DNA of 54,441 nucleotides from Prevotella sp. Lineage in GTDB: Bacteria > Bacteroidota > Bacteroidia > Bacteroidales > Bacteroidaceae. Positions 1-54,441 of the stretch are shown here, piece by piece; position 1 is the stretch's first letter; each line of letters opens with the position of its first letter. The notes under the pieces were generated by a model, which had not been told where the DNA came from, searched no databases, and saw nothing but the letters and a program-made list of their open reading frames with translations. The stretch covers positions 1 to 54,441 of the forward strand of contig JAFPWS010000030.1 of the NCBI GenBank assembly GCA_017412705.1. Direction: 5' to 3'. Position numbers and translations under genes: made by a program.

Positions 1-234
1 GATGGGGTTGCCCTCGGCGATGAGGTGCGTCATGCAGCTGACCATCTTGGTCAACACGCCCTCGATGACGTCGCGTCCGTAGATTGAGTTGTGCTCTGCC
101 ATGTGCTTGCACAGGCCGCGCAGCGAGATGGTCTCCTTCTCGACAGCCTTCGGGTAGTACTTGCCGTAGGCGGGTGAGTTCGCGTTGTCGTTCTTTCTGA
201 TGTTGATCAGAAACTGTGGGTTCTTTACTGCCAT
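1..234 (-). CDS. HU-like DNA-binding protein, 5' part only
   Basis: The first 78 codons run off the left edge of the window, so the C-terminus is missing. The protein opens MAVKNPQFLINIRKN and continues with a basic, helix-rich segment (YGKYYPKAVEKETISLRGL). This matches my memory of the HU/IHF-like family found only in Bacteroidales, whose members usually lie beside mobile or capsule-related genes. Such proteins bind and bend DNA; a specific role here is unknown. The ATG at 232-234 follows a leader of about 100 bases from a strong promoter at 343-374, so it is probably transcribed separately from the primase group to its right. Confidence 0.7.
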   Translation of the reverse strand, partial: MAVKNPQFLINIRKNDNANSPAYGKYYPKAVEKETISLRGLCKHMAEHNSIYGRDVIEGVLTKMVSCMTHLIAEGNPI

Positions 235-342
235 AATTTTGTTGTGTTTTTTAAGTGTTAATTACTAAGGTTAATTTAAAAGTCCAAATCGTCCGCAAGT
301 CAGTCCTCGTGGCCTTTGATTCCTTGCTTGTTTCTGATGGTA

Positions 343-374
343 CAAAGGTACGAAATAAATCTGGAATCTCCAAA
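343..374 (-). promoter_or_regulatory. Bacteroidetes-type promoter for the HU-like gene
   Basis: On the minus strand this reads TTTG (371-374), 20 bases, then TACCTTTG (343-350). That is an excellent fit to the -33/-7 consensus used by the primary sigma factor of Bacteroidetes. Transcription should start near 336, giving a leader of about 100 bases before the ATG at 234. Confidence 0.75.
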
Positions 375-449
375 TTTTTCCGCAACTTTTTTCAAAAAAT
401 TTTCTGTTTGTTTTGCGTAGGCAGGCAGGGCCTGCTCAATCGTCATACG

Positions 450-524
450 AAGGGTGCTCAGTCGTAATGTGAGCACCCTTCAGTCGTAATGTGAGCACCC
501 TTCAGTCGTAATACGACTGCCCGT
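450..524. repeat. 22-bp tandem repeat with hairpin
   Basis: Three units begin CAGTCGTAAT at 459, 481 and 503, exactly 22 bases apart; the first two are completed by GTGAGCACCCTT. Just before them, AAGGGTGCTCA (450-460) is a perfect 11-base inverse of TGAGCACCCTT (470-480), so a hairpin with a 9-base loop can form and may end leftward transcripts of the primase group. The gene-free stretch 235-557 holds only this repeat and the HU promoter. A related 22-bp array with the shared core CAGTCGTAAT lies at 42669-42751. Confidence 0.85.
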
Positions 525-557
525 CGACTGGGAGGTGTCGTGCGGGCTATGCGGGGG

Positions 558-1505
558 CTATGCGCGGGTTGTCAGATAGTAGTCGCTGTAGTCCTTGCAG
601 CCCGGCGGCAGCTGATGGCGCACCAACGAGGGTAGCACTTGCTTCAGTTGCAGGAACAGACGTTCTCCTGGCGCATCGTTATCGGGAAACATCTCGAATT
701 TAGTTGAGAGTTGAGCGTGTAGAGTTGAGAGAATCTCCTTATCCTTTTTGCCCAGCAGCGTGGCCGAGGGGATGGCGATGGCCTTATGACCTGCCGAGAG
801 CAGGCTCCAGCAGTCGCTGCAACCCTCGGCAATGTAGAGTGCCTCGCCGGGCTTCAGAAGGTTCAATACCGGCAAACCGTAAAGTGAGCATTGCGACCCC
901 GTCGGGAAGCGGAAGCGGGGCTGGCCCCCTCCAACCTCCCCCTGAAGGGTGAGGCTCCCATCTCCTTTAGGAGAGGGGTTAGGGGTAAGGCTTAGATTCC
1001 TGTTCTGCACGCCAATCAGCTTGCCATCGCGGTCGTAGTAAGGCGTCTGCAGCCACGGCACGCCCTGGCGGTCTTTCCACGACGTCAGGCGGCACCAGCG
1101 CACCACCCTCGGGTCAATTCGCCGCTCGTCGAAGAGGAACCGCCGCGCCTCGTCGTTCAGCCAGGGATGCTCGAAGAACCGCTCGTAGCGCGAGGCGTCG
1201 AAGGGTTTTGGTGCCCAGTCATCCTCTTCCTTTTTGGGGAGAGGGATGGGGAGAGAGGCTTCCCCTGCCAGCCAACGGCAGGCGTCGCGGAAGTCCTTGT
1301 GAAGCACTTTCTGCACCAGGCTAATCGTGTCTCCACTCTCCCCACAACTCCAACATTTATACTTATTCTTCTTGAACGTCATCGAAGGTGTGTGGTCATC
1401 GTGAAACGGACACAAAGCCTTGTGTTGCTTAACCGTGATTCCAAGGCGTTGCGCCACGCTTTCACATAAAAGCGAGCGCAACTTCTCAAAATCCATTCTA
1501 TCCAT
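558..1505 (-). CDS. CHC2 zinc-finger / Toprim primase-like protein
   Basis: This 315-aa protein has a CHC2 zinc-binding site near the N-terminus (C32, H35, C51, C54) and a Toprim-like C-terminal part with the acidic residue in YIAEG (E226) and a DNDAPG acidic pair near residue 276. These are the marks of DnaG-type primases of phages, plasmids and conjugative elements; the C-terminal helicase-binding domain of a chromosomal DnaG is absent, so this is not the housekeeping enzyme. Three stretches look like translated repeats rather than conserved protein: residues 84-95, 171-195 and about 259-268. They keep the frame open. It lies 3 bases downstream of the DUF3987-like gene and is probably co-transcribed with it. 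Whether it is still active is unclear. Confidence 0.7.
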   Translation of the reverse strand: MDRMDFEKLRSLLCESVAQRLGITVKQHKALCPFHDDHTPSMTFKKNKYKCWSCGESGDTISLVQKVLHKDFRDACRWLAGEASLPIPLPKKEEDDWAPKPFDASRYERFFEHPWLNDEARRFLFDERRIDPRVVRWCRLTSWKDRQGVPWLQTPYYDRDGKLIGVQNRNLSLTPNPSPKGDGSLTLQGEVGGGQPRFRFPTGSQCSLYGLPVLNLLKPGEALYIAEGCSDCWSLLSAGHKAIAIPSATLLGKKDKEILSTLHAQLSTKFEMFPDNDAPGERLFLQLKQVLPSLVRHQLPPGCKDYSDYYLTTRA

Positions 1506-1508
1506 AGC

Positions 1509-2828
1509 TTACGACTTACCTTTAAGATATTTCTCAGTCTTCGTATAAAGCCCTGTCTGCGCAGAGTATTCAATCAGTCCCCTGGCACTCCAAACACTTA
1601 ACTGCTTCTTTGTTGCTGCTCCAGTGGGTTTGCCAAGTTTTTCGCGGAGAGCGTCCAGTTGCTGTTCGCTAAAGGTTAATCCCTCTAAGGCTTCCATCAT
1701 GTTGGCGGGTCCCTTCTTGACGACCTCGCTGGTACTTGTGTCGCCCTCCTTTAGCAAATCCCCCATCACCATATACTTCGACCACAAATCATGATATACC
1801 AAGTATTCTACTGCGTCAGCCATTCCACGGCTCCAACATTGCTCATTGAGGGCCCACATGATACAACCTGCTTTCCATGCAGAAATCAGACTTCTCTTAC
1901 CATAACTCCACAGGGTGTCGTTATCTGTCAGGTCGGCAAACTCAGCCAAGTCATCAGAGATGCTTTGTATGAGCTTGTTCAATGGCTTAATCACATAGCG
2001 CCCCTTGCAGTTGTCAAGGCGTAATAAGTACTCATCCATCTGCTGGTAGAAAGGCTCGTCGAGTTTGTTGCCCAAACGAGGGATTCTACCGGAGCGGCTG
2101 CCGCGAGGCTTGTAGCTGAACACCATTCTGCCCAAGGTTCCGTCGTACAGGTTGTGCTTGAAGAAATCTCGTGCACGCCCAGGTGTGGCCGATGCCGTAA
2201 TGTTTGTTCTGAGCACGCAGATTCCGCTGATGCCATCGACCGTGGCACGAAGTGCTGAGTATATCTCGCGATCGTAAATCAAGCGGCACATCTCCGACAC
2301 TTTCCTGTGTGAGCCACACAGGGCGTCAAGCTGCTCTATCTCTTTCACGTCGATGAAGGTGGTGAGACCGCCATGATCATTTGCCTGCATGGAGGCCTTC
2401 AAGAAGCCAGGAAGTGTAGTGTTTGCTGGGAGTATATGCAGCAGGGGAAACACTTCGTCGGGGCGGTCTCTCGTCTGAGAGCGTTTCTTGCAGGTGCGCG
2501 AATACTGGTTATACTTTTTCATCTCCACCTCATCTTCCGCACGGTAGTCGCGATTGGCACCTTCCACCATCAGTCCCATCTGCCCCTTGTTATCGGCACT
2601 TTCAGCCACCAGTACAGCCTGCTGCCCGCAAAGCTCTAGCCACTGCCCGCTGGGGTACTGGAATTCAGCATTGCTGATGTGGGCACCCCAGATGGGGAAC
2701 TCCATAGGGAAGAGCACCGGGTGCATGTCTTTGCTTGTAGGGGAAAGCAGGAGGCGTGGTGCCTCAAGGCCACGTCCGAGATGCGGCATCTCGACAGGGC
2801 AAGTAGGTTTTGTAATATCGTAAATCAT
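1509..2828 (-). CDS. probable DUF3987-family protein (primase-helicase partner)
   Basis: The 439-aa product lies directly upstream of the CHC2 primase-like gene and resembles my recollection of the DUF3987 proteins of Bacteroidales mobile elements. Matching features are the WGAHISNAEFQYPSG entry, the segment LVAESADNKGQMG where family members often carry a P-loop, and the later FSYKPRGSRSGRIPR stretch. No good Walker A motif (GxxxxGKS/T) is present, so an ATPase role is doubtful. The C-terminal 80 residues are helical and could form a winged helix. The tandem with a primase suggests a role in element replication. The family call rests on pattern memory and needs a profile search; an unrelated family is possible. 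Confidence 0.45.
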   Translation of the reverse strand: MIYDITKPTCPVEMPHLGRGLEAPRLLLSPTSKDMHPVLFPMEFPIWGAHISNAEFQYPSGQWLELCGQQAVLVAESADNKGQMGLMVEGANRDYRAEDEVEMKKYNQYSRTCKKRSQTRDRPDEVFPLLHILPANTTLPGFLKASMQANDHGGLTTFIDVKEIEQLDALCGSHRKVSEMCRLIYDREIYSALRATVDGISGICVLRTNITASATPGRARDFFKHNLYDGTLGRMVFSYKPRGSRSGRIPRLGNKLDEPFYQQMDEYLLRLDNCKGRYVIKPLNKLIQSISDDLAEFADLTDNDTLWSYGKRSLISAWKAGCIMWALNEQCWSRGMADAVEYLVYHDLWSKYMVMGDLLKEGDTSTSEVVKKGPANMMEALEGLTFSEQQLDALREKLGKPTGAATKKQLSVWSARGLIEYSAQTGLYTKTEKYLKGKS

Positions 2829-3056
2829 TTTTTTTCTTTATTTTTGTGAAACATTTTTCTTTTCCGTTTCTTCAGCCATCAGTTCCTTCAGTTGTCTTTC
2901 GAGGGGTGCATCACTCCCACCTTTATTATATATCTATTTCTAATACATTGATTATTAGATAGTTATAAACATACAACAGGTGAGAAAAGTAAGCATAGCC
3001 CTTAAAATTCAAACTGAAGACTGATGACTGAAGTCACGTTCTGTTCTCTTTTGCGG
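2829..3056 (-). other. short gap with a possible 3' gene remnant
   Basis: On the minus strand, an open stretch ending just before the DUF3987-like gene reads GSDAPLERQLKELMAEETEKKNVSQK followed by a stop when taken from about 2919 to 2842, with no start codon and a stop shortly upstream. It looks like the tail of a lost gene rather than random sequence, and would end about 10 bases before the next ATG as an operon member would. The alternative is a short leader peptide starting at its internal ATG (13 codons). The remaining bases are AT-rich with no clear promoter. Confidence 0.25.
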
Positions 3057-3410
3057 TTACTCCTCTTCTATAAAGCCTTTTAAAGCCTCGCGGATCTCGT
3101 TCATCACTTCAATGGAAAAGCGGTCTACGTTGAAGGAACCATCTATGTGCAGAGTTTTGAAGTTCAGACGTGGTTGACTATCACTCAGACGCTTGGTGCA
3201 TGTGATATGTCTTCCTTCAAAAGTATGGACATTGCGACGAGTGACAGTCGGAGGTAGATTAACTTCGTCGAATGCGTACTGGTCACCGTAAATATTACCT
3301 TCACTTGAAAGTTTGGCTCTTAGAATGCCTAAGTACTCTCGTCCAACCATGGGCTGTTCGTCGTGATGCAACCGGGTCGTCAAGTCGATGCAAAGCAAAA
3401 CTGTTTTCAT
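3057..3410 (-). CDS. hypothetical protein, 117 aa
   Basis: I do not recognise this protein. It is acidic to neutral, has no signal peptide or membrane segment, and reads as a mixed alpha/beta small domain beginning MKTVLLCIDLTTRLHHD and ending in an acidic EALKGFIEEE tail. Its start is supported by context: the ATG overlaps the stop of the upstream 62-aa gene in an ATGA arrangement and is preceded by a strong GGAGGTGA ribosome site, which is unusual in this genome and implies translational coupling. The two small genes therefore form a pair, apparently leading the leftward group of DUF3987-like and primase genes, perhaps as regulatory or accessory proteins of the same element. No function is claimed. 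Confidence 0.55.
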   Translation of the reverse strand: MKTVLLCIDLTTRLHHDEQPMVGREYLGILRAKLSSEGNIYGDQYAFDEVNLPPTVTRRNVHTFEGRHITCTKRLSDSQPRLNFKTLHIDGSFNVDRFSIEVMNEIREALKGFIEEE

Positions 3411-3595
3411 AGCTCACCTCCTTTCTCCGCGCTATTCTCGATGGATGCAAGGTGCTTGCGGCAGCTCTTTGCAAGAAGTAAATTACCAAGGGACATCTCT
3501 TTAATGATGTCTCCTACGCGGCGAGGCCTGCAATCTCTTCTGTTCAGTCCTCTGCCAGATGTCAATAAGCTTTCTTTGTTCATAATGAAAAGCAT
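3407..3595 (-). CDS. small basic hypothetical protein, 62 aa
   Basis: This short, basic protein contains NRRDCRPRRVGDIIKEM, which slightly recalls the start of DUF721/DciA-like proteins, but it is far too short for a firm call. The reason to accept it as a gene is coupling: its stop codon overlaps the start of the 117-aa gene (ATGA), and the GGAGGTGA ribosome site of that gene lies inside its last codons. A second ATG four codons in (at 3583) may be the true start. Upstream lies a cluster of AGGTA repeats that could control the pair. Confidence 0.45.
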   Translation of the reverse strand: MLFIMNKESLLTSGRGLNRRDCRPRRVGDIIKEMSLGNLLLAKSCRKHLASIENSAEKGGEL

Positions 3596-3636
3596 TTTTA
3601 GTTGCGGTCAAAATCAACCGTAGTGCAAAGGACGGA

Positions 3637-3712
3637 AGGTATTTTTAGGGCAGGAAAGGCCCTGTTTCAGGTACTTTCAGGTACTTAGGTATTTTCAGGT
3701 ATTATTAGGTAC
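3637..3712. repeat. cluster of AGGTAYTTTC direct repeats
   Basis: The pentamer AGGTA starts at 3637, 3669, 3679, 3687, 3697 and 3707, with spacings of 10, 8, 10 and 10 in the last five; the fuller unit is AGGTAYTTTC. The spacing near one helical turn places every copy on the same face of the DNA, as for a repeated operator or small iteron set. It lies between the terminator of the Argonaute operon and the start of the 62-aa gene, so it could be a regulator site for that leftward group. Confidence 0.5.
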
Positions 3713-3713
3713 A

Positions 3714-3756
3714 GAACAAAAAAAACTCGGAACATGGGTTTGGAACCAGTTCCGAG
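3714..3756 (-). terminator. intrinsic terminator of the RloA-RloB-Argonaute operon
   Basis: CTCGGAAC (3726-3733) and GTTCCGAG (3749-3756) are perfect inverse arms. Read leftward, the hairpin is followed by a run of eight or more T residues (3718-3725). It lies about 30 bases past the stop codon of the 385-aa gene and closes the four-gene unit. Confidence 0.85.
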
Positions 3757-3784
3757 GGCAATCTATTTTCCCAAAAGATTATTT

Positions 3785-4942
3785 CTAGCAATTCAGAAGC
3801 GTGATATATTCGTTGACAACTTGATCTATGTATGCGTATGCCCGATATTTTTCGGCATTTATATTATTCTTATTGAGGGACATTCGAACTGTGTGGAATG
3901 CAGAGCCACTCTCTTTTCCCATGACAACCTTTGAACATAAAGAGTCGTATTTGGACAAATTGAAGTTGACTCGCTGTTTTTCTTTTATCCACTTATAGAA
4001 TTCAAGATATTCAAGCATAGCACATGCATGACCTGGATTTTCAAGCATCGTCATAACGAGTCTGTGTACTTTCTCTTTGCTGCCAAGTTGCTTAATCTTT
4101 GGCATCTCTAAGAAGTTGAATTCAGAAACGCTGTCCAAGAATATGTCTGCTTTATCTTTTGGATGTTTCGTCTCAATGCTGGCCACAGAATCCTTGGTTT
4201 GTGGAGTATCAGACATATCGACCAACGTATTGACAGTAGCCGTTTTTATACCGCTTTGTTTTTTATACGTAGCTTCCTCATTACTTGTCGGATATTCGCC
4301 CTTCCATCCATAAACGAAGTCCATAAAGTCGTCCTCATATTCAGTTGCTTCGTAAGAATCCAGCACTTCTCCATAAGTATTAAGAAGAGTAAAATACAAA
4401 TGAGTAAGTTTTACAGGAATGAGCAACATCACATCTTTGTGTTCCTCCCATTGGAGTGCTTCCCGACAAATAAACTTTATCTTCCTGAATATAGCTTTTA
4501 ATGTACTACGGATAAAAGCATCGTCTTGAATTGCTCTGCACAAATATAAAATTGCTTGCCTCGTTCTTAATACTTCAGCATCTAATATGGTATTATAAAA
4601 GCGTAGCAAAGGGGACTTCAATTCGGGCAATGGCAGCACATTGTCAATGATCACCTCAGAATCTATATATTTGAATCGGAGTTCATTTTTGATAATCTTG
4701 TTGGCACGTACATGTAATGCAGCATCGCGGGTTTTCTTATCTTCTTCATAGATGTCTTTGGTGTTAACAAGACCACTTAGCACATCATTGATGGCAAATT
4801 CTAACTCCAACAATTGGCTCTTTTGAGAAATCTTTCGAGCATTACGTATCAGCAGCTCTAATTCTTTCTGATCAAGAGACTGTTTCAATATGTTAGGGCG
4901 TAACTCGCCTCTGAGAATGCTGTCGGTAATTGGAAGTGTCAT
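3785..4942 (-). CDS. unrecognised Argonaute-associated protein, 385 aa
   Basis: I do not recognise this family. Residues 1-215 are predominantly helical and charged, 216-265 form a polar linker rich in Ser, Thr, Lys and Asp, and 266-385 form a second helical block containing a MGKESGSAFHTVRMSL stretch that looks ordered. There is no signal peptide, membrane helix, HExxH, PD-(D/E)xK, HD or P-loop motif that I can see, so it does not match the nuclease, SIR2 or membrane effectors known beside other inactive Argonautes. It begins 11 bases after the Argonaute stop and is followed by a strong terminator, so it is the last gene of a four-gene defence operon. It could be an effector, a loading partner or an inhibitor; a remote link to RteC-like regulators crossed my mind but is weak. 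Confidence 0.7.
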   Translation of the reverse strand: MTLPITDSILRGELRPNILKQSLDQKELELLIRNARKISQKSQLLELEFAINDVLSGLVNTKDIYEEDKKTRDAALHVRANKIIKNELRFKYIDSEVIIDNVLPLPELKSPLLRFYNTILDAEVLRTRQAILYLCRAIQDDAFIRSTLKAIFRKIKFICREALQWEEHKDVMLLIPVKLTHLYFTLLNTYGEVLDSYEATEYEDDFMDFVYGWKGEYPTSNEEATYKKQSGIKTATVNTLVDMSDTPQTKDSVASIETKHPKDKADIFLDSVSEFNFLEMPKIKQLGSKEKVHRLVMTMLENPGHACAMLEYLEFYKWIKEKQRVNFNLSKYDSLCSKVVMGKESGSAFHTVRMSLNKNNINAEKYRAYAYIDQVVNEYITLLNC

Positions 4943-4953
4943 ACGTTAACAAT

Positions 4954-7122
4954 TTATAGCATCCAAAGATTCTTGCGTCCAAACTCTGGCAATTCTTCAT
5001 AGCTGAAATGAGGAACGTACTTAGCAACGAGTTCTGGGTACGCAATGGTAATCGGCACATTCTGCATTTTGACAGATTTCCAATAGAGCCTACAGAACTG
5101 ATACACCTGAGTAATAATCTCTCTTACTACTTGATAATCTAGGTTATTGATGCCGTTGTTCGACCCGTTACTGATTGTCAGTTTTATAGGATAGAGTTTG
5201 TCGGCCTTTCCATTGGGGGTGTATCTCTCATTATTATAAAGCAAATACTCTGTACCACGAAGATGAATATAGGTTCCACTCATTGGCATCTTGTCAAACT
5301 GAGACAAATCGAAGGCTATTAAATCCTCATTGCTAGCAGTAACCACGTTGACAACATAAATCGGACAATCTATATCACATTGACGCAACATGTTTTCAAT
5401 TTGCTCGGATTCCTCACGCTTCAATTTTTTCTTGTAATAATGAATAATAAGGCGATCGGGTTTTCCGTAATCTTCGCAGAAATTCAAAATGGATTTCTTC
5501 AGGTCGCTCTGCAGGGTTTCCGTGTCATCAGCTCTGCAAGAATTGAAATTGCGGAAACTACCCTCTTTGTCAAAACAGAAGGCACTTCCAAGGTAGGGTT
5601 TCTTGATGCCCCTCTGTTTGCAGGCTCCAATGCCGACAATCATATCGTTTCCCTTGACCAGACTCTTCACGCCCCATGCCATTCCGCCCATTTTGCCGAC
5701 AAGGGCAGCGGCGATGTTAGGTATAAACCAGTTGAAAGAAGTACTATCTATGTTATTCCGATATATCACTTGAGATGTGATACCATACTGCATGAGTAAT
5801 TCTTTCATAAGATAGTATAGCTCATGCCTCTCTTTGTTTTGATCATCACGATGTATGTCGGTAATTATTATAGCGATGTATTTCTGGTCGGTGTGAAAAC
5901 GAGAAGACTGTAAGTGCTTCCTGATTTCTGCAATTGCCGTCTGGTCAGATGTATAGGTGCAACTAAGACCTCCTTCCCATATTGGTCTTTGTAATAGATA
6001 CTCAGCTATGGGTTTATCAATGGTTTTTGCATTTATTCTCGCATCTTCTTTTTTCCTAAACTCTTTGTCTTTTTCATCTACAGGCTTACTCCAATTGCCA
6101 TAACAATAATCTTTTGCATATTGTAGGATATTGAACAACCGCATCCTATAGAATTTTGATGTATCATCATCCTTCGTAATAAAAAAATAGGTAAAGGGAG
6201 TCTCTGGTCGTTTATACGGGCCATGATTACGAAACTCTAAACGAGGAGACTTGCCATCAGTTCTATCACCATAGACCAATTCTTTGGCTTCTTCATCCAC
6301 CATCATTACCTTGTCTGCTGGTAACGAGATGAACTGGTTGCCATTAGGGAAGATTACGCCAACCTCACGTTTGAAGTCATCTGTGCAAATCCATGAGTCA
6401 AGAAATGTTTGAGCGGCAGCAAGTTTGCTGGCGAATTTATCAGTTTCCCTTTTGTGGGAACATTTAATGCCAACGGTACCACTAATGCCTGGATTTACAA
6501 TAGGATAGAACAGGCCGTTTGTCGCAGTCCAATGTCTTTGCTCGATTCTTTTTATGGGTATCACACAATGGTTGCAAATCACATCATACCCATCTTGTGG
6601 CAATTCGGCAATATCCTTAACCGGAGTCATCGAAACAACAGAATTTCTTCCCTCGGCTATATCTAATTGCCATCCATCACATTGGTCGTTGAATCTGGGT
6701 TGTATAGTAAATTTCTGATATGAGGTGCTCACATCATCTTCTTGTGCTTTCATCCACACCTCGACTCTTCCTATAAAATCTCGGTGGCATGGGCAATTTC
6801 TTTTCCTGAAATACCTGACAATACTCTGTGTAAGTACAGCTTTTGCCAGCCTTACATTCTTGCTCATGTCAAACTCTGCCTGATAATTTTTTTCAGGAGT
6901 AATACCTATTGTCTCTTCTTCCCAGTAGTTGAAAAAGACCTCATCTTCTTTTTCTATTTCTGAACATTGGTTCCACAAGAAATCGTCACGTCCAACGGAC
7001 ATACGAATACTGTTTTTCTTGTAAGCATTCTGATAACTTACACTAAGACCACCAATGCCTGCAAAAATGTCAATGACTCTGACCTCGTTGGTCAACTCGA
7101 TTTTGGTACTATTTACTATCAT
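4954..7122 (-). CDS. long prokaryotic Argonaute with inactive PIWI domain
   Basis: The 722-aa length and domain order (N, linker, PAZ-like, MID, PIWI) fit a long pAgo. The MID pocket for a guide 5' end is recognisable: a tyrosine pair near 436-437, K440, Q451 in GITSQV, and K477 in LVGKMGG. The PIWI domain starts at MIVGIGA (494-500), where the first catalytic Asp is replaced by Gly498; the usual Asp after IIH is Tyr562; the last position lies in PITIAYPELVAKY and has no catalytic acid. It therefore should bind guide and target but not cut, like long-B pAgos that act through partners. Residues 15-26 (RVIDIFAGIGGL) closely resemble motif I of C5 cytosine methyltransferases, an odd feature. It sits 17 bases after RloB and 11 before the 385-aa gene. 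Confidence 0.85.
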   Translation of the reverse strand: MIVNSTKIELTNEVRVIDIFAGIGGLSVSYQNAYKKNSIRMSVGRDDFLWNQCSEIEKEDEVFFNYWEEETIGITPEKNYQAEFDMSKNVRLAKAVLTQSIVRYFRKRNCPCHRDFIGRVEVWMKAQEDDVSTSYQKFTIQPRFNDQCDGWQLDIAEGRNSVVSMTPVKDIAELPQDGYDVICNHCVIPIKRIEQRHWTATNGLFYPIVNPGISGTVGIKCSHKRETDKFASKLAAAQTFLDSWICTDDFKREVGVIFPNGNQFISLPADKVMMVDEEAKELVYGDRTDGKSPRLEFRNHGPYKRPETPFTYFFITKDDDTSKFYRMRLFNILQYAKDYCYGNWSKPVDEKDKEFRKKEDARINAKTIDKPIAEYLLQRPIWEGGLSCTYTSDQTAIAEIRKHLQSSRFHTDQKYIAIIITDIHRDDQNKERHELYYLMKELLMQYGITSQVIYRNNIDSTSFNWFIPNIAAALVGKMGGMAWGVKSLVKGNDMIVGIGACKQRGIKKPYLGSAFCFDKEGSFRNFNSCRADDTETLQSDLKKSILNFCEDYGKPDRLIIHYYKKKLKREESEQIENMLRQCDIDCPIYVVNVVTASNEDLIAFDLSQFDKMPMSGTYIHLRGTEYLLYNNERYTPNGKADKLYPIKLTISNGSNNGINNLDYQVVREIITQVYQFCRLYWKSVKMQNVPITIAYPELVAKYVPHFSYEELPEFGRKNLWML

Positions 7123-7139
7123 TTGTTGTATGATGGAGT

Positions 7140-7958
7140 TTATTTCTTTATCTTATACTTCCTATTTTTATACTCACCCTCTATTTCAAGAACTCCTTCA
7201 TCCACGAGTTGTTTGAGGTAGTCACGGGTTCTTGAGGGTTTGAGTCCGATGGCTTTTGCAACAGATTTTGAATCCGAAATCTCGTTATCGGCGATAAAAT
7301 CGATGATTTGTCGCCGATTTTCCTCATTTCGATTTTGGTTTTCCGTTTTTTGCTCGTTTTTGTCAGCCTCCTCTTCATCCATCGACGCTATCAGATTAAA
7401 CACCAAATGCATCTGGCTGTATGCCATTCTGTCCTCGGGCGAGGCCTCGCTCAATCGACTCAGTTCCTCGGCATAACTGATGGCCCGCTGCAGGTCGCCA
7501 TTCTCCGTCAAGTACTTGTAAAGATTGTTCTTCTTGAAATAGCGTGCCGTCTTCTCATAGCTGGGCATATAGCGCTGCAAGTCAGGCAGCACATCCTCAT
7601 AGGTTTCGTAATGCTTGGAGGTAAGCTGTGGCAGGAAGTGGAGCAGAAACCAGAACTCCGTGCATGGATTGGTCTCAATCCATATCACGTTGCGTGGGCT
7701 TTTCTTCTTCAATTGCTGATAGGTGGCCATTTCCGCTGGCACCCTGAGCAGACGGTCCATATCCACAAGGCATACCACGTAGTCAGTATCGCGCTTAACG
7801 TATTCTTCTGCCAGCTTTGTCATGTGCGAGATGTCCGAATGCTGGGGGAAGTCTGGCGCCACCTTGAACTTATAGCGGCAAGCGATGCGGAGCGTGTCGA
7901 AGTACCACCACTCCGTCTCGCCCTCGCCTATGATTGCTATACTCTTCTTGACCGCCAT
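7140..7958 (-). CDS. rloB: RloB-like protein with C-terminal winged helix
   Basis: The N-terminal 200 residues match the RloB family: a Toprim-like acidic start (IGEGETEWWYFDTL, residues 10-23), DYVVCLVDMDRLL, and the family signature WIETNPCTEFWFLLHF. RloB proteins pair with RloA-type ATPases, in the same general design as OLD or PARIS systems: an ATPase sensor and a Toprim nuclease-like effector. The protein is 272 aa, longer than the roughly 200-225 aa I expect; the extra tail (about 208-272) has the layout of a winged helix-turn-helix (SKSVAKAIGLKPSRTRDYL, then a basic wing) after a Glu/Asn/Lys-rich linker. The tail may bind DNA for autoregulation or target sensing. It follows RloA by 3 bases and precedes Argonaute by 17. 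Confidence 0.75.
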   Translation of the reverse strand: MAVKKSIAIIGEGETEWWYFDTLRIACRYKFKVAPDFPQHSDISHMTKLAEEYVKRDTDYVVCLVDMDRLLRVPAEMATYQQLKKKSPRNVIWIETNPCTEFWFLLHFLPQLTSKHYETYEDVLPDLQRYMPSYEKTARYFKKNNLYKYLTENGDLQRAISYAEELSRLSEASPEDRMAYSQMHLVFNLIASMDEEEADKNEQKTENQNRNEENRRQIIDFIADNEISDSKSVAKAIGLKPSRTRDYLKQLVDEGVLEIEGEYKNRKYKIKK

Positions 7959-7961
7959 GTG

Positions 7962-9257
7962 CTACTCAGTTTCAAGGTAAATACTTCCGAGGAAAGGCAG
8001 GTCCACCAGCTTGCCCTGCTTGTAGGCGTTGTACGGATTCATCGTCTTGTGCAGGCCGAGAGAAGAGAGTCGCTTCAGCTGCGTAGCACCCTGATTGCTC
8101 TTGTCGGTAAACCACACGATGTCCCTACGGATGAAATCCTCATTCAACAGGTTGATGTCGTGGGTGGTCATCAGCAGCTGCGACGAACCCTCGCTGTTAG
8201 CCAGAAATAGTTTGATAAAATAAGCCAGCAGCTCATAGTGGATGCTCGTCTCAATCTCGTCGATGGGGATGAAATTGTTCTCGTGCAGCACGTAGTACAG
8301 CACAATTGACATGCCCAAGAATCGATGCGTACCGGCAGACTCCAGCCCCTCATGCAACTCGTACTGTCCGTCCTCACCCGTATGACTGAACATGATGTCG
8401 TCGTGCTTAATAGTGCCACGACGGAGCATCTCTATCTTTGCTTCCTCGGGTATCGGGGCACCCTTGATGGCGGTTTCCATATCGGGTGTTATCTGGTCTT
8501 CGCGCTCGTCGAGCGTCATGTCAACGATGTTAAAATCACTAGCCTTCAGCAACTGGAGCAGAAAAAGCTTTTTCTTGCCGTCCTTGTCATTTCGAAGTTC
8601 GTTTTTCACATCGAACGACAGATAGTCTCTTGGAGTCAAGATACCCTGAATGCCCGAAAGGAAAAAGTCAAACACATCGTTCAACTTTGACACGTGAGCA
8701 TTCGACTGTCCGAAGGCTGCCATCACCGTGCAGTTGTTGGTGGTGTTGCCCTCGATGGCGCGCTGTGTGGCCTTGTCAATACCAGCCTTGTTACCGAAGA
8801 TGACCTCCGTATGGTCGGACTCCGATTGATAGACACGTTTATACAGAGAGGTCGGGCGTGCGCTGGTATATACTATCAACGACTCTTCATAGATTCGCTT
8901 GCTGTCGAATTCCAGGTTCAGAACATACTTTTCTCCGTTCAGCCAGAATGTCATCTGCATATGCGAATGCTCTTCCCTGCTGTGTTTGTCGAGCAGGAAC
9001 GGGTAGTAACCCATGCCGTCATTCTTCGACTCTGGCTTGTTGAGCATGATGCTACGGAAATACGAGATGGCATTAAGCAACGTGGTTTTACCGCTGGCGT
9101 TGCTACCATACACGATGCCAATCTTTAGGAGTTCCACTCCCTCAGCTACTTCGTGTACGTATTGTCCACGCATATTACCATCGTTGGTCGGCACAAAACT
9201 GATGCTTTGCCGTTCCCTGATGCTATAGAAATTCTGTACTTGAAACTCCTGTATCAT
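7962..9257 (-). CDS. rloA: RloA-like AAA/ABC ATPase
   Basis: From the ATG at 9255-9257 the product is 431 aa and opens MIQEFQVQNFYSIRE, the usual first strand of AAA_15/RloA ATPases. Walker A is GSNASGKTT (51-59). A Walker B acid pair appears in IPIDEIETSIHYE and the switch His in TTHDINLL. The longer reading to 9353 was rejected because a strong promoter lies inside it (9290-9321) and the conserved fold begins at the chosen Met. Such ATPases sense phage components and control a Toprim partner; here RloB is the next gene. It heads the operon that also holds the Argonaute. RloAB pairs are often found inside restriction loci, and one lies next door. Confidence 0.8.
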   Translation of the reverse strand: MIQEFQVQNFYSIRERQSISFVPTNDGNMRGQYVHEVAEGVELLKIGIVYGSNASGKTTLLNAISYFRSIMLNKPESKNDGMGYYPFLLDKHSREEHSHMQMTFWLNGEKYVLNLEFDSKRIYEESLIVYTSARPTSLYKRVYQSESDHTEVIFGNKAGIDKATQRAIEGNTTNNCTVMAAFGQSNAHVSKLNDVFDFFLSGIQGILTPRDYLSFDVKNELRNDKDGKKKLFLLQLLKASDFNIVDMTLDEREDQITPDMETAIKGAPIPEEAKIEMLRRGTIKHDDIMFSHTGEDGQYELHEGLESAGTHRFLGMSIVLYYVLHENNFIPIDEIETSIHYELLAYFIKLFLANSEGSSQLLMTTHDINLLNEDFIRRDIVWFTDKSNQGATQLKRLSSLGLHKTMNPYNAYKQGKLVDLPFLGSIYLETE

Positions 9258-9289
9258 AGTCGTACCACTAAACAATTGAATTTTGAGTG

Positions 9290-9321
9290 CAAATATACAA
9301 CAAGAAAGCCAAAAATCCAAA
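9290..9321 (-). promoter_or_regulatory. promoter of the RloA-RloB-Argonaute operon
   Basis: Minus strand TTTG (9318-9321), 20 bases, TATATTTG (9290-9297): a full match to the Bacteroidetes consensus. Transcription would start near 9283, about 26 bases before the RloA ATG at 9257. No other good promoter is visible inside the operon, so the four genes probably share it. Confidence 0.8.
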
Positions 9322-9500
9322 TTTAATTCAATAATTCGTGAAAAACTCACCAAAATTTAAGCATAAATAACCATTATCGGTTTCAAACCCGCTAAATCGG
9401 CAAATAAATCTCAAAAACATGGCTATGTCAATACGGCTACTGACACCGCCACCTTTGCGATCGTTTCTATTAAATAATGTGTAAATTTGCGATAATCTGT

Positions 9501-9530
9501 TTTGGTTTCGATTATTTTTTTGTAATTTTG
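9501..9530 (+). promoter_or_regulatory. promoter of the leader RNA / type III locus
   Basis: TTTG (9501-9504), 18 bases, TAATTTTG (9523-9530) reads rightward. It diverges from the RloA promoter and drives the 9531-9829 leader. The 179 bases between the two promoters show no gene. Confidence 0.6.
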
Positions 9531-9829
9531 CAACAAGTATCGCCCAATCGTCGTAGACGGCGCAAGCTTCGGCTGATTCCCAGAGTGCAGGGTGGCGGTG
9601 CGACATTGAGGGTAAAATATAGCGTTTGCTGTTTACAGAACATTCCAAAGCTTGGTCGCAAAGGATTTCTAAGTAAAACATGCAGACGTTCACGCTATGC
9701 GTGGGCGTTACTTGTTTCTTAGAAGGGTATGACCAAGCACCTGGAATGTGGATGAGTAATCGTCCACGTTTCTTTTGTTTGGTCAGGCTTTTGTTTTTTA
9801 GAGAGCAGCGCATAAACGAACATACGCTT
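9531..9829 (+). ncRNA. long structured leader RNA before the restriction locus
   Basis: The leader of about 300 bases holds a nested hairpin whose arms I could pair by hand: 9640-9646 with 9743-9749, 9650-9657 with 9731-9738, 9667-9673 with 9718-9724, and 9686-9695 with 9699-9708 (two G-U pairs, loop TAT). Four successive perfect or near-perfect stems separated by internal loops show RNA-level selection. The open frame 9680-9829 upstream of the Res ATG is then best read as part of this RNA and not as protein. It may be a free small RNA (a 6S-like rod shape comes to mind) or a cis-acting leader of the restriction genes; a T-rich stretch near 9768-9800 could end a short form. I also recall seeing similar sequence elsewhere in Prevotella, which I cannot verify here. 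Confidence 0.65.
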
Positions 9830-12800
9830 ATGCAAGCCAATAACGACAATCCCGTACTGAACAATCCGTACGAGGAACCGCAGTATTACTACGACACCGA
9901 TATGAACGGTAACATAGACTATGCCACCGTTATCAATGGACGACGGCCATTCGGCTATGACGTGAATATCGTGCCCAAAAAACGAGGAGAGAAGACTTTC
10001 TTCTCGCAAGAAGACTTTATATCAGTTGATCCCAATGCCGAGTTTATCAATGGCATCCGTAAGGAGGTGAAACAATGGCGTGAGGCTGGTTATCCTAAAG
10101 CATCACGTATCACCAAAGAACTCTTGGACTTCTGGTTTAACAATAAGGATCGAAGACCCAATCTCCGACTCTTCTTCTGCCAGCGTGAAGCTGTGGAAAC
10201 GGCTGTTTGGCTGAACGAGATAGCAGAGCGCGACCCCAATACAGGTAACTATATCCTGAATCTGTTGGGCGAACGCCGGCATACCGTATCGACAGACGAT
10301 GCCTATGTGTTGCCTCGTACTGCGTTCAAGATGGCAACAGGAACAGGCAAGACGGTGGTGATGGCGATGCTCATCCTCTACAACTACCTGAACAAGCGGG
10401 CCAATCCGATGGATACCCACTATGCCGACCACTTCCTGCTTTGTGCGCCAGGCATCACCATTCGCGACCGACTTTCAGTATTGCAGTTGGACTATAGCCA
10501 GCGCAGCAACAACTTCGAACGAACGGACTACTACCATCAGCGCGGATTGATACCACCTCAATTCGAAAAAGAACTGGGTGGACTGAATGCCAGCATCACT
10601 ATTGTCAATTACCAACAGTTCCTACCTCGTGTGTTTTCAGGCAAGCATGCTTCGCCTCTTGACGGCAAACAGAAATGGGTGGATGGAGAACTGGTGACGC
10701 AAAAGGATAAAGAGGACTATAGCGTCATGCTGAGTCGCATCTTGGAAAAAGGCGTTAAGGGTAAGCGCATCGTGGTTATCAACGACGAGGCCCACCATTG
10801 TTATTTGCCTAAGCAAAACAAAGACAAGAGCTTGACGGACGACGAGAAGAGCGACCTGAAACAAGAGAACGAGGCCGCTATGGTGTGGTATGAAGGTCTG
10901 CGACAGATGAAACTGTTGGGTTATAAACTACAGCAGGTATATGACCTCTCTGCTACACCTTATTATCTGAAAGGCTCAGGCTATCCGGAATACTCCCTAT
11001 TCCCCTGGGTAGTGAGCGACTTCGGTCTGGTGGATGCCATTGAGAGTGGTTTGGTGAAGATTCCATTCTTGCCAGCTTACGACAATACGACCGACTTGGA
11101 TGAACCCAAGCTGCGTAATATCTACGAAAGTATCAAAGACAAACTGCCCAAGCGTGGCATTCGTGCCCAGAAGAAAAAAGATAAGGAAGATCGCTCGGCC
11201 GAAGGACGCTTGCAAGGCAAGAATGTAGATACATCCATCTTGTCTGTACAGGCACCTAACCTGCCAACGCTTCTGAATACGGCGCTTGAGCAGTTCGTAA
11301 AAGACTACGAGGACTATGACAGAGGTCTGCGTCAGGCTTACGAGGCCATGGGAACACTCTATACGGCTCCGCCTGTATTGATAGTGGTCTGCAACAATAC
11401 CACCGTTTCACATGAGGTCTATCGCGACATTGCCGGCTATCAGGACGGTGTCAACGAAGATGGTGAGCCTCGCTATCGTAAAGGTCGTTTCGACGTGTTC
11501 TCGAACTATGATGGTATGGGCTTGCCCAAAGAAAAGTTCCCAACCTTGTTAATAGATTCTTCAGCACTTGATGAAGCATCAACCCGCATTGACGAGGCAT
11601 TCAAGAAAGCATACGCCAATGAGATAGAGGAATTCCGTCACGAATATGCCAATCAGCACGGTGCTGGTTCTGCCGATAACCTGACGGATGCAGATATTCT
11701 GCGAGAAGTGGTGAATACCGTCGGCAAGCCTGGCAAGTTGGGTGGCGATATTAAATGTGTGGTCAGCGTGTCGATGCTGACGGAAGGTTGGGACGCCAAT
11801 ACCGTTACCCATGTCTGTGGCATCCGTGCCTTTGGCAGTCAGCTGTTGTGTGAACAGGTGGTAGGTCGTGCCTTGCGTCGTCAGAGTTATGACTTGATTC
11901 CATACGACAAATTAGGACGAGAGATAGATCGTAAAGACCTCTATAAATATAAAGAGGAGAACATCACCTACAAGTTCCCACCAGAATACGCCCGTATTAT
12001 TGGTGTGCCTTTCAACACCTTTAAAGGTGGTGATACGGTAGTAACCAAACCTCAGAAGCCCAAGGCCATTATCCGTGCTTTGCCCGAGCGCAAAGAAATG
12101 GAGATTCGATTCCCTGTCATTACAGGCTATCGCTCGGATAATATCGAGGGTTCGTTGACAGCAGACTTTACTGGTCTTCCCAAATTCCAGCTCAACTTCA
12201 ATCAGATTCCTACCGAAACCGTTTTGCAGACCGTAGTGAATGGTGATCAGAAGATGCTCAAAACAGACTATATGGAACTGCGCGATTTGCAGGTCATCTA
12301 TTACTTTGCCCATCTGATGATTCGCGAATACTATACCAGTCGTGAGCATGGCCAGCAGTTCCAGAAGTTCCCTGACATCAAGCAGATTGTAGAGACATGG
12401 TATAATGAGCAACTGGAGATTGTTGGTGGCGATGGCAGCACAGAGCAGAAACGTCTGGTGATGCTCTGGAACTACAAGGCTGTGCTTGACAACATCATGG
12501 AAGGTGTTCATAAAGCCAATGAGGACCACGAGGAGATTTCTGCTGTGCTCAACTACTACAATCCGGAAGGCAGTACCATCCACGTATATCGTCCCACGAA
12601 CAAAACGGTCTATCCAACACAGAAGAGTCATGTCAACTACGTGATAGCCGAAGACAACAGTTGGCAGCAGATTGCAGCCAAGACGCTCGACGCGATGGAG
12701 TGCGTAGAGTGTTGGGTAAAGAACACCTATCTTGGTTTCCGCATCCCTTATACCGTTGGTGATGAGAATAAGGAATACCAGCCAACATTCATTGTTCGTG

Positions 12801-13000
12801 TAAAAGGAATAAACCTCATTGTGGAGTGTGAAGACTTCGACAGCGATAAGTCAGGCAACAAAGAGGCCAAGCGCCACTATCTGAAAGATTACTGGATTCC
12901 TGCTGCCAACAATCTCAAGACATACGGTACTTGGGATTTGCTGGAAGTAAGAGATATTGATCTGTTGGAGAGTGAAATTATAAAAGCTATTGACTTATGA
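9830..13000 (+). CDS. type III-like restriction subunit R (BPTD_3080-like), nuclease motif altered
   Basis: This is a superfamily 2 helicase of 1056 aa from the ATG at 9830, chosen because the upstream 50 codons overlap the structured RNA. Walker A is KMATGTGKTVV (about 167-177), the DEAH-type box is NDEAHHCY (near 317-324), and helicase motif VI-like sequence appears in EQVVGRALRRQSY. Res subunits translocate and cleave DNA together with Mod. In the C-terminal nuclease region the expected PD...ExK pattern reads PT (985-986) and VECED (998-1002), so the first Asp and the Lys appear replaced and cleavage may be lost or altered. It leads the locus, with an antisense toxin-antitoxin pair between it and the methyltransferase, an uncommon layout. 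Confidence 0.75.
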   Translation: MQANNDNPVLNNPYEEPQYYYDTDMNGNIDYATVINGRRPFGYDVNIVPKKRGEKTFFSQEDFISVDPNAEFINGIRKEVKQWREAGYPKASRITKELLDFWFNNKDRRPNLRLFFCQREAVETAVWLNEIAERDPNTGNYILNLLGERRHTVSTDDAYVLPRTAFKMATGTGKTVVMAMLILYNYLNKRANPMDTHYADHFLLCAPGITIRDRLSVLQLDYSQRSNNFERTDYYHQRGLIPPQFEKELGGLNASITIVNYQQFLPRVFSGKHASPLDGKQKWVDGELVTQKDKEDYSVMLSRILEKGVKGKRIVVINDEAHHCYLPKQNKDKSLTDDEKSDLKQENEAAMVWYEGLRQMKLLGYKLQQVYDLSATPYYLKGSGYPEYSLFPWVVSDFGLVDAIESGLVKIPFLPAYDNTTDLDEPKLRNIYESIKDKLPKRGIRAQKKKDKEDRSAEGRLQGKNVDTSILSVQAPNLPTLLNTALEQFVKDYEDYDRGLRQAYEAMGTLYTAPPVLIVVCNNTTVSHEVYRDIAGYQDGVNEDGEPRYRKGRFDVFSNYDGMGLPKEKFPTLLIDSSALDEASTRIDEAFKKAYANEIEEFRHEYANQHGAGSADNLTDADILREVVNTVGKPGKLGGDIKCVVSVSMLTEGWDANTVTHVCGIRAFGSQLLCEQVVGRALRRQSYDLIPYDKLGREIDRKDLYKYKEENITYKFPPEYARIIGVPFNTFKGGDTVVTKPQKPKAIIRALPERKEMEIRFPVITGYRSDNIEGSLTADFTGLPKFQLNFNQIPTETVLQTVVNGDQKMLKTDYMELRDLQVIYYFAHLMIREYYTSREHGQQFQKFPDIKQIVETWYNEQLEIVGGDGSTEQKRLVMLWNYKAVLDNIMEGVHKANEDHEEISAVLNYYNPEGSTIHVYRPTNKTVYPTQKSHVNYVIAEDNSWQQIAAKTLDAMECVECWVKNTYLGFRIPYTVGDENKEYQPTFIVRVKGINLIVECEDFDSDKSGNKEAKRHYLKDYWIPAANNLKTYGTWDLLEVRDIDLLESEIIKAIDL

Positions 13001-13008
13001 TTATGGAA

Positions 13009-13425
13009 TCATATAGAACGTTCAAATGTCGTAGCATCAACAATACGACAGGTTCCAACTTCTTGCAACACCAGCAAGTCCTGATCGCCTGTCACCAAAT
13101 AATGGGCACGAGCCTCTATGGCAAGTGCCAGAAGGTAATCGTCAGCTTCGTCTCTGCAAAGCTTTACAGTCTGAGCGGATTCAAATGGCTCACCAATAAT
13201 CTGCAAAAACTCAATCAGAGATTCAACATCTTTAGCTGGGAAATATTTGGCAAATTTTGGACGAGTCGTAACCTCTTGGATTTCAGCAAGCAACTCACTA
13301 CAGATAATCAGCTGAATGCGCTCGTTACTCAGCAAATCGACGAGTTTGGAGAGTCGCCGACCTATCAAAAAACTGATCCAGCAGTTAGTATCAACTATGA
13401 CGTGCAGTTTAGACTTTCTTGGCAT
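13009..13425 (-). CDS. PIN-domain toxin
   Basis: The product of about 138 aa is a PIN-fold ribonuclease of the putative toxin (PIN family) type. The acidic metal-binding residues are visible in VIVDTNCWISF (first Asp), the Glu of SELLAEIQEV, and the DEADDYLLALA and LVTGDQDLL segments. PIN toxins cut RNA, often tRNA or mRNA. A GTG nine bases upstream (13434) is an alternative start. The gene overlaps the end of the antitoxin-like gene (13409-13425 shared), the usual arrangement for a coupled pair. It converges with Res: the two stop codons are only 8 bases apart, so there is no room for a terminator between them. Confidence 0.75.
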   Translation of the reverse strand: MPRKSKLHVIVDTNCWISFLIGRRLSKLVDLLSNERIQLIICSELLAEIQEVTTRPKFAKYFPAKDVESLIEFLQIIGEPFESAQTVKLCRDEADDYLLALAIEARAHYLVTGDQDLLVLQEVGTCRIVDATTFERSI

Positions 13426-13630
13426 AACGCTCACGTCTTACAGCCTTTACTTCAGCCAAGATATCTTCTTCAGAGATTTCGTCTGTACGAAACTTCTCAA
13501 GGAATTGGTTCAGCTCCGTGCGAATGGTCTTGCGCGTCAAGGCTTTACCTATACGCAGTTGCGAACGTATGGGCATCTGCTGGAGGAGCAATAGGACTTG
13601 ATTGTAACTGATGTCTATTGTTGCATTCAT
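13409..13630 (-). CDS. probable antitoxin partner of the PIN toxin, 73 aa
   Basis: A 73-aa charged, helical protein starts at the ATG 13628-13630 (MNATIDISYNQVLLLL) and ends with a basic VRRERYAKKV tail. Its size, position just before the PIN gene, overlap with it, and own promoter at 13655-13685 fit the antitoxin of a type II module; the first third (SYNQVLLLLQQMPI) looks like the short N-terminal part of Bacteroidetes antitoxins next to PIN toxins. The longer upstream reading to 13765 was rejected since it overlaps the promoter and the methyltransferase start. It lies antisense between the restriction and methylation genes. Confidence 0.65.
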   Translation of the reverse strand: MNATIDISYNQVLLLLQQMPIRSQLRIGKALTRKTIRTELNQFLEKFRTDEISEEDILAEVKAVRRERYAKKV

Positions 13631-13654
13631 ACCTGTATATTTAATAGTCTGCTG

Positions 13655-13685
13655 CAAAGATAAGCATAAAATCCGAATAAACAAA
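13655..13685 (-). promoter_or_regulatory. promoter of the toxin-antitoxin pair
   Basis: Minus strand TTTG (13682-13685), 19 bases, TATCTTTG (13655-13662). Start of transcription near 13648 leaves a leader of about 18 bases before the antitoxin ATG. It lies within the last 46 bases before the methyltransferase start, on the other strand. Confidence 0.75.
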
Positions 13686-13700
13686 TAAAAACAAGATAAA

Positions 13701-16334
13701 ATGAACAAAATAGATAACGTTAGGCCCGTTTCGAGCATCAAGCACGACGACAAGCGTGCAGCCATTCCCGATAGTGCCCATCAGGGAGAGGAACAGATGG
13801 CCATCAGCGGCATGCCAGAACAGAGTGAGTACGACATCTTCCGTCATGAGTTCCAGCGTGGTAGAGACCCGGAACTCTATTGGCTCAACAAGTATAAGAA
13901 TGATGATGAGGACAATCCTGACTATATGCCGCAACTGCGTACAGACATCCGAAGCCTGTATAAACATGAAGACATCCGTCCGGAGGCCATCATCGATAGT
14001 CTCTATGAACTGCATGAGCATAAGAGCGAGAGTGCCAAGCTACAGCTCGACTTGTTCGGTGATTTTGAGGAAGAGCAAGAGGATGAACTGGAACGATTGG
14101 CAGGCTACTACAAGCATAGCGACAACTGGCAGAATCGATTGATTCAAGGTGATAGCTTGTTGGTGATGAACTCCTTATTGAATCGTGAGGGCATGAAGGG
14201 GCAGGTACAATGCATCTACTTTGATCCGCCGTATGGCATTAAGTATGGTGGAAATTGGCAGATGAAGATAAATAGTACTAACGTCAAGGAGAGCGATGAC
14301 GGAATGACAGGTGAACCAGAAATGATAAAGGCTTATCGAGATACTTGGCTTGATGGTATTCATAGTTATCTATCTTACTTACGGGACAGATTAGTTATGG
14401 CTCGAGAACTATTAACTGAAAGTGGCTCCTGTTTTGTACAAATATCAGATGAGAATGTACATCTTGTGCGTAGCTTAATGGATGAAGTGTTTAGTAGTGA
14501 TAATTTTGTTGATCAGATAATTTATCAAAAAACGACGGGAGCAGGTAGCCCTGGCGAATTGACTGCCCCAGCATCTATTGCTGATTATATAATTTGGTAT
14601 GCAAAAGATAAAGCAAATCTTAAATATAGAAAGTTATTCGTTCCTAAAGAATATGGTGGTCAAGGAGGGGACGCATATAAATATATTGAATTGGAAAACG
14701 GTAAGAGATTATCAATTTCTCAATGGGAAAAAGACAATGATATATCATTTAACTACAGTAAACGTCCTAAAGGATCACGCGTCTATAGATTAAGCGATAT
14801 GCGTTCTCACTCAGGTGGTGATAATGCGAGATTTCCTATAATTATGGATGATAAGGAGTATAGGATAACCTCAGGAAGTTGGAAAACGAACGAAAAGGGA
14901 ATGTACAATCTTATCAAAAAAGGACGAGTGGTTTCTGGAGGAAACACTTTGACATATGTCAGATATTTAGATGATTTCCCTGTTCAAAACTTAACGAACT
15001 TATGGACTGATGTCTCAAGTAGTGTTGGTGACAAACTATATGTTGTACAGTCAAGTACAAAACCTGTTCAGCGTTGCATTCTTATGACAACAGATCCTGG
15101 CGACCTTGTTCTCGATCCAACATGTGGTAGCGGAACAACTGCATACGTTGCAGAGCAATGGGGACGCAGATGGATTACCATAGATACGAGTCGAATAGCG
15201 TTGAATATCGCCAAGAAGCGACTGACAACGGCAATCTTCCCTTACTACAAGACTCACGATGATAGCGAGAATCCCAATATCCGTAGAGGCTTTGTATATA
15301 AGAAAGTGCCTCATATCACATTGAAAGCTTTAGCCAACGATTTGCCTTTTGATGAAGAAACCCTTTACGACCAGCCAGAGGAGGATAAGAAGCGAATTCG
15401 TGTGAGTGGCCCATTTACCGTAGAGACCTTGCAAAGCCTTGATGTCAGTTCACCAGAGAGCTTGAATGACAAACAGAACGACTACGATGAATATGCTGCC
15501 TTTACGGAGCGCATCTTTAATAACTTGAAGGCTAATGGTATCCGTAATGGCGTGAAACAGCAACAGGCTGTGATGCACTCGATGGAGCATTTGGATGAAC
15601 CTTATCTGAATGCCAAGGGCTATTTTAAGATGGAGGATAGCACAGAGCATTGTGTCTACTTTATGATAGGCCCAAAATTTGGAACAGTTAGCAAGCACGC
15701 TGTGAACGAAGCCGTACGTGCTTTCCGTCAGCATCTGAACGAATCGAACTGGCTGGTGATACTCGGCTTCTCCTTTGAAGACAGCATTGAGAGTGGCGAG
15801 AACAAGGACTATAACTTTGGAACTTTCCAAGTGTCGAAGGTTCGCATGAGCGATGACCTGCTACAAGACGGTCTGCTAAAAAAAGATAAGAAAGCCGGCT
15901 CGTTTATCATCATTGGTGAGCCTGATATCAGCCTCGTCAACGACGGTAATGGCAAGTGTCATGTAGAGATCAACGGCATGGATATGTATGATCCCATCCA
16001 AGATGAGGTAAAAGCCCGCAACGTGAATGACATCGCCTATTGGGAGATGGACGACAACTATACGGGTGGTCTCTTCAAGGTGCGCAGTATCCACTTCTGC
16101 GGTGGCGACAAGAAAGACTTTGCCGTCTGGCGCAAAGGGCTCGATACGGTAGCCAAAGACCTAGCCAAGAAAAAGGCCGAGCGTACCCTTCGTTTAGAGT
16201 TCAACGATGAAATATGGGACACGCTCTACGACTTCAAGAGCGAGCCAATCCCCTACGAGCAGGGCAAGAAAATAGCCGTGCGTGTAGTCTCTCAGTTTGG
16301 CGAGGAAACAACAAAGGTTTTGACAATGGAATAA
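13701..16334 (+). CDS. type III-like adenine DNA methyltransferase (Mod)
   Basis: The 877-aa protein is a beta-class N6-adenine methyltransferase: catalytic motif IV DPPY (175-178) comes before the AdoMet-binding motif I (DPTCGSGTT, near 471-479). Between them lies the target-recognition region. A long C-terminal extension would contact the Res subunit. The gene ends two bases before the EVE-HNH gene starts. Base composition changes sharply: about 14240-15110 is strongly AT-rich with different codon use, exactly between motifs IV and I, whereas both flanks are near the genome average. This suggests that the specificity region was exchanged by recombination. I see no rightward promoter just upstream, so the gene may depend on read-through from Res across the antisense toxin pair. 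Confidence 0.85.
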   Translation: MNKIDNVRPVSSIKHDDKRAAIPDSAHQGEEQMAISGMPEQSEYDIFRHEFQRGRDPELYWLNKYKNDDEDNPDYMPQLRTDIRSLYKHEDIRPEAIIDSLYELHEHKSESAKLQLDLFGDFEEEQEDELERLAGYYKHSDNWQNRLIQGDSLLVMNSLLNREGMKGQVQCIYFDPPYGIKYGGNWQMKINSTNVKESDDGMTGEPEMIKAYRDTWLDGIHSYLSYLRDRLVMARELLTESGSCFVQISDENVHLVRSLMDEVFSSDNFVDQIIYQKTTGAGSPGELTAPASIADYIIWYAKDKANLKYRKLFVPKEYGGQGGDAYKYIELENGKRLSISQWEKDNDISFNYSKRPKGSRVYRLSDMRSHSGGDNARFPIIMDDKEYRITSGSWKTNEKGMYNLIKKGRVVSGGNTLTYVRYLDDFPVQNLTNLWTDVSSSVGDKLYVVQSSTKPVQRCILMTTDPGDLVLDPTCGSGTTAYVAEQWGRRWITIDTSRIALNIAKKRLTTAIFPYYKTHDDSENPNIRRGFVYKKVPHITLKALANDLPFDEETLYDQPEEDKKRIRVSGPFTVETLQSLDVSSPESLNDKQNDYDEYAAFTERIFNNLKANGIRNGVKQQQAVMHSMEHLDEPYLNAKGYFKMEDSTEHCVYFMIGPKFGTVSKHAVNEAVRAFRQHLNESNWLVILGFSFEDSIESGENKDYNFGTFQVSKVRMSDDLLQDGLLKKDKKAGSFIIIGEPDISLVNDGNGKCHVEINGMDMYDPIQDEVKARNVNDIAYWEMDDNYTGGLFKVRSIHFCGGDKKDFAVWRKGLDTVAKDLAKKKAERTLRLEFNDEIWDTLYDFKSEPIPYEQGKKIAVRVVSQFGEETTKVLTME

Positions 16335-16335
16335 T

Positions 16336-17415
16336 ATGAGATACTGGATAGTTCCAAGTAACGACAGTACCTTCCGTATTGGTGATGCTATTGCAGCACA
16401 AGACGGAATGGCAGACTGGAGGACCGATAAGTTCTCCGTAGGGGACATCGTATTCATCTACAAAACGATTCCTGAGAAGCGCATCCATTACAAGATGGAG
16501 GTCATTAAAGTGAAGATGATCTTTGACGAGGCTTTCGAACAGGAACCTTTCTGGACGGATAAAGATCAATATTATGTTGGAATCACATCCTTCTATGCCA
16601 GATTCAAATTGCTTGAAGAATATACGGATGATATCTTGTCGTTGCACCACCTGCACGAGCATGGCTATCAAGGCATACCCCGTAGCGTTAGGGAGGTTAA
16701 GGAGGAGGGACTGTTAGATTTTCTGCTGCACCCTCATCAGATGGTGAATGAGGATGTGTATGATGTGGACTACCCCGAAGACGACGATAAGCTCTACGAG
16801 GGGGCATTGGTCAGGGTGATGGCCAATAAATATGAGCGCAACCAAAAGGCTCGCAGGGAGTGTGTCGCCAAAAAAGGATATCTGTGTCAAGTCTGCGGGC
16901 GGAACTTCGAAACCATCTATGGAGAAATCGGTAAGAATTTCATTCATGTGCATCACTTAACTCCAATTTCTTCTATTGGAAAAGAATATCAGCTCAATGT
17001 AGATACAGACTTAGCACCAGTCTGTCCCAACTGTCACTATATGCTGCATCGGAAGGACCCACCTTACACGATTGCAGAATTGAAGGAAATATTAGCAAAG
17101 CAAAGTGAGACAGTAGAGACAAAACAGAAACGCAGAAAGAAGGCAGAAACTTTTTGGCTTCAAACTGATGTTAATATGCTGAGAGATGTTAATGAAGATT
17201 CAGATGTGCGCAGACTCATTCATAATATGATGGAGATGGACGGAGGCACGATGATGAAGAACATTACATCTGTATGCATCGGACAGTTTGCTGAGCGTTA
17301 TTACGGGATGAAGCCCAATGACTGGCGACATTTGATAGATGAATATGTACGCAAGGTAACTTCTCGTCCTAAGCTTCAGGAGGATGAAGTCTTCAGATTC
17401 GTGATGACAGGGTGA
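16336..17415 (+). CDS. EVE-domain HNH endonuclease
   Basis: The 359-aa protein has an N-terminal EVE/PUA-like fold (MRYWIVPSNDSTFRIGD, then FSVGDIVFIYK and MEVIKVKM, to about residue 100), a spacer, and an HNH nuclease: CQVCGRNFE, then HVHHLTPIS, then LAPVCPNCHYMLH (roughly 185-240). EVE domains bind modified bases, and EVE-HNH fusions are a known type of modification-dependent restriction enzyme. A charged C-terminal part of about 100 aa is of unknown role. The start lies 1 base after the Mod stop codon, so translation is probably coupled. Sitting behind a methyltransferase, it may read a different modification than the one Mod makes, or serve as the nuclease of the locus. Confidence 0.75.
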   Translation: MRYWIVPSNDSTFRIGDAIAAQDGMADWRTDKFSVGDIVFIYKTIPEKRIHYKMEVIKVKMIFDEAFEQEPFWTDKDQYYVGITSFYARFKLLEEYTDDILSLHHLHEHGYQGIPRSVREVKEEGLLDFLLHPHQMVNEDVYDVDYPEDDDKLYEGALVRVMANKYERNQKARRECVAKKGYLCQVCGRNFETIYGEIGKNFIHVHHLTPISSIGKEYQLNVDTDLAPVCPNCHYMLHRKDPPYTIAELKEILAKQSETVETKQKRRKKAETFWLQTDVNMLRDVNEDSDVRRLIHNMMEMDGGTMMKNITSVCIGQFAERYYGMKPNDWRHLIDEYVRKVTSRPKLQEDEVFRFVMTG

Positions 17416-17600
17416 CAAGAATGCACAGGAGATTATAACGCCACACTTCGGGATGACAAGGGACAGGAGAATGACATCTCAAGTTGCCGACACCTCTATA
17501 TTAGAATCCGAAATCAACCGCCTCGTCTATCATTGCAACGCACACCCTACACCTTCCGGTCAGAGAATCAGCTCCATGGCTTAACAGGGGAAGAAATCAA

Positions 17601-17637
17601 GCCCCCCTCCAGTCCTCGGGGAGGATGGGAGGGGGGC
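17601..17637. repeat. GC-rich palindromic intergenic repeat
   Basis: GCCCCCCTCC (17601-17610) and GGAGGGGGGC (17628-17637) are perfect inverse arms around an inner stem TCCTC/GAGGA. This is the type of imperfect palindrome scattered through Bacteroidetes intergenic regions. It lies between the converging EVE-HNH and rubrerythrin genes and may end both transcripts. The rest of 17416-17654 shows nothing I can name. Confidence 0.65.
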
Positions 17638-17654
17638 ATCTCTTGAGGCCGGCT

Positions 17655-18197
17655 TTAGTAGTTCTCGGCCTTGACCTGGAAGTAGGCCTGGGGATGGTCG
17701 CAGACTGGACAGACTTCGGGGGCCTTCTTGCCAATCACGATATGACCGCAGTTGGAGCATTGCCAGATGACGTCGCCGTCCTTGGTGAAGACGCGCTCCT
17801 TCTGCACGTTGTCCAACAGCTTGCGATAGCGCTCCTCGTGGGCTTTCTCGATGGCTGCGACGCCCTCGAACTTCTCGGCAATGTCGTCGAAGCCTTCTTC
17901 GCGGGCCTCACGGGCCATACGGGCATACATGTCGGTCCACTCGAAGTTCTCACCGTTGGCAGCAGCTTCCAGGTTCTCGGGGGTGCTCTTGATGGCGCCG
18001 CCCTCGAGCAGCTTGAACCACATCTTGGCGTGCTCCTTCTCGTTGGCTGCCGTCTCCTCGAAGATGGCGGCTATCTGTACGTAGCCGTCCTTCTTGGCCT
18101 TCGATGCCCAGTAGCTGTACTTGTTACGGGCCATTGACTCGCCTGCAAATGCTTCCTGCAGGTTCTTCTCTGTTTTGGTTCCTTTCAGTTCTTTCAT
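17655..18197 (-). CDS. rbr: rubrerythrin
   Basis: The 180-aa protein has the two parts of a rubrerythrin: a four-helix diiron domain with Glu ligands in [16 protein letters not shown] and the [14 protein letters not shown] helix, and a C-terminal rubredoxin-like iron site with two CxxC pairs (CSNCGH, and [11 protein letters not shown]). Rubrerythrins reduce hydrogen peroxide in the cytoplasm of anaerobes, using electrons from rubredoxin or NADH systems. Full family length. It follows the asparaginase gene by 20 bases on the same strand, so the two are probably on one transcript. Confidence 0.95.
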
Positions 18198-18217
18198 AAT
18201 CGTATTTGTTTAAGTTG

Positions 18218-19246
18218 TTAAATGGTGATTTCGCCTCGTATGCTCTGGTTCATCATGTCGCGCACGGTGTCGGGGTCGTCGTAGTGTGACTGGAGGAACA
18301 TGAGCTTGGTGACGGCACTCTCCACCGTGGCGTCGTAGCCGCTGACGACGCCTGCCTGCTGCAGGTGGTAGCCCGTGTCGTAGCGCCCCATCTCGACCTT
18401 GCCCTGCATGCACTGGCTGATGTTGACGATGACCTTGCCATTGCTGGTGCCTTCGCGCAGGGCGTTGAGTAGCCAGGGGCTCTGGGGTGCGTTGCCGCTT
18501 CCGAAGGTTCGCATGACGATAGCCTTCAGGTTGGGGGTGTGGATGATGTGGCGGATGAGGTCTTCGCGGATGCCCGGGAAGAGGGAGAAGATGATGACGT
18601 TGTTGTCGAGCCGGAAGTGGGGCTTCACGTGCTTGCTCCAGTCGGGCTTCAGGATGCGCTCCTGATGGTAGCTGATGTTGACGCCGGCATCGACGAGGTG
18701 GGGGTAGTTGAACGACTCGAAGGCGTTGAACCCGTCGGCACTCTGCTTGGTGGTGCGGTTGCCGCGCAGTAGGTGGCCGTTGAAGTAGATGCCCACCTCG
18801 GGCACGAGGGCGTGTCCGTTAGCATCTTTGGCGGCGGCAATCTCGACGGCGGTGATGAGGTTCTCCTTGCCGTCGGTGCGCAGCTGGCCTATGGGCAGCT
18901 GTGAGCCGGTGAAGATGATGGGCTTGGTGAGGTTCTCCATCATATAGGAGAGGGCAGAGGCGGTATAGGCCATGGTGTCGGTGCCGTGCAGCACGACGAA
19001 GCCGTCGTAGTCGGCATAGCGGTCGGCAATGACGTGGCTCAGGTCGGTCCACAGGCGCGGCGACATGTCGCTGGAGTCGATGGGTGGGTGGAACTGGTAG
19101 GTGTCTATCTGCATGTCGAACTGTCTGAGTTCGGGCACGTTGAGCAGGAGGTGCTCGAAGTTGAAGGGCTCCAGGGCACCTGTCTGCGGGTTGCGGTTCA
19201 TACCGATGGTCCCGCCGGTGTATATCAGCAATACCTTACTCTGCAT
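18218..19246 (-). CDS. ansA: type I L-asparaginase
   Basis: This is a 342-aa cytoplasmic asparaginase, hydrolysing asparagine to aspartate and ammonia. Both catalytic Thr regions are present: LLIYTGGTIGM near the N-terminus and VVLHGTDTMAYTASAL in the first third. There is no signal peptide, in keeping with type I. Its start codon lies only 7 bases from the -7 box of its promoter (19254-19261), so the mRNA is probably leaderless or nearly so. It heads a two-gene unit with rubrerythrin. Confidence 0.92.
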   Translation of the reverse strand: MQSKVLLIYTGGTIGMNRNPQTGALEPFNFEHLLLNVPELRQFDMQIDTYQFHPPIDSSDMSPRLWTDLSHVIADRYADYDGFVVLHGTDTMAYTASALSYMMENLTKPIIFTGSQLPIGQLRTDGKENLITAVEIAAAKDANGHALVPEVGIYFNGHLLRGNRTTKQSADGFNAFESFNYPHLVDAGVNISYHQERILKPDWSKHVKPHFRLDNNVIIFSLFPGIREDLIRHIIHTPNLKAIVMRTFGSGNAPQSPWLLNALREGTSNGKVIVNISQCMQGKVEMGRYDTGYHLQQAGVVSGYDATVESAVTKLMFLQSHYDDPDTVRDMMNQSIRGEITI

Positions 19247-19253
19247 GGTTGTG

Positions 19254-19284
19254 CAAAAATACGGAATATATTCGGAACGGCAAA
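19254..19284 (-). promoter_or_regulatory. promoter of ansA-rbr
   Basis: Minus strand TTTG (19281-19284), 19 bases, TATTTTTG (19254-19261). The ATG at 19244-19246 is only 7 bases from the end of the -7 box. Confidence 0.7.
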
Positions 19285-19305
19285 ATAAAAACGGCGGAAT
19301 TTTTT

Positions 19306-20535
19306 CTACCGCGTGTAGAAATCGATGAGTCGCCGGAGGGCTTGCTGGCAGACGGGACAGAACTCGGGGTGCTCGTTGGTGCGCATGCGGCAGTCTTTCT
19401 GTGAGCGCCAGACGCCCTTGCTGAGATAGCCGCCGCCTTCGACGACGCCAGCCTGGCGGGCGTCAATCAGGTCCTGCCACTTGGGCTGCTCGGGATGTGT
19501 CGTGAGATTGGGTTCCCAGGGTTCTGTGTCGCTGAAGTACATGGGGTCGGCGTCGCCGTAGGGGTACTCGTCGCCCAGCCCACCGAAGGAGTGTCCGAAC
19601 TCGTGCACCACCACGGGGCGGAAGTGCTTGCCCCGGGTGTAGCTCAGGTTATAGGAGTTGTAGATGCCGCCTCCGCCGTAGTGGCTGGTGTTGGCCAGGA
19701 TGATGATGTGCTCGTAGGGGACGGCGCTGAGCACGTCGTGCAGGAGCTTCAGGTGCAGGGTCGTCAGATAGCGCCTGCTGTAGAAGGTGTCGAAGTGCGA
19801 GGCCAGGGCGGTATTGCGCCAGACGCCTTCGCCGGGCTGGCTGACGTCGGTGTCCTTGGACGGCGAGAGGACGGCAACGATGTTGAAGCGGTCTCTCATG
19901 GAGGTGAATGGCTCGTGCTGGAACATCGACTCCATGGCTGTCTGGCAGTCGGCAAGGAACTGGGGCATCTGCTCCTCGGTATATCCCTCGGCGACGTAGG
20001 CAATATGGATGCAGCGTGTGGTGTCGGCAGCCTGCTGGAGTGTCTTGAAGGGGGTGTGTTCCTTGGGCCGGCGAATCAGGATGTCTCGTGGGTCTACCTG
20101 ATGGCGGAGTTGTGCCATCACCCGGTCGTGGTAGTCGTACAGCTCAACCATGACATCGACAGCATGGCGGGGGTAGGGCATGAGGAATACGTTCTCGAAG
20201 GCGCGGGCTGTATGTTTGGCCTCGTCGGTAGCCAGCCACTCCTGGAAGAGGGTGGAGAAGGAGTGCCGGTAGAGGGTGTCGCCTGTCTGCGGGTCGGTAA
20301 CGGTCAGCTGTCCGTTGCCCTTGAGCGGCAGCTCTGCCAGACGGTGCTTTCTGCCGTACCAGCGTGGCGTCATGGACAACTCGTCGACGAAGATGTGCTG
20401 TCGGGCGGTATCGCCGGCAAAGATATAGTCAAGGCGCAGGGTTGAGTCGCAGAAGTGTCGGCTGAACGTCTGGGCGTGCCCTTCCTGGGTGGAAAGGAGG
20501 AATAGCGCAATGAGGTATGTGACGATTCTTTTCAT
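19306..20535 (-). CDS. secreted M64 (IgA peptidase-type) metallopeptidase
   Basis: From the ATG at 20535 the product is 409 aa with a clear signal peptide (MKRIVTYLIALFLLSTQEGHA). The zinc site HEFGHSFGGLGDEY holds the HExxH and the downstream acidic ligand of the M64 family, whose first members cut immunoglobulin A; the true substrate here is unknown. Typical Bacteroidales members are of similar size. An N-terminal beta domain occupies the first 150 residues or so. The 97 codons upstream in the same frame overlap folK and were rejected. The start overlaps the folK stop by 4 bases (ATGA), so it is coupled to folK, the end of a long leftward series. Confidence 0.88.
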   Translation of the reverse strand: MKRIVTYLIALFLLSTQEGHAQTFSRHFCDSTLRLDYIFAGDTARQHIFVDELSMTPRWYGRKHRLAELPLKGNGQLTVTDPQTGDTLYRHSFSTLFQEWLATDEAKHTARAFENVFLMPYPRHAVDVMVELYDYHDRVMAQLRHQVDPRDILIRRPKEHTPFKTLQQAADTTRCIHIAYVAEGYTEEQMPQFLADCQTAMESMFQHEPFTSMRDRFNIVAVLSPSKDTDVSQPGEGVWRNTALASHFDTFYSRRYLTTLHLKLLHDVLSAVPYEHIIILANTSHYGGGGIYNSYNLSYTRGKHFRPVVVHEFGHSFGGLGDEYPYGDADPMYFSDTEPWEPNLTTHPEQPKWQDLIDARQAGVVEGGGYLSKGVWRSQKDCRMRTNEHPEFCPVCQQALRRLIDFYTR

Positions 20536-20885
20536 TGGATGTCGGGGAGCAGTTGTCGGATATAGGGACGGGGCCAGTCCTTTTCGTGGAACCGCTGGCC
20601 GTCGTATTGCATAAGGTCGAGGTCGAGTGTGACGCAGTCGCGGGTGCGGCGCGTCTCGGCCTCGATGGCTTTCAACTGTTGTTCCAGCGCCGGTGCTGAC
20701 AGGGTTGTGGAGGCTGCGACGAGCCGGTTCATGTAGAAGAGGCCGGTGGCATGGATGTCCTCGGTCCAGAGCTTGCGGCTGAAGCGCAGGGGCTGCAGGC
20801 ATGCCGCCAGCCGCTCGGAGGCCCATTGGATATGGACTGCCGGCAGGTAGCAGGAGCCGAGGGCTATGATGACGTCGTGAGTCAT
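20532..20885 (-). CDS. folK: FolK-like HPPK, short form
   Basis: The 117-aa protein has features of 6-hydroxymethyl-7,8-dihydropterin pyrophosphokinase: an opening DVIIALGS strand and the signature RDCVTLDLDLMQYDGQ followed by WPRPYIRQLLPDI. FolK normally has about 140-160 residues and the motif HxRxxxRPW; this one lacks part of the middle, so it may be a divergent short HPPK or a paralogue with reduced activity. It lies 6 bases downstream of fbp and overlaps the M64 start by 4 bases, hence co-transcribed with both. Confidence 0.65.
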   Translation of the reverse strand: MTHDVIIALGSCYLPAVHIQWASERLAACLQPLRFSRKLWTEDIHATGLFYMNRLVAASTTLSAPALEQQLKAIEAETRRTRDCVTLDLDLMQYDGQRFHEKDWPRPYIRQLLPDIQ

Positions 20886-20891
20886 GGCGGC

Positions 20892-22892
20892 TTACTTCTT
20901 TTCTTTCAGTATGCCGTGACGATAGGCATAGAGCAGGTCGCGCAGGTCGGCAATCTGGGCGCGCAGCTCGTCGCCCTTGTCTGTATCGGCCACCAGCATG
21001 CGGTGGGCCGACAACTCTACCAGCTGTGTGGTGGACTTGATGTCGATGCCGCGCTGGATGGCATCACGGGCACTTGTGAACGGCTCGTGCTGTACGAGCT
21101 GGAAACCGCGAGAGTGGTACACCAGCGTGTAGCCGGCAATGCCGGTCTCCTTGTGATAGGCCTCGCTGAAGCCGCCGTCGATGACCATCAGCTTGCCGTT
21201 GGCCTTGATGGGGTTCTCGCCCTTCGAGGCATGTACGGGCACGTGGCCGTTGATGATGTGGCGGTTCTCGCCCTTCACACCGAAGGCGTCGAGGATGCGG
21301 TCGCAGACCGCCTCGTTGTCGCGCAGCTGGAAGTAGTAGCCTTTCTCCTCCTTATAGGTCGTCTTGTCGGTAAGGAAGTAGCGCTCGAAGGTAGCCATCT
21401 TCGACTTGTCGAAGAGAGGTGAGTCCTTGCCGCACCACAGGTAGAGGAAGTAGTCGCGGGCATAGAGCCGCAGCTCGTTGTCGGTATCGTTCTGGAAGGC
21501 TGCGCGTACCAGCATGCCGATGTTGTGCATAAGCTCGTGGCCGCTGTACTTATGGCCGTCGTAGAGTGCCACCTCCTTCAGGCTGCCGTCCTCGTTGAGG
21601 GGGCAGGAGGCGTGGAACAGGAGGTTCTGGTTGAAGATGCTGTACATGCAGCCGTGCGACAGCAGCATCTTGATGTGCTTGCGCAGCTTCTCGCAGACGC
21701 GGAACGAGTGGTGCAGCTTCTCCATGAGCTGTGACTCTTCCTCCGTGAGCTCGTTGGGATTATTGGGGTCGACGGTGGGGAAATGGCATGAGGACATCTC
21801 GTACTCCTGGCCGTCGATGGTGCAGACACCACGTTCGTAGTCGATATGCTGCAGCAGACAGCGGTTTTCCATCTGCCACTCGGGGCGGCGGTGGAAGATT
21901 TGTGCTTCCTTCTTGAACTGGATGACGGAGATGGCCTTGTGCATCTGGGCTGTCAGGCGCATAGTCTTCTCGTCGAGCGTATTGCCCTGCAGCAGCCTGG
22001 GCATGAACTCCTCGCAGGGGTCGTCGCCATAGGTGTCCATCGCAAAGGTGGCCAGCGGGACGAGGTTGATGCCGTAGCCTTCCTCGAGGGTTGCCAGATT
22101 GGCATACCGCAGCGACAGTCGCAGCACGTTGCAGATGCAGGCATTGTTGCCGGCACAGGCGCCCATCCACAGCATGTCGTGGTTGCCCCACTGGATGTCC
22201 CATGAGTGGTACTGCCGCAGGGTGTCCAGAATGATGTGGGCTCCGGAGCCGCGGTCGTAGATGTCGCCAAGGATGTGCAGCTGGTCGATGGCCAGTCGCT
22301 GGATGACGTTACAGATGGCTACGATGAAGTCGTCGGCACGGCCTGTCGAAATGATGGAGTCTACAATGCCGTTGACGTAGGCCGCCTTGTCCTGGTCGTC
22401 GCTGCGCTCATGCATCAGCTCTTCGATGATATAGGAAAAGTCGGGGGGTAGCGACTTGCGCACCTTGGAGTGGGAGTACTTGGAGGCCACATCGCGGCAG
22501 ACCAGCACCAGACGGTGGATGGTGATGTGATACCAGTCTTCTATGTCCTCCATCTCCACGTCCTTGATAAGCTCCAGCTTTTCTTCGGGATAATAGATCA
22601 GCGTACACAACTCGCGAATCTTTGAGTCGCGGATGTAGCCTTTGAACAGTTCGCTGACCTTACGGCGGATGTTTCCCGAGGCGTTCTTAAGCACATGCTT
22701 GAAAGCCTGGCTCTCGCCATGCAGGTCGGCCAGGAAGTGTTCCGTACCCTTTGGCAGGTTCAGGATGGCTTCCAGGTTGATAATCTCTGTTGCCGCAGCC
22801 GCTATCGTGGGGAACGATGTGGAGAGCAACTGCAGGTAGTGCATATCACGATTGAGAAACTTCTCTCTCTGAGAGTGTGTCGATGCAATCAT
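20892..22892 (-). CDS. fbp: class III fructose-1,6-bisphosphatase
   Basis: The 666-aa protein is the large class III (Firmicutes/Bacteroidetes) enzyme that removes the 1-phosphate from fructose 1,6-bisphosphate in gluconeogenesis. The metallophosphatase motifs are evident: FLADLHGESQAF, LHILGDIYDRGSGAH, WDIQWGNHDMLWMGA and INGHVPVHASKGENP with the HxH-type ligand. Full length for the class (640-670 aa). It is the first of a tight fbp-folK-M64 run; the glycosyltransferase gene upstream ends 34 bases before it. No clear promoter was seen in that gap. Confidence 0.95.
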   Translation of the reverse strand: MIASTHSQREKFLNRDMHYLQLLSTSFPTIAAAATEIINLEAILNLPKGTEHFLADLHGESQAFKHVLKNASGNIRRKVSELFKGYIRDSKIRELCTLIYYPEEKLELIKDVEMEDIEDWYHITIHRLVLVCRDVASKYSHSKVRKSLPPDFSYIIEELMHERSDDQDKAAYVNGIVDSIISTGRADDFIVAICNVIQRLAIDQLHILGDIYDRGSGAHIILDTLRQYHSWDIQWGNHDMLWMGACAGNNACICNVLRLSLRYANLATLEEGYGINLVPLATFAMDTYGDDPCEEFMPRLLQGNTLDEKTMRLTAQMHKAISVIQFKKEAQIFHRRPEWQMENRCLLQHIDYERGVCTIDGQEYEMSSCHFPTVDPNNPNELTEEESQLMEKLHHSFRVCEKLRKHIKMLLSHGCMYSIFNQNLLFHASCPLNEDGSLKEVALYDGHKYSGHELMHNIGMLVRAAFQNDTDNELRLYARDYFLYLWCGKDSPLFDKSKMATFERYFLTDKTTYKEEKGYYFQLRDNEAVCDRILDAFGVKGENRHIINGHVPVHASKGENPIKANGKLMVIDGGFSEAYHKETGIAGYTLVYHSRGFQLVQHEPFTSARDAIQRGIDIKSTTQLVELSAHRMLVADTDKGDELRAQIADLRDLLYAYRHGILKEKK

Positions 22893-22926
22893 AGGCGTAG
22901 TGTTATTGATAGTTGGTGGTTATTTC

Positions 22927-24024
22927 TTATATCTTTAAGTGGTTCTCGATTTGTCTTCTTAACTTCCGTGTCGCCCGGTCGTTGGTGGGGGTTACGGGCA
23001 TGAATCCTTCGGTGAGACCTGTCAGGCATGAGGCTATCTGCATGAGCCGGGAGGCGGTGGTCCACAACCGTCGTTCCTTCAAGTCGTCAGCCAGCGTTTC
23101 CTCCTCGCAGCCGTGCTCGCGCAGCTCACGGTCCAGCTCTACCAGATGGCTGATGCCCAGCTGGCCGCTTGTCGCCAGCTTGCGCAGGTAGCGGAAGGTA
23201 GCCATCAACCGGTCGTTCTCAGAAGCAAACTGGTAGCCGATAGCCTGCTTGATGCTCTCAGCCTGACGGAAACCGTCAGGCAGGAAGTAGGCAATGTGCT
23301 CGACATCAACATCGGGTGCTTCCAGTCCAAGGATGCGAATACCCTTGCGCAGGGTGTCTGTAATATGCTCCTGATGGGCGTAACACAGCAACTGCCGCCA
23401 TTGCTCCGAAGAGAGGGGCGAAGGTTGGAAGGGTTCTGTGAGCCAGCGTTTGTCGCCCGTAATACCTGTCATCAGCAGGTCATGTAGCGTCTGGCGCATC
23501 TCGCTGTTCATGAGTTCCAGCGGGTTGGAGTCCATCACCTTGCGATAGACGGCAAAGGTTTGTCGGGCCATATCGGTAGCCGTGATGGAGCTGGTGACGA
23601 CGGCATTGCGGACAATAACCGTCCGCGTGTTCCAGCCCAGCTGCTCCATGCACTCCTGTTCCATCCGTCCCTGTATGATGACGGCATAGGCCTTCTTGAC
23701 GATGCTGCGCTGATATAGCAGTCGCTTGGGCAGCTTCTCCTTCCAGCGGTCCTCCTCCTGTACCCAAGGTTCCAGCTGGCCGTGAGGGGTTAGCACCAGT
23801 CTGGCGCCAAGCCTGAAAGCCAGGGCTACTACGCTGTGCGACGAGTTTCGCCAACAGCCGTGCAGGTGCAGCACGTTGTACTGACCGCCCTTGAGCAGCG
23901 TACGAGCCTGTTCGGCCTGTGTAGCCGTATGGTTCTCGGCTTCCAGGCCCATGCTCTCTGTCAGCAGCTTGACGTGCTGTCCGACCATTGCGTCGTCTTT
24001 GTCGTAGTAGTGCAGGATTCGCAT
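22927..24024 (-). CDS. glycosyltransferase-like protein (GT-B N-terminal half)
   Basis: The 365-aa product opens MRILHYYDKDDAMVGQHV and continues with LHLHGCW and VLTPHGQLEPW, which are features of the first Rossmann domain of GT4-type (GT-B) glycosyltransferases. After about residue 165 it does not continue into the expected donor-binding domain (no GxxxEGFGL/E box); instead it becomes helical and charged. It may have lost transferase activity or have a partner, perhaps the GT2 gene 28 bases upstream. The start at 24024 was chosen over a longer reading because the fold begins there. Function inferred only at family level. Confidence 0.6.
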   Translation of the reverse strand: MRILHYYDKDDAMVGQHVKLLTESMGLEAENHTATQAEQARTLLKGGQYNVLHLHGCWRNSSHSVVALAFRLGARLVLTPHGQLEPWVQEEDRWKEKLPKRLLYQRSIVKKAYAVIIQGRMEQECMEQLGWNTRTVIVRNAVVTSSITATDMARQTFAVYRKVMDSNPLELMNSEMRQTLHDLLMTGITGDKRWLTEPFQPSPLSSEQWRQLLCYAHQEHITDTLRKGIRILGLEAPDVDVEHIAYFLPDGFRQAESIKQAIGYQFASENDRLMATFRYLRKLATSGQLGISHLVELDRELREHGCEEETLADDLKERRLWTTASRLMQIASCLTGLTEGFMPVTPTNDRATRKLRRQIENHLKI

Positions 24025-24052
24025 TGTTTCTTGTTGACTTTGACAGCTTAAT

Positions 24053-24667
24053 TTACAGCCATGTTGACAGGCGCAGCCCTGCCAGTTTCCATCCATGGAC
24101 TCGCTGGTCGAAATAATTGACCGCATCAAAAGCCCGCTCGCGTTTTACTGCGAAAGCGTCATACAGTCCGCGGCGCTGTTTCATCCAGTGTCCTCGGTGT
24201 CCGTGCTCTCCCTTGCGTTCTGTTTTCATAACCAGCGAACGCAGGTCTTCAAGCTCCGTAGCCACCACATGTGTCACGGCATCATTCTTCCGGCTGCTAT
24301 ACACAACGGCGGCCTCGCCGTCGGCCAGTCCTGTCAGCCATTCTCCCGAGATGGGCGGGCGGCTGATGTCGGCAAAGACAATGTACCGTCCCTTGGCGGC
24401 CTTGACGCCTACGCTGAGTGCCAGGCGCAGACGGCTGGGATTGATGATGACCGATTGCGGCAGGAATGTCGTATACAGGTTCTTATGTTCGGCCTGCATC
24501 CTTTTCAGGACGTCAGGAGTCTTGTCAGCCGACATGTCGTCTACCACAATGACCTGGGCACCGGCTTCCCCGGCCACGTCAAGAAACAGCGGAAGGTTCT
24601 TCTCCAGCAGTTCCGCCTGGTCGTGAACGGCCATGACGATAGATATATGATCAGTATCTTTATTCAT
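24053..24667 (-). CDS. small family 2 glycosyltransferase
   Basis: The 204-aa protein has the GT-A nucleotide-sugar fold: ISIVMAVHDQAELL, the acidic pair VIVVDDMSADKT, and a second metal-binding segment IVFADISRPP in place of a DxD. It lacks membrane segments and is shorter than most GT2 enzymes (about 250-330 aa), though the catalytic half is intact. It starts 3 bases after the lysA stop and precedes the GT-B-like gene by 28 bases. Probable role in cell-surface sugar assembly; the acceptor is unknown. Confidence 0.75.
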   Translation of the reverse strand: MNKDTDHISIVMAVHDQAELLEKNLPLFLDVAGEAGAQVIVVDDMSADKTPDVLKRMQAEHKNLYTTFLPQSVIINPSRLRLALSVGVKAAKGRYIVFADISRPPISGEWLTGLADGEAAVVYSSRKNDAVTHVVATELEDLRSLVMKTERKGEHGHRGHWMKQRRGLYDAFAVKRERAFDAVNYFDQRVHGWKLAGLRLSTWL

Positions 24668-24670
24668 AAT

Positions 24671-25828
24671 TTACAGTTCGTCGCTCATATAGCCTTTCGG
24701 CAGGTGGCGGCAGTTGTACCCGGAGGCCATGATCTCACCGTAGGCTCCCGCAGAGCGGATGGCCAACAGGTCGCCTCGGTGACAGCGGTTCAGGTCTGTC
24801 TGCTTGGCAAAGACGTCTGTCGACTCGCAGATGGGACCCACCACGTCGTAGGTTTCGTTAGGCTCCTCGCTGCTGAGGTTCTCAATCTTGTGATATGCCT
24901 GGTAGAGGGCAGGGCGGATGAGGTCCGTGAATCCTGCATCGACAATGCAGAACTGCTTGACGCTGCCCACCTTTATATATAGTGCGCGCGTAAGCAAGGT
25001 GCCACACTGTCCTACCACAGCACGTCCCAGCTCAAAGTGCAATGTCTGTCCAGGGCGCAGCTTCAGCTTCTTGGCATAGGTGTCGAAGTACGACTTGAAG
25101 TCGGGTATGGGGACACGGTTGGGATGCTGGTAGTCAATGCCCAGGCCTCCGCCTACGTTAATGTGCTCTACGCTGATGCGATGACGCTCCAGCTCCAGTT
25201 GCAGCTCGTTGACGCGGTTGCAGAGTGCCTCGAAGTCGCCCATGTCCAGAATCTGGGAGCCTATGTGGAAATGCAGGCCGACGACCTTGATGTTACTCAT
25301 CTGCCTTGCTTCCTCGATGACGCGTAGCATGTCGCGCATGTCGATACCGAACTTGTTCTCTGCCAGACCTGTCGTGATGTTGGCGTGGGTGTGTGCTCCT
25401 ACGTTTGGATTCAGGCGGAAGGCCACACGGGCCGTCTTACCTTTCTGCTGTGCCAGCTGGTTGATGACCTCCAGTTCAGGAATACTCTCCACGTTGAAGC
25501 AGAAGATGTCGTTGTCCAGTCCGAGGTTGATTTCCCAGTCGGCCTTGCCCACACCGGCATAGACGATTTTCGAGCTGGGGAATCCAGCATGTATGCTGGC
25601 TTCAATCTCACCACCGCTGACGCAGTCGGCACCCAGTCCTGCCTCGCGGATGATGCGAAGCACACGTGGGTTGGCATTGGCCTTGACGGCATAGTGGACG
25701 CAGAACCCCTCGTGCTTCCGGGCCTCGTCGTTGATGGTGCGAAGCGTCTGCCGCAACAGCTCCGCATCGTAGTAATAGAACGGTGTCTGTATCCGCTCCA
25801 GTTTGTCTATCGGAAATGTTCCCTTCAT
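24671..25828 (-). CDS. lysA: diaminopimelate decarboxylase
   Basis: The 385-aa protein is a fold-III PLP decarboxylase making lysine from meso-diaminopimelate. PLP lysine lies in VHYAVKANANP; substrate and PLP phosphate motifs GGGLGID and the CESTDVFAKQ segment with the catalytic Cys are present, as is the GAYGEIMASGYN C-terminal motif. Full length. It follows aspartate kinase by 24 bases, so the first and last dedicated steps of lysine synthesis are adjacent and very likely co-transcribed. Confidence 0.95.
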   Translation of the reverse strand: MKGTFPIDKLERIQTPFYYYDAELLRQTLRTINDEARKHEGFCVHYAVKANANPRVLRIIREAGLGADCVSGGEIEASIHAGFPSSKIVYAGVGKADWEINLGLDNDIFCFNVESIPELEVINQLAQQKGKTARVAFRLNPNVGAHTHANITTGLAENKFGIDMRDMLRVIEEARQMSNIKVVGLHFHIGSQILDMGDFEALCNRVNELQLELERHRISVEHINVGGGLGIDYQHPNRVPIPDFKSYFDTYAKKLKLRPGQTLHFELGRAVVGQCGTLLTRALYIKVGSVKQFCIVDAGFTDLIRPALYQAYHKIENLSSEEPNETYDVVGPICESTDVFAKQTDLNRCHRGDLLAIRSAGAYGEIMASGYNCRHLPKGYMSDEL

Positions 25829-25852
25829 GTTTTGTGTCGTGTTGGCTTTGTG

Positions 25853-27172
25853 TTATTTGTTGAACAGGGTGTCGCTGAGTGACTGTAGGGCGCGCTTCTT
25901 GTCCTCCTCGCGGATGAGGAATGAGATGTTATAGTTAGAACCGCCGTAGCTGATCATGCGTACGGGAATGTTCTTCATAGCGTCCATGACCAGTGTCTCG
26001 AAGCCGATGTTCGACCAGTCGAGGTCACCTACTACGCAGATGATGCACATGCCAGTGTCGACGGTGACGGTGCCGTACTTCTTCAGCTCGTCTACAATCT
26101 CGCCCAGGTGAGCGGAGTTGTCGATAGACATCGATACACCAACCTCAGAGGTGCAGACCATGTCGATGGGTGTCTGGTAGCTCTCGAAAATCTCGAACAC
26201 CTTGCGCAGGAAACCAGTAGCCAGCAACATACGGCTTGACTTGATCTTGATGGCAATGATGTTGTCCTTGGCTGCTACGGCCTTGATCTTGCCGTACTCC
26301 GTCTGGTTCGAGATGGTGGTGCCCTCAGCGTCAGGCTCCATTGTGTTCAGCAGACGAACGGGAATGCCGGCATACTTGGCAGGCTGCACACAGGTGGGGT
26401 GCAGAATCTTGGCACCGAAGTAGGCCAGCTCGGCAGCCTCCTCGAAGTGCAGCTGGTGGACGGGCTGTGTCTTGTCAACCACACGTGGGTCGTTGTTGTG
26501 CATGCCGTCAATGTCAGTCCATATCTGAATCTCGTCAGCATTCAGGGCGGCACCGATAAGCGATGCCGTATAGTCTGAGCCTCCGCGCTGAAGGTTGTCA
26601 ACCTCACCGTAGGCATTGCGGCAGATGAACCCCTGTGTGATATACACCTCGTAGCCCTCGTTCTTCTCCATGATGGCGCCCAGCTTCTCCTTGATGTAGG
26701 TTGGGTCAGGCTCGGAGTTCTTGTCTGTACGCATGAAGTCAAGTGCGTTGAGCAGTACGGCCTTGATGCCCTGCTCCTGCATGTAGTTGACCACCATGTT
26801 GGTTGACATGAGCTCACCCTGTGCCACAATGCTCTTCTCCTCGAAGCTGGTGAACAGCTCCTTGGTGAACGAGCGCAGATAGTTCATCTCCGACACCAGG
26901 AACTCGCGGGTCTTGTCCTTCATCTCGTCGGTGGAGTAAAGCTCGTCAATGTGCTTCATGTACTTGCGCTCCAGCTGGTTGATGACCTCGTTGGCTCCCT
27001 CGGGGTTCTTCTTGTAGAGGTAGTTCGAGATTTCCACCAACGAGTTGGTGGTGCCCGACATGGCTGACAGCACCACGAAGACAGGCTCGCCCGACTTGGT
27101 TACTAACTTGGTTACTTCTTGCATGCGGGCCGGTGTACCTACCGACGTACCGCCAAACTTCATTACCTTCAT
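25853..27172 (-). CDS. lysC: aspartate kinase
   Basis: The 439-aa monofunctional aspartokinase starts MKVMKFGGTSVGTP with the KFGGTSV nucleotide-binding motif; GGSDYTASLIGAALNA is the aspartate-binding/kinase signature, and two C-terminal ACT units (about 300-439, containing VGVSMSID) provide feedback control. It makes aspartyl phosphate for lysine, methionine and threonine. Lies 36 bases after ftsE and 24 before lysA on the same strand. Confidence 0.95.
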   Translation of the reverse strand: MKVMKFGGTSVGTPARMQEVTKLVTKSGEPVFVVLSAMSGTTNSLVEISNYLYKKNPEGANEVINQLERKYMKHIDELYSTDEMKDKTREFLVSEMNYLRSFTKELFTSFEEKSIVAQGELMSTNMVVNYMQEQGIKAVLLNALDFMRTDKNSEPDPTYIKEKLGAIMEKNEGYEVYITQGFICRNAYGEVDNLQRGGSDYTASLIGAALNADEIQIWTDIDGMHNNDPRVVDKTQPVHQLHFEEAAELAYFGAKILHPTCVQPAKYAGIPVRLLNTMEPDAEGTTISNQTEYGKIKAVAAKDNIIAIKIKSSRMLLATGFLRKVFEIFESYQTPIDMVCTSEVGVSMSIDNSAHLGEIVDELKKYGTVTVDTGMCIICVVGDLDWSNIGFETLVMDAMKNIPVRMISYGGSNYNISFLIREEDKKRALQSLSDTLFNK

Positions 27173-27208
27173 AGTCTTATATGTTTTTTATCTTTTTACT
27201 TTTAGCTT

Positions 27209-27970
27209 TTACATAGACAAGTCCTCACGGGCTGAGTAGTCGAGCACCTTCTTGGCCGACTGCTCTGCTTCCTCCTCGTAGAGCGACATGTTGTTATAGT
27301 CCTTCGTGATGTCTTCCAGCTTCTGGTTGATGCAGCGGTAGACAATGCCTGGGAACTCCTTCAACAGCGACGTGTTGTGGGTGGTCATGACAACGGCTGT
27401 TCCCGACTGCGTCACCTGGCGCAGCAGCGAGATGATCTGGCGGGCAGTCTCCACGTCCAGGTTACCCGTAGGCTCGTCGGCAATAATGATCTTGGGCTTG
27501 TTCAGAATGGCGCGGGCTATGGCTATGCGCTGTTGCTCGCCACCCGATAGCTCGTGGGGGAAACGGTCGCCCATATCCTTCATGTCTACATCGGCCAGCA
27601 CGTCGTCTATGCGCTCGTTAATCTCGTTCTTGTCCTTCCATCCCGTAGCCTTCAGCACGAACCGGAGGTTCTCGTTCACCGTACGGTCGCCCAACAGCTG
27701 GAAGTCCTGGAAGATGATACCCATCTGACGACGCAAGGAAGGAATGTACTTCTGCTTCATCTCGCGCAGGTCGTGGTTCAGCACGGTGGCTTCCTCAGCA
27801 TCGGTAACGTCCAGCTCGAAGTAGAGCGTCTTGAGCAAGGTGCTCTTACCGGCACCCACACGGCCGATGATATAGATGAACTCACCCTCGTCAACGTGGA
27901 AGTCGGCTTCTTTCAGCACCAGAATGCCGTCTTTCTGACAGATATTTGCTTTCTTGTAATTTATGAGCAT
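27209..27970 (-). CDS. ftsE: FtsE-like ABC ATPase
   Basis: The 253-aa ABC ATPase has Walker A GRVGAGKST, the Q-loop, the ABC signature LSGGEQQRIAIARAI, Walker B IIIADEPTGNLD, and the switch His in MTTHN; the order and the LKEFPGIVYRC tail match FtsE. With FtsX it controls cell-wall hydrolases at division. No ftsX is adjacent, in keeping with other Bacteroidetes where the two are separate. It lies between hisIE (52 bases upstream) and lysC (36 bases downstream). Confidence 0.85.
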   Translation of the reverse strand: MLINYKKANICQKDGILVLKEADFHVDEGEFIYIIGRVGAGKSTLLKTLYFELDVTDAEEATVLNHDLREMKQKYIPSLRRQMGIIFQDFQLLGDRTVNENLRFVLKATGWKDKNEINERIDDVLADVDMKDMGDRFPHELSGGEQQRIAIARAILNKPKIIIADEPTGNLDVETARQIISLLRQVTQSGTAVVMTTHNTSLLKEFPGIVYRCINQKLEDITKDYNNMSLYEEEAEQSAKKVLDYSAREDLSM

Positions 27971-28022
27971 ATCTTTAACAACTAATCACTTAACACTAAT
28001 CACTTTATTAAATTGCCGTCTG

Positions 28023-28670
28023 TCACTTCATCGTGCCTGCAGCCTTGGCCTCGCGGCGTTTCTTGTCCCAGTTGGGGTCGTGGCGTTTCTGCAGCTCGGC
28101 AGCGACGTCTTCAATGCGCAGCCCCTTCTCCGTCAGCAGCACCAGCAGGTGATACAACAGGTCTGAGGCTTCATAGACCAAGTGCTCCGAGGTGCCGTTG
28201 GTGGCTTCTATGACGGTCTCCAGGGCTTCTTCGCCCACCTTTTGGGCTATCTTGTTGACGCCCTTTGTAAACAGGCTGGTGGTGTACGAGCCCTCAGGCA
28301 TCTCCTCCTTGCGGCGGTTGATGAAGTCCTGCAGCTCTGTCAGGAACAGCAGCGGGTTGCTGGCGTTGTCCTCGCCCCAGCAGGTGTCGGTACCTGTGTG
28401 GCAGGTAGGTCCGTCGGGGTGTGCCTTGACCAGCAGCGTGTCCTGATCGCAGTCTGTCTTGATGTCTACCAGGTTCAGGAAGTTGCCTGATGTCTCGCCC
28501 TTGGTCCACAGCGTCTGGCGTGTACGGCTCCAGAAGGTGACGTGCTTTGTCTCCAGCGTCTTCTGGTAGGCCTCCTCGTTCATGAAGCCCAGCATGAGCA
28601 CGTTCTTGGTAACGGCATCCTGTACGATGGCAGGCACCAGCCCGCCCATCTTTTCAAAGTCTATTTTCAT
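28023..28670 (-). CDS. hisIE: bifunctional HisIE (cyclohydrolase / pyrophosphatase)
   Basis: From the ATG at 28670 the product is 215 aa. Residues 1-110 are phosphoribosyl-AMP cyclohydrolase ([30 protein letters not shown], and zinc ligands in [11 protein letters not shown] and CHTGTDTC). The C-terminal part is phosphoribosyl-ATP pyrophosphatase ([23 protein letters not shown] with the all-alpha metal-binding glutamates). The 46 codons upstream overlap hisF and were rejected. The start overlaps hisF by 4 bases; catalyses steps 2 and 3 of histidine synthesis. Confidence 0.95.
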
Positions 28671-29425
28671 ATACGTACGTTTATTCCTTCGTTCTTTAGA
28701 TACTGTTTCAGCTCGGGTACGGGAATCTCGCCGAAGTGGAATACCGAAGCGGCCAGGGCGGCGTCGGCATGTCCCTCGGTGAAGACGTCGCGGAAGTGCT
28801 CCCTGCAACCTGCCCCACCACTGGCAATAATGGGTATCGAGAGGTTGTCGGCCAGCTCACGAAGGGCCTCGTTGGCATAGCCGTTCTTGGTACCGTCGTG
28901 GTTCATCGAGGTGAAAAGAATTTCGCCTGCACCACGCTCCTGGGCCTCGTGTGCCCACTCAAACAGACCGCGTTCCGTACGCTCACGGCCTCCTTTCAGG
29001 TAGCAGTGCCAACCATCGTCGTCCAGACGGGCATCGATGGCTACGACACACACCTGTGAACCGAAGCGCGTGGTAATCTCGTTGATGAGCTCGGGTCGGC
29101 GGATGGCTGCCGAGTTGACGCTGACCTTGTCTGCACCGGCATAGAGCAGCCGCTCTACATCTTTCAACTCGTTGATGCCTCCACCCACAGTGAAGGGGAT
29201 GTTCAGCGTCTCGGCCACACGGGTCACCATATCAGTGAAGGTCTTGCGGCCCTCGAACGAGGCGGTAATGTCCAGGAACACCAGCTCGTCGGCTCCTTGC
29301 TCAGAATATGCCTTGCCCAGCTCCACAGGGTCACCGGCACTTCGAAGATTGACGAAGTTGGTGCCTTTGACAGTCTCGCCGTCCTTGACGTCCAGACAGG
29401 GTATTATGCGTTTTGCCAGTCCCAT
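28667..29425 (-). CDS. hisF: imidazole glycerol phosphate synthase, cyclase subunit
   Basis: The 252-aa (beta/alpha)8 protein opens [21 protein letters not shown] with the first catalytic Asp; the second lies in [12 protein letters not shown]. Phosphate-binding GGGI ([11 protein letters not shown]) and IASGGAG loops are present. HisF uses ammonia from HisH to make IGP and AICAR. It overlaps hisA by 22 bases and hisIE by 4, all in one operon. Confidence 0.96.
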
Positions 29426-30126
29426 AGTTCTTTCAGATTGATTTTACCTTCATAGATGGCCTTGCCGAAGACGACGGCGGGGATGCCTGCGGCGTCCAGG
29501 GCCTTGATGTCGTCGATAGAGGATACGCCTCCGCTGGCTATCAGGTGCAAATGCGGATACTCCTTCATCACCTGCTTGTAAAGCTCTGTTGCCGGGCCTG
29601 CCAGCGTGCCGTCCTTCGATATCTCAGTACAGAGCACGTTCTTGACACCGGCGTCTACATACTTGTTCAGGAAGGGCAGCAGGTCTTCCTCTGAGTCTTC
29701 CTTCCAGCCGTTGATGCTGATCTTGCCGTTGCGTACATCAGCACCCAGAATCAAACGCTTGGGACCGTACTTGTCAAGCCATGCGATGAAAAGCTCGGGT
29801 TGTGTGACGGCTATCGAGCCTATAGTGACCATCGAGGCTCCTGCGGCAAAGGCTTTCTCGATGTCCTCGTCGGTTTTGATGCCGCCGCCAAAGTCCACCA
29901 CGAGGTTGGTCTCCGTGGTGATGCTGCTAAGCACCTGGCTGTTGACGATATGCTTCGACTTGGCACCGTCCAGGTCTACCACGTGCAGCCGCCTGTAACC
30001 CAGCGACTCAAACTGGCGGGCCATTTCCAGAGGCTCTCCGTAGATGCTTTTCTGGTCGTAGTCACCCTTGGTCAGGCGTACACACTGACCGTTGATGATG
30101 TCTATTGCGGGAATCAGTTCTATCAT
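29404..30126 (-). CDS. hisA: phosphoribosylformimino-AICAR-ribotide isomerase
   Basis: The 240-aa isomerase starts [18 protein letters not shown] with the catalytic Asp at residue 9; a second acid lies in [16 protein letters not shown], and phosphate loops read [13 protein letters not shown] and [11 protein letters not shown]. It is a paralogue of HisF with the same two-fold barrel. Overlaps hisH by 4 bases and hisF by 22 bases. Confidence 0.96.
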
Positions 30127-30710
30127 AGTTCGAGAAAGTTCTTGATGATTCGCTCGCCCACCTTGCCGCTCTTTTCAGGATGGAACTGGCAGGCGTAGAA
30201 GTTGTCCTTGTGCATAGAGGCAGAGTAGGGCAGGATGTAGTCGGCTGTGGCTATCGTCTCGTTGCAAAGTGGCACGTAGTAGCTGTGCACGAAGTAGACG
30301 TAGCCCCCCTCGATACCCTCCATGAGTGGCGACTTGGTGTCGTACAGCTGGTTCCAGCCCATGCAGGGCACCTTGTCCTCGTGGTGCTCGGGTTGGAAAC
30401 GCTTCACCTCAGCGTCGAAGATGCCTATGCAGTCTACGTCGCCTTCCTCAGAGTGTTTGCAGAGCAGCTGCTGTCCCACGCAGATACCGAAGACGGGCTG
30501 TTGCAAGTCGCGGATGACCTCGTCCAGCCTGTGGGCCTTCAGGTACTCCATTGCTCCACGAGCCTCGCCCTGTCCGGGGAAGAGCACGCGGTCGGCCTTC
30601 TTCAGCTGCTCGGCATCGTCCGTCAGCAGTGGCTCTATACCCATCCTTCGGAGCGCGTTCAATACCGAGTAGATGTTGCCTGCGTTATATTTTACTATTG
30701 CTACGTTCAT
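30123..30710 (-). CDS. hisH: imidazole glycerol phosphate synthase, glutamine amidotransferase subunit
   Basis: The 195-aa class I amidotransferase has the oxyanion strand FPGQGEARGAM, the nucleophile Cys in PVFGICVGQQLL, and the His/Glu pair in CQFHPEKSGKVG. It hydrolyses glutamine and channels ammonia to HisF. It is the first his gene here, lying directly after purU with no gap, and overlaps hisA by 4 bases. Confidence 0.96.
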   Translation of the reverse strand: MNVAIVKYNAGNIYSVLNALRRMGIEPLLTDDAEQLKKADRVLFPGQGEARGAMEYLKAHRLDEVIRDLQQPVFGICVGQQLLCKHSEEGDVDCIGIFDAEVKRFQPEHHEDKVPCMGWNQLYDTKSPLMEGIEGGYVYFVHSYYVPLCNETIATADYILPYSASMHKDNFYACQFHPEKSGKVGERIIKNFLEL

Positions 30711-31574
<864 letters not shown>

Positions 31575-31618
31575 GCCGTCTTTATATTCTATTTTTCTTT
31601 TATACATAAATTCGCGCG

Positions 31619-31650
31619 CAAAATTACAAAAAAAACAGCAGAGTACCAAA
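31619..31650 (-). promoter_or_regulatory. promoter of the purU-his series
   Basis: Minus strand TTTG (31647-31650), 20 bases, TAATTTTG (31619-31626). A start near 31612 gives a leader of about 38 bases for the ATG at 31574. As no comparable site was seen between purU and the downstream genes, it may serve much of the his-lys run. Confidence 0.75.
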
Positions 31651-31710
31651 TTTATTTGTTGTTTTCAATAGGTAATGCGAACCCTGCCTCGCAGCCTGCT
31701 CGTTTGAGTT

Positions 31711-31757
31711 GTAAAAAATAACTCCCGGAACTCTGGTTGGAATTCCGGGAGTTTGTT
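31711..31757 (-). terminator. intrinsic terminator after the DUF4923 gene
   Basis: Arms AACTCCCGGAA (31720-31730) and TTCCGGGAGTT (31743-31753) are perfect 11-base inverses with a 12-base loop. Leftward, the hairpin is followed by TATTTTTTAC. It ends the GHL10-ruvC-clpC series just before the purU promoter. Confidence 0.9.
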
Positions 31758-31793
31758 TGGATGCAGAACCGTCTCGTGCTTGCTTGTTTCTTT

Positions 31794-32408
31794 CTATTTC
31801 TTCATGTCAAAGCCGAGGCGGATGCCGTCGTAGTTCTTCGATAGCTCGCCAACCTTCTGCACTGTGTCGTTGCCACTCATGGCTGCAAGGACCTGTAATA
31901 CGTTGAGCAGCTTCTTCGCCTCGAAAAGCAGGGCAATGCCGTGATACTCGCGCTTGGCATAGCAGCTGAAGCTGAAGAGCAGGGTCTTCATGTTGACCTT
32001 GGCGGTTTCTTCGTCAAGGGTCCATGTGCCTTTGAGGGCCTTGCCGGCAATCGTTGCGGCAAAGCTGCCGTCTTCGTTGAAGGTGATGTACGTGTTCTGG
32101 TCAGAGAGACCGGTTTTCTGGAAGTAGGGTGCCAGCTCTTGCTCAATCTTGGTGGCAGCCACCTCACCGCCGGCCTTTGCCAGCAGGTTCTTGCTGGTGA
32201 AGGCGCAGCCAGGACCGTCGTAGTGCCATGTGCCGACGAGTCCCTTCTGACTGACCTTGTCGAGTCCGATGACGCTGGTGAAGGCATTGGCCAGTGTACC
32301 GCCACTGCCGACGGTCTGCAGGAAGGTGCCTGCACCACATGAGCTTACTACTATACCTGCTGTCAGAAGCAAGGAGAAGCTTACGATAAATGTCTTGAAA
32401 TTTCGCAT
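31794..32408 (-). CDS. DUF4923 family lipoprotein
   Basis: The 204-aa protein begins with a lipoprotein signal ending in VSSCGAG (lipobox Cys near residue 24). The body matches my memory of the DUF4923 family of Bacteroidales: WHYDGPGCAFTSKNLLAKAGG, TFNEDGSFAATIAGKALKGTWTLDEE and a C-terminal helix. This is a lipocalin-like stress or envelope protein of unknown role, likely anchored to the inner leaflet of the outer membrane. It lies 14 bases downstream of clpC, is the last gene of the unit and is followed by a strong terminator. Confidence 0.8.
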   Translation of the reverse strand: MRNFKTFIVSFSLLLTAGIVVSSCGAGTFLQTVGSGGTLANAFTSVIGLDKVSQKGLVGTWHYDGPGCAFTSKNLLAKAGGEVAATKIEQELAPYFQKTGLSDQNTYITFNEDGSFAATIAGKALKGTWTLDEETAKVNMKTLLFSFSCYAKREYHGIALLFEAKKLLNVLQVLAAMSGNDTVQKVGELSKNYDGIRLGFDMKK

Positions 32409-32422
32409 TTTTCTATTTGTCT

Positions 32423-34996
32423 TTATGATGTCATTGTCTCGTTGTTCTGCTGTTCTAAGCTCTTTGTCTCGACGCTGTGGCTGAAGGTCAGCTCGTCCTT
32501 GTCGGCAGCCTTTCCGATGTGGATGGTGGCTCCCGCTGGCAGATCGCCGTTGACGATGAGCTCTGAAATGCCGTCCTCGATGTAGGACTGGATGGCTCTT
32601 TTGAGCGGACGGGCGCCAAATTGCACGTCGTAGCCCTTCTCGGCGACAAATTGCTTGGCCTCGTTGCTGAGGTCTGTCTGGTAACCGATGTCGCTGATGC
32701 GCTTATAAAGTCCTTTCAGCTCAACATCGATAATCTGCTTGATGGCGTCGAGGTCCAGCTGGTCGAAGGTGATAATCTCGTCGAGACGGTTCAGAAACTC
32801 GGGCGAGAACTGCTTCGAAAGGGCCTTCTGCACTATCTGGCGGGCATGTTCCTTGTCTTTCTCATCCATTGCCAGCGATGTTGACGAGACTGCGTTGAAG
32901 CCTACTCCGCGTCCGAAATCCTTCAGTTGGCGTGTTCCCGCATTGGAGGTCATGATGACAACCGTGTTGCGGAAGTCTACAAAGCGGCCGTTTCCGTCTG
33001 TCAGACGCCCCTCGTCAAGTACTTGCAGCAACAGGTTGTAGACGTTGCCGTGAGCCTTCTCAATCTCGTCGAGCAGCACGATGGAGTAGGGATGGCGGCG
33101 CACACGTTCAGTAAGCTGTCCGCCCTCCTCGTAGCCTACATAGCCCGGAGGTGCTCCGATGAGGCGCGAAACGTTGAACGACTCGGTATATTCTGACATG
33201 TCGATGCGGATGAGGGCGTCTGACGAGCCGAACATGAACTCAGCTAACTTCTTGGCCAGGTAGGTCTTGCCGACACCTGTGGGGCCGAGGAACATAAAGG
33301 CTCCGATAGGGTGGTTGGGCTCCTTCAGGCCTACGCGGTTGCGCTGGATGGCGCGTACCATCTTGTCGATGGCCTTGTCCTGGGCGATGACCTGCGATTT
33401 GAGCTCCTGGGCCATACCCTTCAGGCGGATGCCTTCTTCTTGTGCCATACGCTGCACGGGAACCCCCGTCATCATCGACACCACATCGGCCACCTGCTCA
33501 GCAGTTACTTCCTGTCGTACGTCAACCTCGCCGTCGAGCCACTTGCGGTTCAGTTCCTGCAACTCGCGCTCAAGCTGGGTCTGACGGTCGCGGTAGCCTG
33601 CTGCCAGCTCAAAGTTCTGGTTGCTCACGGCCTGCTGCTTCTTCTCGGTAATACGCTTGATTTCCTTCTCCTTCTCAGTAATCTCAGGTGGGATGTTGGC
33701 ATTCTGCAGATGAACACGTGAGCCTGTCTCGTCCAACGCGTCAATAGCCTTGTCGGGCATGAAGCGGTCGTTGACGTAGCGTGCTGTCAGTTTGACACAT
33801 GCCTCAAGCGCATCGTCGGTATAGGTGACGTGATGGTGGTATTCATAGCGTCCGCGAATGTTCTTCAGTATCTGAAGCGTCTCTTCGTCGGATGTGGGTT
33901 CTACCAGTACCTTCTGGAAGCGGCGCTCAAGGGCTCCGTCCTTCTCGATGCTGTTGCGATACTCGTCGAGCGTCGTGGCTCCTATGCACTGGATGGTGCC
34001 CCGGGCCAAGGCGGGCTTCAGAATGTTGGCAGCGTCCATTGTGCCGGCAGCCGAGCCTGCACCAATCATGGTGTGTATCTCGTCGATGAAGATGATGATG
34101 TCGGGATTCTGTTCGAGCTCCTTGACCAGCATCTTCATGCGCTCCTCAAACTGTCCGCGGTACTTCGTGCCGGCTACGACACCCGTCATGTCGAGTGTCA
34201 CCAGGCGTTTGTTGAAGAGTACGGGTGAGCAGTGGCGCGAGGCTATCATCTGGGCAAGGCCCTCGACAATGGCACTCTTGCCCACACCAGGCTCGCCAAT
34301 GAGGATAGGGTTGTTCTTCTTGCGGCGTCCGAGAATCTCAATGACGCGTTGTATCTCGCTCTCACGGCCTACGCAGGGGTCGAGCTTCGATTCTGATGCC
34401 TGCTGCGTGAGGTCGGTGCCGAAGTTGTCGAGCACGGGAGTCTTCGACTTGGTCTTCGTCTGTTGGGTAGTGGTCTGCGTGGTGGCCGACGAACTTTTCG
34501 AGTCCTGTGCTTTGCCGGTTTCCTCCTCGTCGTAGTCCTCTTCGGGCAGACCGATGCCGTCCTTGACGCTGAAGAGCGTCAGAACGTCGTCGTAGTTCAT
34601 GTTGTTCATTTCCAATATTTGTTTGGCGCCATTGTCTGCCGCATCGTGCAGGATGGCCAGCAGCACATGCTGTTCCTCGACGCGGGTGGTGCGCTGTATG
34701 CGGGCCTCCAGCACAGAGAGCTTCAGGATGTTGCTTGCTTTCTCGTTTAATACTAACTGTTGTGTGTAGATAGGCATACCAATCTCATCCTCGCGTACGC
34801 GGTTCTCCAGCTCGGTCTTGACGCTCTGCAGGTTGATGTCCAACCGCTGGAACACGCCCAACACGGGACTGTCCTTCATGCGCAGCAACCCCAAGAGCAG
34901 GTGCTCGGGGGCTACTGAGCGGCTGGCCAGCCGTGCAGCTTCTTCGCGTGAGTAGGCGAGAATCTCGGATACCTTGGGTGAAAATTGACTTGTCAT
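32423..34996 (-). CDS. clpC: ClpC-type AAA+ unfoldase
   Basis: The 857-aa protein has an N-terminal Clp repeat domain (FSPKVSEILAYSREEAARLA), two AAA+ modules with Walker A sequences GEPGVGKSA and GPTGVGKTY, DEAH/DEIE-type Walker B motifs (FIDEIHTM, LLDEIEKAH), and a UVR-like coiled insertion (EKKQAVSNQNFELAAGYRDRQ) that marks ClpC rather than ClpB. It feeds substrates to ClpP or acts as an unfoldase. A variable acidic linker lies near 155-190. Part of the leftward series GHL10-ruvC-ABC-clpC-DUF4923. Confidence 0.92.
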   Translation of the reverse strand: MTSQFSPKVSEILAYSREEAARLASRSVAPEHLLLGLLRMKDSPVLGVFQRLDINLQSVKTELENRVREDEIGMPIYTQQLVLNEKASNILKLSVLEARIQRTTRVEEQHVLLAILHDAADNGAKQILEMNNMNYDDVLTLFSVKDGIGLPEEDYDEEETGKAQDSKSSSATTQTTTQQTKTKSKTPVLDNFGTDLTQQASESKLDPCVGRESEIQRVIEILGRRKKNNPILIGEPGVGKSAIVEGLAQMIASRHCSPVLFNKRLVTLDMTGVVAGTKYRGQFEERMKMLVKELEQNPDIIIFIDEIHTMIGAGSAAGTMDAANILKPALARGTIQCIGATTLDEYRNSIEKDGALERRFQKVLVEPTSDEETLQILKNIRGRYEYHHHVTYTDDALEACVKLTARYVNDRFMPDKAIDALDETGSRVHLQNANIPPEITEKEKEIKRITEKKQQAVSNQNFELAAGYRDRQTQLERELQELNRKWLDGEVDVRQEVTAEQVADVVSMMTGVPVQRMAQEEGIRLKGMAQELKSQVIAQDKAIDKMVRAIQRNRVGLKEPNHPIGAFMFLGPTGVGKTYLAKKLAEFMFGSSDALIRIDMSEYTESFNVSRLIGAPPGYVGYEEGGQLTERVRRHPYSIVLLDEIEKAHGNVYNLLLQVLDEGRLTDGNGRFVDFRNTVVIMTSNAGTRQLKDFGRGVGFNAVSSTSLAMDEKDKEHARQIVQKALSKQFSPEFLNRLDEIITFDQLDLDAIKQIIDVELKGLYKRISDIGYQTDLSNEAKQFVAEKGYDVQFGARPLKRAIQSYIEDGISELIVNGDLPAGATIHIGKAADKDELTFSHSVETKSLEQQNNETMTS

Positions 34997-35009
34997 ACTA
35001 AACGAGTGC

Positions 35010-36350
35010 TTACAAATTCCGTGCCAAAAATTTCTGTTGCGTAATGACGGGGGGCAGTTCCTCCTGATAGTGGGTCACCATAATCATGGTCTTGTTGCGG
35101 CGCTGACAGAATGTCTCAATGACATCCTTTACCAGCCGGCGGTTCCAGAGGTCCAGTCCGTGTAGCGGCTCGTCGAGTATGAGCAGCTGCGGGTCTTTGA
35201 CAAAGGCTCGTGCCAGCAGTACCAGACGTTGCTCACCACTGGAGAGCTGCAGGAAGGGACGGTCGGCCAGATGTCCGATGCCAAAGATGTCGAGCCACCA
35301 TCGGCAGCGGTCATAGTCCTTGGCGTCAGGAATGGCATAGAGGCCTATTGAGTCCATCAGTCCGCTGGCCACGATACGGATAGAGGGCAGGTTGCGCTTG
35401 TAGCTGCGGTGCATCTCAGGCGACACATAGCCTATGTGGCGCTTGATGTCCCAGATGCTCTCTCCCGAGCCTCGCGGACGGTCAAAGAGGGTGATGTCGC
35501 AGGCATAGCTTTGAGGGTTGTCGGCACAGACGAGTGAGAGCAGCGTCGACTTGCCGCTGCCGTTTTGCCCTGATAAGGCCCAACGGTCACCGTTCATCAC
35601 GGTCCAGTCGAGGTCCTTGAGGATGGTGCGCTCACCGTAGCGGATACTGACATGATGCATCTCTACCACACGCCGGCAGTCGTAGTCGTTGTCGTGGTAG
35701 GGCAGGTTGAGAATGGCTTCCTGCTTGTCTTTGGGAAGCACATGGGCGGGAACAGGCTGCTGGTGGGCGTAGTAGTCTGAGGGAGAGGAATATTCTGCGT
35801 TCTCCGGGATTTCCAATATCTTCGTGACAAACTCAGGTATGTCGTCCGTCTTCGACAGCACGAGCATTATCTCCATGTCGCGTTGTTCGGCCAGCAGCAA
35901 GAGCAGTCCTTTCAGCTGGTCGCGCGTCTCGGCATCCAGCCCGATGAAGGGATTGTCCATGATGAGCAGCTGTGGGTTGGCAAAGAGGGTCTTTGTCAGC
36001 TGGAACTTACGCAGCTCGCCGCTCGACAGCGTGATGATGTACTTGTCTGAGAAGGTGTCCATGTGGAACAGTTCATACAGGTGCTCCTTCATTTGTCTGC
36101 GTTCGGCGGTATCCTCGCCCGTCAGCAGATAGCTGCGCTGCAATAGCTCGCCGACGGTTGGCGTCTCGTGGTCGATGTCATGCTGGTTCCAGCGTAGCTG
36201 CAGATAGTACTGCCCGTCGACATTCACGCCGTAAGAGTCTGTAAAGGCAATGTAGCGCACGCGGTCGGAAGCCAGCTTCTTGCGCAGTTGGTCGATATAG
36301 CGGGTCTTCCCGCTTCCGTTACGTCCCACAACAGCAGTAACTTTTCCCAT
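35010..36350 (-). CDS. double ABC ATPase, ModF-like
   Basis: The 446-aa protein carries two ABC modules in tandem and no membrane part. Module 1 starts at the very N-terminus (VVGRNGSGKTRY; signature LSSGELRKFQL); module 2 begins near residue 225 (SGQNGSGKSTLL; signature LSSGEQRLVLLAR; Walker B LLILDEPLHGLD). This arrangement resembles ModF/PhrA proteins. In module 1 the Walker B reads LLIMDNPFIGLD, with Asn instead of the catalytic Glu, so only the second site is likely to hydrolyse ATP well. It lies 13 bases upstream of clpC and 23 downstream of ruvC. Confidence 0.8.
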   Translation of the reverse strand: MGKVTAVVGRNGSGKTRYIDQLRKKLASDRVRYIAFTDSYGVNVDGQYYLQLRWNQHDIDHETPTVGELLQRSYLLTGEDTAERRQMKEHLYELFHMDTFSDKYIITLSSGELRKFQLTKTLFANPQLLIMDNPFIGLDAETRDQLKGLLLLLAEQRDMEIMLVLSKTDDIPEFVTKILEIPENAEYSSPSDYYAHQQPVPAHVLPKDKQEAILNLPYHDNDYDCRRVVEMHHVSIRYGERTILKDLDWTVMNGDRWALSGQNGSGKSTLLSLVCADNPQSYACDITLFDRPRGSGESIWDIKRHIGYVSPEMHRSYKRNLPSIRIVASGLMDSIGLYAIPDAKDYDRCRWWLDIFGIGHLADRPFLQLSSGEQRLVLLARAFVKDPQLLILDEPLHGLDLWNRRLVKDVIETFCQRRNKTMIMVTHYQEELPPVITQQKFLARNL

Positions 36351-36373
36351 ATTTCTGTCTCCTTCTAACTATT

Positions 36374-36928
36374 TTATTTCTTGACTCTCGACTGGTTCTT
36401 GACAACAAAGTCCTTCCAGCCTTTGTAGTGTGCCTGGCTCTCAGGACGGTTCATCTGCATGTAATGACAGTAGGCGGCACCTAAGGCGTCGGTGGCGTCC
36501 ATGAATTTCGAGAGGGCGTCCTCGTCGAACTTCAGCAGGCGTTGCAGCATACCGGCCACCTGTTCCTTCGAGGCGGCACCGTTGCCCGTAATGGCCATCT
36601 TGATTTTCATGGGTGCATACTCGTGGACAGGCACTCCGTGGTGTACTGCTGCGGCAATGGCCGTTCCTTGGGCACGCCCCAGCTTCAGCGTCGTCTGCAC
36701 GTTCTTCTGCAGGAAGGGAGCCTCAATGGCCATCTCGTCAGGCAGATAACCGTCAATGATGCCCGTCACACGCTCGAAGATGTGGCCCAGCTTCAGGTAG
36801 CCGTCGCCAAACTTACGCAGGTCGATGACACCCATTGTCACCATCTCGGCCTTGCTGGCGGTCACCTTGATGACGCCGTAGCCCATAATGTTCGTACCAG
36901 GGTCGATGCCCAGAATCACTTTCTCCAT
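36374..36928 (-). CDS. ruvC: Holliday junction resolvase RuvC
   Basis: The 184-aa endonuclease contains the acidic residues of RuvC: Asp in ILGIDPGTNIMGYGVI, Glu in MAIEAPFLQKN, and the Asp residues of FMDATDALGAAYCH. It cleaves four-way junctions as a dimer during recombination. Full length. Seven bases separate it from the GHL10 gene upstream. Confidence 0.95.
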   Translation of the reverse strand: MEKVILGIDPGTNIMGYGVIKVTASKAEMVTMGVIDLRKFGDGYLKLGHIFERVTGIIDGYLPDEMAIEAPFLQKNVQTTLKLGRAQGTAIAAAVHHGVPVHEYAPMKIKMAITGNGAASKEQVAGMLQRLLKFDEDALSKFMDATDALGAAYCHYMQMNRPESQAHYKGWKDFVVKNQSRVKK

Positions 36929-36935
36929 AACCGTT

Positions 36936-38576
36936 CTATTTCCGTTTGACGATGAAGAATCCCAGGCGGTGCATGATGCCCTTCCTGTTCAGGGAACGAA
37001 GCTCGTAGATACCGTCCCTCAGCGGACGTACGTCGACATGCGGCTGGTTGGGACAGGTACGTATGATGGTGCCTTGCAGCGTGCATACAGCCAGGTATTC
37101 GGCATCGGTGGTTGCTGATGCGGTGAGCGGTAGTGTGCGTCCGTCATTGGGCAGCAGATAGGAGTCGTGGGGTGTAGGCCGCGAGCCGTAGGGGTCTTCC
37201 TGTAGCGCTACACTCTCGTTACCATAGCGGTCGAGTGCCGTGACGGCATAGTGTAAGGGACGGCTGCCTGCCCGTCGCTGTAGCGTGAGTTGCTGCCACA
37301 TGTGGCGGGTGGCCACGAGGTTGGCGGGATTGCTGATGTCTACAGGCTCCTCCGTAGAGGCGTATATATTATATAATAGGTAGGGACCGTCGCTGTGGTC
37401 GCGGGCGCCTCCCCACGTCAGCACATCACCCTGTGTGGTGCGTCTGACACTCAGCAGCGCAGGTGCCTCAGGTGCCGGATGGTGTGCCCAGGTCATGGGG
37501 GGAATCAGGGCGGGATGACGATCGTAGTCGCTGACGTAGCTATAGACGCCCTTCACGTTGTCTAAAAGGAACTTGGCGCGGAAGTAGCAATGCCCCATGC
37601 CTATCTGGCGGGTGACATTCAGCTGGCGCTTGACTTCGGACAGCGGCCAGTTGCGCTCACGTGGGTGCAGCATGTAGATGCCCAGTCCCGAGACCACGGT
37701 ACGCCCGTAGTTGTTCTCCTGCCAGTCGATGGCAAAAGGGTAGAAGTTGTTGCCCTGGAAATACATCATGGGATAGAGCTGGTCCATCAGTCCGTCGCGC
37801 AGCCAGCCTTGTGCGTCTTGTGCCACCTGGCGGCGCGCATTCCATCCTTTGGAAGAGTAGCGGCTGAGGTCGTCGTATTTGCCTATGGGCGAACAGCTCA
37901 GCTTCACCCATGGCTTGTAAAGCTTTACCTTCTGATGAATGCGGCGCACAATGCGTGTAATGTTCTCTTGCGACTTGGAGCCTCGCCACGTCTCAGGATA
38001 GCGGATGTAGTCCAGATGGATGCCGTCAATGTCGTAGCGACGGGTTATCTCCTCGCACACATTGGCAATATAGTCGGCTGTTGTGGGAGATTCTGGATTC
38101 ATATAGCCTTCCTCGCCAATGTGCTTGATAAGCGAGGGATAGCGCTTGCGAAGCTGCTGACAGCCGTATGTGTTCCACTTACCCACGGGAATCGTTACTA
38201 CCCAGGCGTGAAGCTCCATACCTCTGCGGTGACACTCGTCGATGGCGAACTGGAGGGCGTCATAGCCTGGCGAGCGCCCTGCCTTTCCTGACAGACAGCC
38301 GTCCCAAGGCTCAATGTCGGAAGGGTAGATGGTGGTTGCACGAACGCGGGTTTGCAGTAATACGGTATTGACGTTAATGGCCTTCAGACGGTCCAGCATT
38401 TGGCAGAGCTCCTGCTGTTGCTGGCGCATGCCCATACCGTCATGGGCATAGCTTCGGGGCCAGTCAATGCCTCCTATGGTGGTCAGCCACACCGCTCTTA
38501 CCTCGTGCTTGGGCTGGGCCGTAAGGGCTGTGCTGATGCAGACGATAAATAGATAAAATAATGTTAATCGTTTCAT
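36936..38576 (-). CDS. secreted GHL10-type glycoside hydrolase-like protein
   Basis: The 546-aa protein has a signal peptide (MKRLTLFYLFIVCISTALTA) and starts HEVRAVWLTTIGGIDWP, the hallmark of the GHL10/DUF187 family. A TIM barrel follows with YPSDIEPWDG, HAWVVTIPVG and IDGIHLDYIRYP, which carries the conserved acid. The C-terminal 180 residues form a fibronectin-like beta domain. Such proteins may act on cell-wall or cell-surface glycans; the substrate is unproven. The ATG lies 8 bases from the -7 box at 38585-38592, hence a very short leader. It opens the leftward GHL10-ruvC-ABC-clpC-DUF4923 series. Confidence 0.85.
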   Translation of the reverse strand: MKRLTLFYLFIVCISTALTAQPKHEVRAVWLTTIGGIDWPRSYAHDGMGMRQQQQELCQMLDRLKAINVNTVLLQTRVRATTIYPSDIEPWDGCLSGKAGRSPGYDALQFAIDECHRRGMELHAWVVTIPVGKWNTYGCQQLRKRYPSLIKHIGEEGYMNPESPTTADYIANVCEEITRRYDIDGIHLDYIRYPETWRGSKSQENITRIVRRIHQKVKLYKPWVKLSCSPIGKYDDLSRYSSKGWNARRQVAQDAQGWLRDGLMDQLYPMMYFQGNNFYPFAIDWQENNYGRTVVSGLGIYMLHPRERNWPLSEVKRQLNVTRQIGMGHCYFRAKFLLDNVKGVYSYVSDYDRHPALIPPMTWAHHPAPEAPALLSVRRTTQGDVLTWGGARDHSDGPYLLYNIYASTEEPVDISNPANLVATRHMWQQLTLQRRAGSRPLHYAVTALDRYGNESVALQEDPYGSRPTPHDSYLLPNDGRTLPLTASATTDAEYLAVCTLQGTIIRTCPNQPHVDVRPLRDGIYELRSLNRKGIMHRLGFFIVKRK

Positions 38577-38584
38577 TTCGCGTG

Positions 38585-38622
38585 CAAAGGTAATCGTTTT
38601 TCGCGGAAAAATTGTACCTTTG
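38585..38622. promoter_or_regulatory. divergent promoter pair for GHL10 series and cstA
   Basis: Two perfect -7 boxes TACCTTTG lie back to back: minus strand at 38585-38592 and plus strand at 38615-38622. Only 22 bases separate them, so polymerase bound at one should block the other. The -33 elements are weak on both sides. Confidence 0.65.
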
Positions 38623-38649
38623 CAGAAAATTTTAAAAGATTAAGGCAAA

Positions 38650-40116
38650 ATGATTTCATTTGTATTGAGCCTTGTGGCTCTTGTTTTGGGTTACATGTTC
38701 TACGGACGACTCGTGGAGCGTGTATTCGGTCCCGACGACCGTATAACACCAGCCGTTGCTAAGGCTGATGGCGTGGATTTTCTGGTGCTGCCACCATGGA
38801 AGATTTTTATGATCCAGTTTCTGAACATTGCCGGCACCGGGCCTATCTTCGGTGCCATCATGGGTGCCATGTTTGGTCCTGTGGCTTATCTGTGGATAGT
38901 GCTGGGGTGTATCTTTGCAGGTTCTGTTCACGATTATTTCTCAGGCATGCTGTCTATGCGCCACGATGGTGCTAACCAGCCCGAGATTATCGGTAGCTAT
39001 CTGGGCAATACAACCAAGCAGATCATGCTGGTGTTCACGGTGTTCCTGCTGATGATGGTCGGTGCGGTGTTTGTGTTCAGTCCTGCCAAGATTCTCGGTG
39101 ATATGTGGGAACCTGCCGCCATCGTGGAGAGTGCGGGCCAATACACCTTCTGGATTGTGGTCATCTTCATTTACTATATCGTTGCCACTATGCTGCCTAT
39201 CGATAAGATTATAGGTAAGATATATCCTTTGTTTGCCTTCTCGCTACTCTTTATGGCCGCAGCACTGACGATAGTGCTGTTTGTGAAGTGGCCCTCTATC
39301 CCTGAGGTTTGGGAGGGGTTGAGCACAGAGGCATTGACACCGAAGAATATATTCCCCTGCCTCTTCATTACTATTGCCTGTGGCGCCATCAGTGGCTTCC
39401 ACGCTACGCAGAGCCCGTTGATGGCCCGCTGTCTGAAGAGCGAGAAGATGGGACGTCCTATCTTCTATGGTGCTATGATAACAGAGGGTATCGTTGCGCT
39501 GATTTGGGCAACTGTAGCCATGTATTTCTTCTACAACGAGCCAACACCTGGCTATCAGCTGGTAGCTGGGGGACAGGATGTAGTAAAAGATGCGCCTTCT
39601 ATCGTCAACGTTATCTGTAACGACTGGCTGGGTGTGTTTGGTGGTATTCTGGCTCTACTTGGAGTTGTAGCAGCACCTATCACCAGCGGCGATACAGCCT
39701 TGCGCTCATGTCGACTGATCATTGCTGACTTTGTCGGGCTGGAGCAGAAGACTATCCGCAAGCGTCTGTACATCTGTATTCCGCTGTTTGCTGCCGTCAT
39801 CGCCCTGCTCATCTGGCAGATGTCCGACAAGGAAGGCTTCGGCAAGATTTGGAGCTGGTTTGGCTGGAGTAACCAGACGCTTTCGGTATTCATGCTGTGG
39901 GCTATCACGGTTTATCTGGTTCGCCAGAAGAAACAATACGTCATCACGCTGATTCCTGCTATCTTCATGACGATAGTCTGCACCACGTTCCTGCTGAGTG
40001 AACAGGTGTTCAGCCTCGAACTCTCTTATTCGCTGATTATCGCAGCTGTTACGTGTGTCGTGTCGGTAGCATGGTTCTGCCTCTGGTACAAGAAATGTCA
40101 ACAATCCATTAAATAA
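38650..40116 (+). CDS. cstA: CstA-family peptide/pyruvate transporter
   Basis: The 488-aa integral membrane protein has about 12-14 hydrophobic helices and the CstA hallmark segments: FYGRLVERVFGPDD at the start, NIAGTGPIFGAIMG, GCIFAGSVHDYFSGMLSMRHDG and SGFHATQSPLMARC. It is shorter than the E. coli protein (about 700 aa) but of normal size for the Bacteroidetes short form. CstA takes up peptides or pyruvate under carbon limitation. First of a rightward set with the small outer-membrane protein. Confidence 0.92.
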   Translation: MISFVLSLVALVLGYMFYGRLVERVFGPDDRITPAVAKADGVDFLVLPPWKIFMIQFLNIAGTGPIFGAIMGAMFGPVAYLWIVLGCIFAGSVHDYFSGMLSMRHDGANQPEIIGSYLGNTTKQIMLVFTVFLLMMVGAVFVFSPAKILGDMWEPAAIVESAGQYTFWIVVIFIYYIVATMLPIDKIIGKIYPLFAFSLLFMAAALTIVLFVKWPSIPEVWEGLSTEALTPKNIFPCLFITIACGAISGFHATQSPLMARCLKSEKMGRPIFYGAMITEGIVALIWATVAMYFFYNEPTPGYQLVAGGQDVVKDAPSIVNVICNDWLGVFGGILALLGVVAAPITSGDTALRSCRLIIADFVGLEQKTIRKRLYICIPLFAAVIALLIWQMSDKEGFGKIWSWFGWSNQTLSVFMLWAITVYLVRQKKQYVITLIPAIFMTIVCTTFLLSEQVFSLELSYSLIIAAVTCVVSVAWFCLWYKKCQQSIK

Positions 40117-40126
40117 ATTTGTAACT

Positions 40127-40627
40127 ATGAAAAAGATTGCGTTAATCGTTGTTGCGCTGGTGATGACACTCTCTGCCAACGCACAGTTTGAACAGGGAAA
40201 AGGTTATCTGGGTGCTTCGTTGTCTGGTTTCGACATCAGCAGCCAGGCAAAGAAGTTCCATATCAATGTGGATGTCAAGGCTGGTTATTTCTTTATGGAT
40301 AACCTGATGGGTCTGGCCGAGATCGGTTACGACCATTTGGATGATAACGGCAACCTTTTCACCATTGGAGCCTATGGCCGCTACTATATCACGCAAAACG
40401 GTATCTTCTTGGGTGCAGGCCTGAAGTTCAGACATACCGATGACTTCAACGACCTGGTGCCTGGCGTGCATGCCGGCTATGCCTTCTTTGTGAGCCGTAC
40501 CGTCACTATTGAGCCTGAGCTCTACTTCGACCTCTCGACCAAGGGTACTGACTATATGAACTATGGTCTGCGCGTTGGCGTCGGTGTCTATCTGTTCAAG
40601 GACCAGTACACGTTGAAAAACAGGTAA
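40127..40627 (+). CDS. small outer-membrane beta-barrel protein
   Basis: The 166-aa protein begins with a signal peptide (MKKIALIVVALVMTLSANAQ) and continues with alternating amphipathic strands, aromatic girdles and Gly-rich turns (GKGYLGASLSGFDIS, GYFFMDNLMGLAEIGYDH, AYGRYYITQNGIFLGAG), typical of an eight-strand barrel of the OmpW/OMP_b-brl type. It ends with a hydrophobic strand (VGVGVYLFKDQYTL). Starts 10 bases after cstA. Function unknown. Confidence 0.8.
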   Translation: MKKIALIVVALVMTLSANAQFEQGKGYLGASLSGFDISSQAKKFHINVDVKAGYFFMDNLMGLAEIGYDHLDDNGNLFTIGAYGRYYITQNGIFLGAGLKFRHTDDFNDLVPGVHAGYAFFVSRTVTIEPELYFDLSTKGTDYMNYGLRVGVGVYLFKDQYTLKNR

Positions 40628-40638
40628 AAACGAAAGAT

Positions 40639-41487
40639 ATGCTTAGTGTAGAGGAATTAGTAGACCGTCTGATAGACCTTTCGTTTGCCGAGGACATCGG
40701 TGACGGCGACCATACCACCTTGTGCTGTATTCCTGAGGATGCGATGGGCAAGAGCCATCTGCTCATCAAGGAAGACGGCATCCTGGCTGGTGTCGAGGTT
40801 GCCAAGGAGGTGTTTCGTCGCTTCGACCCTGAGATGCAGGTAGAGGTGCTGATGCAGGACGGAGCACGTGTGAAGAAGGGCGACATCGCCATGGTAGTCA
40901 CAGGTCGCGTGCGTTCGTTGTTGCAGACAGAGCGACTGATGCTGAACATCATGCAGCGTATGAGCGGTATCGCAACCATGACCGACAAGTATGTACAGCG
41001 CCTGAAGGGTACCCGAACCCGTGTGCTGGACACCCGCAAGACCACCCCTGGCATGCGCATGCTGGAGAAGCAGGCCGTGAAGATTGGTGGCGGATGCAAC
41101 CACCGCATCGGCCTGTTCGATATGATTCTGCTCAAGGACAACCACGTGGACTTTGCAGGAGGTATTGTCAACGCCATAGACCGTTGTCATAAGTACCTGG
41201 AGGAAAAGAACCTTGACCTGAAAATAGAGATTGAGGTGCGCTCCTTCGACGAGCTTCAGCAGGTACTCGACCACGGAGGCGTCAATCGCATCATGCTCGA
41301 CAACTTCTCCGTACCCGATACCAAGAAGGCTGTCGACATGATAGCAGGCCGCTATGAGACGGAGTCTTCCGGCGGTATTACGTTCGACACCATTCGCGAC
41401 TATGCGGAGCAGGGTGTCGACTTCATCTCCGTGGGGGCTCTCACGCATTCGGTGAAGGGACTTGATATGAGTTTCAAAGCATGCTAA
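40639..41487 (+). CDS. nadC: quinolinate phosphoribosyltransferase
   Basis: The 282-aa enzyme converts quinolinate to nicotinate mononucleotide in NAD synthesis. Marks are SFAEDIGDGDHTT near the N-terminus, LNIMQRMSGIATMT, RVLDTRKTTPGMRMLEKQAV with the substrate-binding basic residues, GGGCNHRIGLFDMILLKDNH and the EIEVRSFDE strand. Full length. Stop and the next start overlap by 7 bases. Confidence 0.95.
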   Translation: MLSVEELVDRLIDLSFAEDIGDGDHTTLCCIPEDAMGKSHLLIKEDGILAGVEVAKEVFRRFDPEMQVEVLMQDGARVKKGDIAMVVTGRVRSLLQTERLMLNIMQRMSGIATMTDKYVQRLKGTRTRVLDTRKTTPGMRMLEKQAVKIGGGCNHRIGLFDMILLKDNHVDFAGGIVNAIDRCHKYLEEKNLDLKIEIEVRSFDELQQVLDHGGVNRIMLDNFSVPDTKKAVDMIAGRYETESSGGITFDTIRDYAEQGVDFISVGALTHSVKGLDMSFKAC

Positions 41488-42662
41488 AACACAGCTTTTG
41501 GCAGTTAGGTTTTAGCGCTTGGCTTTTTGTTGGCTTTTGGCTTTTGGTGTCGTGTGGTGAGGAACCCGCGGCTGAGAGCCAAGAGCCAATAGATTATTCT
41601 TCCCCTGTCGATTTCGACATTGTCTTGGCAGGCAACTTCGGCGAGCCTCGCCCCTGGCACTTTCATGGCGGACTGGATATCAAGACGAACAATCAGGAAG
41701 GCAAGCAGGTGTTCTCTATAGCCAAGGGTTACGTCTCCCGTCTGACGGTGAATAAATATGGCTTTGGCAATGCCATATACGTCACTCATCCTGATGGGCT
41801 GACCAGCGTCTATTGTCATCTGAAACGCTTTGCCGACAAGTATGAGCAGCTGTTCGAGCGTACAGGATGGCGCGACACGTTGGATTTCCGATTCCCTGAA
41901 GGCAAACTGCCTGTAGGCGCTGGCGACTATATTGCCGTCAGTGGCAATACGGGTCACTCGACAGGGCCCCATCTGCACCTTGAGTTGCACGATACGGAGA
42001 CGTGGGTCATGCGTGACCCGATGTCCAAGCTTGCCCATCTGATAGCTGACACCGTTGCCCCTCAGGCCCATTCCTTTATGGCCATTCCCCAGCAGGACGA
42101 GGGGGTGTTCAACGGAGGCTTTACCAAGCAGACTTTTGGCTTTGGCCAGCCTGACATCAAGAAACAGCACACTACTTGGACGCTTTCACGCGACTTCACA
42201 GCATGGGGCAGGGTAGGCTTTGCCCTTTGGGCTGACGACTACTCAGAGGCTACCTATAATCATTATGGTGTTCGTCATACGCGTCTGCTGGTCGATGGAC
42301 GTGAGGTGTTTCGCACCGATGTAGACAGCATTCCCGTCAGTTGTCAGGTTGAGGTCAACCTCTGGGGCGACTACCAACATTGGCGCCGCACACGTATCTG
42401 GTATATGAAGTCGTATCGTGAGCCTGGCATGCGCTTGCCCATTCTGCATACGGACTTTAGCCAAGGTATCGTGAATTTCAACGAAGAGCGCCCCTATCAT
42501 CTGACCTATATCCTGCGCGACTATCAGGGCAACGAGTCACGCTACGACTTCACCGTCAGGGGCCAGCGCGATTCTCGCATCCAGCTTCATCGCCGCAAGA
42601 CGCTGTTGGATAGCTATCAACTTTATGGGCAATGCTTGTGGCCTTTGCTCACATTACGATAG
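41481..42662 (+). CDS. M23 peptidase lipoprotein
   Basis: The 393-aa protein has a lipoprotein signal ending LLVSCGEE and a LytM/M23 metallopeptidase core: HFHGGLDIKT (first His and Asp), then GNTGHSTGPHLHLEL (HxH). It should act on peptidoglycan or envelope peptides in the periplasm. The C-terminal 200 residues form a beta-rich domain. The signal segment is encoded by a run of TTGGCTTTT-like repeats (41503-41550), suggesting that repeat DNA became the signal sequence. Overlaps nadC by 7 bases. Confidence 0.85.
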   Translation: MLKHSFWQLGFSAWLFVGFWLLVSCGEEPAAESQEPIDYSSPVDFDIVLAGNFGEPRPWHFHGGLDIKTNNQEGKQVFSIAKGYVSRLTVNKYGFGNAIYVTHPDGLTSVYCHLKRFADKYEQLFERTGWRDTLDFRFPEGKLPVGAGDYIAVSGNTGHSTGPHLHLELHDTETWVMRDPMSKLAHLIADTVAPQAHSFMAIPQQDEGVFNGGFTKQTFGFGQPDIKKQHTTWTLSRDFTAWGRVGFALWADDYSEATYNHYGVRHTRLLVDGREVFRTDVDSIPVSCQVEVNLWGDYQHWRRTRIWYMKSYREPGMRLPILHTDFSQGIVNFNEERPYHLTYILRDYQGNESRYDFTVRGQRDSRIQLHRRKTLLDSYQLYGQCLWPLLTLR

Positions 42663-42668
42663 AAGCCC

Positions 42669-42751
42669 CTTCGTATTACGACTGAGCAGCCTTCGTATTA
42701 CGACTGAGCAGCCTTCGTATTACGACTGAACAGCCTTCGCATTACGACTGA
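42669..42751. repeat. 22-bp tandem repeat filling a convergent gap
   Basis: Units starting CTTCG at 42669, 42691, 42713 and 42735 have an exact 22-base period: CTTCGTATTACGACTGAGCAGC with few changes. They occupy nearly all bases between the stops of the M23 gene and the RelA/SpoT gene. The inverse of the unit shares CAGTCGTAAT with the array at 459-524. Confidence 0.85.
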
Positions 42752-42753
42752 TT

Positions 42754-44994
42754 TCAAAGTCTCTCCACTTGCTTGACACCCTTGACGGTTCGCAGCTTCT
42801 TCAGCAGCGATTCCAGGCGGGTGTTGTCGTCAATCATGATGGTGATGTTGCCACTGAACAACCCGTCGTGCGAATCGATATTGATGCTGCGCAGGACGAG
42901 CTTCTCGTCCTTCGAGATGATGCTGGTCAGGTTGTTGACAATGCCAATGTCGTCGTTGCCAATCACCCGTAGCGTAATAGCATACTGCGAGGCACCCTTG
43001 CCACTCCACTTGGCCTTGACGATACGATAGCCAAAGCGCTTGCGAAGCTCTGGGGCATTGGGACAGTCCTCACGATGAATCTTGATGCCTCCGCTGACGG
43101 TGACAAAGCCAAACACACGGTCGCCATAGATAGGCTGGCAGCAACGTGCCAGCTGATAGTCTACCCCCTTCAGGTTGCGGTCAATGACCAGCACGTCGTC
43201 CTGTATGGCATTACCTGGCAATCGGCTCTCGTCAAGCACGAAGTTGGCGGCACTCTCGGCTATATTGTTGCCTGTGACGGGCTGGTCGCCCTGTTGGAGT
43301 TCAACGTACCGGTCAATGACCTGGTTGACATCCAGGCTGCCTTCGGCAATGTGACGATAGAAGTCGCTCACCTCCTTGAAGCCCATTTTGCGGATGAGCA
43401 CCTGCATGAGGCTGTCTTCCATCTCCAGCTTTCGGTTCTTGAATTTGCGCTCCAGCATCTCCTTGGCAAAGAGACCCTCCTTCACCTGTGTCTCCTTCAG
43501 CGCCAGGCGAATCTTGGATTTGGCACGCGAGGTCTTCACCACGTTGAGCCAGTCTTGCTTGGGCTTCTGGTTCGACGAGGTCATAATCTCCACCTGGTCG
43601 CCACTCTGCAACTGCTGACGCAAGGTTACTACCTTACCATTGATGCGTGCACCAGTACACTGGTTGCCGATGTTGGAATGAATGTGGTAGGCGAAGTCGA
43701 GCACCGTGGCACCTTTGGGGAACTTGTAGAGGTCGCCCTTGGGGGTAAAGACAAACACTTCGTCCTCGTACAAATCCATCTTGAACTGATCCATAGCCTC
43801 CAGCCCGTCGCTGGTTTCCAGCATAGAGCGGATATTGGTCAGCCACTCGTCCATACCCACGTCGCCCTTGACGCCTTTATAGCGCCAATGGGCAGCAACG
43901 CCTCGCTCGGCAATCTCGTCCATACGCTCCGTACGAATCTGCACCTCAACCCACTTCTGCCCGGGACCTAATACGGTAATGTGCAACGACTCGTAACCGT
44001 TTGACTTCGGAACGCTTAGCCAGTCTCGCAAACGCTTTGGATTAGGTTGGTACATGCTGGTGACAATGGCAAAAGCCTGCCAACAATCCATCACCTCACG
44101 CCGGCGGGCATCCTTTGTCGCTTCCCCTTCTTCTCTGGCCTCTAAGATGATGCGGATGGCAAACAGGTCGTAGACTCCTTCGAAAGGACATTTCTGCTTT
44201 TTCATCTTCTGCCAGATGGAGTGTATCGACTTGGTGCGTCCTTTGATGTGGAACTTCAGGCCGGCCTCCTGGAGCCGTTCGTCGACAGGCTTGATAAAGC
44301 GCTCGATATAGGCGTCGCGGCTTTTCTTCGTCTCGCTCAGCTTGTCTTTAATATGGTAGTAGGCATCGTGCTCCAGATACTTCAGCGACAAGTCCTCCAA
44401 CTCGCTCTTCAGCTTGTAGAGACCCAGCTTATGGGCCAGGGGGGCATAGAGGTAGGCAGCTTCCTCGCTCACCTGCAGCTTCTGCTTCGTCACCTCAGGA
44501 GCTACGTCGCGAATCTGGCGCATCAGGTTCACACGGTCGGCAATCATAATCAGGATGACGCGCATATCCTCGGCAAACGACAGCAACAGGTTCCGGAAGT
44601 TCTCCGATTCCACTACGGGGTTCTTCTTGTAAAGCTGCTGAATACGCTGTAGGCCGCGCAGTATGCGGGCCACCGACTCGCCATAGTCAGCCTGCACGTC
44701 GTCAATAGTCAGGTAGCCTTCCTCTACGCTGGGGCGAAGCAATATGGCAATCACCGCATCACGCTTCAGGCCTATTTCCTCGACTACGAGCAGGGCTGTC
44801 TGAAAACTCATCAGGATGGGGTTCAGGCCAAACACGTTCCTGTGCACCTGATGTTTCTCTATGGTGTTCATCAAGTGGTGGCGCATGCGTTCTATGTCCC
44901 CCTCTTCGAGAGAGTCACTCACCAGGTCGCGCACTTGCTGGTAAAGGGCAAGCGTATCTTCCTTCTCTGCCGATGTGAAAGTGAAATTGTCCAT
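42754..44994 (-). CDS. RelA/SpoT homologue, hydrolase domain degenerate
   Basis: The 746-aa protein has the Rel layout: HD-like domain (1-200), synthetase, TGS (FVFTPKGDLYKFPKGATVLDF), and ACT at the C-terminus. The synthetase looks intact (DLFAIRII, SVPKSNGYESLHITVLGP, EVQIRTERMDEIAERGVAAHW). In the hydrolase part the usual LLHDVVEDT reads LLRPSVEEG (85-93), and the later ADRLHNMR reads ADRVNLMR, so the metal-binding His/Asp residues are lost. It should make (p)ppGpp and not degrade it, a RelA-like role; another enzyme elsewhere must hydrolyse. The ATG at 44994 was preferred to a TTG at 45006 that lies in the promoter box. Confidence 0.9.
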   Translation of the reverse strand: MDNFTFTSAEKEDTLALYQQVRDLVSDSLEEGDIERMRHHLMNTIEKHQVHRNVFGLNPILMSFQTALLVVEEIGLKRDAVIAILLRPSVEEGYLTIDDVQADYGESVARILRGLQRIQQLYKKNPVVESENFRNLLLSFAEDMRVILIMIADRVNLMRQIRDVAPEVTKQKLQVSEEAAYLYAPLAHKLGLYKLKSELEDLSLKYLEHDAYYHIKDKLSETKKSRDAYIERFIKPVDERLQEAGLKFHIKGRTKSIHSIWQKMKKQKCPFEGVYDLFAIRIILEAREEGEATKDARRREVMDCWQAFAIVTSMYQPNPKRLRDWLSVPKSNGYESLHITVLGPGQKWVEVQIRTERMDEIAERGVAAHWRYKGVKGDVGMDEWLTNIRSMLETSDGLEAMDQFKMDLYEDEVFVFTPKGDLYKFPKGATVLDFAYHIHSNIGNQCTGARINGKVVTLRQQLQSGDQVEIMTSSNQKPKQDWLNVVKTSRAKSKIRLALKETQVKEGLFAKEMLERKFKNRKLEMEDSLMQVLIRKMGFKEVSDFYRHIAEGSLDVNQVIDRYVELQQGDQPVTGNNIAESAANFVLDESRLPGNAIQDDVLVIDRNLKGVDYQLARCCQPIYGDRVFGFVTVSGGIKIHREDCPNAPELRKRFGYRIVKAKWSGKGASQYAITLRVIGNDDIGIVNNLTSIISKDEKLVLRSINIDSHDGLFSGNITIMIDDNTRLESLLKKLRTVKGVKQVERL

Positions 44995-45003
44995 ATCGAT
45001 GCG

Positions 45004-45035
45004 CAAAGGTACGAATTAGCGAAGAGAAAACCAAA
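45004..45035 (-). promoter_or_regulatory. promoter of the RelA/SpoT gene
   Basis: Minus strand TTTG (45032-45035), 20 bases, TACCTTTG (45004-45011). The box ends 9 bases before the ATG at 44994, so the mRNA has almost no leader. Confidence 0.75.
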
Positions 45036-45172
45036 AGAATTTTGGATTTTCTTGAGCGTGAGTGCCTTCTCGCATAGCGAAAAGGTACGAATTAGCGAAG
45101 AGAAAACCAAAAGAATTTTGGATTTTCTTGAGCGTGAGTGCCTTCTCGCATAGCGAAAAGGTACGAATTAGC
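45005..45172. repeat. 76-bp tandem duplication carrying the promoter
   Basis: Two identical copies, 45005-45080 and 45081-45156, are followed by the first 16 bases of a third (45157-45172). Each contains a TTTG-N20-TACCTTT promoter core and an inverted repeat CCAAAAGAATTTTGG. Only the copy next to the gene has the final G of the -7 box; the others read TACCTTTT. The identity of the copies points to a recent duplication. Confidence 0.9.
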
Positions 45173-45243
45173 TCCCGAATAACAAAATTATTTAAGATAT
45201 AAAAACGTTTACGGAAGTTTTAAAGATTATTTTGGTCGAATAT

Positions 45244-45274
45244 TTTGCAGTTCGGAAAAATTGTGCTATCTTTG
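45244..45274 (+). promoter_or_regulatory. promoter of the KDG kinase operon
   Basis: TTTG (45244-45247), 19 bases, TATCTTTG (45267-45274) reads rightward. Start near 45281 gives a leader of about 38 bases for the ATG at 45319. Confidence 0.8.
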
Positions 45275-45318
45275 TGCTCGAAATATCAAATTATCTATTA
45301 AACGTAATACTAAAACAA

Positions 45319-46341
45319 ATGGCTAAAATTGTAACTTTAGGCGAGATTATGCTCCGCCTGTCGCCCAATGGCAACGACCGTTTCATCCAGAGTGAATCAT
45401 TCCGCATCATCCCCGGTGGTGGTGAGGCAAACGTAGCCGTCAGCGTGGCTAACTATGGTCACGAGGCTTACTTCGTATCAAAGCTGCCCAAGCACGAGAT
45501 TGGTCAGATTGCCGTCAATGCACTGCGTCGCTATGGTGTGAACACCCAGTTCATTGCCCGTGGTGGTGACCGCGTAGGCCTGTACTATGCAGAGACAGGT
45601 GCTTCTATGCGTCCTTCAAAGGTTATCTACGACCGTGCCCACTCTTCTATCGCAGAGGCTGATCCCAAGGATTTCGACTTCGACGCTATCATGGAAGGCG
45701 CTGCCTGGTTCCACTGGAGTGGCATCACCCCCGCTATCTCTGACAAGGCTGCCGAGCTGACCAAGCTGGCTTGTGAGGCTGCCAAGCGTCACGGTGTTAC
45801 CGTATCTGTCGACCTGAACTTCCGCAAGAAGCTGTGGACCTCAGAGAAGGCTATCTCTATCATGCGCCCCTTGATGCAGTATGTTGACGTATGCATTGGT
45901 AACGAGGAGGATGCAGAGCTCTGCCTCGGCTTCAAGCCCGATGCCGACGTTGAGGGTGGCAAGACTGATGCTGCCGGCTACGAGGGCATCTTCAAGCAGA
46001 TGAAGGCTGAGTTTGGCTTCAAGTATGTGGTTTCTACCCTGCGTGAGAGCTTCAGCGCTACCTTCAACGGCTGGAAGGCCCTGATCTATGACGGCAAGGA
46101 GTTCTATCAGTCAAAGCGCTACGAGATCAATCCTATCATCGACCGTGTAGGTGGTGGTGACTCTTTCTCTGGTGGTCTGATTCATGGCCTGCTGACCAAA
46201 CCGACACAGGGCGAGGCCCTCGAGTTCGCTGTTGCTGCTTCAGCTCTGAAGCACACCATTAATGGCGATTTCAATCTGGTAGGTGTAGACGAAGTGGAGT
46301 CTCTTGCCGGTGGTAACGCAAGCGGACGTGTACAGCGCTAA
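45319..46341 (+). CDS. kdgK: 2-keto-3-deoxygluconate kinase (PfkB family)
   Basis: From the ATG at 45319 the product is 340 aa. PfkB signatures are IPGGGEANVAVSVANYGHEA near the N-terminus and IDRVGGGDSFSGGLIHG near the C-terminus with the catalytic Asp. The KDG assignment comes from the linked KDPG aldolase: the kinase makes KDPG and the aldolase splits it to pyruvate and glyceraldehyde 3-phosphate, the end of uronate and pectin breakdown. Upstream in-frame codons (from 45232) overlap the promoter and were rejected. Confidence 0.88.
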   Translation: MAKIVTLGEIMLRLSPNGNDRFIQSESFRIIPGGGEANVAVSVANYGHEAYFVSKLPKHEIGQIAVNALRRYGVNTQFIARGGDRVGLYYAETGASMRPSKVIYDRAHSSIAEADPKDFDFDAIMEGAAWFHWSGITPAISDKAAELTKLACEAAKRHGVTVSVDLNFRKKLWTSEKAISIMRPLMQYVDVCIGNEEDAELCLGFKPDADVEGGKTDAAGYEGIFKQMKAEFGFKYVVSTLRESFSATFNGWKALIYDGKEFYQSKRYEINPIIDRVGGGDSFSGGLIHGLLTKPTQGEALEFAVAASALKHTINGDFNLVGVDEVESLAGGNASGRVQR

Positions 46342-46343
46342 CT

Positions 46344-46481
46344 ATGAAGAAGTTTGAGTATAAAGTGGTGACCCGGCTCGTCGGTGTCGAAAAGCGGCTT
46401 AACCAGCTGGGTTATGAAGGCTGGGAGTTGGTCGCCGTCGAGTGTGGCACATATTATTTCAAACGTGAGTATAAAGAGTAA
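46344..46481 (+). CDS. DUF4177-like mini-protein, 45 aa
   Basis: This short gene starts 2 bases after the kdgK stop and ends 26 bases before kdgA. The peptide [19 protein letters not shown] continues with [20 protein letters not shown] and ends KREYKE. It matches the DUF4177 pattern: an opening strand, a helix with LNxLGxEGWELV, and a final YYFKR strand. The role is unknown. Its place inside a KDG kinase / KDPG aldolase operon suggests a small regulator or partner of these enzymes. Confidence 0.8.
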
Positions 46482-46507
46482 CTAATAAAGTACAAGAAAT
46501 AAAGAAA

Positions 46508-47176
46508 ATGGCAAAGTTTGACAAGATAGCCGTCCTGAAGAAAATCGGCGACACAGGCATGGTTCCTGTATTCTATAACAAAGACCTCGAGGTTTGCAAG
46601 AATGTGGTAAAGGCTTGCTACGAGGGTGGTGTTCGTGCTTTCGAGTTCACCAATCGCGGTGACTTCGCACAGGAAGTATTCGGAGAGCTGGTAAAGTGGG
46701 CCGACAAGGAGTGTCCTGAGCTGGCATTAGGTATTGGTAGCGTTGTCGACGCTCCCACGGCAGCAATGTATATTCAGCTCGGTGCCTGCTTCGTGGTAGG
46801 TCCTCTGTTCAACCCCGACATTGCTCCCGTCTGCAACCGTCGTCTCGTTCCTTACTGCCCGGGCTGCATGACTGTCAGTGAGATTGGCAAGGCCCAGGAG
46901 CTGGGTTGCGACCTGACGAAGGTGTTCCCCGGCGACGTGGTGGGCCCGAACATGGTGAAGGGCATGAAGGCCCCGATGCCCTGGTCAAAGATTATGGTGA
47001 CCGGCGGTGTGGCTCCTGAGGAGGAGAACCTGAAGTCTTGGTTCAAGGCCGGCGTATTCTGCGTGGGCATGGGCTCCAAGCTCTTCCCCGGCGACAAGGT
47101 AAAGGCTGGCGACTGGCAGTATGTAACCGATAAGTGCAAGGAGGCACTCGGTTATGTGGCTAAGGCTCGCGCTTAA
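46508..47176 (+). CDS. kdgA: KDPG / 4-hydroxy-2-oxoglutarate aldolase
   Basis: The 222-aa class I aldolase has the family order: [27 protein letters not shown] with the catalytic Glu, the [11 protein letters not shown] loop, and [13 protein letters not shown], where the Schiff-base Lys normally lies near the PGC motif (here the Lys is likely K114-K130 region, not placed exactly). It splits KDPG to pyruvate and glyceraldehyde 3-phosphate. The stop overlaps the start of the sensor kinase gene by 23 bases. Confidence 0.93.
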
Positions 47177-50100
47177 GCCCTATACTACTAAAGGCTCAGC
47201 ATGGCTTATGGCCGTGCTGGGCCTTTTCCTTTTACAGGCTTGTTCACCGTCCGATAAGGCAGCGGTAGACAAGCTGAATTCACGTTCTTATGCCTATCAC
47301 TATCGTAACATCGACTCTACTGAAGTCTTTGCCCGAAAGGCCTTGGCACTCTCTGAATCCTATACGGACGGCCGTGCTGAGGCACTCAACAATCTGGCTT
47401 TCGTCAGCATCATCCGCATGAACTACGATGAGGCGGAACACCGACTGACGGAAGCATCCTCGCTGACAGACAACCAGATAGAACTCCTCGTCTGCTACGT
47501 ACAGCAGATGCGCCTCTGTCAGCGTCGTTCTCGCAACAAGGAGTTCTACGACTATCGCGAACGCGCCATTACTTGCATGATGCGCATCGACGAGGAACGT
47601 GAGACACTCTCGGAACGCCAGCTGCGCCGTCTGCTCTATGCCGAGACAGAGTTTGCCATCGTCAGCTCCACCTATTATTATTATGTAGGCTTGGAGCAGC
47701 AGTCCGTCGAGGCCCTCTTCGACATCAACGGCGACGAGATACATCGCGATACAGCCCAATACCTGAACTACCTCTACAACATTGGTGCAGGAGGCATCAT
47801 CACCAAAGGAACGCCTGAGGATATCCACCGTCAGGAGGTCGACCACCTGGAGCGTTGCCTCAATATTGCCTCGCGTTTCCGTTTTCCGTACTTTGAGGCC
47901 CAGGCCAAGGAAGCACTCGCCGAGCATGAGAATGACATCCAGCTGGCTGAAGAGGCACTGGCGCTCTTTACCACCTATGGCGACATCTACCAGATTGCCG
48001 GTGCCCATCGTACGCTGGCCTCGTGCTATCTCGAGCTGAATGCCTATCCGGAGGCCCTCGACCACCTCGAGGCAGCCCTTTCCGATACCCTTATCCATCA
48101 GGCCCCAGACCTCGTGGCCAGCATCCGCGAGCAGCTTAGCGTGGCCTATTCGGCTATCAACGACAAACCCAACAGCGACTACAATCGCAACATCTATATC
48201 GACCTTCAGGAACAGACCCGTCAGGACCGTGAGCTGGAGGCCCGTGCTGCCAATCTGGATGTTGCCGTCCAACAGCTGAACTGGATGATTCTGGCCGTTA
48301 TGGGTACCATCGTGCTGCTGGTATTCCTGCTGTGGCTCTTCAACCGCCAGAACAGGAAACGGAAGGAGAACCACCTGCTTGACGACCTGCTGGAGGAGAA
48401 GAACGAGGAGGTGCTTGAGGCCCGTCTGCGTGTCGCTAAGAACGAACGCCTCCATCTGGAGCAGCGTGCCAAGATATCGCTGGCCATGAGCATCCTGCCC
48501 CTCATAGACCGCATCCTGCATGAAGTGAAGAAAATCTCCGGTCACACGACACCCTCAGAACAATCGGAGCGACTGGACTATATCCGCGAGCTGACCGACA
48601 ACATCAACGAGCAGAACAGCCTGCTCACACAGTGGATACAGTTGCGCCAAGGCGAGCTTAACCTGCACATCGAGAGCTTCCCGCTTCAGCAGCTGTTCGA
48701 CATCGTGTCACGCAGCCAGCGCAGCTTTGCCATGAAGGGCCTTACGCTCGAGGTGGAGCCTACGGAGTGTGTCGTCAAGGCCGACCGCGTGCTGACGCTC
48801 TTCATGCTGAACACGCTGGCCGACAATGCCCGTAAGTTCACTCCCGCGAACGGACGCGTCAGCATAGCCGCCAAGGAACAGGCCGACAGCATTGAGATTA
48901 CCGTCAGCGACACCGGTTGTGGCATGAACGAGCAACAGCTTGCCAATGTTTTCAACCACAAGATACAACAGGGTCATGGCTTCGGACTCATGAACTGCAA
49001 GGGCATCATCGAGAAGTATCGTAAGATAAGTCAGATATTCAGCGTCTGCCAGCTGGTGGCAGAGAGCGAGGAGGGTAGGGGCTCGCGCTTCTCCTTCCGT
49101 CTGCCTAAGGGCATCTTAAGGCTGTTGGCCATTGGCTGTTGGCTCCTGGCAAGCCAGGCGGTGACGGCAGAGAGCCGACAGCTGACCGCAAAAGCGCCTC
49201 TTGCCACCACCCAGGCTCACATCTATGCCGACTCGGCCTACTTCTCCAACATCAACGGCACCTACGAGCGCACGCTGCAGTTTGCCGACTCCTGTCGCAA
49301 GTACCTCAATGAACAGTACCTGTCGCAGCATCCCAAGGGGCGCCGGCTCATGCTTCGCACGGACGACACCTCCGTCACCCCTGCCGAGATAGAGTGGCTC
49401 CACGACGGAGTGGACGTCAACTACCAGGTCATCCTCGATATCCGTAACGAGAGTGCCGTTGCTGCCTTGGCGTTGCACCAGTGGTCGCTATATATATATA
49501 ATAATAAGGTGTATACCCAGCTCTTCAAGGAGATGAGTGCCGACAGCACGCTGGCCGACTACTGTCGTACCATGCAGGACTCGCAGGGCAACAAGCGCAT
49601 TGCCGTCATCCTGCTGCTCGTGCTGCTGGTCATGATAGTGCCTGCCTACTACATGCTCTACTATCGTCACCGGCTCTATGAGCGCTACCACCGTGAGCGC
49701 ATGAAGCTCTCCAGCATTGAGATGGCTGAGGACGAGCTGCGTCGTGCCGAGCTTGAGGACTCCAACCTGCATGTGGCCAATGCCGTGTTGGACAACTGCC
49801 TGTCAACGCTGAAGCACGAGACCATGTATTACCCCTCGCGCATCCGTCTGCTGGTCGACGCAGGCGACACCGAATCGCTGGCAGAGGTCACAGCCTACTA
49901 TCGCGACCTCTATGGCATCCTCATCAAGCAGGCCACTGACCAGGTGGAGCGCGTCCATCTGCACATCCGGCCTGTCGAGCTGTATGGACAGAAGGTGCTG
50001 GGCGACGAGAACCTGCTGCACTACCTGTTCGAGCTGCTCAAGGGCAATGTCACTGCCCGGCCCAAGGACGACAAGTATGTGGCCTACGACATCATGCTGG

Positions 50101-50243
50101 CCAATGCTCCCTCGCCGCTCACCTCGCTGCTCTGTCGTCAGATAGTGCGCGACCATGGCGAGGCCACCCACCGCCGTGGCTGCGGCATTAGCGTCAAAGA
50201 CAATACCGCGCAGGTCATCCTCGCTGCGGCATCAAATAAGTGA
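47154..50243 (+). CDS. hybrid TPR sensor histidine kinase (DUF5112/DUF5113 type)
   Basis: The 1029-aa protein combines a lipoprotein-like signal (LLQACSPSD), a periplasmic TPR-like helical region (about 35-360), a membrane helix near 376-396, a dimerisation helix, and an HATPase domain with [18 protein letters not shown] and [11 protein letters not shown] second hydrophobic segment then appears ([14 protein letters not shown], near 660), another periplasmic-like stretch, a second membrane helix ([19 protein letters not shown]) and a DUF5113-like tail. It thus looks like two receptors fused in one chain. An internal start at 47208 is possible. The response regulator gene follows directly, so they form a two-component pair. 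Confidence 0.75.
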
Positions 50244-50263
50244 AACTAAAAGTAATAGAAGAT

Positions 50264-50980
50264 ATGGACAAGTTTAAACTGATTATCGTAGAGGACGTGC
50301 CCCTCGAGCTGAAAGGCACGGAAGGCATTGTGCGTAACGAGATACCCGAAGCTGAGGTCATAGGCACAGCCCCTGACGAACCCTCCTATTGGCGACTCAT
50401 CAAGCGGCAGCAACCCGACCTCGTACTGCTCGACCTCGGCCTGGGTGGCTCTACCACCGTGGGTGTTGAGCTGTGCCGTCAGACCAAGGAGATGTATCCG
50501 CAGGTCAGGATACTCATCTTCACGGGCGAGATTCTCAACGAGAAACTGTGGGTCGACGTGCTCGACGCAGGAGCCGACGGCATCATCCTGAAGAGTGGCG
50601 AGCTGCTGACCCGTCGCGACGTCATGGCTGTCATGGAAGGCAAGCAGCTGGTGTTCAACGAGCCTATCCTGAAGAAGATTGTCGAACGTTTCAAGCAGGC
50701 CGTCTCCTCACAGCTGGCACGCCAGGAGGCTCTCATCGACTATGAGATTGACGAGTACGACGAGCGTTTCCTGCGCCACCTGGCCCTGGGCTATACCAAG
50801 GAGCAGATTACCGGCCTGCGTGGCATGCCCTTTGGCGTAAAGAGCCTGGAGAAGCGCCAGAACGAGCTGGCCAAGAAACTCTTCCCCGGTGGCGAGAGTG
50901 TCAACGCCACGCGTCTCGTGGTGCGAGCCCTTGAGCTGCGCGTTCTCGATGTCGACAGCCTCATGCCCGACCCGGAGTAA
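50264..50980 (+). CDS. response regulator with LuxR-like HTH
   Basis: From the ATG at 50264 the product is 238 aa. The receiver domain has the acid pair IIVEDVP, the phospho-Asp in LVLLDLGLGG, and the conserved Thr and Lys in LIFTGE and GIILKSGE. The C-terminal 90 residues are helical with a LuxR-like turn (LALGYTKEQITGLRG, then VKSLEKRQNELAKKLF). Its partner is the sensor kinase ending 20 bases upstream. The GTG at 50240 overlaps that gene and is less likely. Confidence 0.85.
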   Translation: MDKFKLIIVEDVPLELKGTEGIVRNEIPEAEVIGTAPDEPSYWRLIKRQQPDLVLLDLGLGGSTTVGVELCRQTKEMYPQVRILIFTGEILNEKLWVDVLDAGADGIILKSGELLTRRDVMAVMEGKQLVFNEPILKKIVERFKQAVSSQLARQEALIDYEIDEYDERFLRHLALGYTKEQITGLRGMPFGVKSLEKRQNELAKKLFPGGESVNATRLVVRALELRVLDVDSLMPDPE

Positions 50981-51024
50981 GTGATAGGTGTCAAGTATTA
51001 AGTGATAAGTGTTAAGTGTTAGGT
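50978..51024. repeat. low-complexity AAGTGTTAAGTG repeat
   Basis: Imperfect units of 7-9 bases (AAGTGATAAGTGTTAAGTGTTAGG) fill the gap between the response regulator and the membrane-protein gene. Similar short runs appear near 27980-28005 (inverse) and 54080-54105. Confidence 0.6.
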
Positions 51025-51025
51025 G

Positions 51026-51625
51026 ATGCGTCGCATACTTCCCTATATTGCCCTTGCGTTGGCTGTGGCCCAGCTGCTGCTCATGCTCGGCTCGTGGCTC
51101 TATAGCGCAGCCTTCCCCTCCAGTGGTGTCCACTCGCTGCTCTCCGGCGAGGGCCTCCGCTGGTTCCTGGGGCGCTATGCCGCTATGCTGGCATCGCCCC
51201 TGATGGTATGGATAGTGTTGCTCTCCATGGCTGTGGGGACCCTGCGCAGTAGCGGACTGCTGCGCCTGACAGGCTCTGACCGACAGCGCCCGGGCTATCG
51301 CGAGCTGCGTGCCCTCTGGCTCTCGCTGGCCTTCCTCGTGGTCTACGTCGGTGCTGTGCTGCTGCTCTCCGTCACCCCTCATGCCGTGCTGCTCTCGGCA
51401 GTGGGAACCCTCTGGCCGTCGCCCTTCTCCGCCAGCCTCGTACCCGTCATCGCCTTCGGACTCATGGTGTTCGCAAGCCTCTATGGCATCATTGCCGGCA
51501 CCTTCCCCACGCTGGCCAGCGTCTATGAATCATTATTACAAGGTATTCGCATCGCAGCACCCCTTCTGCTGTTCTACGTTTTATTAACACAATTCTATTA
51601 CTCCGTCCTGTTCGTCATTCCTTAA
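51026..51625 (+). CDS. integral membrane protein, about five helices
   Basis: The 199-aa protein has hydrophobic stretches near residues 6-26, 47-70, 95-118, 120-145 and 170-195, with Arg/Asp-rich turns. It vaguely resembles short AbgT-like proteins annotated in Prevotella, yet it is far too short for a complete AbgT transporter (about 500 aa), so I leave the function open. It lies downstream of the response regulator and upstream of the flavodoxin promoter. Confidence 0.6.
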   Translation: MRRILPYIALALAVAQLLLMLGSWLYSAAFPSSGVHSLLSGEGLRWFLGRYAAMLASPLMVWIVLLSMAVGTLRSSGLLRLTGSDRQRPGYRELRALWLSLAFLVVYVGAVLLLSVTPHAVLLSAVGTLWPSPFSASLVPVIAFGLMVFASLYGIIAGTFPTLASVYESLLQGIRIAAPLLLFYVLLTQFYYSVLFVIP

Positions 51626-51641
51626 ACCCTCATTTTTAGGT

Positions 51642-51673
51642 ATTGTGGCTTTGCTTTTTTCTCCTTACCTTTG
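51642..51673 (+). promoter_or_regulatory. promoter of the flavodoxin gene
   Basis: ATTG (51642-51645), 20 bases, TACCTTTG (51666-51673). Start near 51680 gives a leader of about 38 bases. Confidence 0.65.
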
Positions 51674-51717
51674 CATCGTCAAAAACATTTTAACCACATA
51701 AACAGACAAAATAAGAA

Positions 51718-52212
51718 ATGAGTAAGACTATTGTAATCTACGGTTCCTCAACCGGAACCTGCGAGGCCATCGCAGAGAAAATTGCACAGAAGCTGGGCTG
51801 CGAGGCCCTCAACGTACAAGAGCTGACAGCCGACATCGTCGCTGCCAACCAGAACCTTATCCTCGGTACTTCTACCTGGGGTGCAGGCGAGTTGCAGGAC
51901 GACTGGTACGACGGACTCAGCGTGCTGAAGGACGCCGACCTCTCCGGCAAGACCATTGCCCTCTTTGGCTGTGGCGACTGCTCAACCTACAGCGACACCT
52001 TCGTCGGTGGCATCGGCGAGCTCTACGACGGCATCAAGCAGAGTGGTGCACAGTTCATCGGTGCTGTACCCACCGACGGCTACACCTTCGACGACTCTTC
52101 TGCCGTTGTCGATGGCAAGTTCATCGGACTGCCCCTCGACGACATCAACGAGGACGACAAGACCGACGCCCGCATCGATGCCTGGGTAGCACAAATCTCA
52201 CCGAGCCTGTAA
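51718..52212 (+). CDS. fldA: flavodoxin
   Basis: The 164-aa protein is a short-to-long-chain flavodoxin with the FMN phosphate loop IYGSSTGTCEAIAEKIA, the aromatic loop GTSTWGAGELQDDWYDG, and the GCGDCSTYSDTF segment. It carries single electrons in the cytoplasm at low potential and can replace ferredoxin when iron is short. It is followed by a DUF2023 gene, a pairing I recall from other Bacteroidales. Confidence 0.95.
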   Translation: MSKTIVIYGSSTGTCEAIAEKIAQKLGCEALNVQELTADIVAANQNLILGTSTWGAGELQDDWYDGLSVLKDADLSGKTIALFGCGDCSTYSDTFVGGIGELYDGIKQSGAQFIGAVPTDGYTFDDSSAVVDGKFIGLPLDDINEDDKTDARIDAWVAQISPSL

Positions 52213-52264
52213 AACAGTAGGGCCAGAGCCCTGAACTAAGTTAACAATTAAAAACAAGGAATCA

Positions 52265-52621
52265 ATGAATGGAATGCCGATAGACATGAAGGTGCTGATG
52301 AATCACATCTACGAATACAAGAAAGGTGTTCGCCAGATGGTGTTGTTCACCATGAACAAGCGTTACGAGCAGTATGCCACCGAGCGCCTGCAACATCAGA
52401 ACATCCCCTACATTCTTCAGCCCGCAGGCAAGAACACCCTCAACCTCTATTTTGGTCGTCGCGAGTGTCTCGATGCCATCCGTCTCATCGTCAACCGTCC
52501 GCTCAACGAGCTCACCCCCGAGGAGGACTTCATTCTGGGTGCCATGCTTGGCTACGACCTCTGCGCGCAGTGCCAGCGCTACTGTGAGCGCAAGTGTCGC
52601 CACTGCCAGCAGGTGCAGTGA
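52265..52621 (+). CDS. DUF2023 family protein
   Basis: The 118-aa protein matches DUF2023: KVLMNHIYEYKKGVRQMVLFT, a middle PAGKNTLNLYFGRRECLD, and a Cys-rich C-terminus with CAQCQRYCERKCRHC (five Cys), which probably binds a metal or an iron-sulfur group. It lies 52 bases after flavodoxin, under the same promoter. It may be a redox partner or a maturation factor of flavodoxin. Confidence 0.85.
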   Translation: MNGMPIDMKVLMNHIYEYKKGVRQMVLFTMNKRYEQYATERLQHQNIPYILQPAGKNTLNLYFGRRECLDAIRLIVNRPLNELTPEEDFILGAMLGYDLCAQCQRYCERKCRHCQQVQ

Positions 52622-52689
52622 GCCGCCTTCTTCATGATATATATATACAAAATCATAAATCATAAAGTATTTGTTTAGTTTAGTAAGAG

Positions 52690-52722
52690 GGGCTTGCCGT
52701 GAGGCAAGCCCTTTGCTGTTTG
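52690..52722 (+). terminator. intrinsic terminator after the flavodoxin operon
   Basis: GGGCTTGCC (52690-52698) and GGCAAGCCC (52703-52711) form a perfect 9-base stem with a GTGA loop, followed by TTTGCTGTTT. Confidence 0.85.
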
Positions 52723-52833
52723 TGTGCGCTCAGTCGCCAAAGTGTAAAAGTGACTTGTTTAATGTTATGCAAATAATCAGTTGACTACCAAACTTTTCAC
52801 CTTTTAAATAATAGGTTTTTCAAATAATTTTCG

Positions 52834-52841
52834 TACCTTTG
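52834..52841 (+). promoter_or_regulatory. -7 box of the UpxY leader
   Basis: TACCTTTG at 52834-52841 is a perfect Bacteroidetes -7 box; the -33 region is weak (GGTTTTTC). It drives the long leader of the UpxY-like gene. Confidence 0.6.
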
Positions 52842-52847
52842 CCACCG

Positions 52848-53300
52848 AATTCTCGTATGCACTGATACGGAAGCTATTTTGAACGTGTTCATGACCGCTG
52901 AAGATTGGTGATAGCCTACGCCGAAGCCAAAAGGGCGCAACAATCCCCTGAGGCGGCTGGGTGGGTAGCGGGTCTTCAGACATTTTGAAGGCGTTTACAA
53001 GACGCTTTGTTCTATACGCACTGTAATCTTGCAAATTAACAGCTATTTCTGTATGGAACACGGCAACGGTAGATGCTCTGGGTATGTTTATAAGCAGCCC
53101 CTTATAGCGTGGTAGGGCGTATTCCGTCTTATCACATTTGGGGGTACTATATATTCATATCGGCGTGGGCTCTGAAGTTGTCTGTTCGACAGAAATAGGC
53201 AATGCAAGAGCCTCAGTGCGTGGAATGGACAACAGACGTTCTCACGCTTTCTTTATGTCTTAGCGCCAGCATTCTGGCAGTCATAAAGAGTGATACCGAT
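52848..53300 (+). ncRNA. long structured leader RNA before the UpxY-like gene
   Basis: About 450 bases without a convincing gene separate the promoter from the antiterminator gene. Pairings seen by eye: 52854-52858 with 52865-52869; CTTCA (52974-52978) with TGAAG (52986-52990); GCGT (52991-52994) with ACGC (53002-53005). In addition, 52898-52904 (CTGAAGA) is a perfect inverse of 52973-52979 (TCTTCAG), with nearby GACCGCT and AGCGGGTC, which would exclude the CTTCA hairpin. Two exclusive structures fit an attenuator on which UpxY-like proteins act. A reverse-strand open frame (52804-53061) exists but has no promoter and I reject it as a gene. Confidence 0.55.
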
Positions 53301-54095
53301 ATGGATGCACAATCCACAGTTGACGCGGTAGAAACTGACGATTCTGGGCTTACCCCCAGTACTATCCCCGGAGGGTGCGACGATGCACAAAATGGGGTGT
53401 CGGTAGGAAACATGCCTGAGCCAAAGGCCAATCACGAGTGGTATGTGTTCCGTGCCAGCTATGGGCGTGAGGAGAAGGCCGAGACCATTTTCAAGGGCTT
53501 TGACATAGTAACATATATCCCCCGCCATACCATTTACATACGAATCAAGAACCGTGTCAAGTCAGTCACCAAGAATCTGTTGCCCAACTTTGTCTTTGCC
53601 TATCTCACTAAGGAGGAAGCCGAGTTGTACACCAAGGGCTATCGGTCGGATGGCGACATGTTTCAATCCAAGTCGGTTGATGACAAGAAGAACATCACAG
53701 AGTTGACTCATATCATCTCCTATTATTACGACCATTTCAACAAGGGTGAGGACGGGAGGAACCCACCGCTCACCATTCCATTCGGAGCGATGACGCAGTT
53801 TTATATCGCCACCCGTACTGAGAAAGATGTAATGCCTGTCAATGAGCGGGAATACAAGATTGGCGAGGAGGTCGTGGTAACGTCTGGCGAGTTCAAAGGA
53901 CTGCGGGGCAAGGTTATCCGTGAGCTTAAGAGCAAAGGGAAGCTGCAGATACAATTTGTCACTGGCGAAGCTCCTGCCACGTCCAACGGGAAAGCCAAGC
54001 GCCGATTGCTTTTCAAGCTGCCATGCCTTGGTGACTTCTGTTCCGCATCCATCCCTGTAGAATATTTTATCCAAGCAGATAGTGTTAAGTGTTAA
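53301..54095 (+). CDS. UpxY-like NusG paralogue (transcription antiterminator)
   Basis: The protein has a NusG N-terminal domain (WYVFRASYGREEKAETIF, then a conserved PRHTIYIRIKN and NLLPNFVFAYL) and a KOW motif (VVVTSGEFKGLRGKVIREL). In Bacteroides, UpxY proteins are the first gene of each capsule locus and prevent early termination in the leader. At 264 aa it is longer than the roughly 170-190 aa usual, because of an N-terminal extension and a loop (near 170-185). The start is uncertain: ATG at 53202, 53301 or 53412; the last, after GGTAGGAAAC, best fits the domain start. The polysaccharide genes would lie beyond the window. Confidence 0.75.
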   Translation: MDAQSTVDAVETDDSGLTPSTIPGGCDDAQNGVSVGNMPEPKANHEWYVFRASYGREEKAETIFKGFDIVTYIPRHTIYIRIKNRVKSVTKNLLPNFVFAYLTKEEAELYTKGYRSDGDMFQSKSVDDKKNITELTHIISYYYDHFNKGEDGRNPPLTIPFGAMTQFYIATRTEKDVMPVNEREYKIGEEVVVTSGEFKGLRGKVIRELKSKGKLQIQFVTGEAPATSNGKAKRRLLFKLPCLGDFCSASIPVEYFIQADSVKC

Positions 54096-54129
54096 TGGTT
54101 AAGGGTTATGGTTCTCTCGGTGACGCGGA

Positions 54130-54217
54130 GTTTGTCGGCATGTAACTACCGGTTTCTCGGCATGAAACTACCAGTTTCTCGGTAGGAAACCCTTGCTTTG
54201 TCGGTACCAAACTTCAG
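54130..54217. repeat. 22-bp tandem repeat after the UpxY-like gene
   Basis: Units at 54130, 54152, 54174 and about 54196 have a 22-base period. The clearest reads GTTTCTCGGCATGAAACTACCA, with an internal GTTTC/GAAAC inverse. The sequence is unlike the arrays at 459 and 42669 but the period is the same. Confidence 0.75.
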
Positions 54218-54441
54218 CTCGGGCCGCCGTTCCCTCGTTGTCAGTGCAAAGGTACGACCTCTTTTGTCGGCAACTGCGCTCGTTGGCGTTCCTTCGCCCT
54301 TCTTGGGGAACAATTTCCACGGTTCGCAGAGATATTCGACGATGAGTTCGACCTTCTGGCCCAACATCCTGCGCAGGTTGCCCGGTGAAGGGCGCTTCAA
54401 CCTGCCCCACATACTACCTTCTCTCTCGTAGAGAGAAGTAC
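54218..54441. other. gene-poor right end with hairpin and antisense promoter box
   Basis: No gene is convincing here. A minus-strand TACCTTTG box (54246-54253) would drive transcription leftward into the repeats and the 3' end of the UpxY-like gene. A perfect hairpin CTTCTCTCT/AGAGAGAAG (54418-54426 and 54430-54438) lies at the edge. Two open frames, one on each strand, show no family features and I leave them out. Confidence 0.4.

Follow-up and report, generated by a model that had tools for sequence, protein, structure and literature searches.

A tightly spaced AbiL–Argonaute gene cluster in a Prevotella mobile element is probably modular defence cargo

Do four tightly spaced genes make up one defence system, or do they belong to separate modules that have come to lie in a row? 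The question is raised by a stretch of Prevotella sp. DNA (the window, all 54,441 nt of it; GCA_017412705.1, contig JAFPWS010000030.1, positions 1–54,441 of the forward strand), where four adjacent minus-strand ORFs encode RloA, RloB, an Argonaute (pAgo) and a 385-aa protein, with gaps of exactly 3, 17 and 11 bases (Table 1). A first-pass annotation had taken the four genes, with one promoter in front and one terminator behind, for a fixed four-gene union. The arrangement proved real (the ORFs are exact, the promoter matches its pattern and the terminator is a hairpin), the names of the first three genes were borne out by profiles (AAA_21/AbiLi, RloB/AbiLii and Piwi/pAgo), and so, as described below, were the inactivity of the Argonaute and the attachment of the 385-aa gene to it. 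The union itself fared otherwise, and we put at roughly two in three the probability that the window holds defence cargo of an integrated mobile element of Bacteroidota, made up of largely independent modules and not of one system. Close, operon-like packing of genes is by itself no proof of a single defence system.

Table 1. Features of the window, in order of position, with the matches on which their names rest.
Feature	Position	Strand	Basis
CHC2 zinc-finger DnaG-type primase, element core	558..1505	-	Zn_ribbon_DnaG 4e-16
DUF3987-like element ATPase/helicase, 439 aa	1509..2828	-	named from relatives; 0 Pfam families
ORFX, 117-aa element-core ORF	3057..3410	-	homologues before the DUF3987-like gene in 9/20 other elements
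Terminator hairpin, stem CTCGGAAC/GTTCCGAG, then 8 T	3714..3756	-	sequence; fold energy
385-aa helical protein, constant pAgo partner	3785..4942	-	homologue next after pAgo 8/8; integrase-adjacent HMM E=3e-7
Long pAgo (long-B-like), predicted catalytically inactive, 722 aa	4954..7122	-	PADLOC pAgo 3.5e-155 over 47-722; Piwi 5.6e-14
RloB / AbiLii, Toprim-type effector, 272 aa	7140..7958	-	RloB 4e-27; HTH_24 1.3e-5; AbiLii 2.6e-22
RloA / AbiLi, AAA_21 ATPase, first AbiL gene, 431 aa from ATG	7962..9257	-	AAA_21 2e-23; AbiLi 1.3e-66
Bacteroidetes-type promoter TTTG-N20-TATATTTG	9290..9321	-	pattern match
BPTD_3080-family restriction enzyme, divergent R-M cargo	9830-13000	+	NF046055 958.7 bits, cut-off 800
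Type III-like N6 methyltransferase	13701-16334	+	MTase_III 4.3e-171
HNH protein	16336-17415	+	HNH 4.7e-7

The pattern TTTG-N17..23-TAnnTTTG, built on TTTG-N-TAnnTTTG, which we take to be the Bacteroidetes promoter consensus, has four matches in 17.6 kb when both strands are counted, and minus-strand positions 3700–9700 contain the TAnnTTTG box at 9325, 9297 and 4548 only. At the other end of the cluster, the 62-nt stretch with the terminator has a folding energy of −17.7 kcal/mol. A sigma-70/short-loop scan listed neither the promoter nor the terminator, and its own promoter matches numbered 10 versus 13.5 in shuffles; its models probably do not cover the two sites. With this layout, a single transcript over all four genes is plausible.

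The first two genes form an AbiL pair by Pfam and PADLOC profiles, that is, an ATPase gene followed by an AbiLii/RloB effector gene. AbiL is described in PMC10440598 as a bicistronic system in which AbiLii, a Toprim protein, is the toxic effector. Gene order, the ATPase and the RloB/AbiLii family match agree with this system, and the same pair is present in other genomes of the family: RloB was found at 42 places in 39 of 301 family genomes (E<=1e-10), and in each of the 12 neighbourhoods that were read, taken from the best matches with the window excluded, RloA lies ahead of RloB. None of these 12 has a pAgo within three genes of RloAB, the contig of one (L079) stopping 266 bases past RloB. 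The window pair differs from AbiL in the pAgo that begins 17 bases downstream and in a winged-helix tail of about 68 residues (roughly 205–272) on RloB, whose AbiLii match is a partial match to the model. The tail is missing in relatives of 60–65% identity, which are about 195–227 aa long; because these end near residue 200, where the composition of the window shifts, the tail probably arose by fusion in frame at a junction between modules.

This junction is one of several boundaries between modules. BLASTN links positions 574–917 and 994–3076 (primase and DUF3987-like genes) to the locus L190, at 65% and 78% respectively, positions 3361–7133 (the start of the 117-aa ORF, the terminator, the 385-aa gene and pAgo) to the locus L086, at 78%, and positions 7480–8273 (RloA/RloB) to stand-alone AbiL loci, at about 65%. 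The third-position GC content (GC3) agrees with these blocks of different ancestry, with 0.66 in RloA and 0.70 in RloB residues 1–204, 0.40 in the RloB tail, 0.42 in pAgo, 0.40 in the 385-aa gene, 0.61 in the DUF3987-like gene and 0.69 in the primase, so the window is a mosaic. L086 is also the nearest relative of the Argonaute, with a pAgo 85% identical; its DNA homology to the window stops 11 bases ahead of the pAgo start, beyond which it has a divergent HTH-like gene (identified by eye) and MjaI-type R-M genes, and no RloAB near its pAgo.

The same picture emerged from wider searches, which ran against the fixed union of the first-pass annotation. A pattern scan of 84,980 species yielded 359 relatives of the pAgo; in the loci of the best 80, five of them showing no upstream gene, no homologue of RloA or RloB was found (phmmer E<1e-4). 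All seven near relatives with upstream DNA carry the pAgo–385 pair without RloAB, and RloAB stands without pAgo within three genes in the 12 neighbourhoods described above, so that each pair is found alone elsewhere, the outcome that the first-pass annotation had itself named as refuting its union. Within the family, pAgo is present in 5 of 301 genomes (E<=1e-20); RloB and pAgo occur together in two of the 301, the window genome and G047, and are linked in the window only, lying on different contigs in G047.

The third protein is covered nearly over its whole length (residues 47–722) by the PADLOC pAgo model. In the alignment with CpAgo, its first Asp (VGLD) faces a Gly in the window pAgo (VGIG), and HRxG reads HYYK; the aligned Asp and HRxG are presumably the catalytic positions. 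Gly stands at the first Asp position in 12 of 13 aligned pAgos and Asn in the remaining one (L034), and a Piwi domain lacking the catalytic tetrad predicts that the window pAgo is inactive. The guide-pocket residues Y436, K440, Q451 and K477 are invariant in the 13 aligned sequences and form a 5′-phosphate pocket of the YK type, which is given as typical of long-B pAgos in PMC6299218. By profile or alignment, the solved relatives include AfAgo, CpAgo and EcAgo, and the label long-B-like is based on these nearest structures and on the pocket type.

In the window clade, the pAgo gene usually has a leader of its own, the nearest upstream gene being 171–252 nt away in six of seven loci; the exception, L089, has a 61-aa ORF 19 nt upstream that is probably spurious. 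A TAnnTTTG box lies within 300 nt of pAgo in six of the seven and nowhere in this stretch in L087, as a raw count without a shuffled control. The window RloB has no such box, which suggests that AbiL, on arriving, displaced the promoter region native to pAgo. What lies farther upstream varies: R-M genes of several types in five of the seven (L086, L087, L089, L091 and L093), an HNH_4 gene in L090, and no match in L088.

Downstream of pAgo the situation is constant. A homologue of the 385-aa protein is encoded directly downstream in 8 of 8 nearest relatives (L086–L093), and in the distant loci L007–L009 the downstream protein is matched by the integrase-adjacent profile introduced below (E 4e-8 to 2e-5). 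The pairwise distances of pAgo and the 385-aa protein, nine proteins each, are correlated with r=0.96 (permutation p=0.0002), and with 0.94 (p=0.008) when the window and L086 are left out. In five comparable loci the values were 0.93 for pAgo–385, 0.82 for 385–DUF3987-like and 0.78 for pAgo–DUF3987-like, and since the correlations with the DUF3987-like protein are also high, part of the pAgo–385 correlation is due to the element being inherited as a whole. Between the window and L086, both genes have a dN/dS of about 0.08, with dS saturated for the 385-aa gene; both are under purifying selection. Judged from position and sequence divergence, pAgo and the 385-aa gene are a conserved unit.

The 385-aa protein has no match in Pfam, PADLOC or NCBIfam, and Pfam found no nuclease, SIR2 or other effector domain in it or its eight homologues. 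Its AlphaFold2 model contains helices only (pLDDT 78.4, pTM 0.58). A profile was built from 13 proteins of the larger set of pAgo loci, none from the window clade and 12 of them, all except that of L130, from loci with an integrase match. Searched against 1685 ORFs, it matched the window protein (E=3e-7) and that of L086 (4e-11); hhalign gave 97.6% over columns 1–215, versus 0.1% for a reversed control. By these profile matches, the protein is homologous to proteins encoded beside the tyrosine integrase of Bacteroidota elements.

The neighbours on the far side of the terminator belong to such an element. DUF3987-like relatives are present in 39 of 151 family genomes (E<=1e-10); no pAgo is among the listed genes of 20 core loci, and a core copy outside these 20, in G047, shares its contig with a pAgo. 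In L145 the Pfam-verified order is MnmE, HTH_17, phage integrase, the member of the 385-aa family, HTH_17, BT4734-like_N (which we take to be the former VirE_N), PriCT_2/DUF3987 and HTH_3. In the window and in most loci of its clade, the order is pAgo, 385, ORFX, DUF3987-like, primase, with some limits: L086 and L092 stop short of the core, the DUF3987-like gene of L090 is split over two ORFs, the query does not match the middle gene of L088, and ORFX was traced by eye only. The L145-type layout, with a tyrosine integrase directly ahead of the family gene, does not occur in the window clade, whose family gene has pAgo as its neighbour. In this clade, by gene order, pAgo appears to hold the integrase position of L145-type elements.

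How does this compare with the known systems? In Song et al. 2023 (PMC10620215), long-B pAgos are described as acting with one associated effector, by guide-RNA-directed recognition in the nuclease type, and the types BPAN, BPAS and BPAM are given as covering about 65% of long-B pAgos, which, on the figures of that account, leaves about a third without an explained partner. The window resembles the three types in having an inactive long pAgo followed by one conserved partner gene, in its YK-type guide pocket and in having EcAgo among the solved relatives. It differs in that the partner is all-helical in its model, has no nuclease or SIR2 match and resembles an element gene. The pAgo–385 pair is a conserved variant of the long-B theme. 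The same paper lists og_54, of the ‘VirE N-terminal’ subclade, as associated with these pAgos, with no role assigned. BT4734-like_N and DUF3987 element genes are likewise found in loci of the present pAgo family (BT4734 in 30 of 67 by phmmer, two Pfam-verified), with the difference that here they are part of a mobile-element core; DUF3987 and VirE ATPases are predicted in PMC5862659 to be element helicases. The og_54 subclade may be the same group as the pAgo family studied here. Finally, for pAgo neighbourhoods, Ryazansky et al. (PMC6299218) list restriction, DNA-binding and RND genes but no set operon composition.

Gene content was compared in the 67 of the best 80 loci that have at least 5 kb upstream of pAgo, using phmmer seeds and, for the 385 family, an iterative profile. 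R-M genes were found in 46, any element core gene in 48 and at least two kinds of core gene in 38. DUF3987 was matched in 44 loci, BT4734 in 30, integrases in 16 and MnmE in 10, and 4 loci had no match of any of these kinds, R-M included; these are raw counts without a random-locus control, and many of the loci are close kin. Among the 75 loci that show an upstream ORF, 46 have one on the same strand within 25 nt, and outside the window clade 45 of 68 pAgos do (at least 60 aa, counted mechanically). ATPase–nuclease pairs stand directly ahead of pAgo in L130 (HEC-01) and in L110 and L143 (Septu), and in L105 and L107 a PtuA-like ATPase follows HsdS ahead of pAgo. Septu (PtuA/PtuB) and HEC-01 thus take the same position as RloAB, upstream of sister pAgos, and differ from it in having other effector families and in being complete known systems. 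The AbiLi profile matches the ATPases of L105, L107, L130 and L143 (four of five scanned, 5e-16 to 3e-23), more weakly than PtuA or HEC-01A does. A looser ATPase profile also picks out AAA ATPases next to a small number of these pAgos.

There are 83 pAgo pairs of at least 75% identity, 12 of them without upstream genes. When the three nearest genes of at least 150 aa within 6 kb were compared in the remaining 71, which are not independent of one another, 41 shared no upstream gene and 30 shared at least one; pAgos as close as 97% identical were found behind unrelated genes. The genes ahead of pAgo are thus swapped quickly, and the 385-aa gene, within the window clade, is not.

Under the modular reading, an ordinary AbiL pair, with an ATPase sensor and a Toprim effector, would have landed ahead of a second module and would now provide the sole recognisable promoter of the Bacteroidetes type. 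The second module would consist of the non-cutting long pAgo and the 385-aa helical protein. Having its Tyr-Lys-Gln-Lys pocket intact, the Argonaute may load a 5′-phosphorylated guide and, so loaded, bind matching invader nucleic acid without cutting it; the signal could then be relayed via the 385-aa protein, which probably binds DNA or regulates functions of the element. The two modules would most likely act independently, adding up to a layered protection of element and host. Several observations count against such independence: all four genes look co-transcribed; the 45 of 68 pAgos with an ORF close upstream could mean coupling to a local effector; AbiL, HEC-01 and Septu pairs all stand ahead of members of this pAgo family; an upstream gene is common to both partners in 30 of the 71 close pairs; and no effector domain can be recognised in the 385-aa protein, which leaves the second module without an identified killer, and RloAB would supply one.

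A rival reading is a true four-gene system, in which guide-directed recognition by pAgo triggers the RloA ATPase and RloB Toprim pair with the 385-aa protein as an adaptor. We consider it improbable. The tight gaps, the single promoter and the HEC-01 and Septu pairs directly upstream of distant sister pAgos speak for it, but the linkage of RloAB and pAgo does not recur in the best 80 pAgo loci, RloAB is complete without a pAgo in its 12 neighbourhoods, an 85% identical pAgo–385 pair exists without RloAB, breakpoints of composition and homology fall between the modules, and many R-M genes, too, occupy the slot ahead of sister pAgos. Another reading has pAgo as a general guide-directed sensor, the last gene on swappable nuclease cassettes (R-M, Septu, HEC-01 or AbiL) that it boosts or redirects. 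This is unlikely in our estimate: close same-strand ORFs ahead of most pAgos outside the clade, R-M genes in 46 of 67 loci and the five loci with Septu, HEC-01 or PtuA-like ATPases immediately ahead of pAgo are all in its favour, yet the 97%-identical pAgos behind unrelated genes are as passive cargo exchange predicts, the window-clade pAgo has its own leader, and defence-gene clustering alone gives the same picture. For the whole group, the data make a testable question: does pAgo act as an independent defence sensor, does it sense for exchangeable effectors, or does it belong to the element itself?

The third of these roles, in which pAgo and the 385-aa protein would serve the element by steering targeting, excision or replication from the integrase slot, has a slim chance. 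It draws on the L145-type order of integrase, family member, HTH_17 and primase/DUF3987, on the order from pAgo to primase that the window shares with most of its clade, and on a tyrosine integrase query that matched 0 of 7 clade loci. That search covered tyrosine integrases, however, other recombinases being checked by eye, and the slot is not specific to pAgo: in L190, whose DUF3987-like gene is 90% identical, two other genes, A and B, stand where pAgo and the 385-aa gene would be, and related Prevotellaceae elements have the unrelated gene A there. In its boldest form, a long shot, a non-cutting Argonaute would have taken over the gene position of the integrase and, with the integrase-side protein, would carry out a guide-directed step in choosing targets, in excision or in the control of replication; if true, it would be an Argonaute counterpart of CRISPR-guided transposons. 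The data tie one of the long-B groups that lack an explained partner to an element core composed of an integrase or pAgo, the 385-aa family, HTH_17, BT4734/DUF3987 and primase, and place restriction, Septu, HEC-01 and AbiL genes ahead of related Argonautes.

Two smaller observations concern the 385-aa family. The window protein has no match to DUF6617 (PF20322), to which the L145 relative scores 25.1 bits, below the cut-off of 27. The C-terminal half of the integrase-adjacent profile also matches proteins of L167–L169, loci with no pAgo in the roughly 3.4 kb examined; in L168 and L169, an integrase, HTH or DUF3987-like neighbour was recognised by eye.

The slot that the inactive long Argonaute (pAgo) and its constant 385-aa helical partner occupy in the window, ahead of the mobile-element core, is filled before the same core by a two-gene pair, A/B, in nine of the 20 loci (relatives L190, L191, L193, L200, L201, L203, L204, L205 and L207). 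Gene A encodes about 340 aa and gene B about 290–370 aa, and a Pfam scan of four of the nine pairs returned no family above its cut-off; the A/B pair is a candidate uncharacterised system.

The pAgo-carrying element shares its locus with mnmE in L108, L115, L126, L127, L135, L136, L141, L145, L148 and L151, and in those inspected (L108, L115, L127, L141 and L145) it begins just 3′ of that gene. This position directly downstream suggests a preferred insertion site. A gene for a FUR-family regulator, whose start overlaps the pAgo stop, recurs 3′ of pAgo in L108, L141 and L145 (verified by Pfam in L145), followed in all three by the gene of a large protein that by eye resembles an RND efflux pump. 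FUR matches were found in 6 of 47 scanned downstream neighbours of pAgo.

The pAgo N-terminus carries a FAGxGG motif, which resembles motif I of cytosine methyltransferases, in the window and in L086, L087 and L090; the motif lies elsewhere in the pAgo of L007–L009 and is degenerate in other members.

Features of the window and of relatives L007–L009
Feature	Window position	Strand	Detail
FAGxGG, window pAgo	7048-7065		pAgo residues 20-25
FAGxGG, pAgo of L007-L009			residues 57-62 (L007), 69-74 (L008), 44-49 (L009)
RloB winged-helix tail	7143-7346		
PIN-domain protein + VapB15-like antitoxin	13009-13765	minus	PIN_3 3.8e-21; VapB15-like 65.3 bits (cut-off 80)

The winged-helix tail of the Toprim-type effector RloB is not present in RloB relatives; a 127-aa ORF of L206 holds a similar stretch (E 6e-6).

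The restriction-modification locus of the window encloses a toxin-antitoxin pair, a PIN-domain protein and a VapB15-like antitoxin that scores below its cut-off. Both ORFs are flanked by, and antisense to, the restriction and methyltransferase genes, and the antitoxin ORF overlaps the methyltransferase start.
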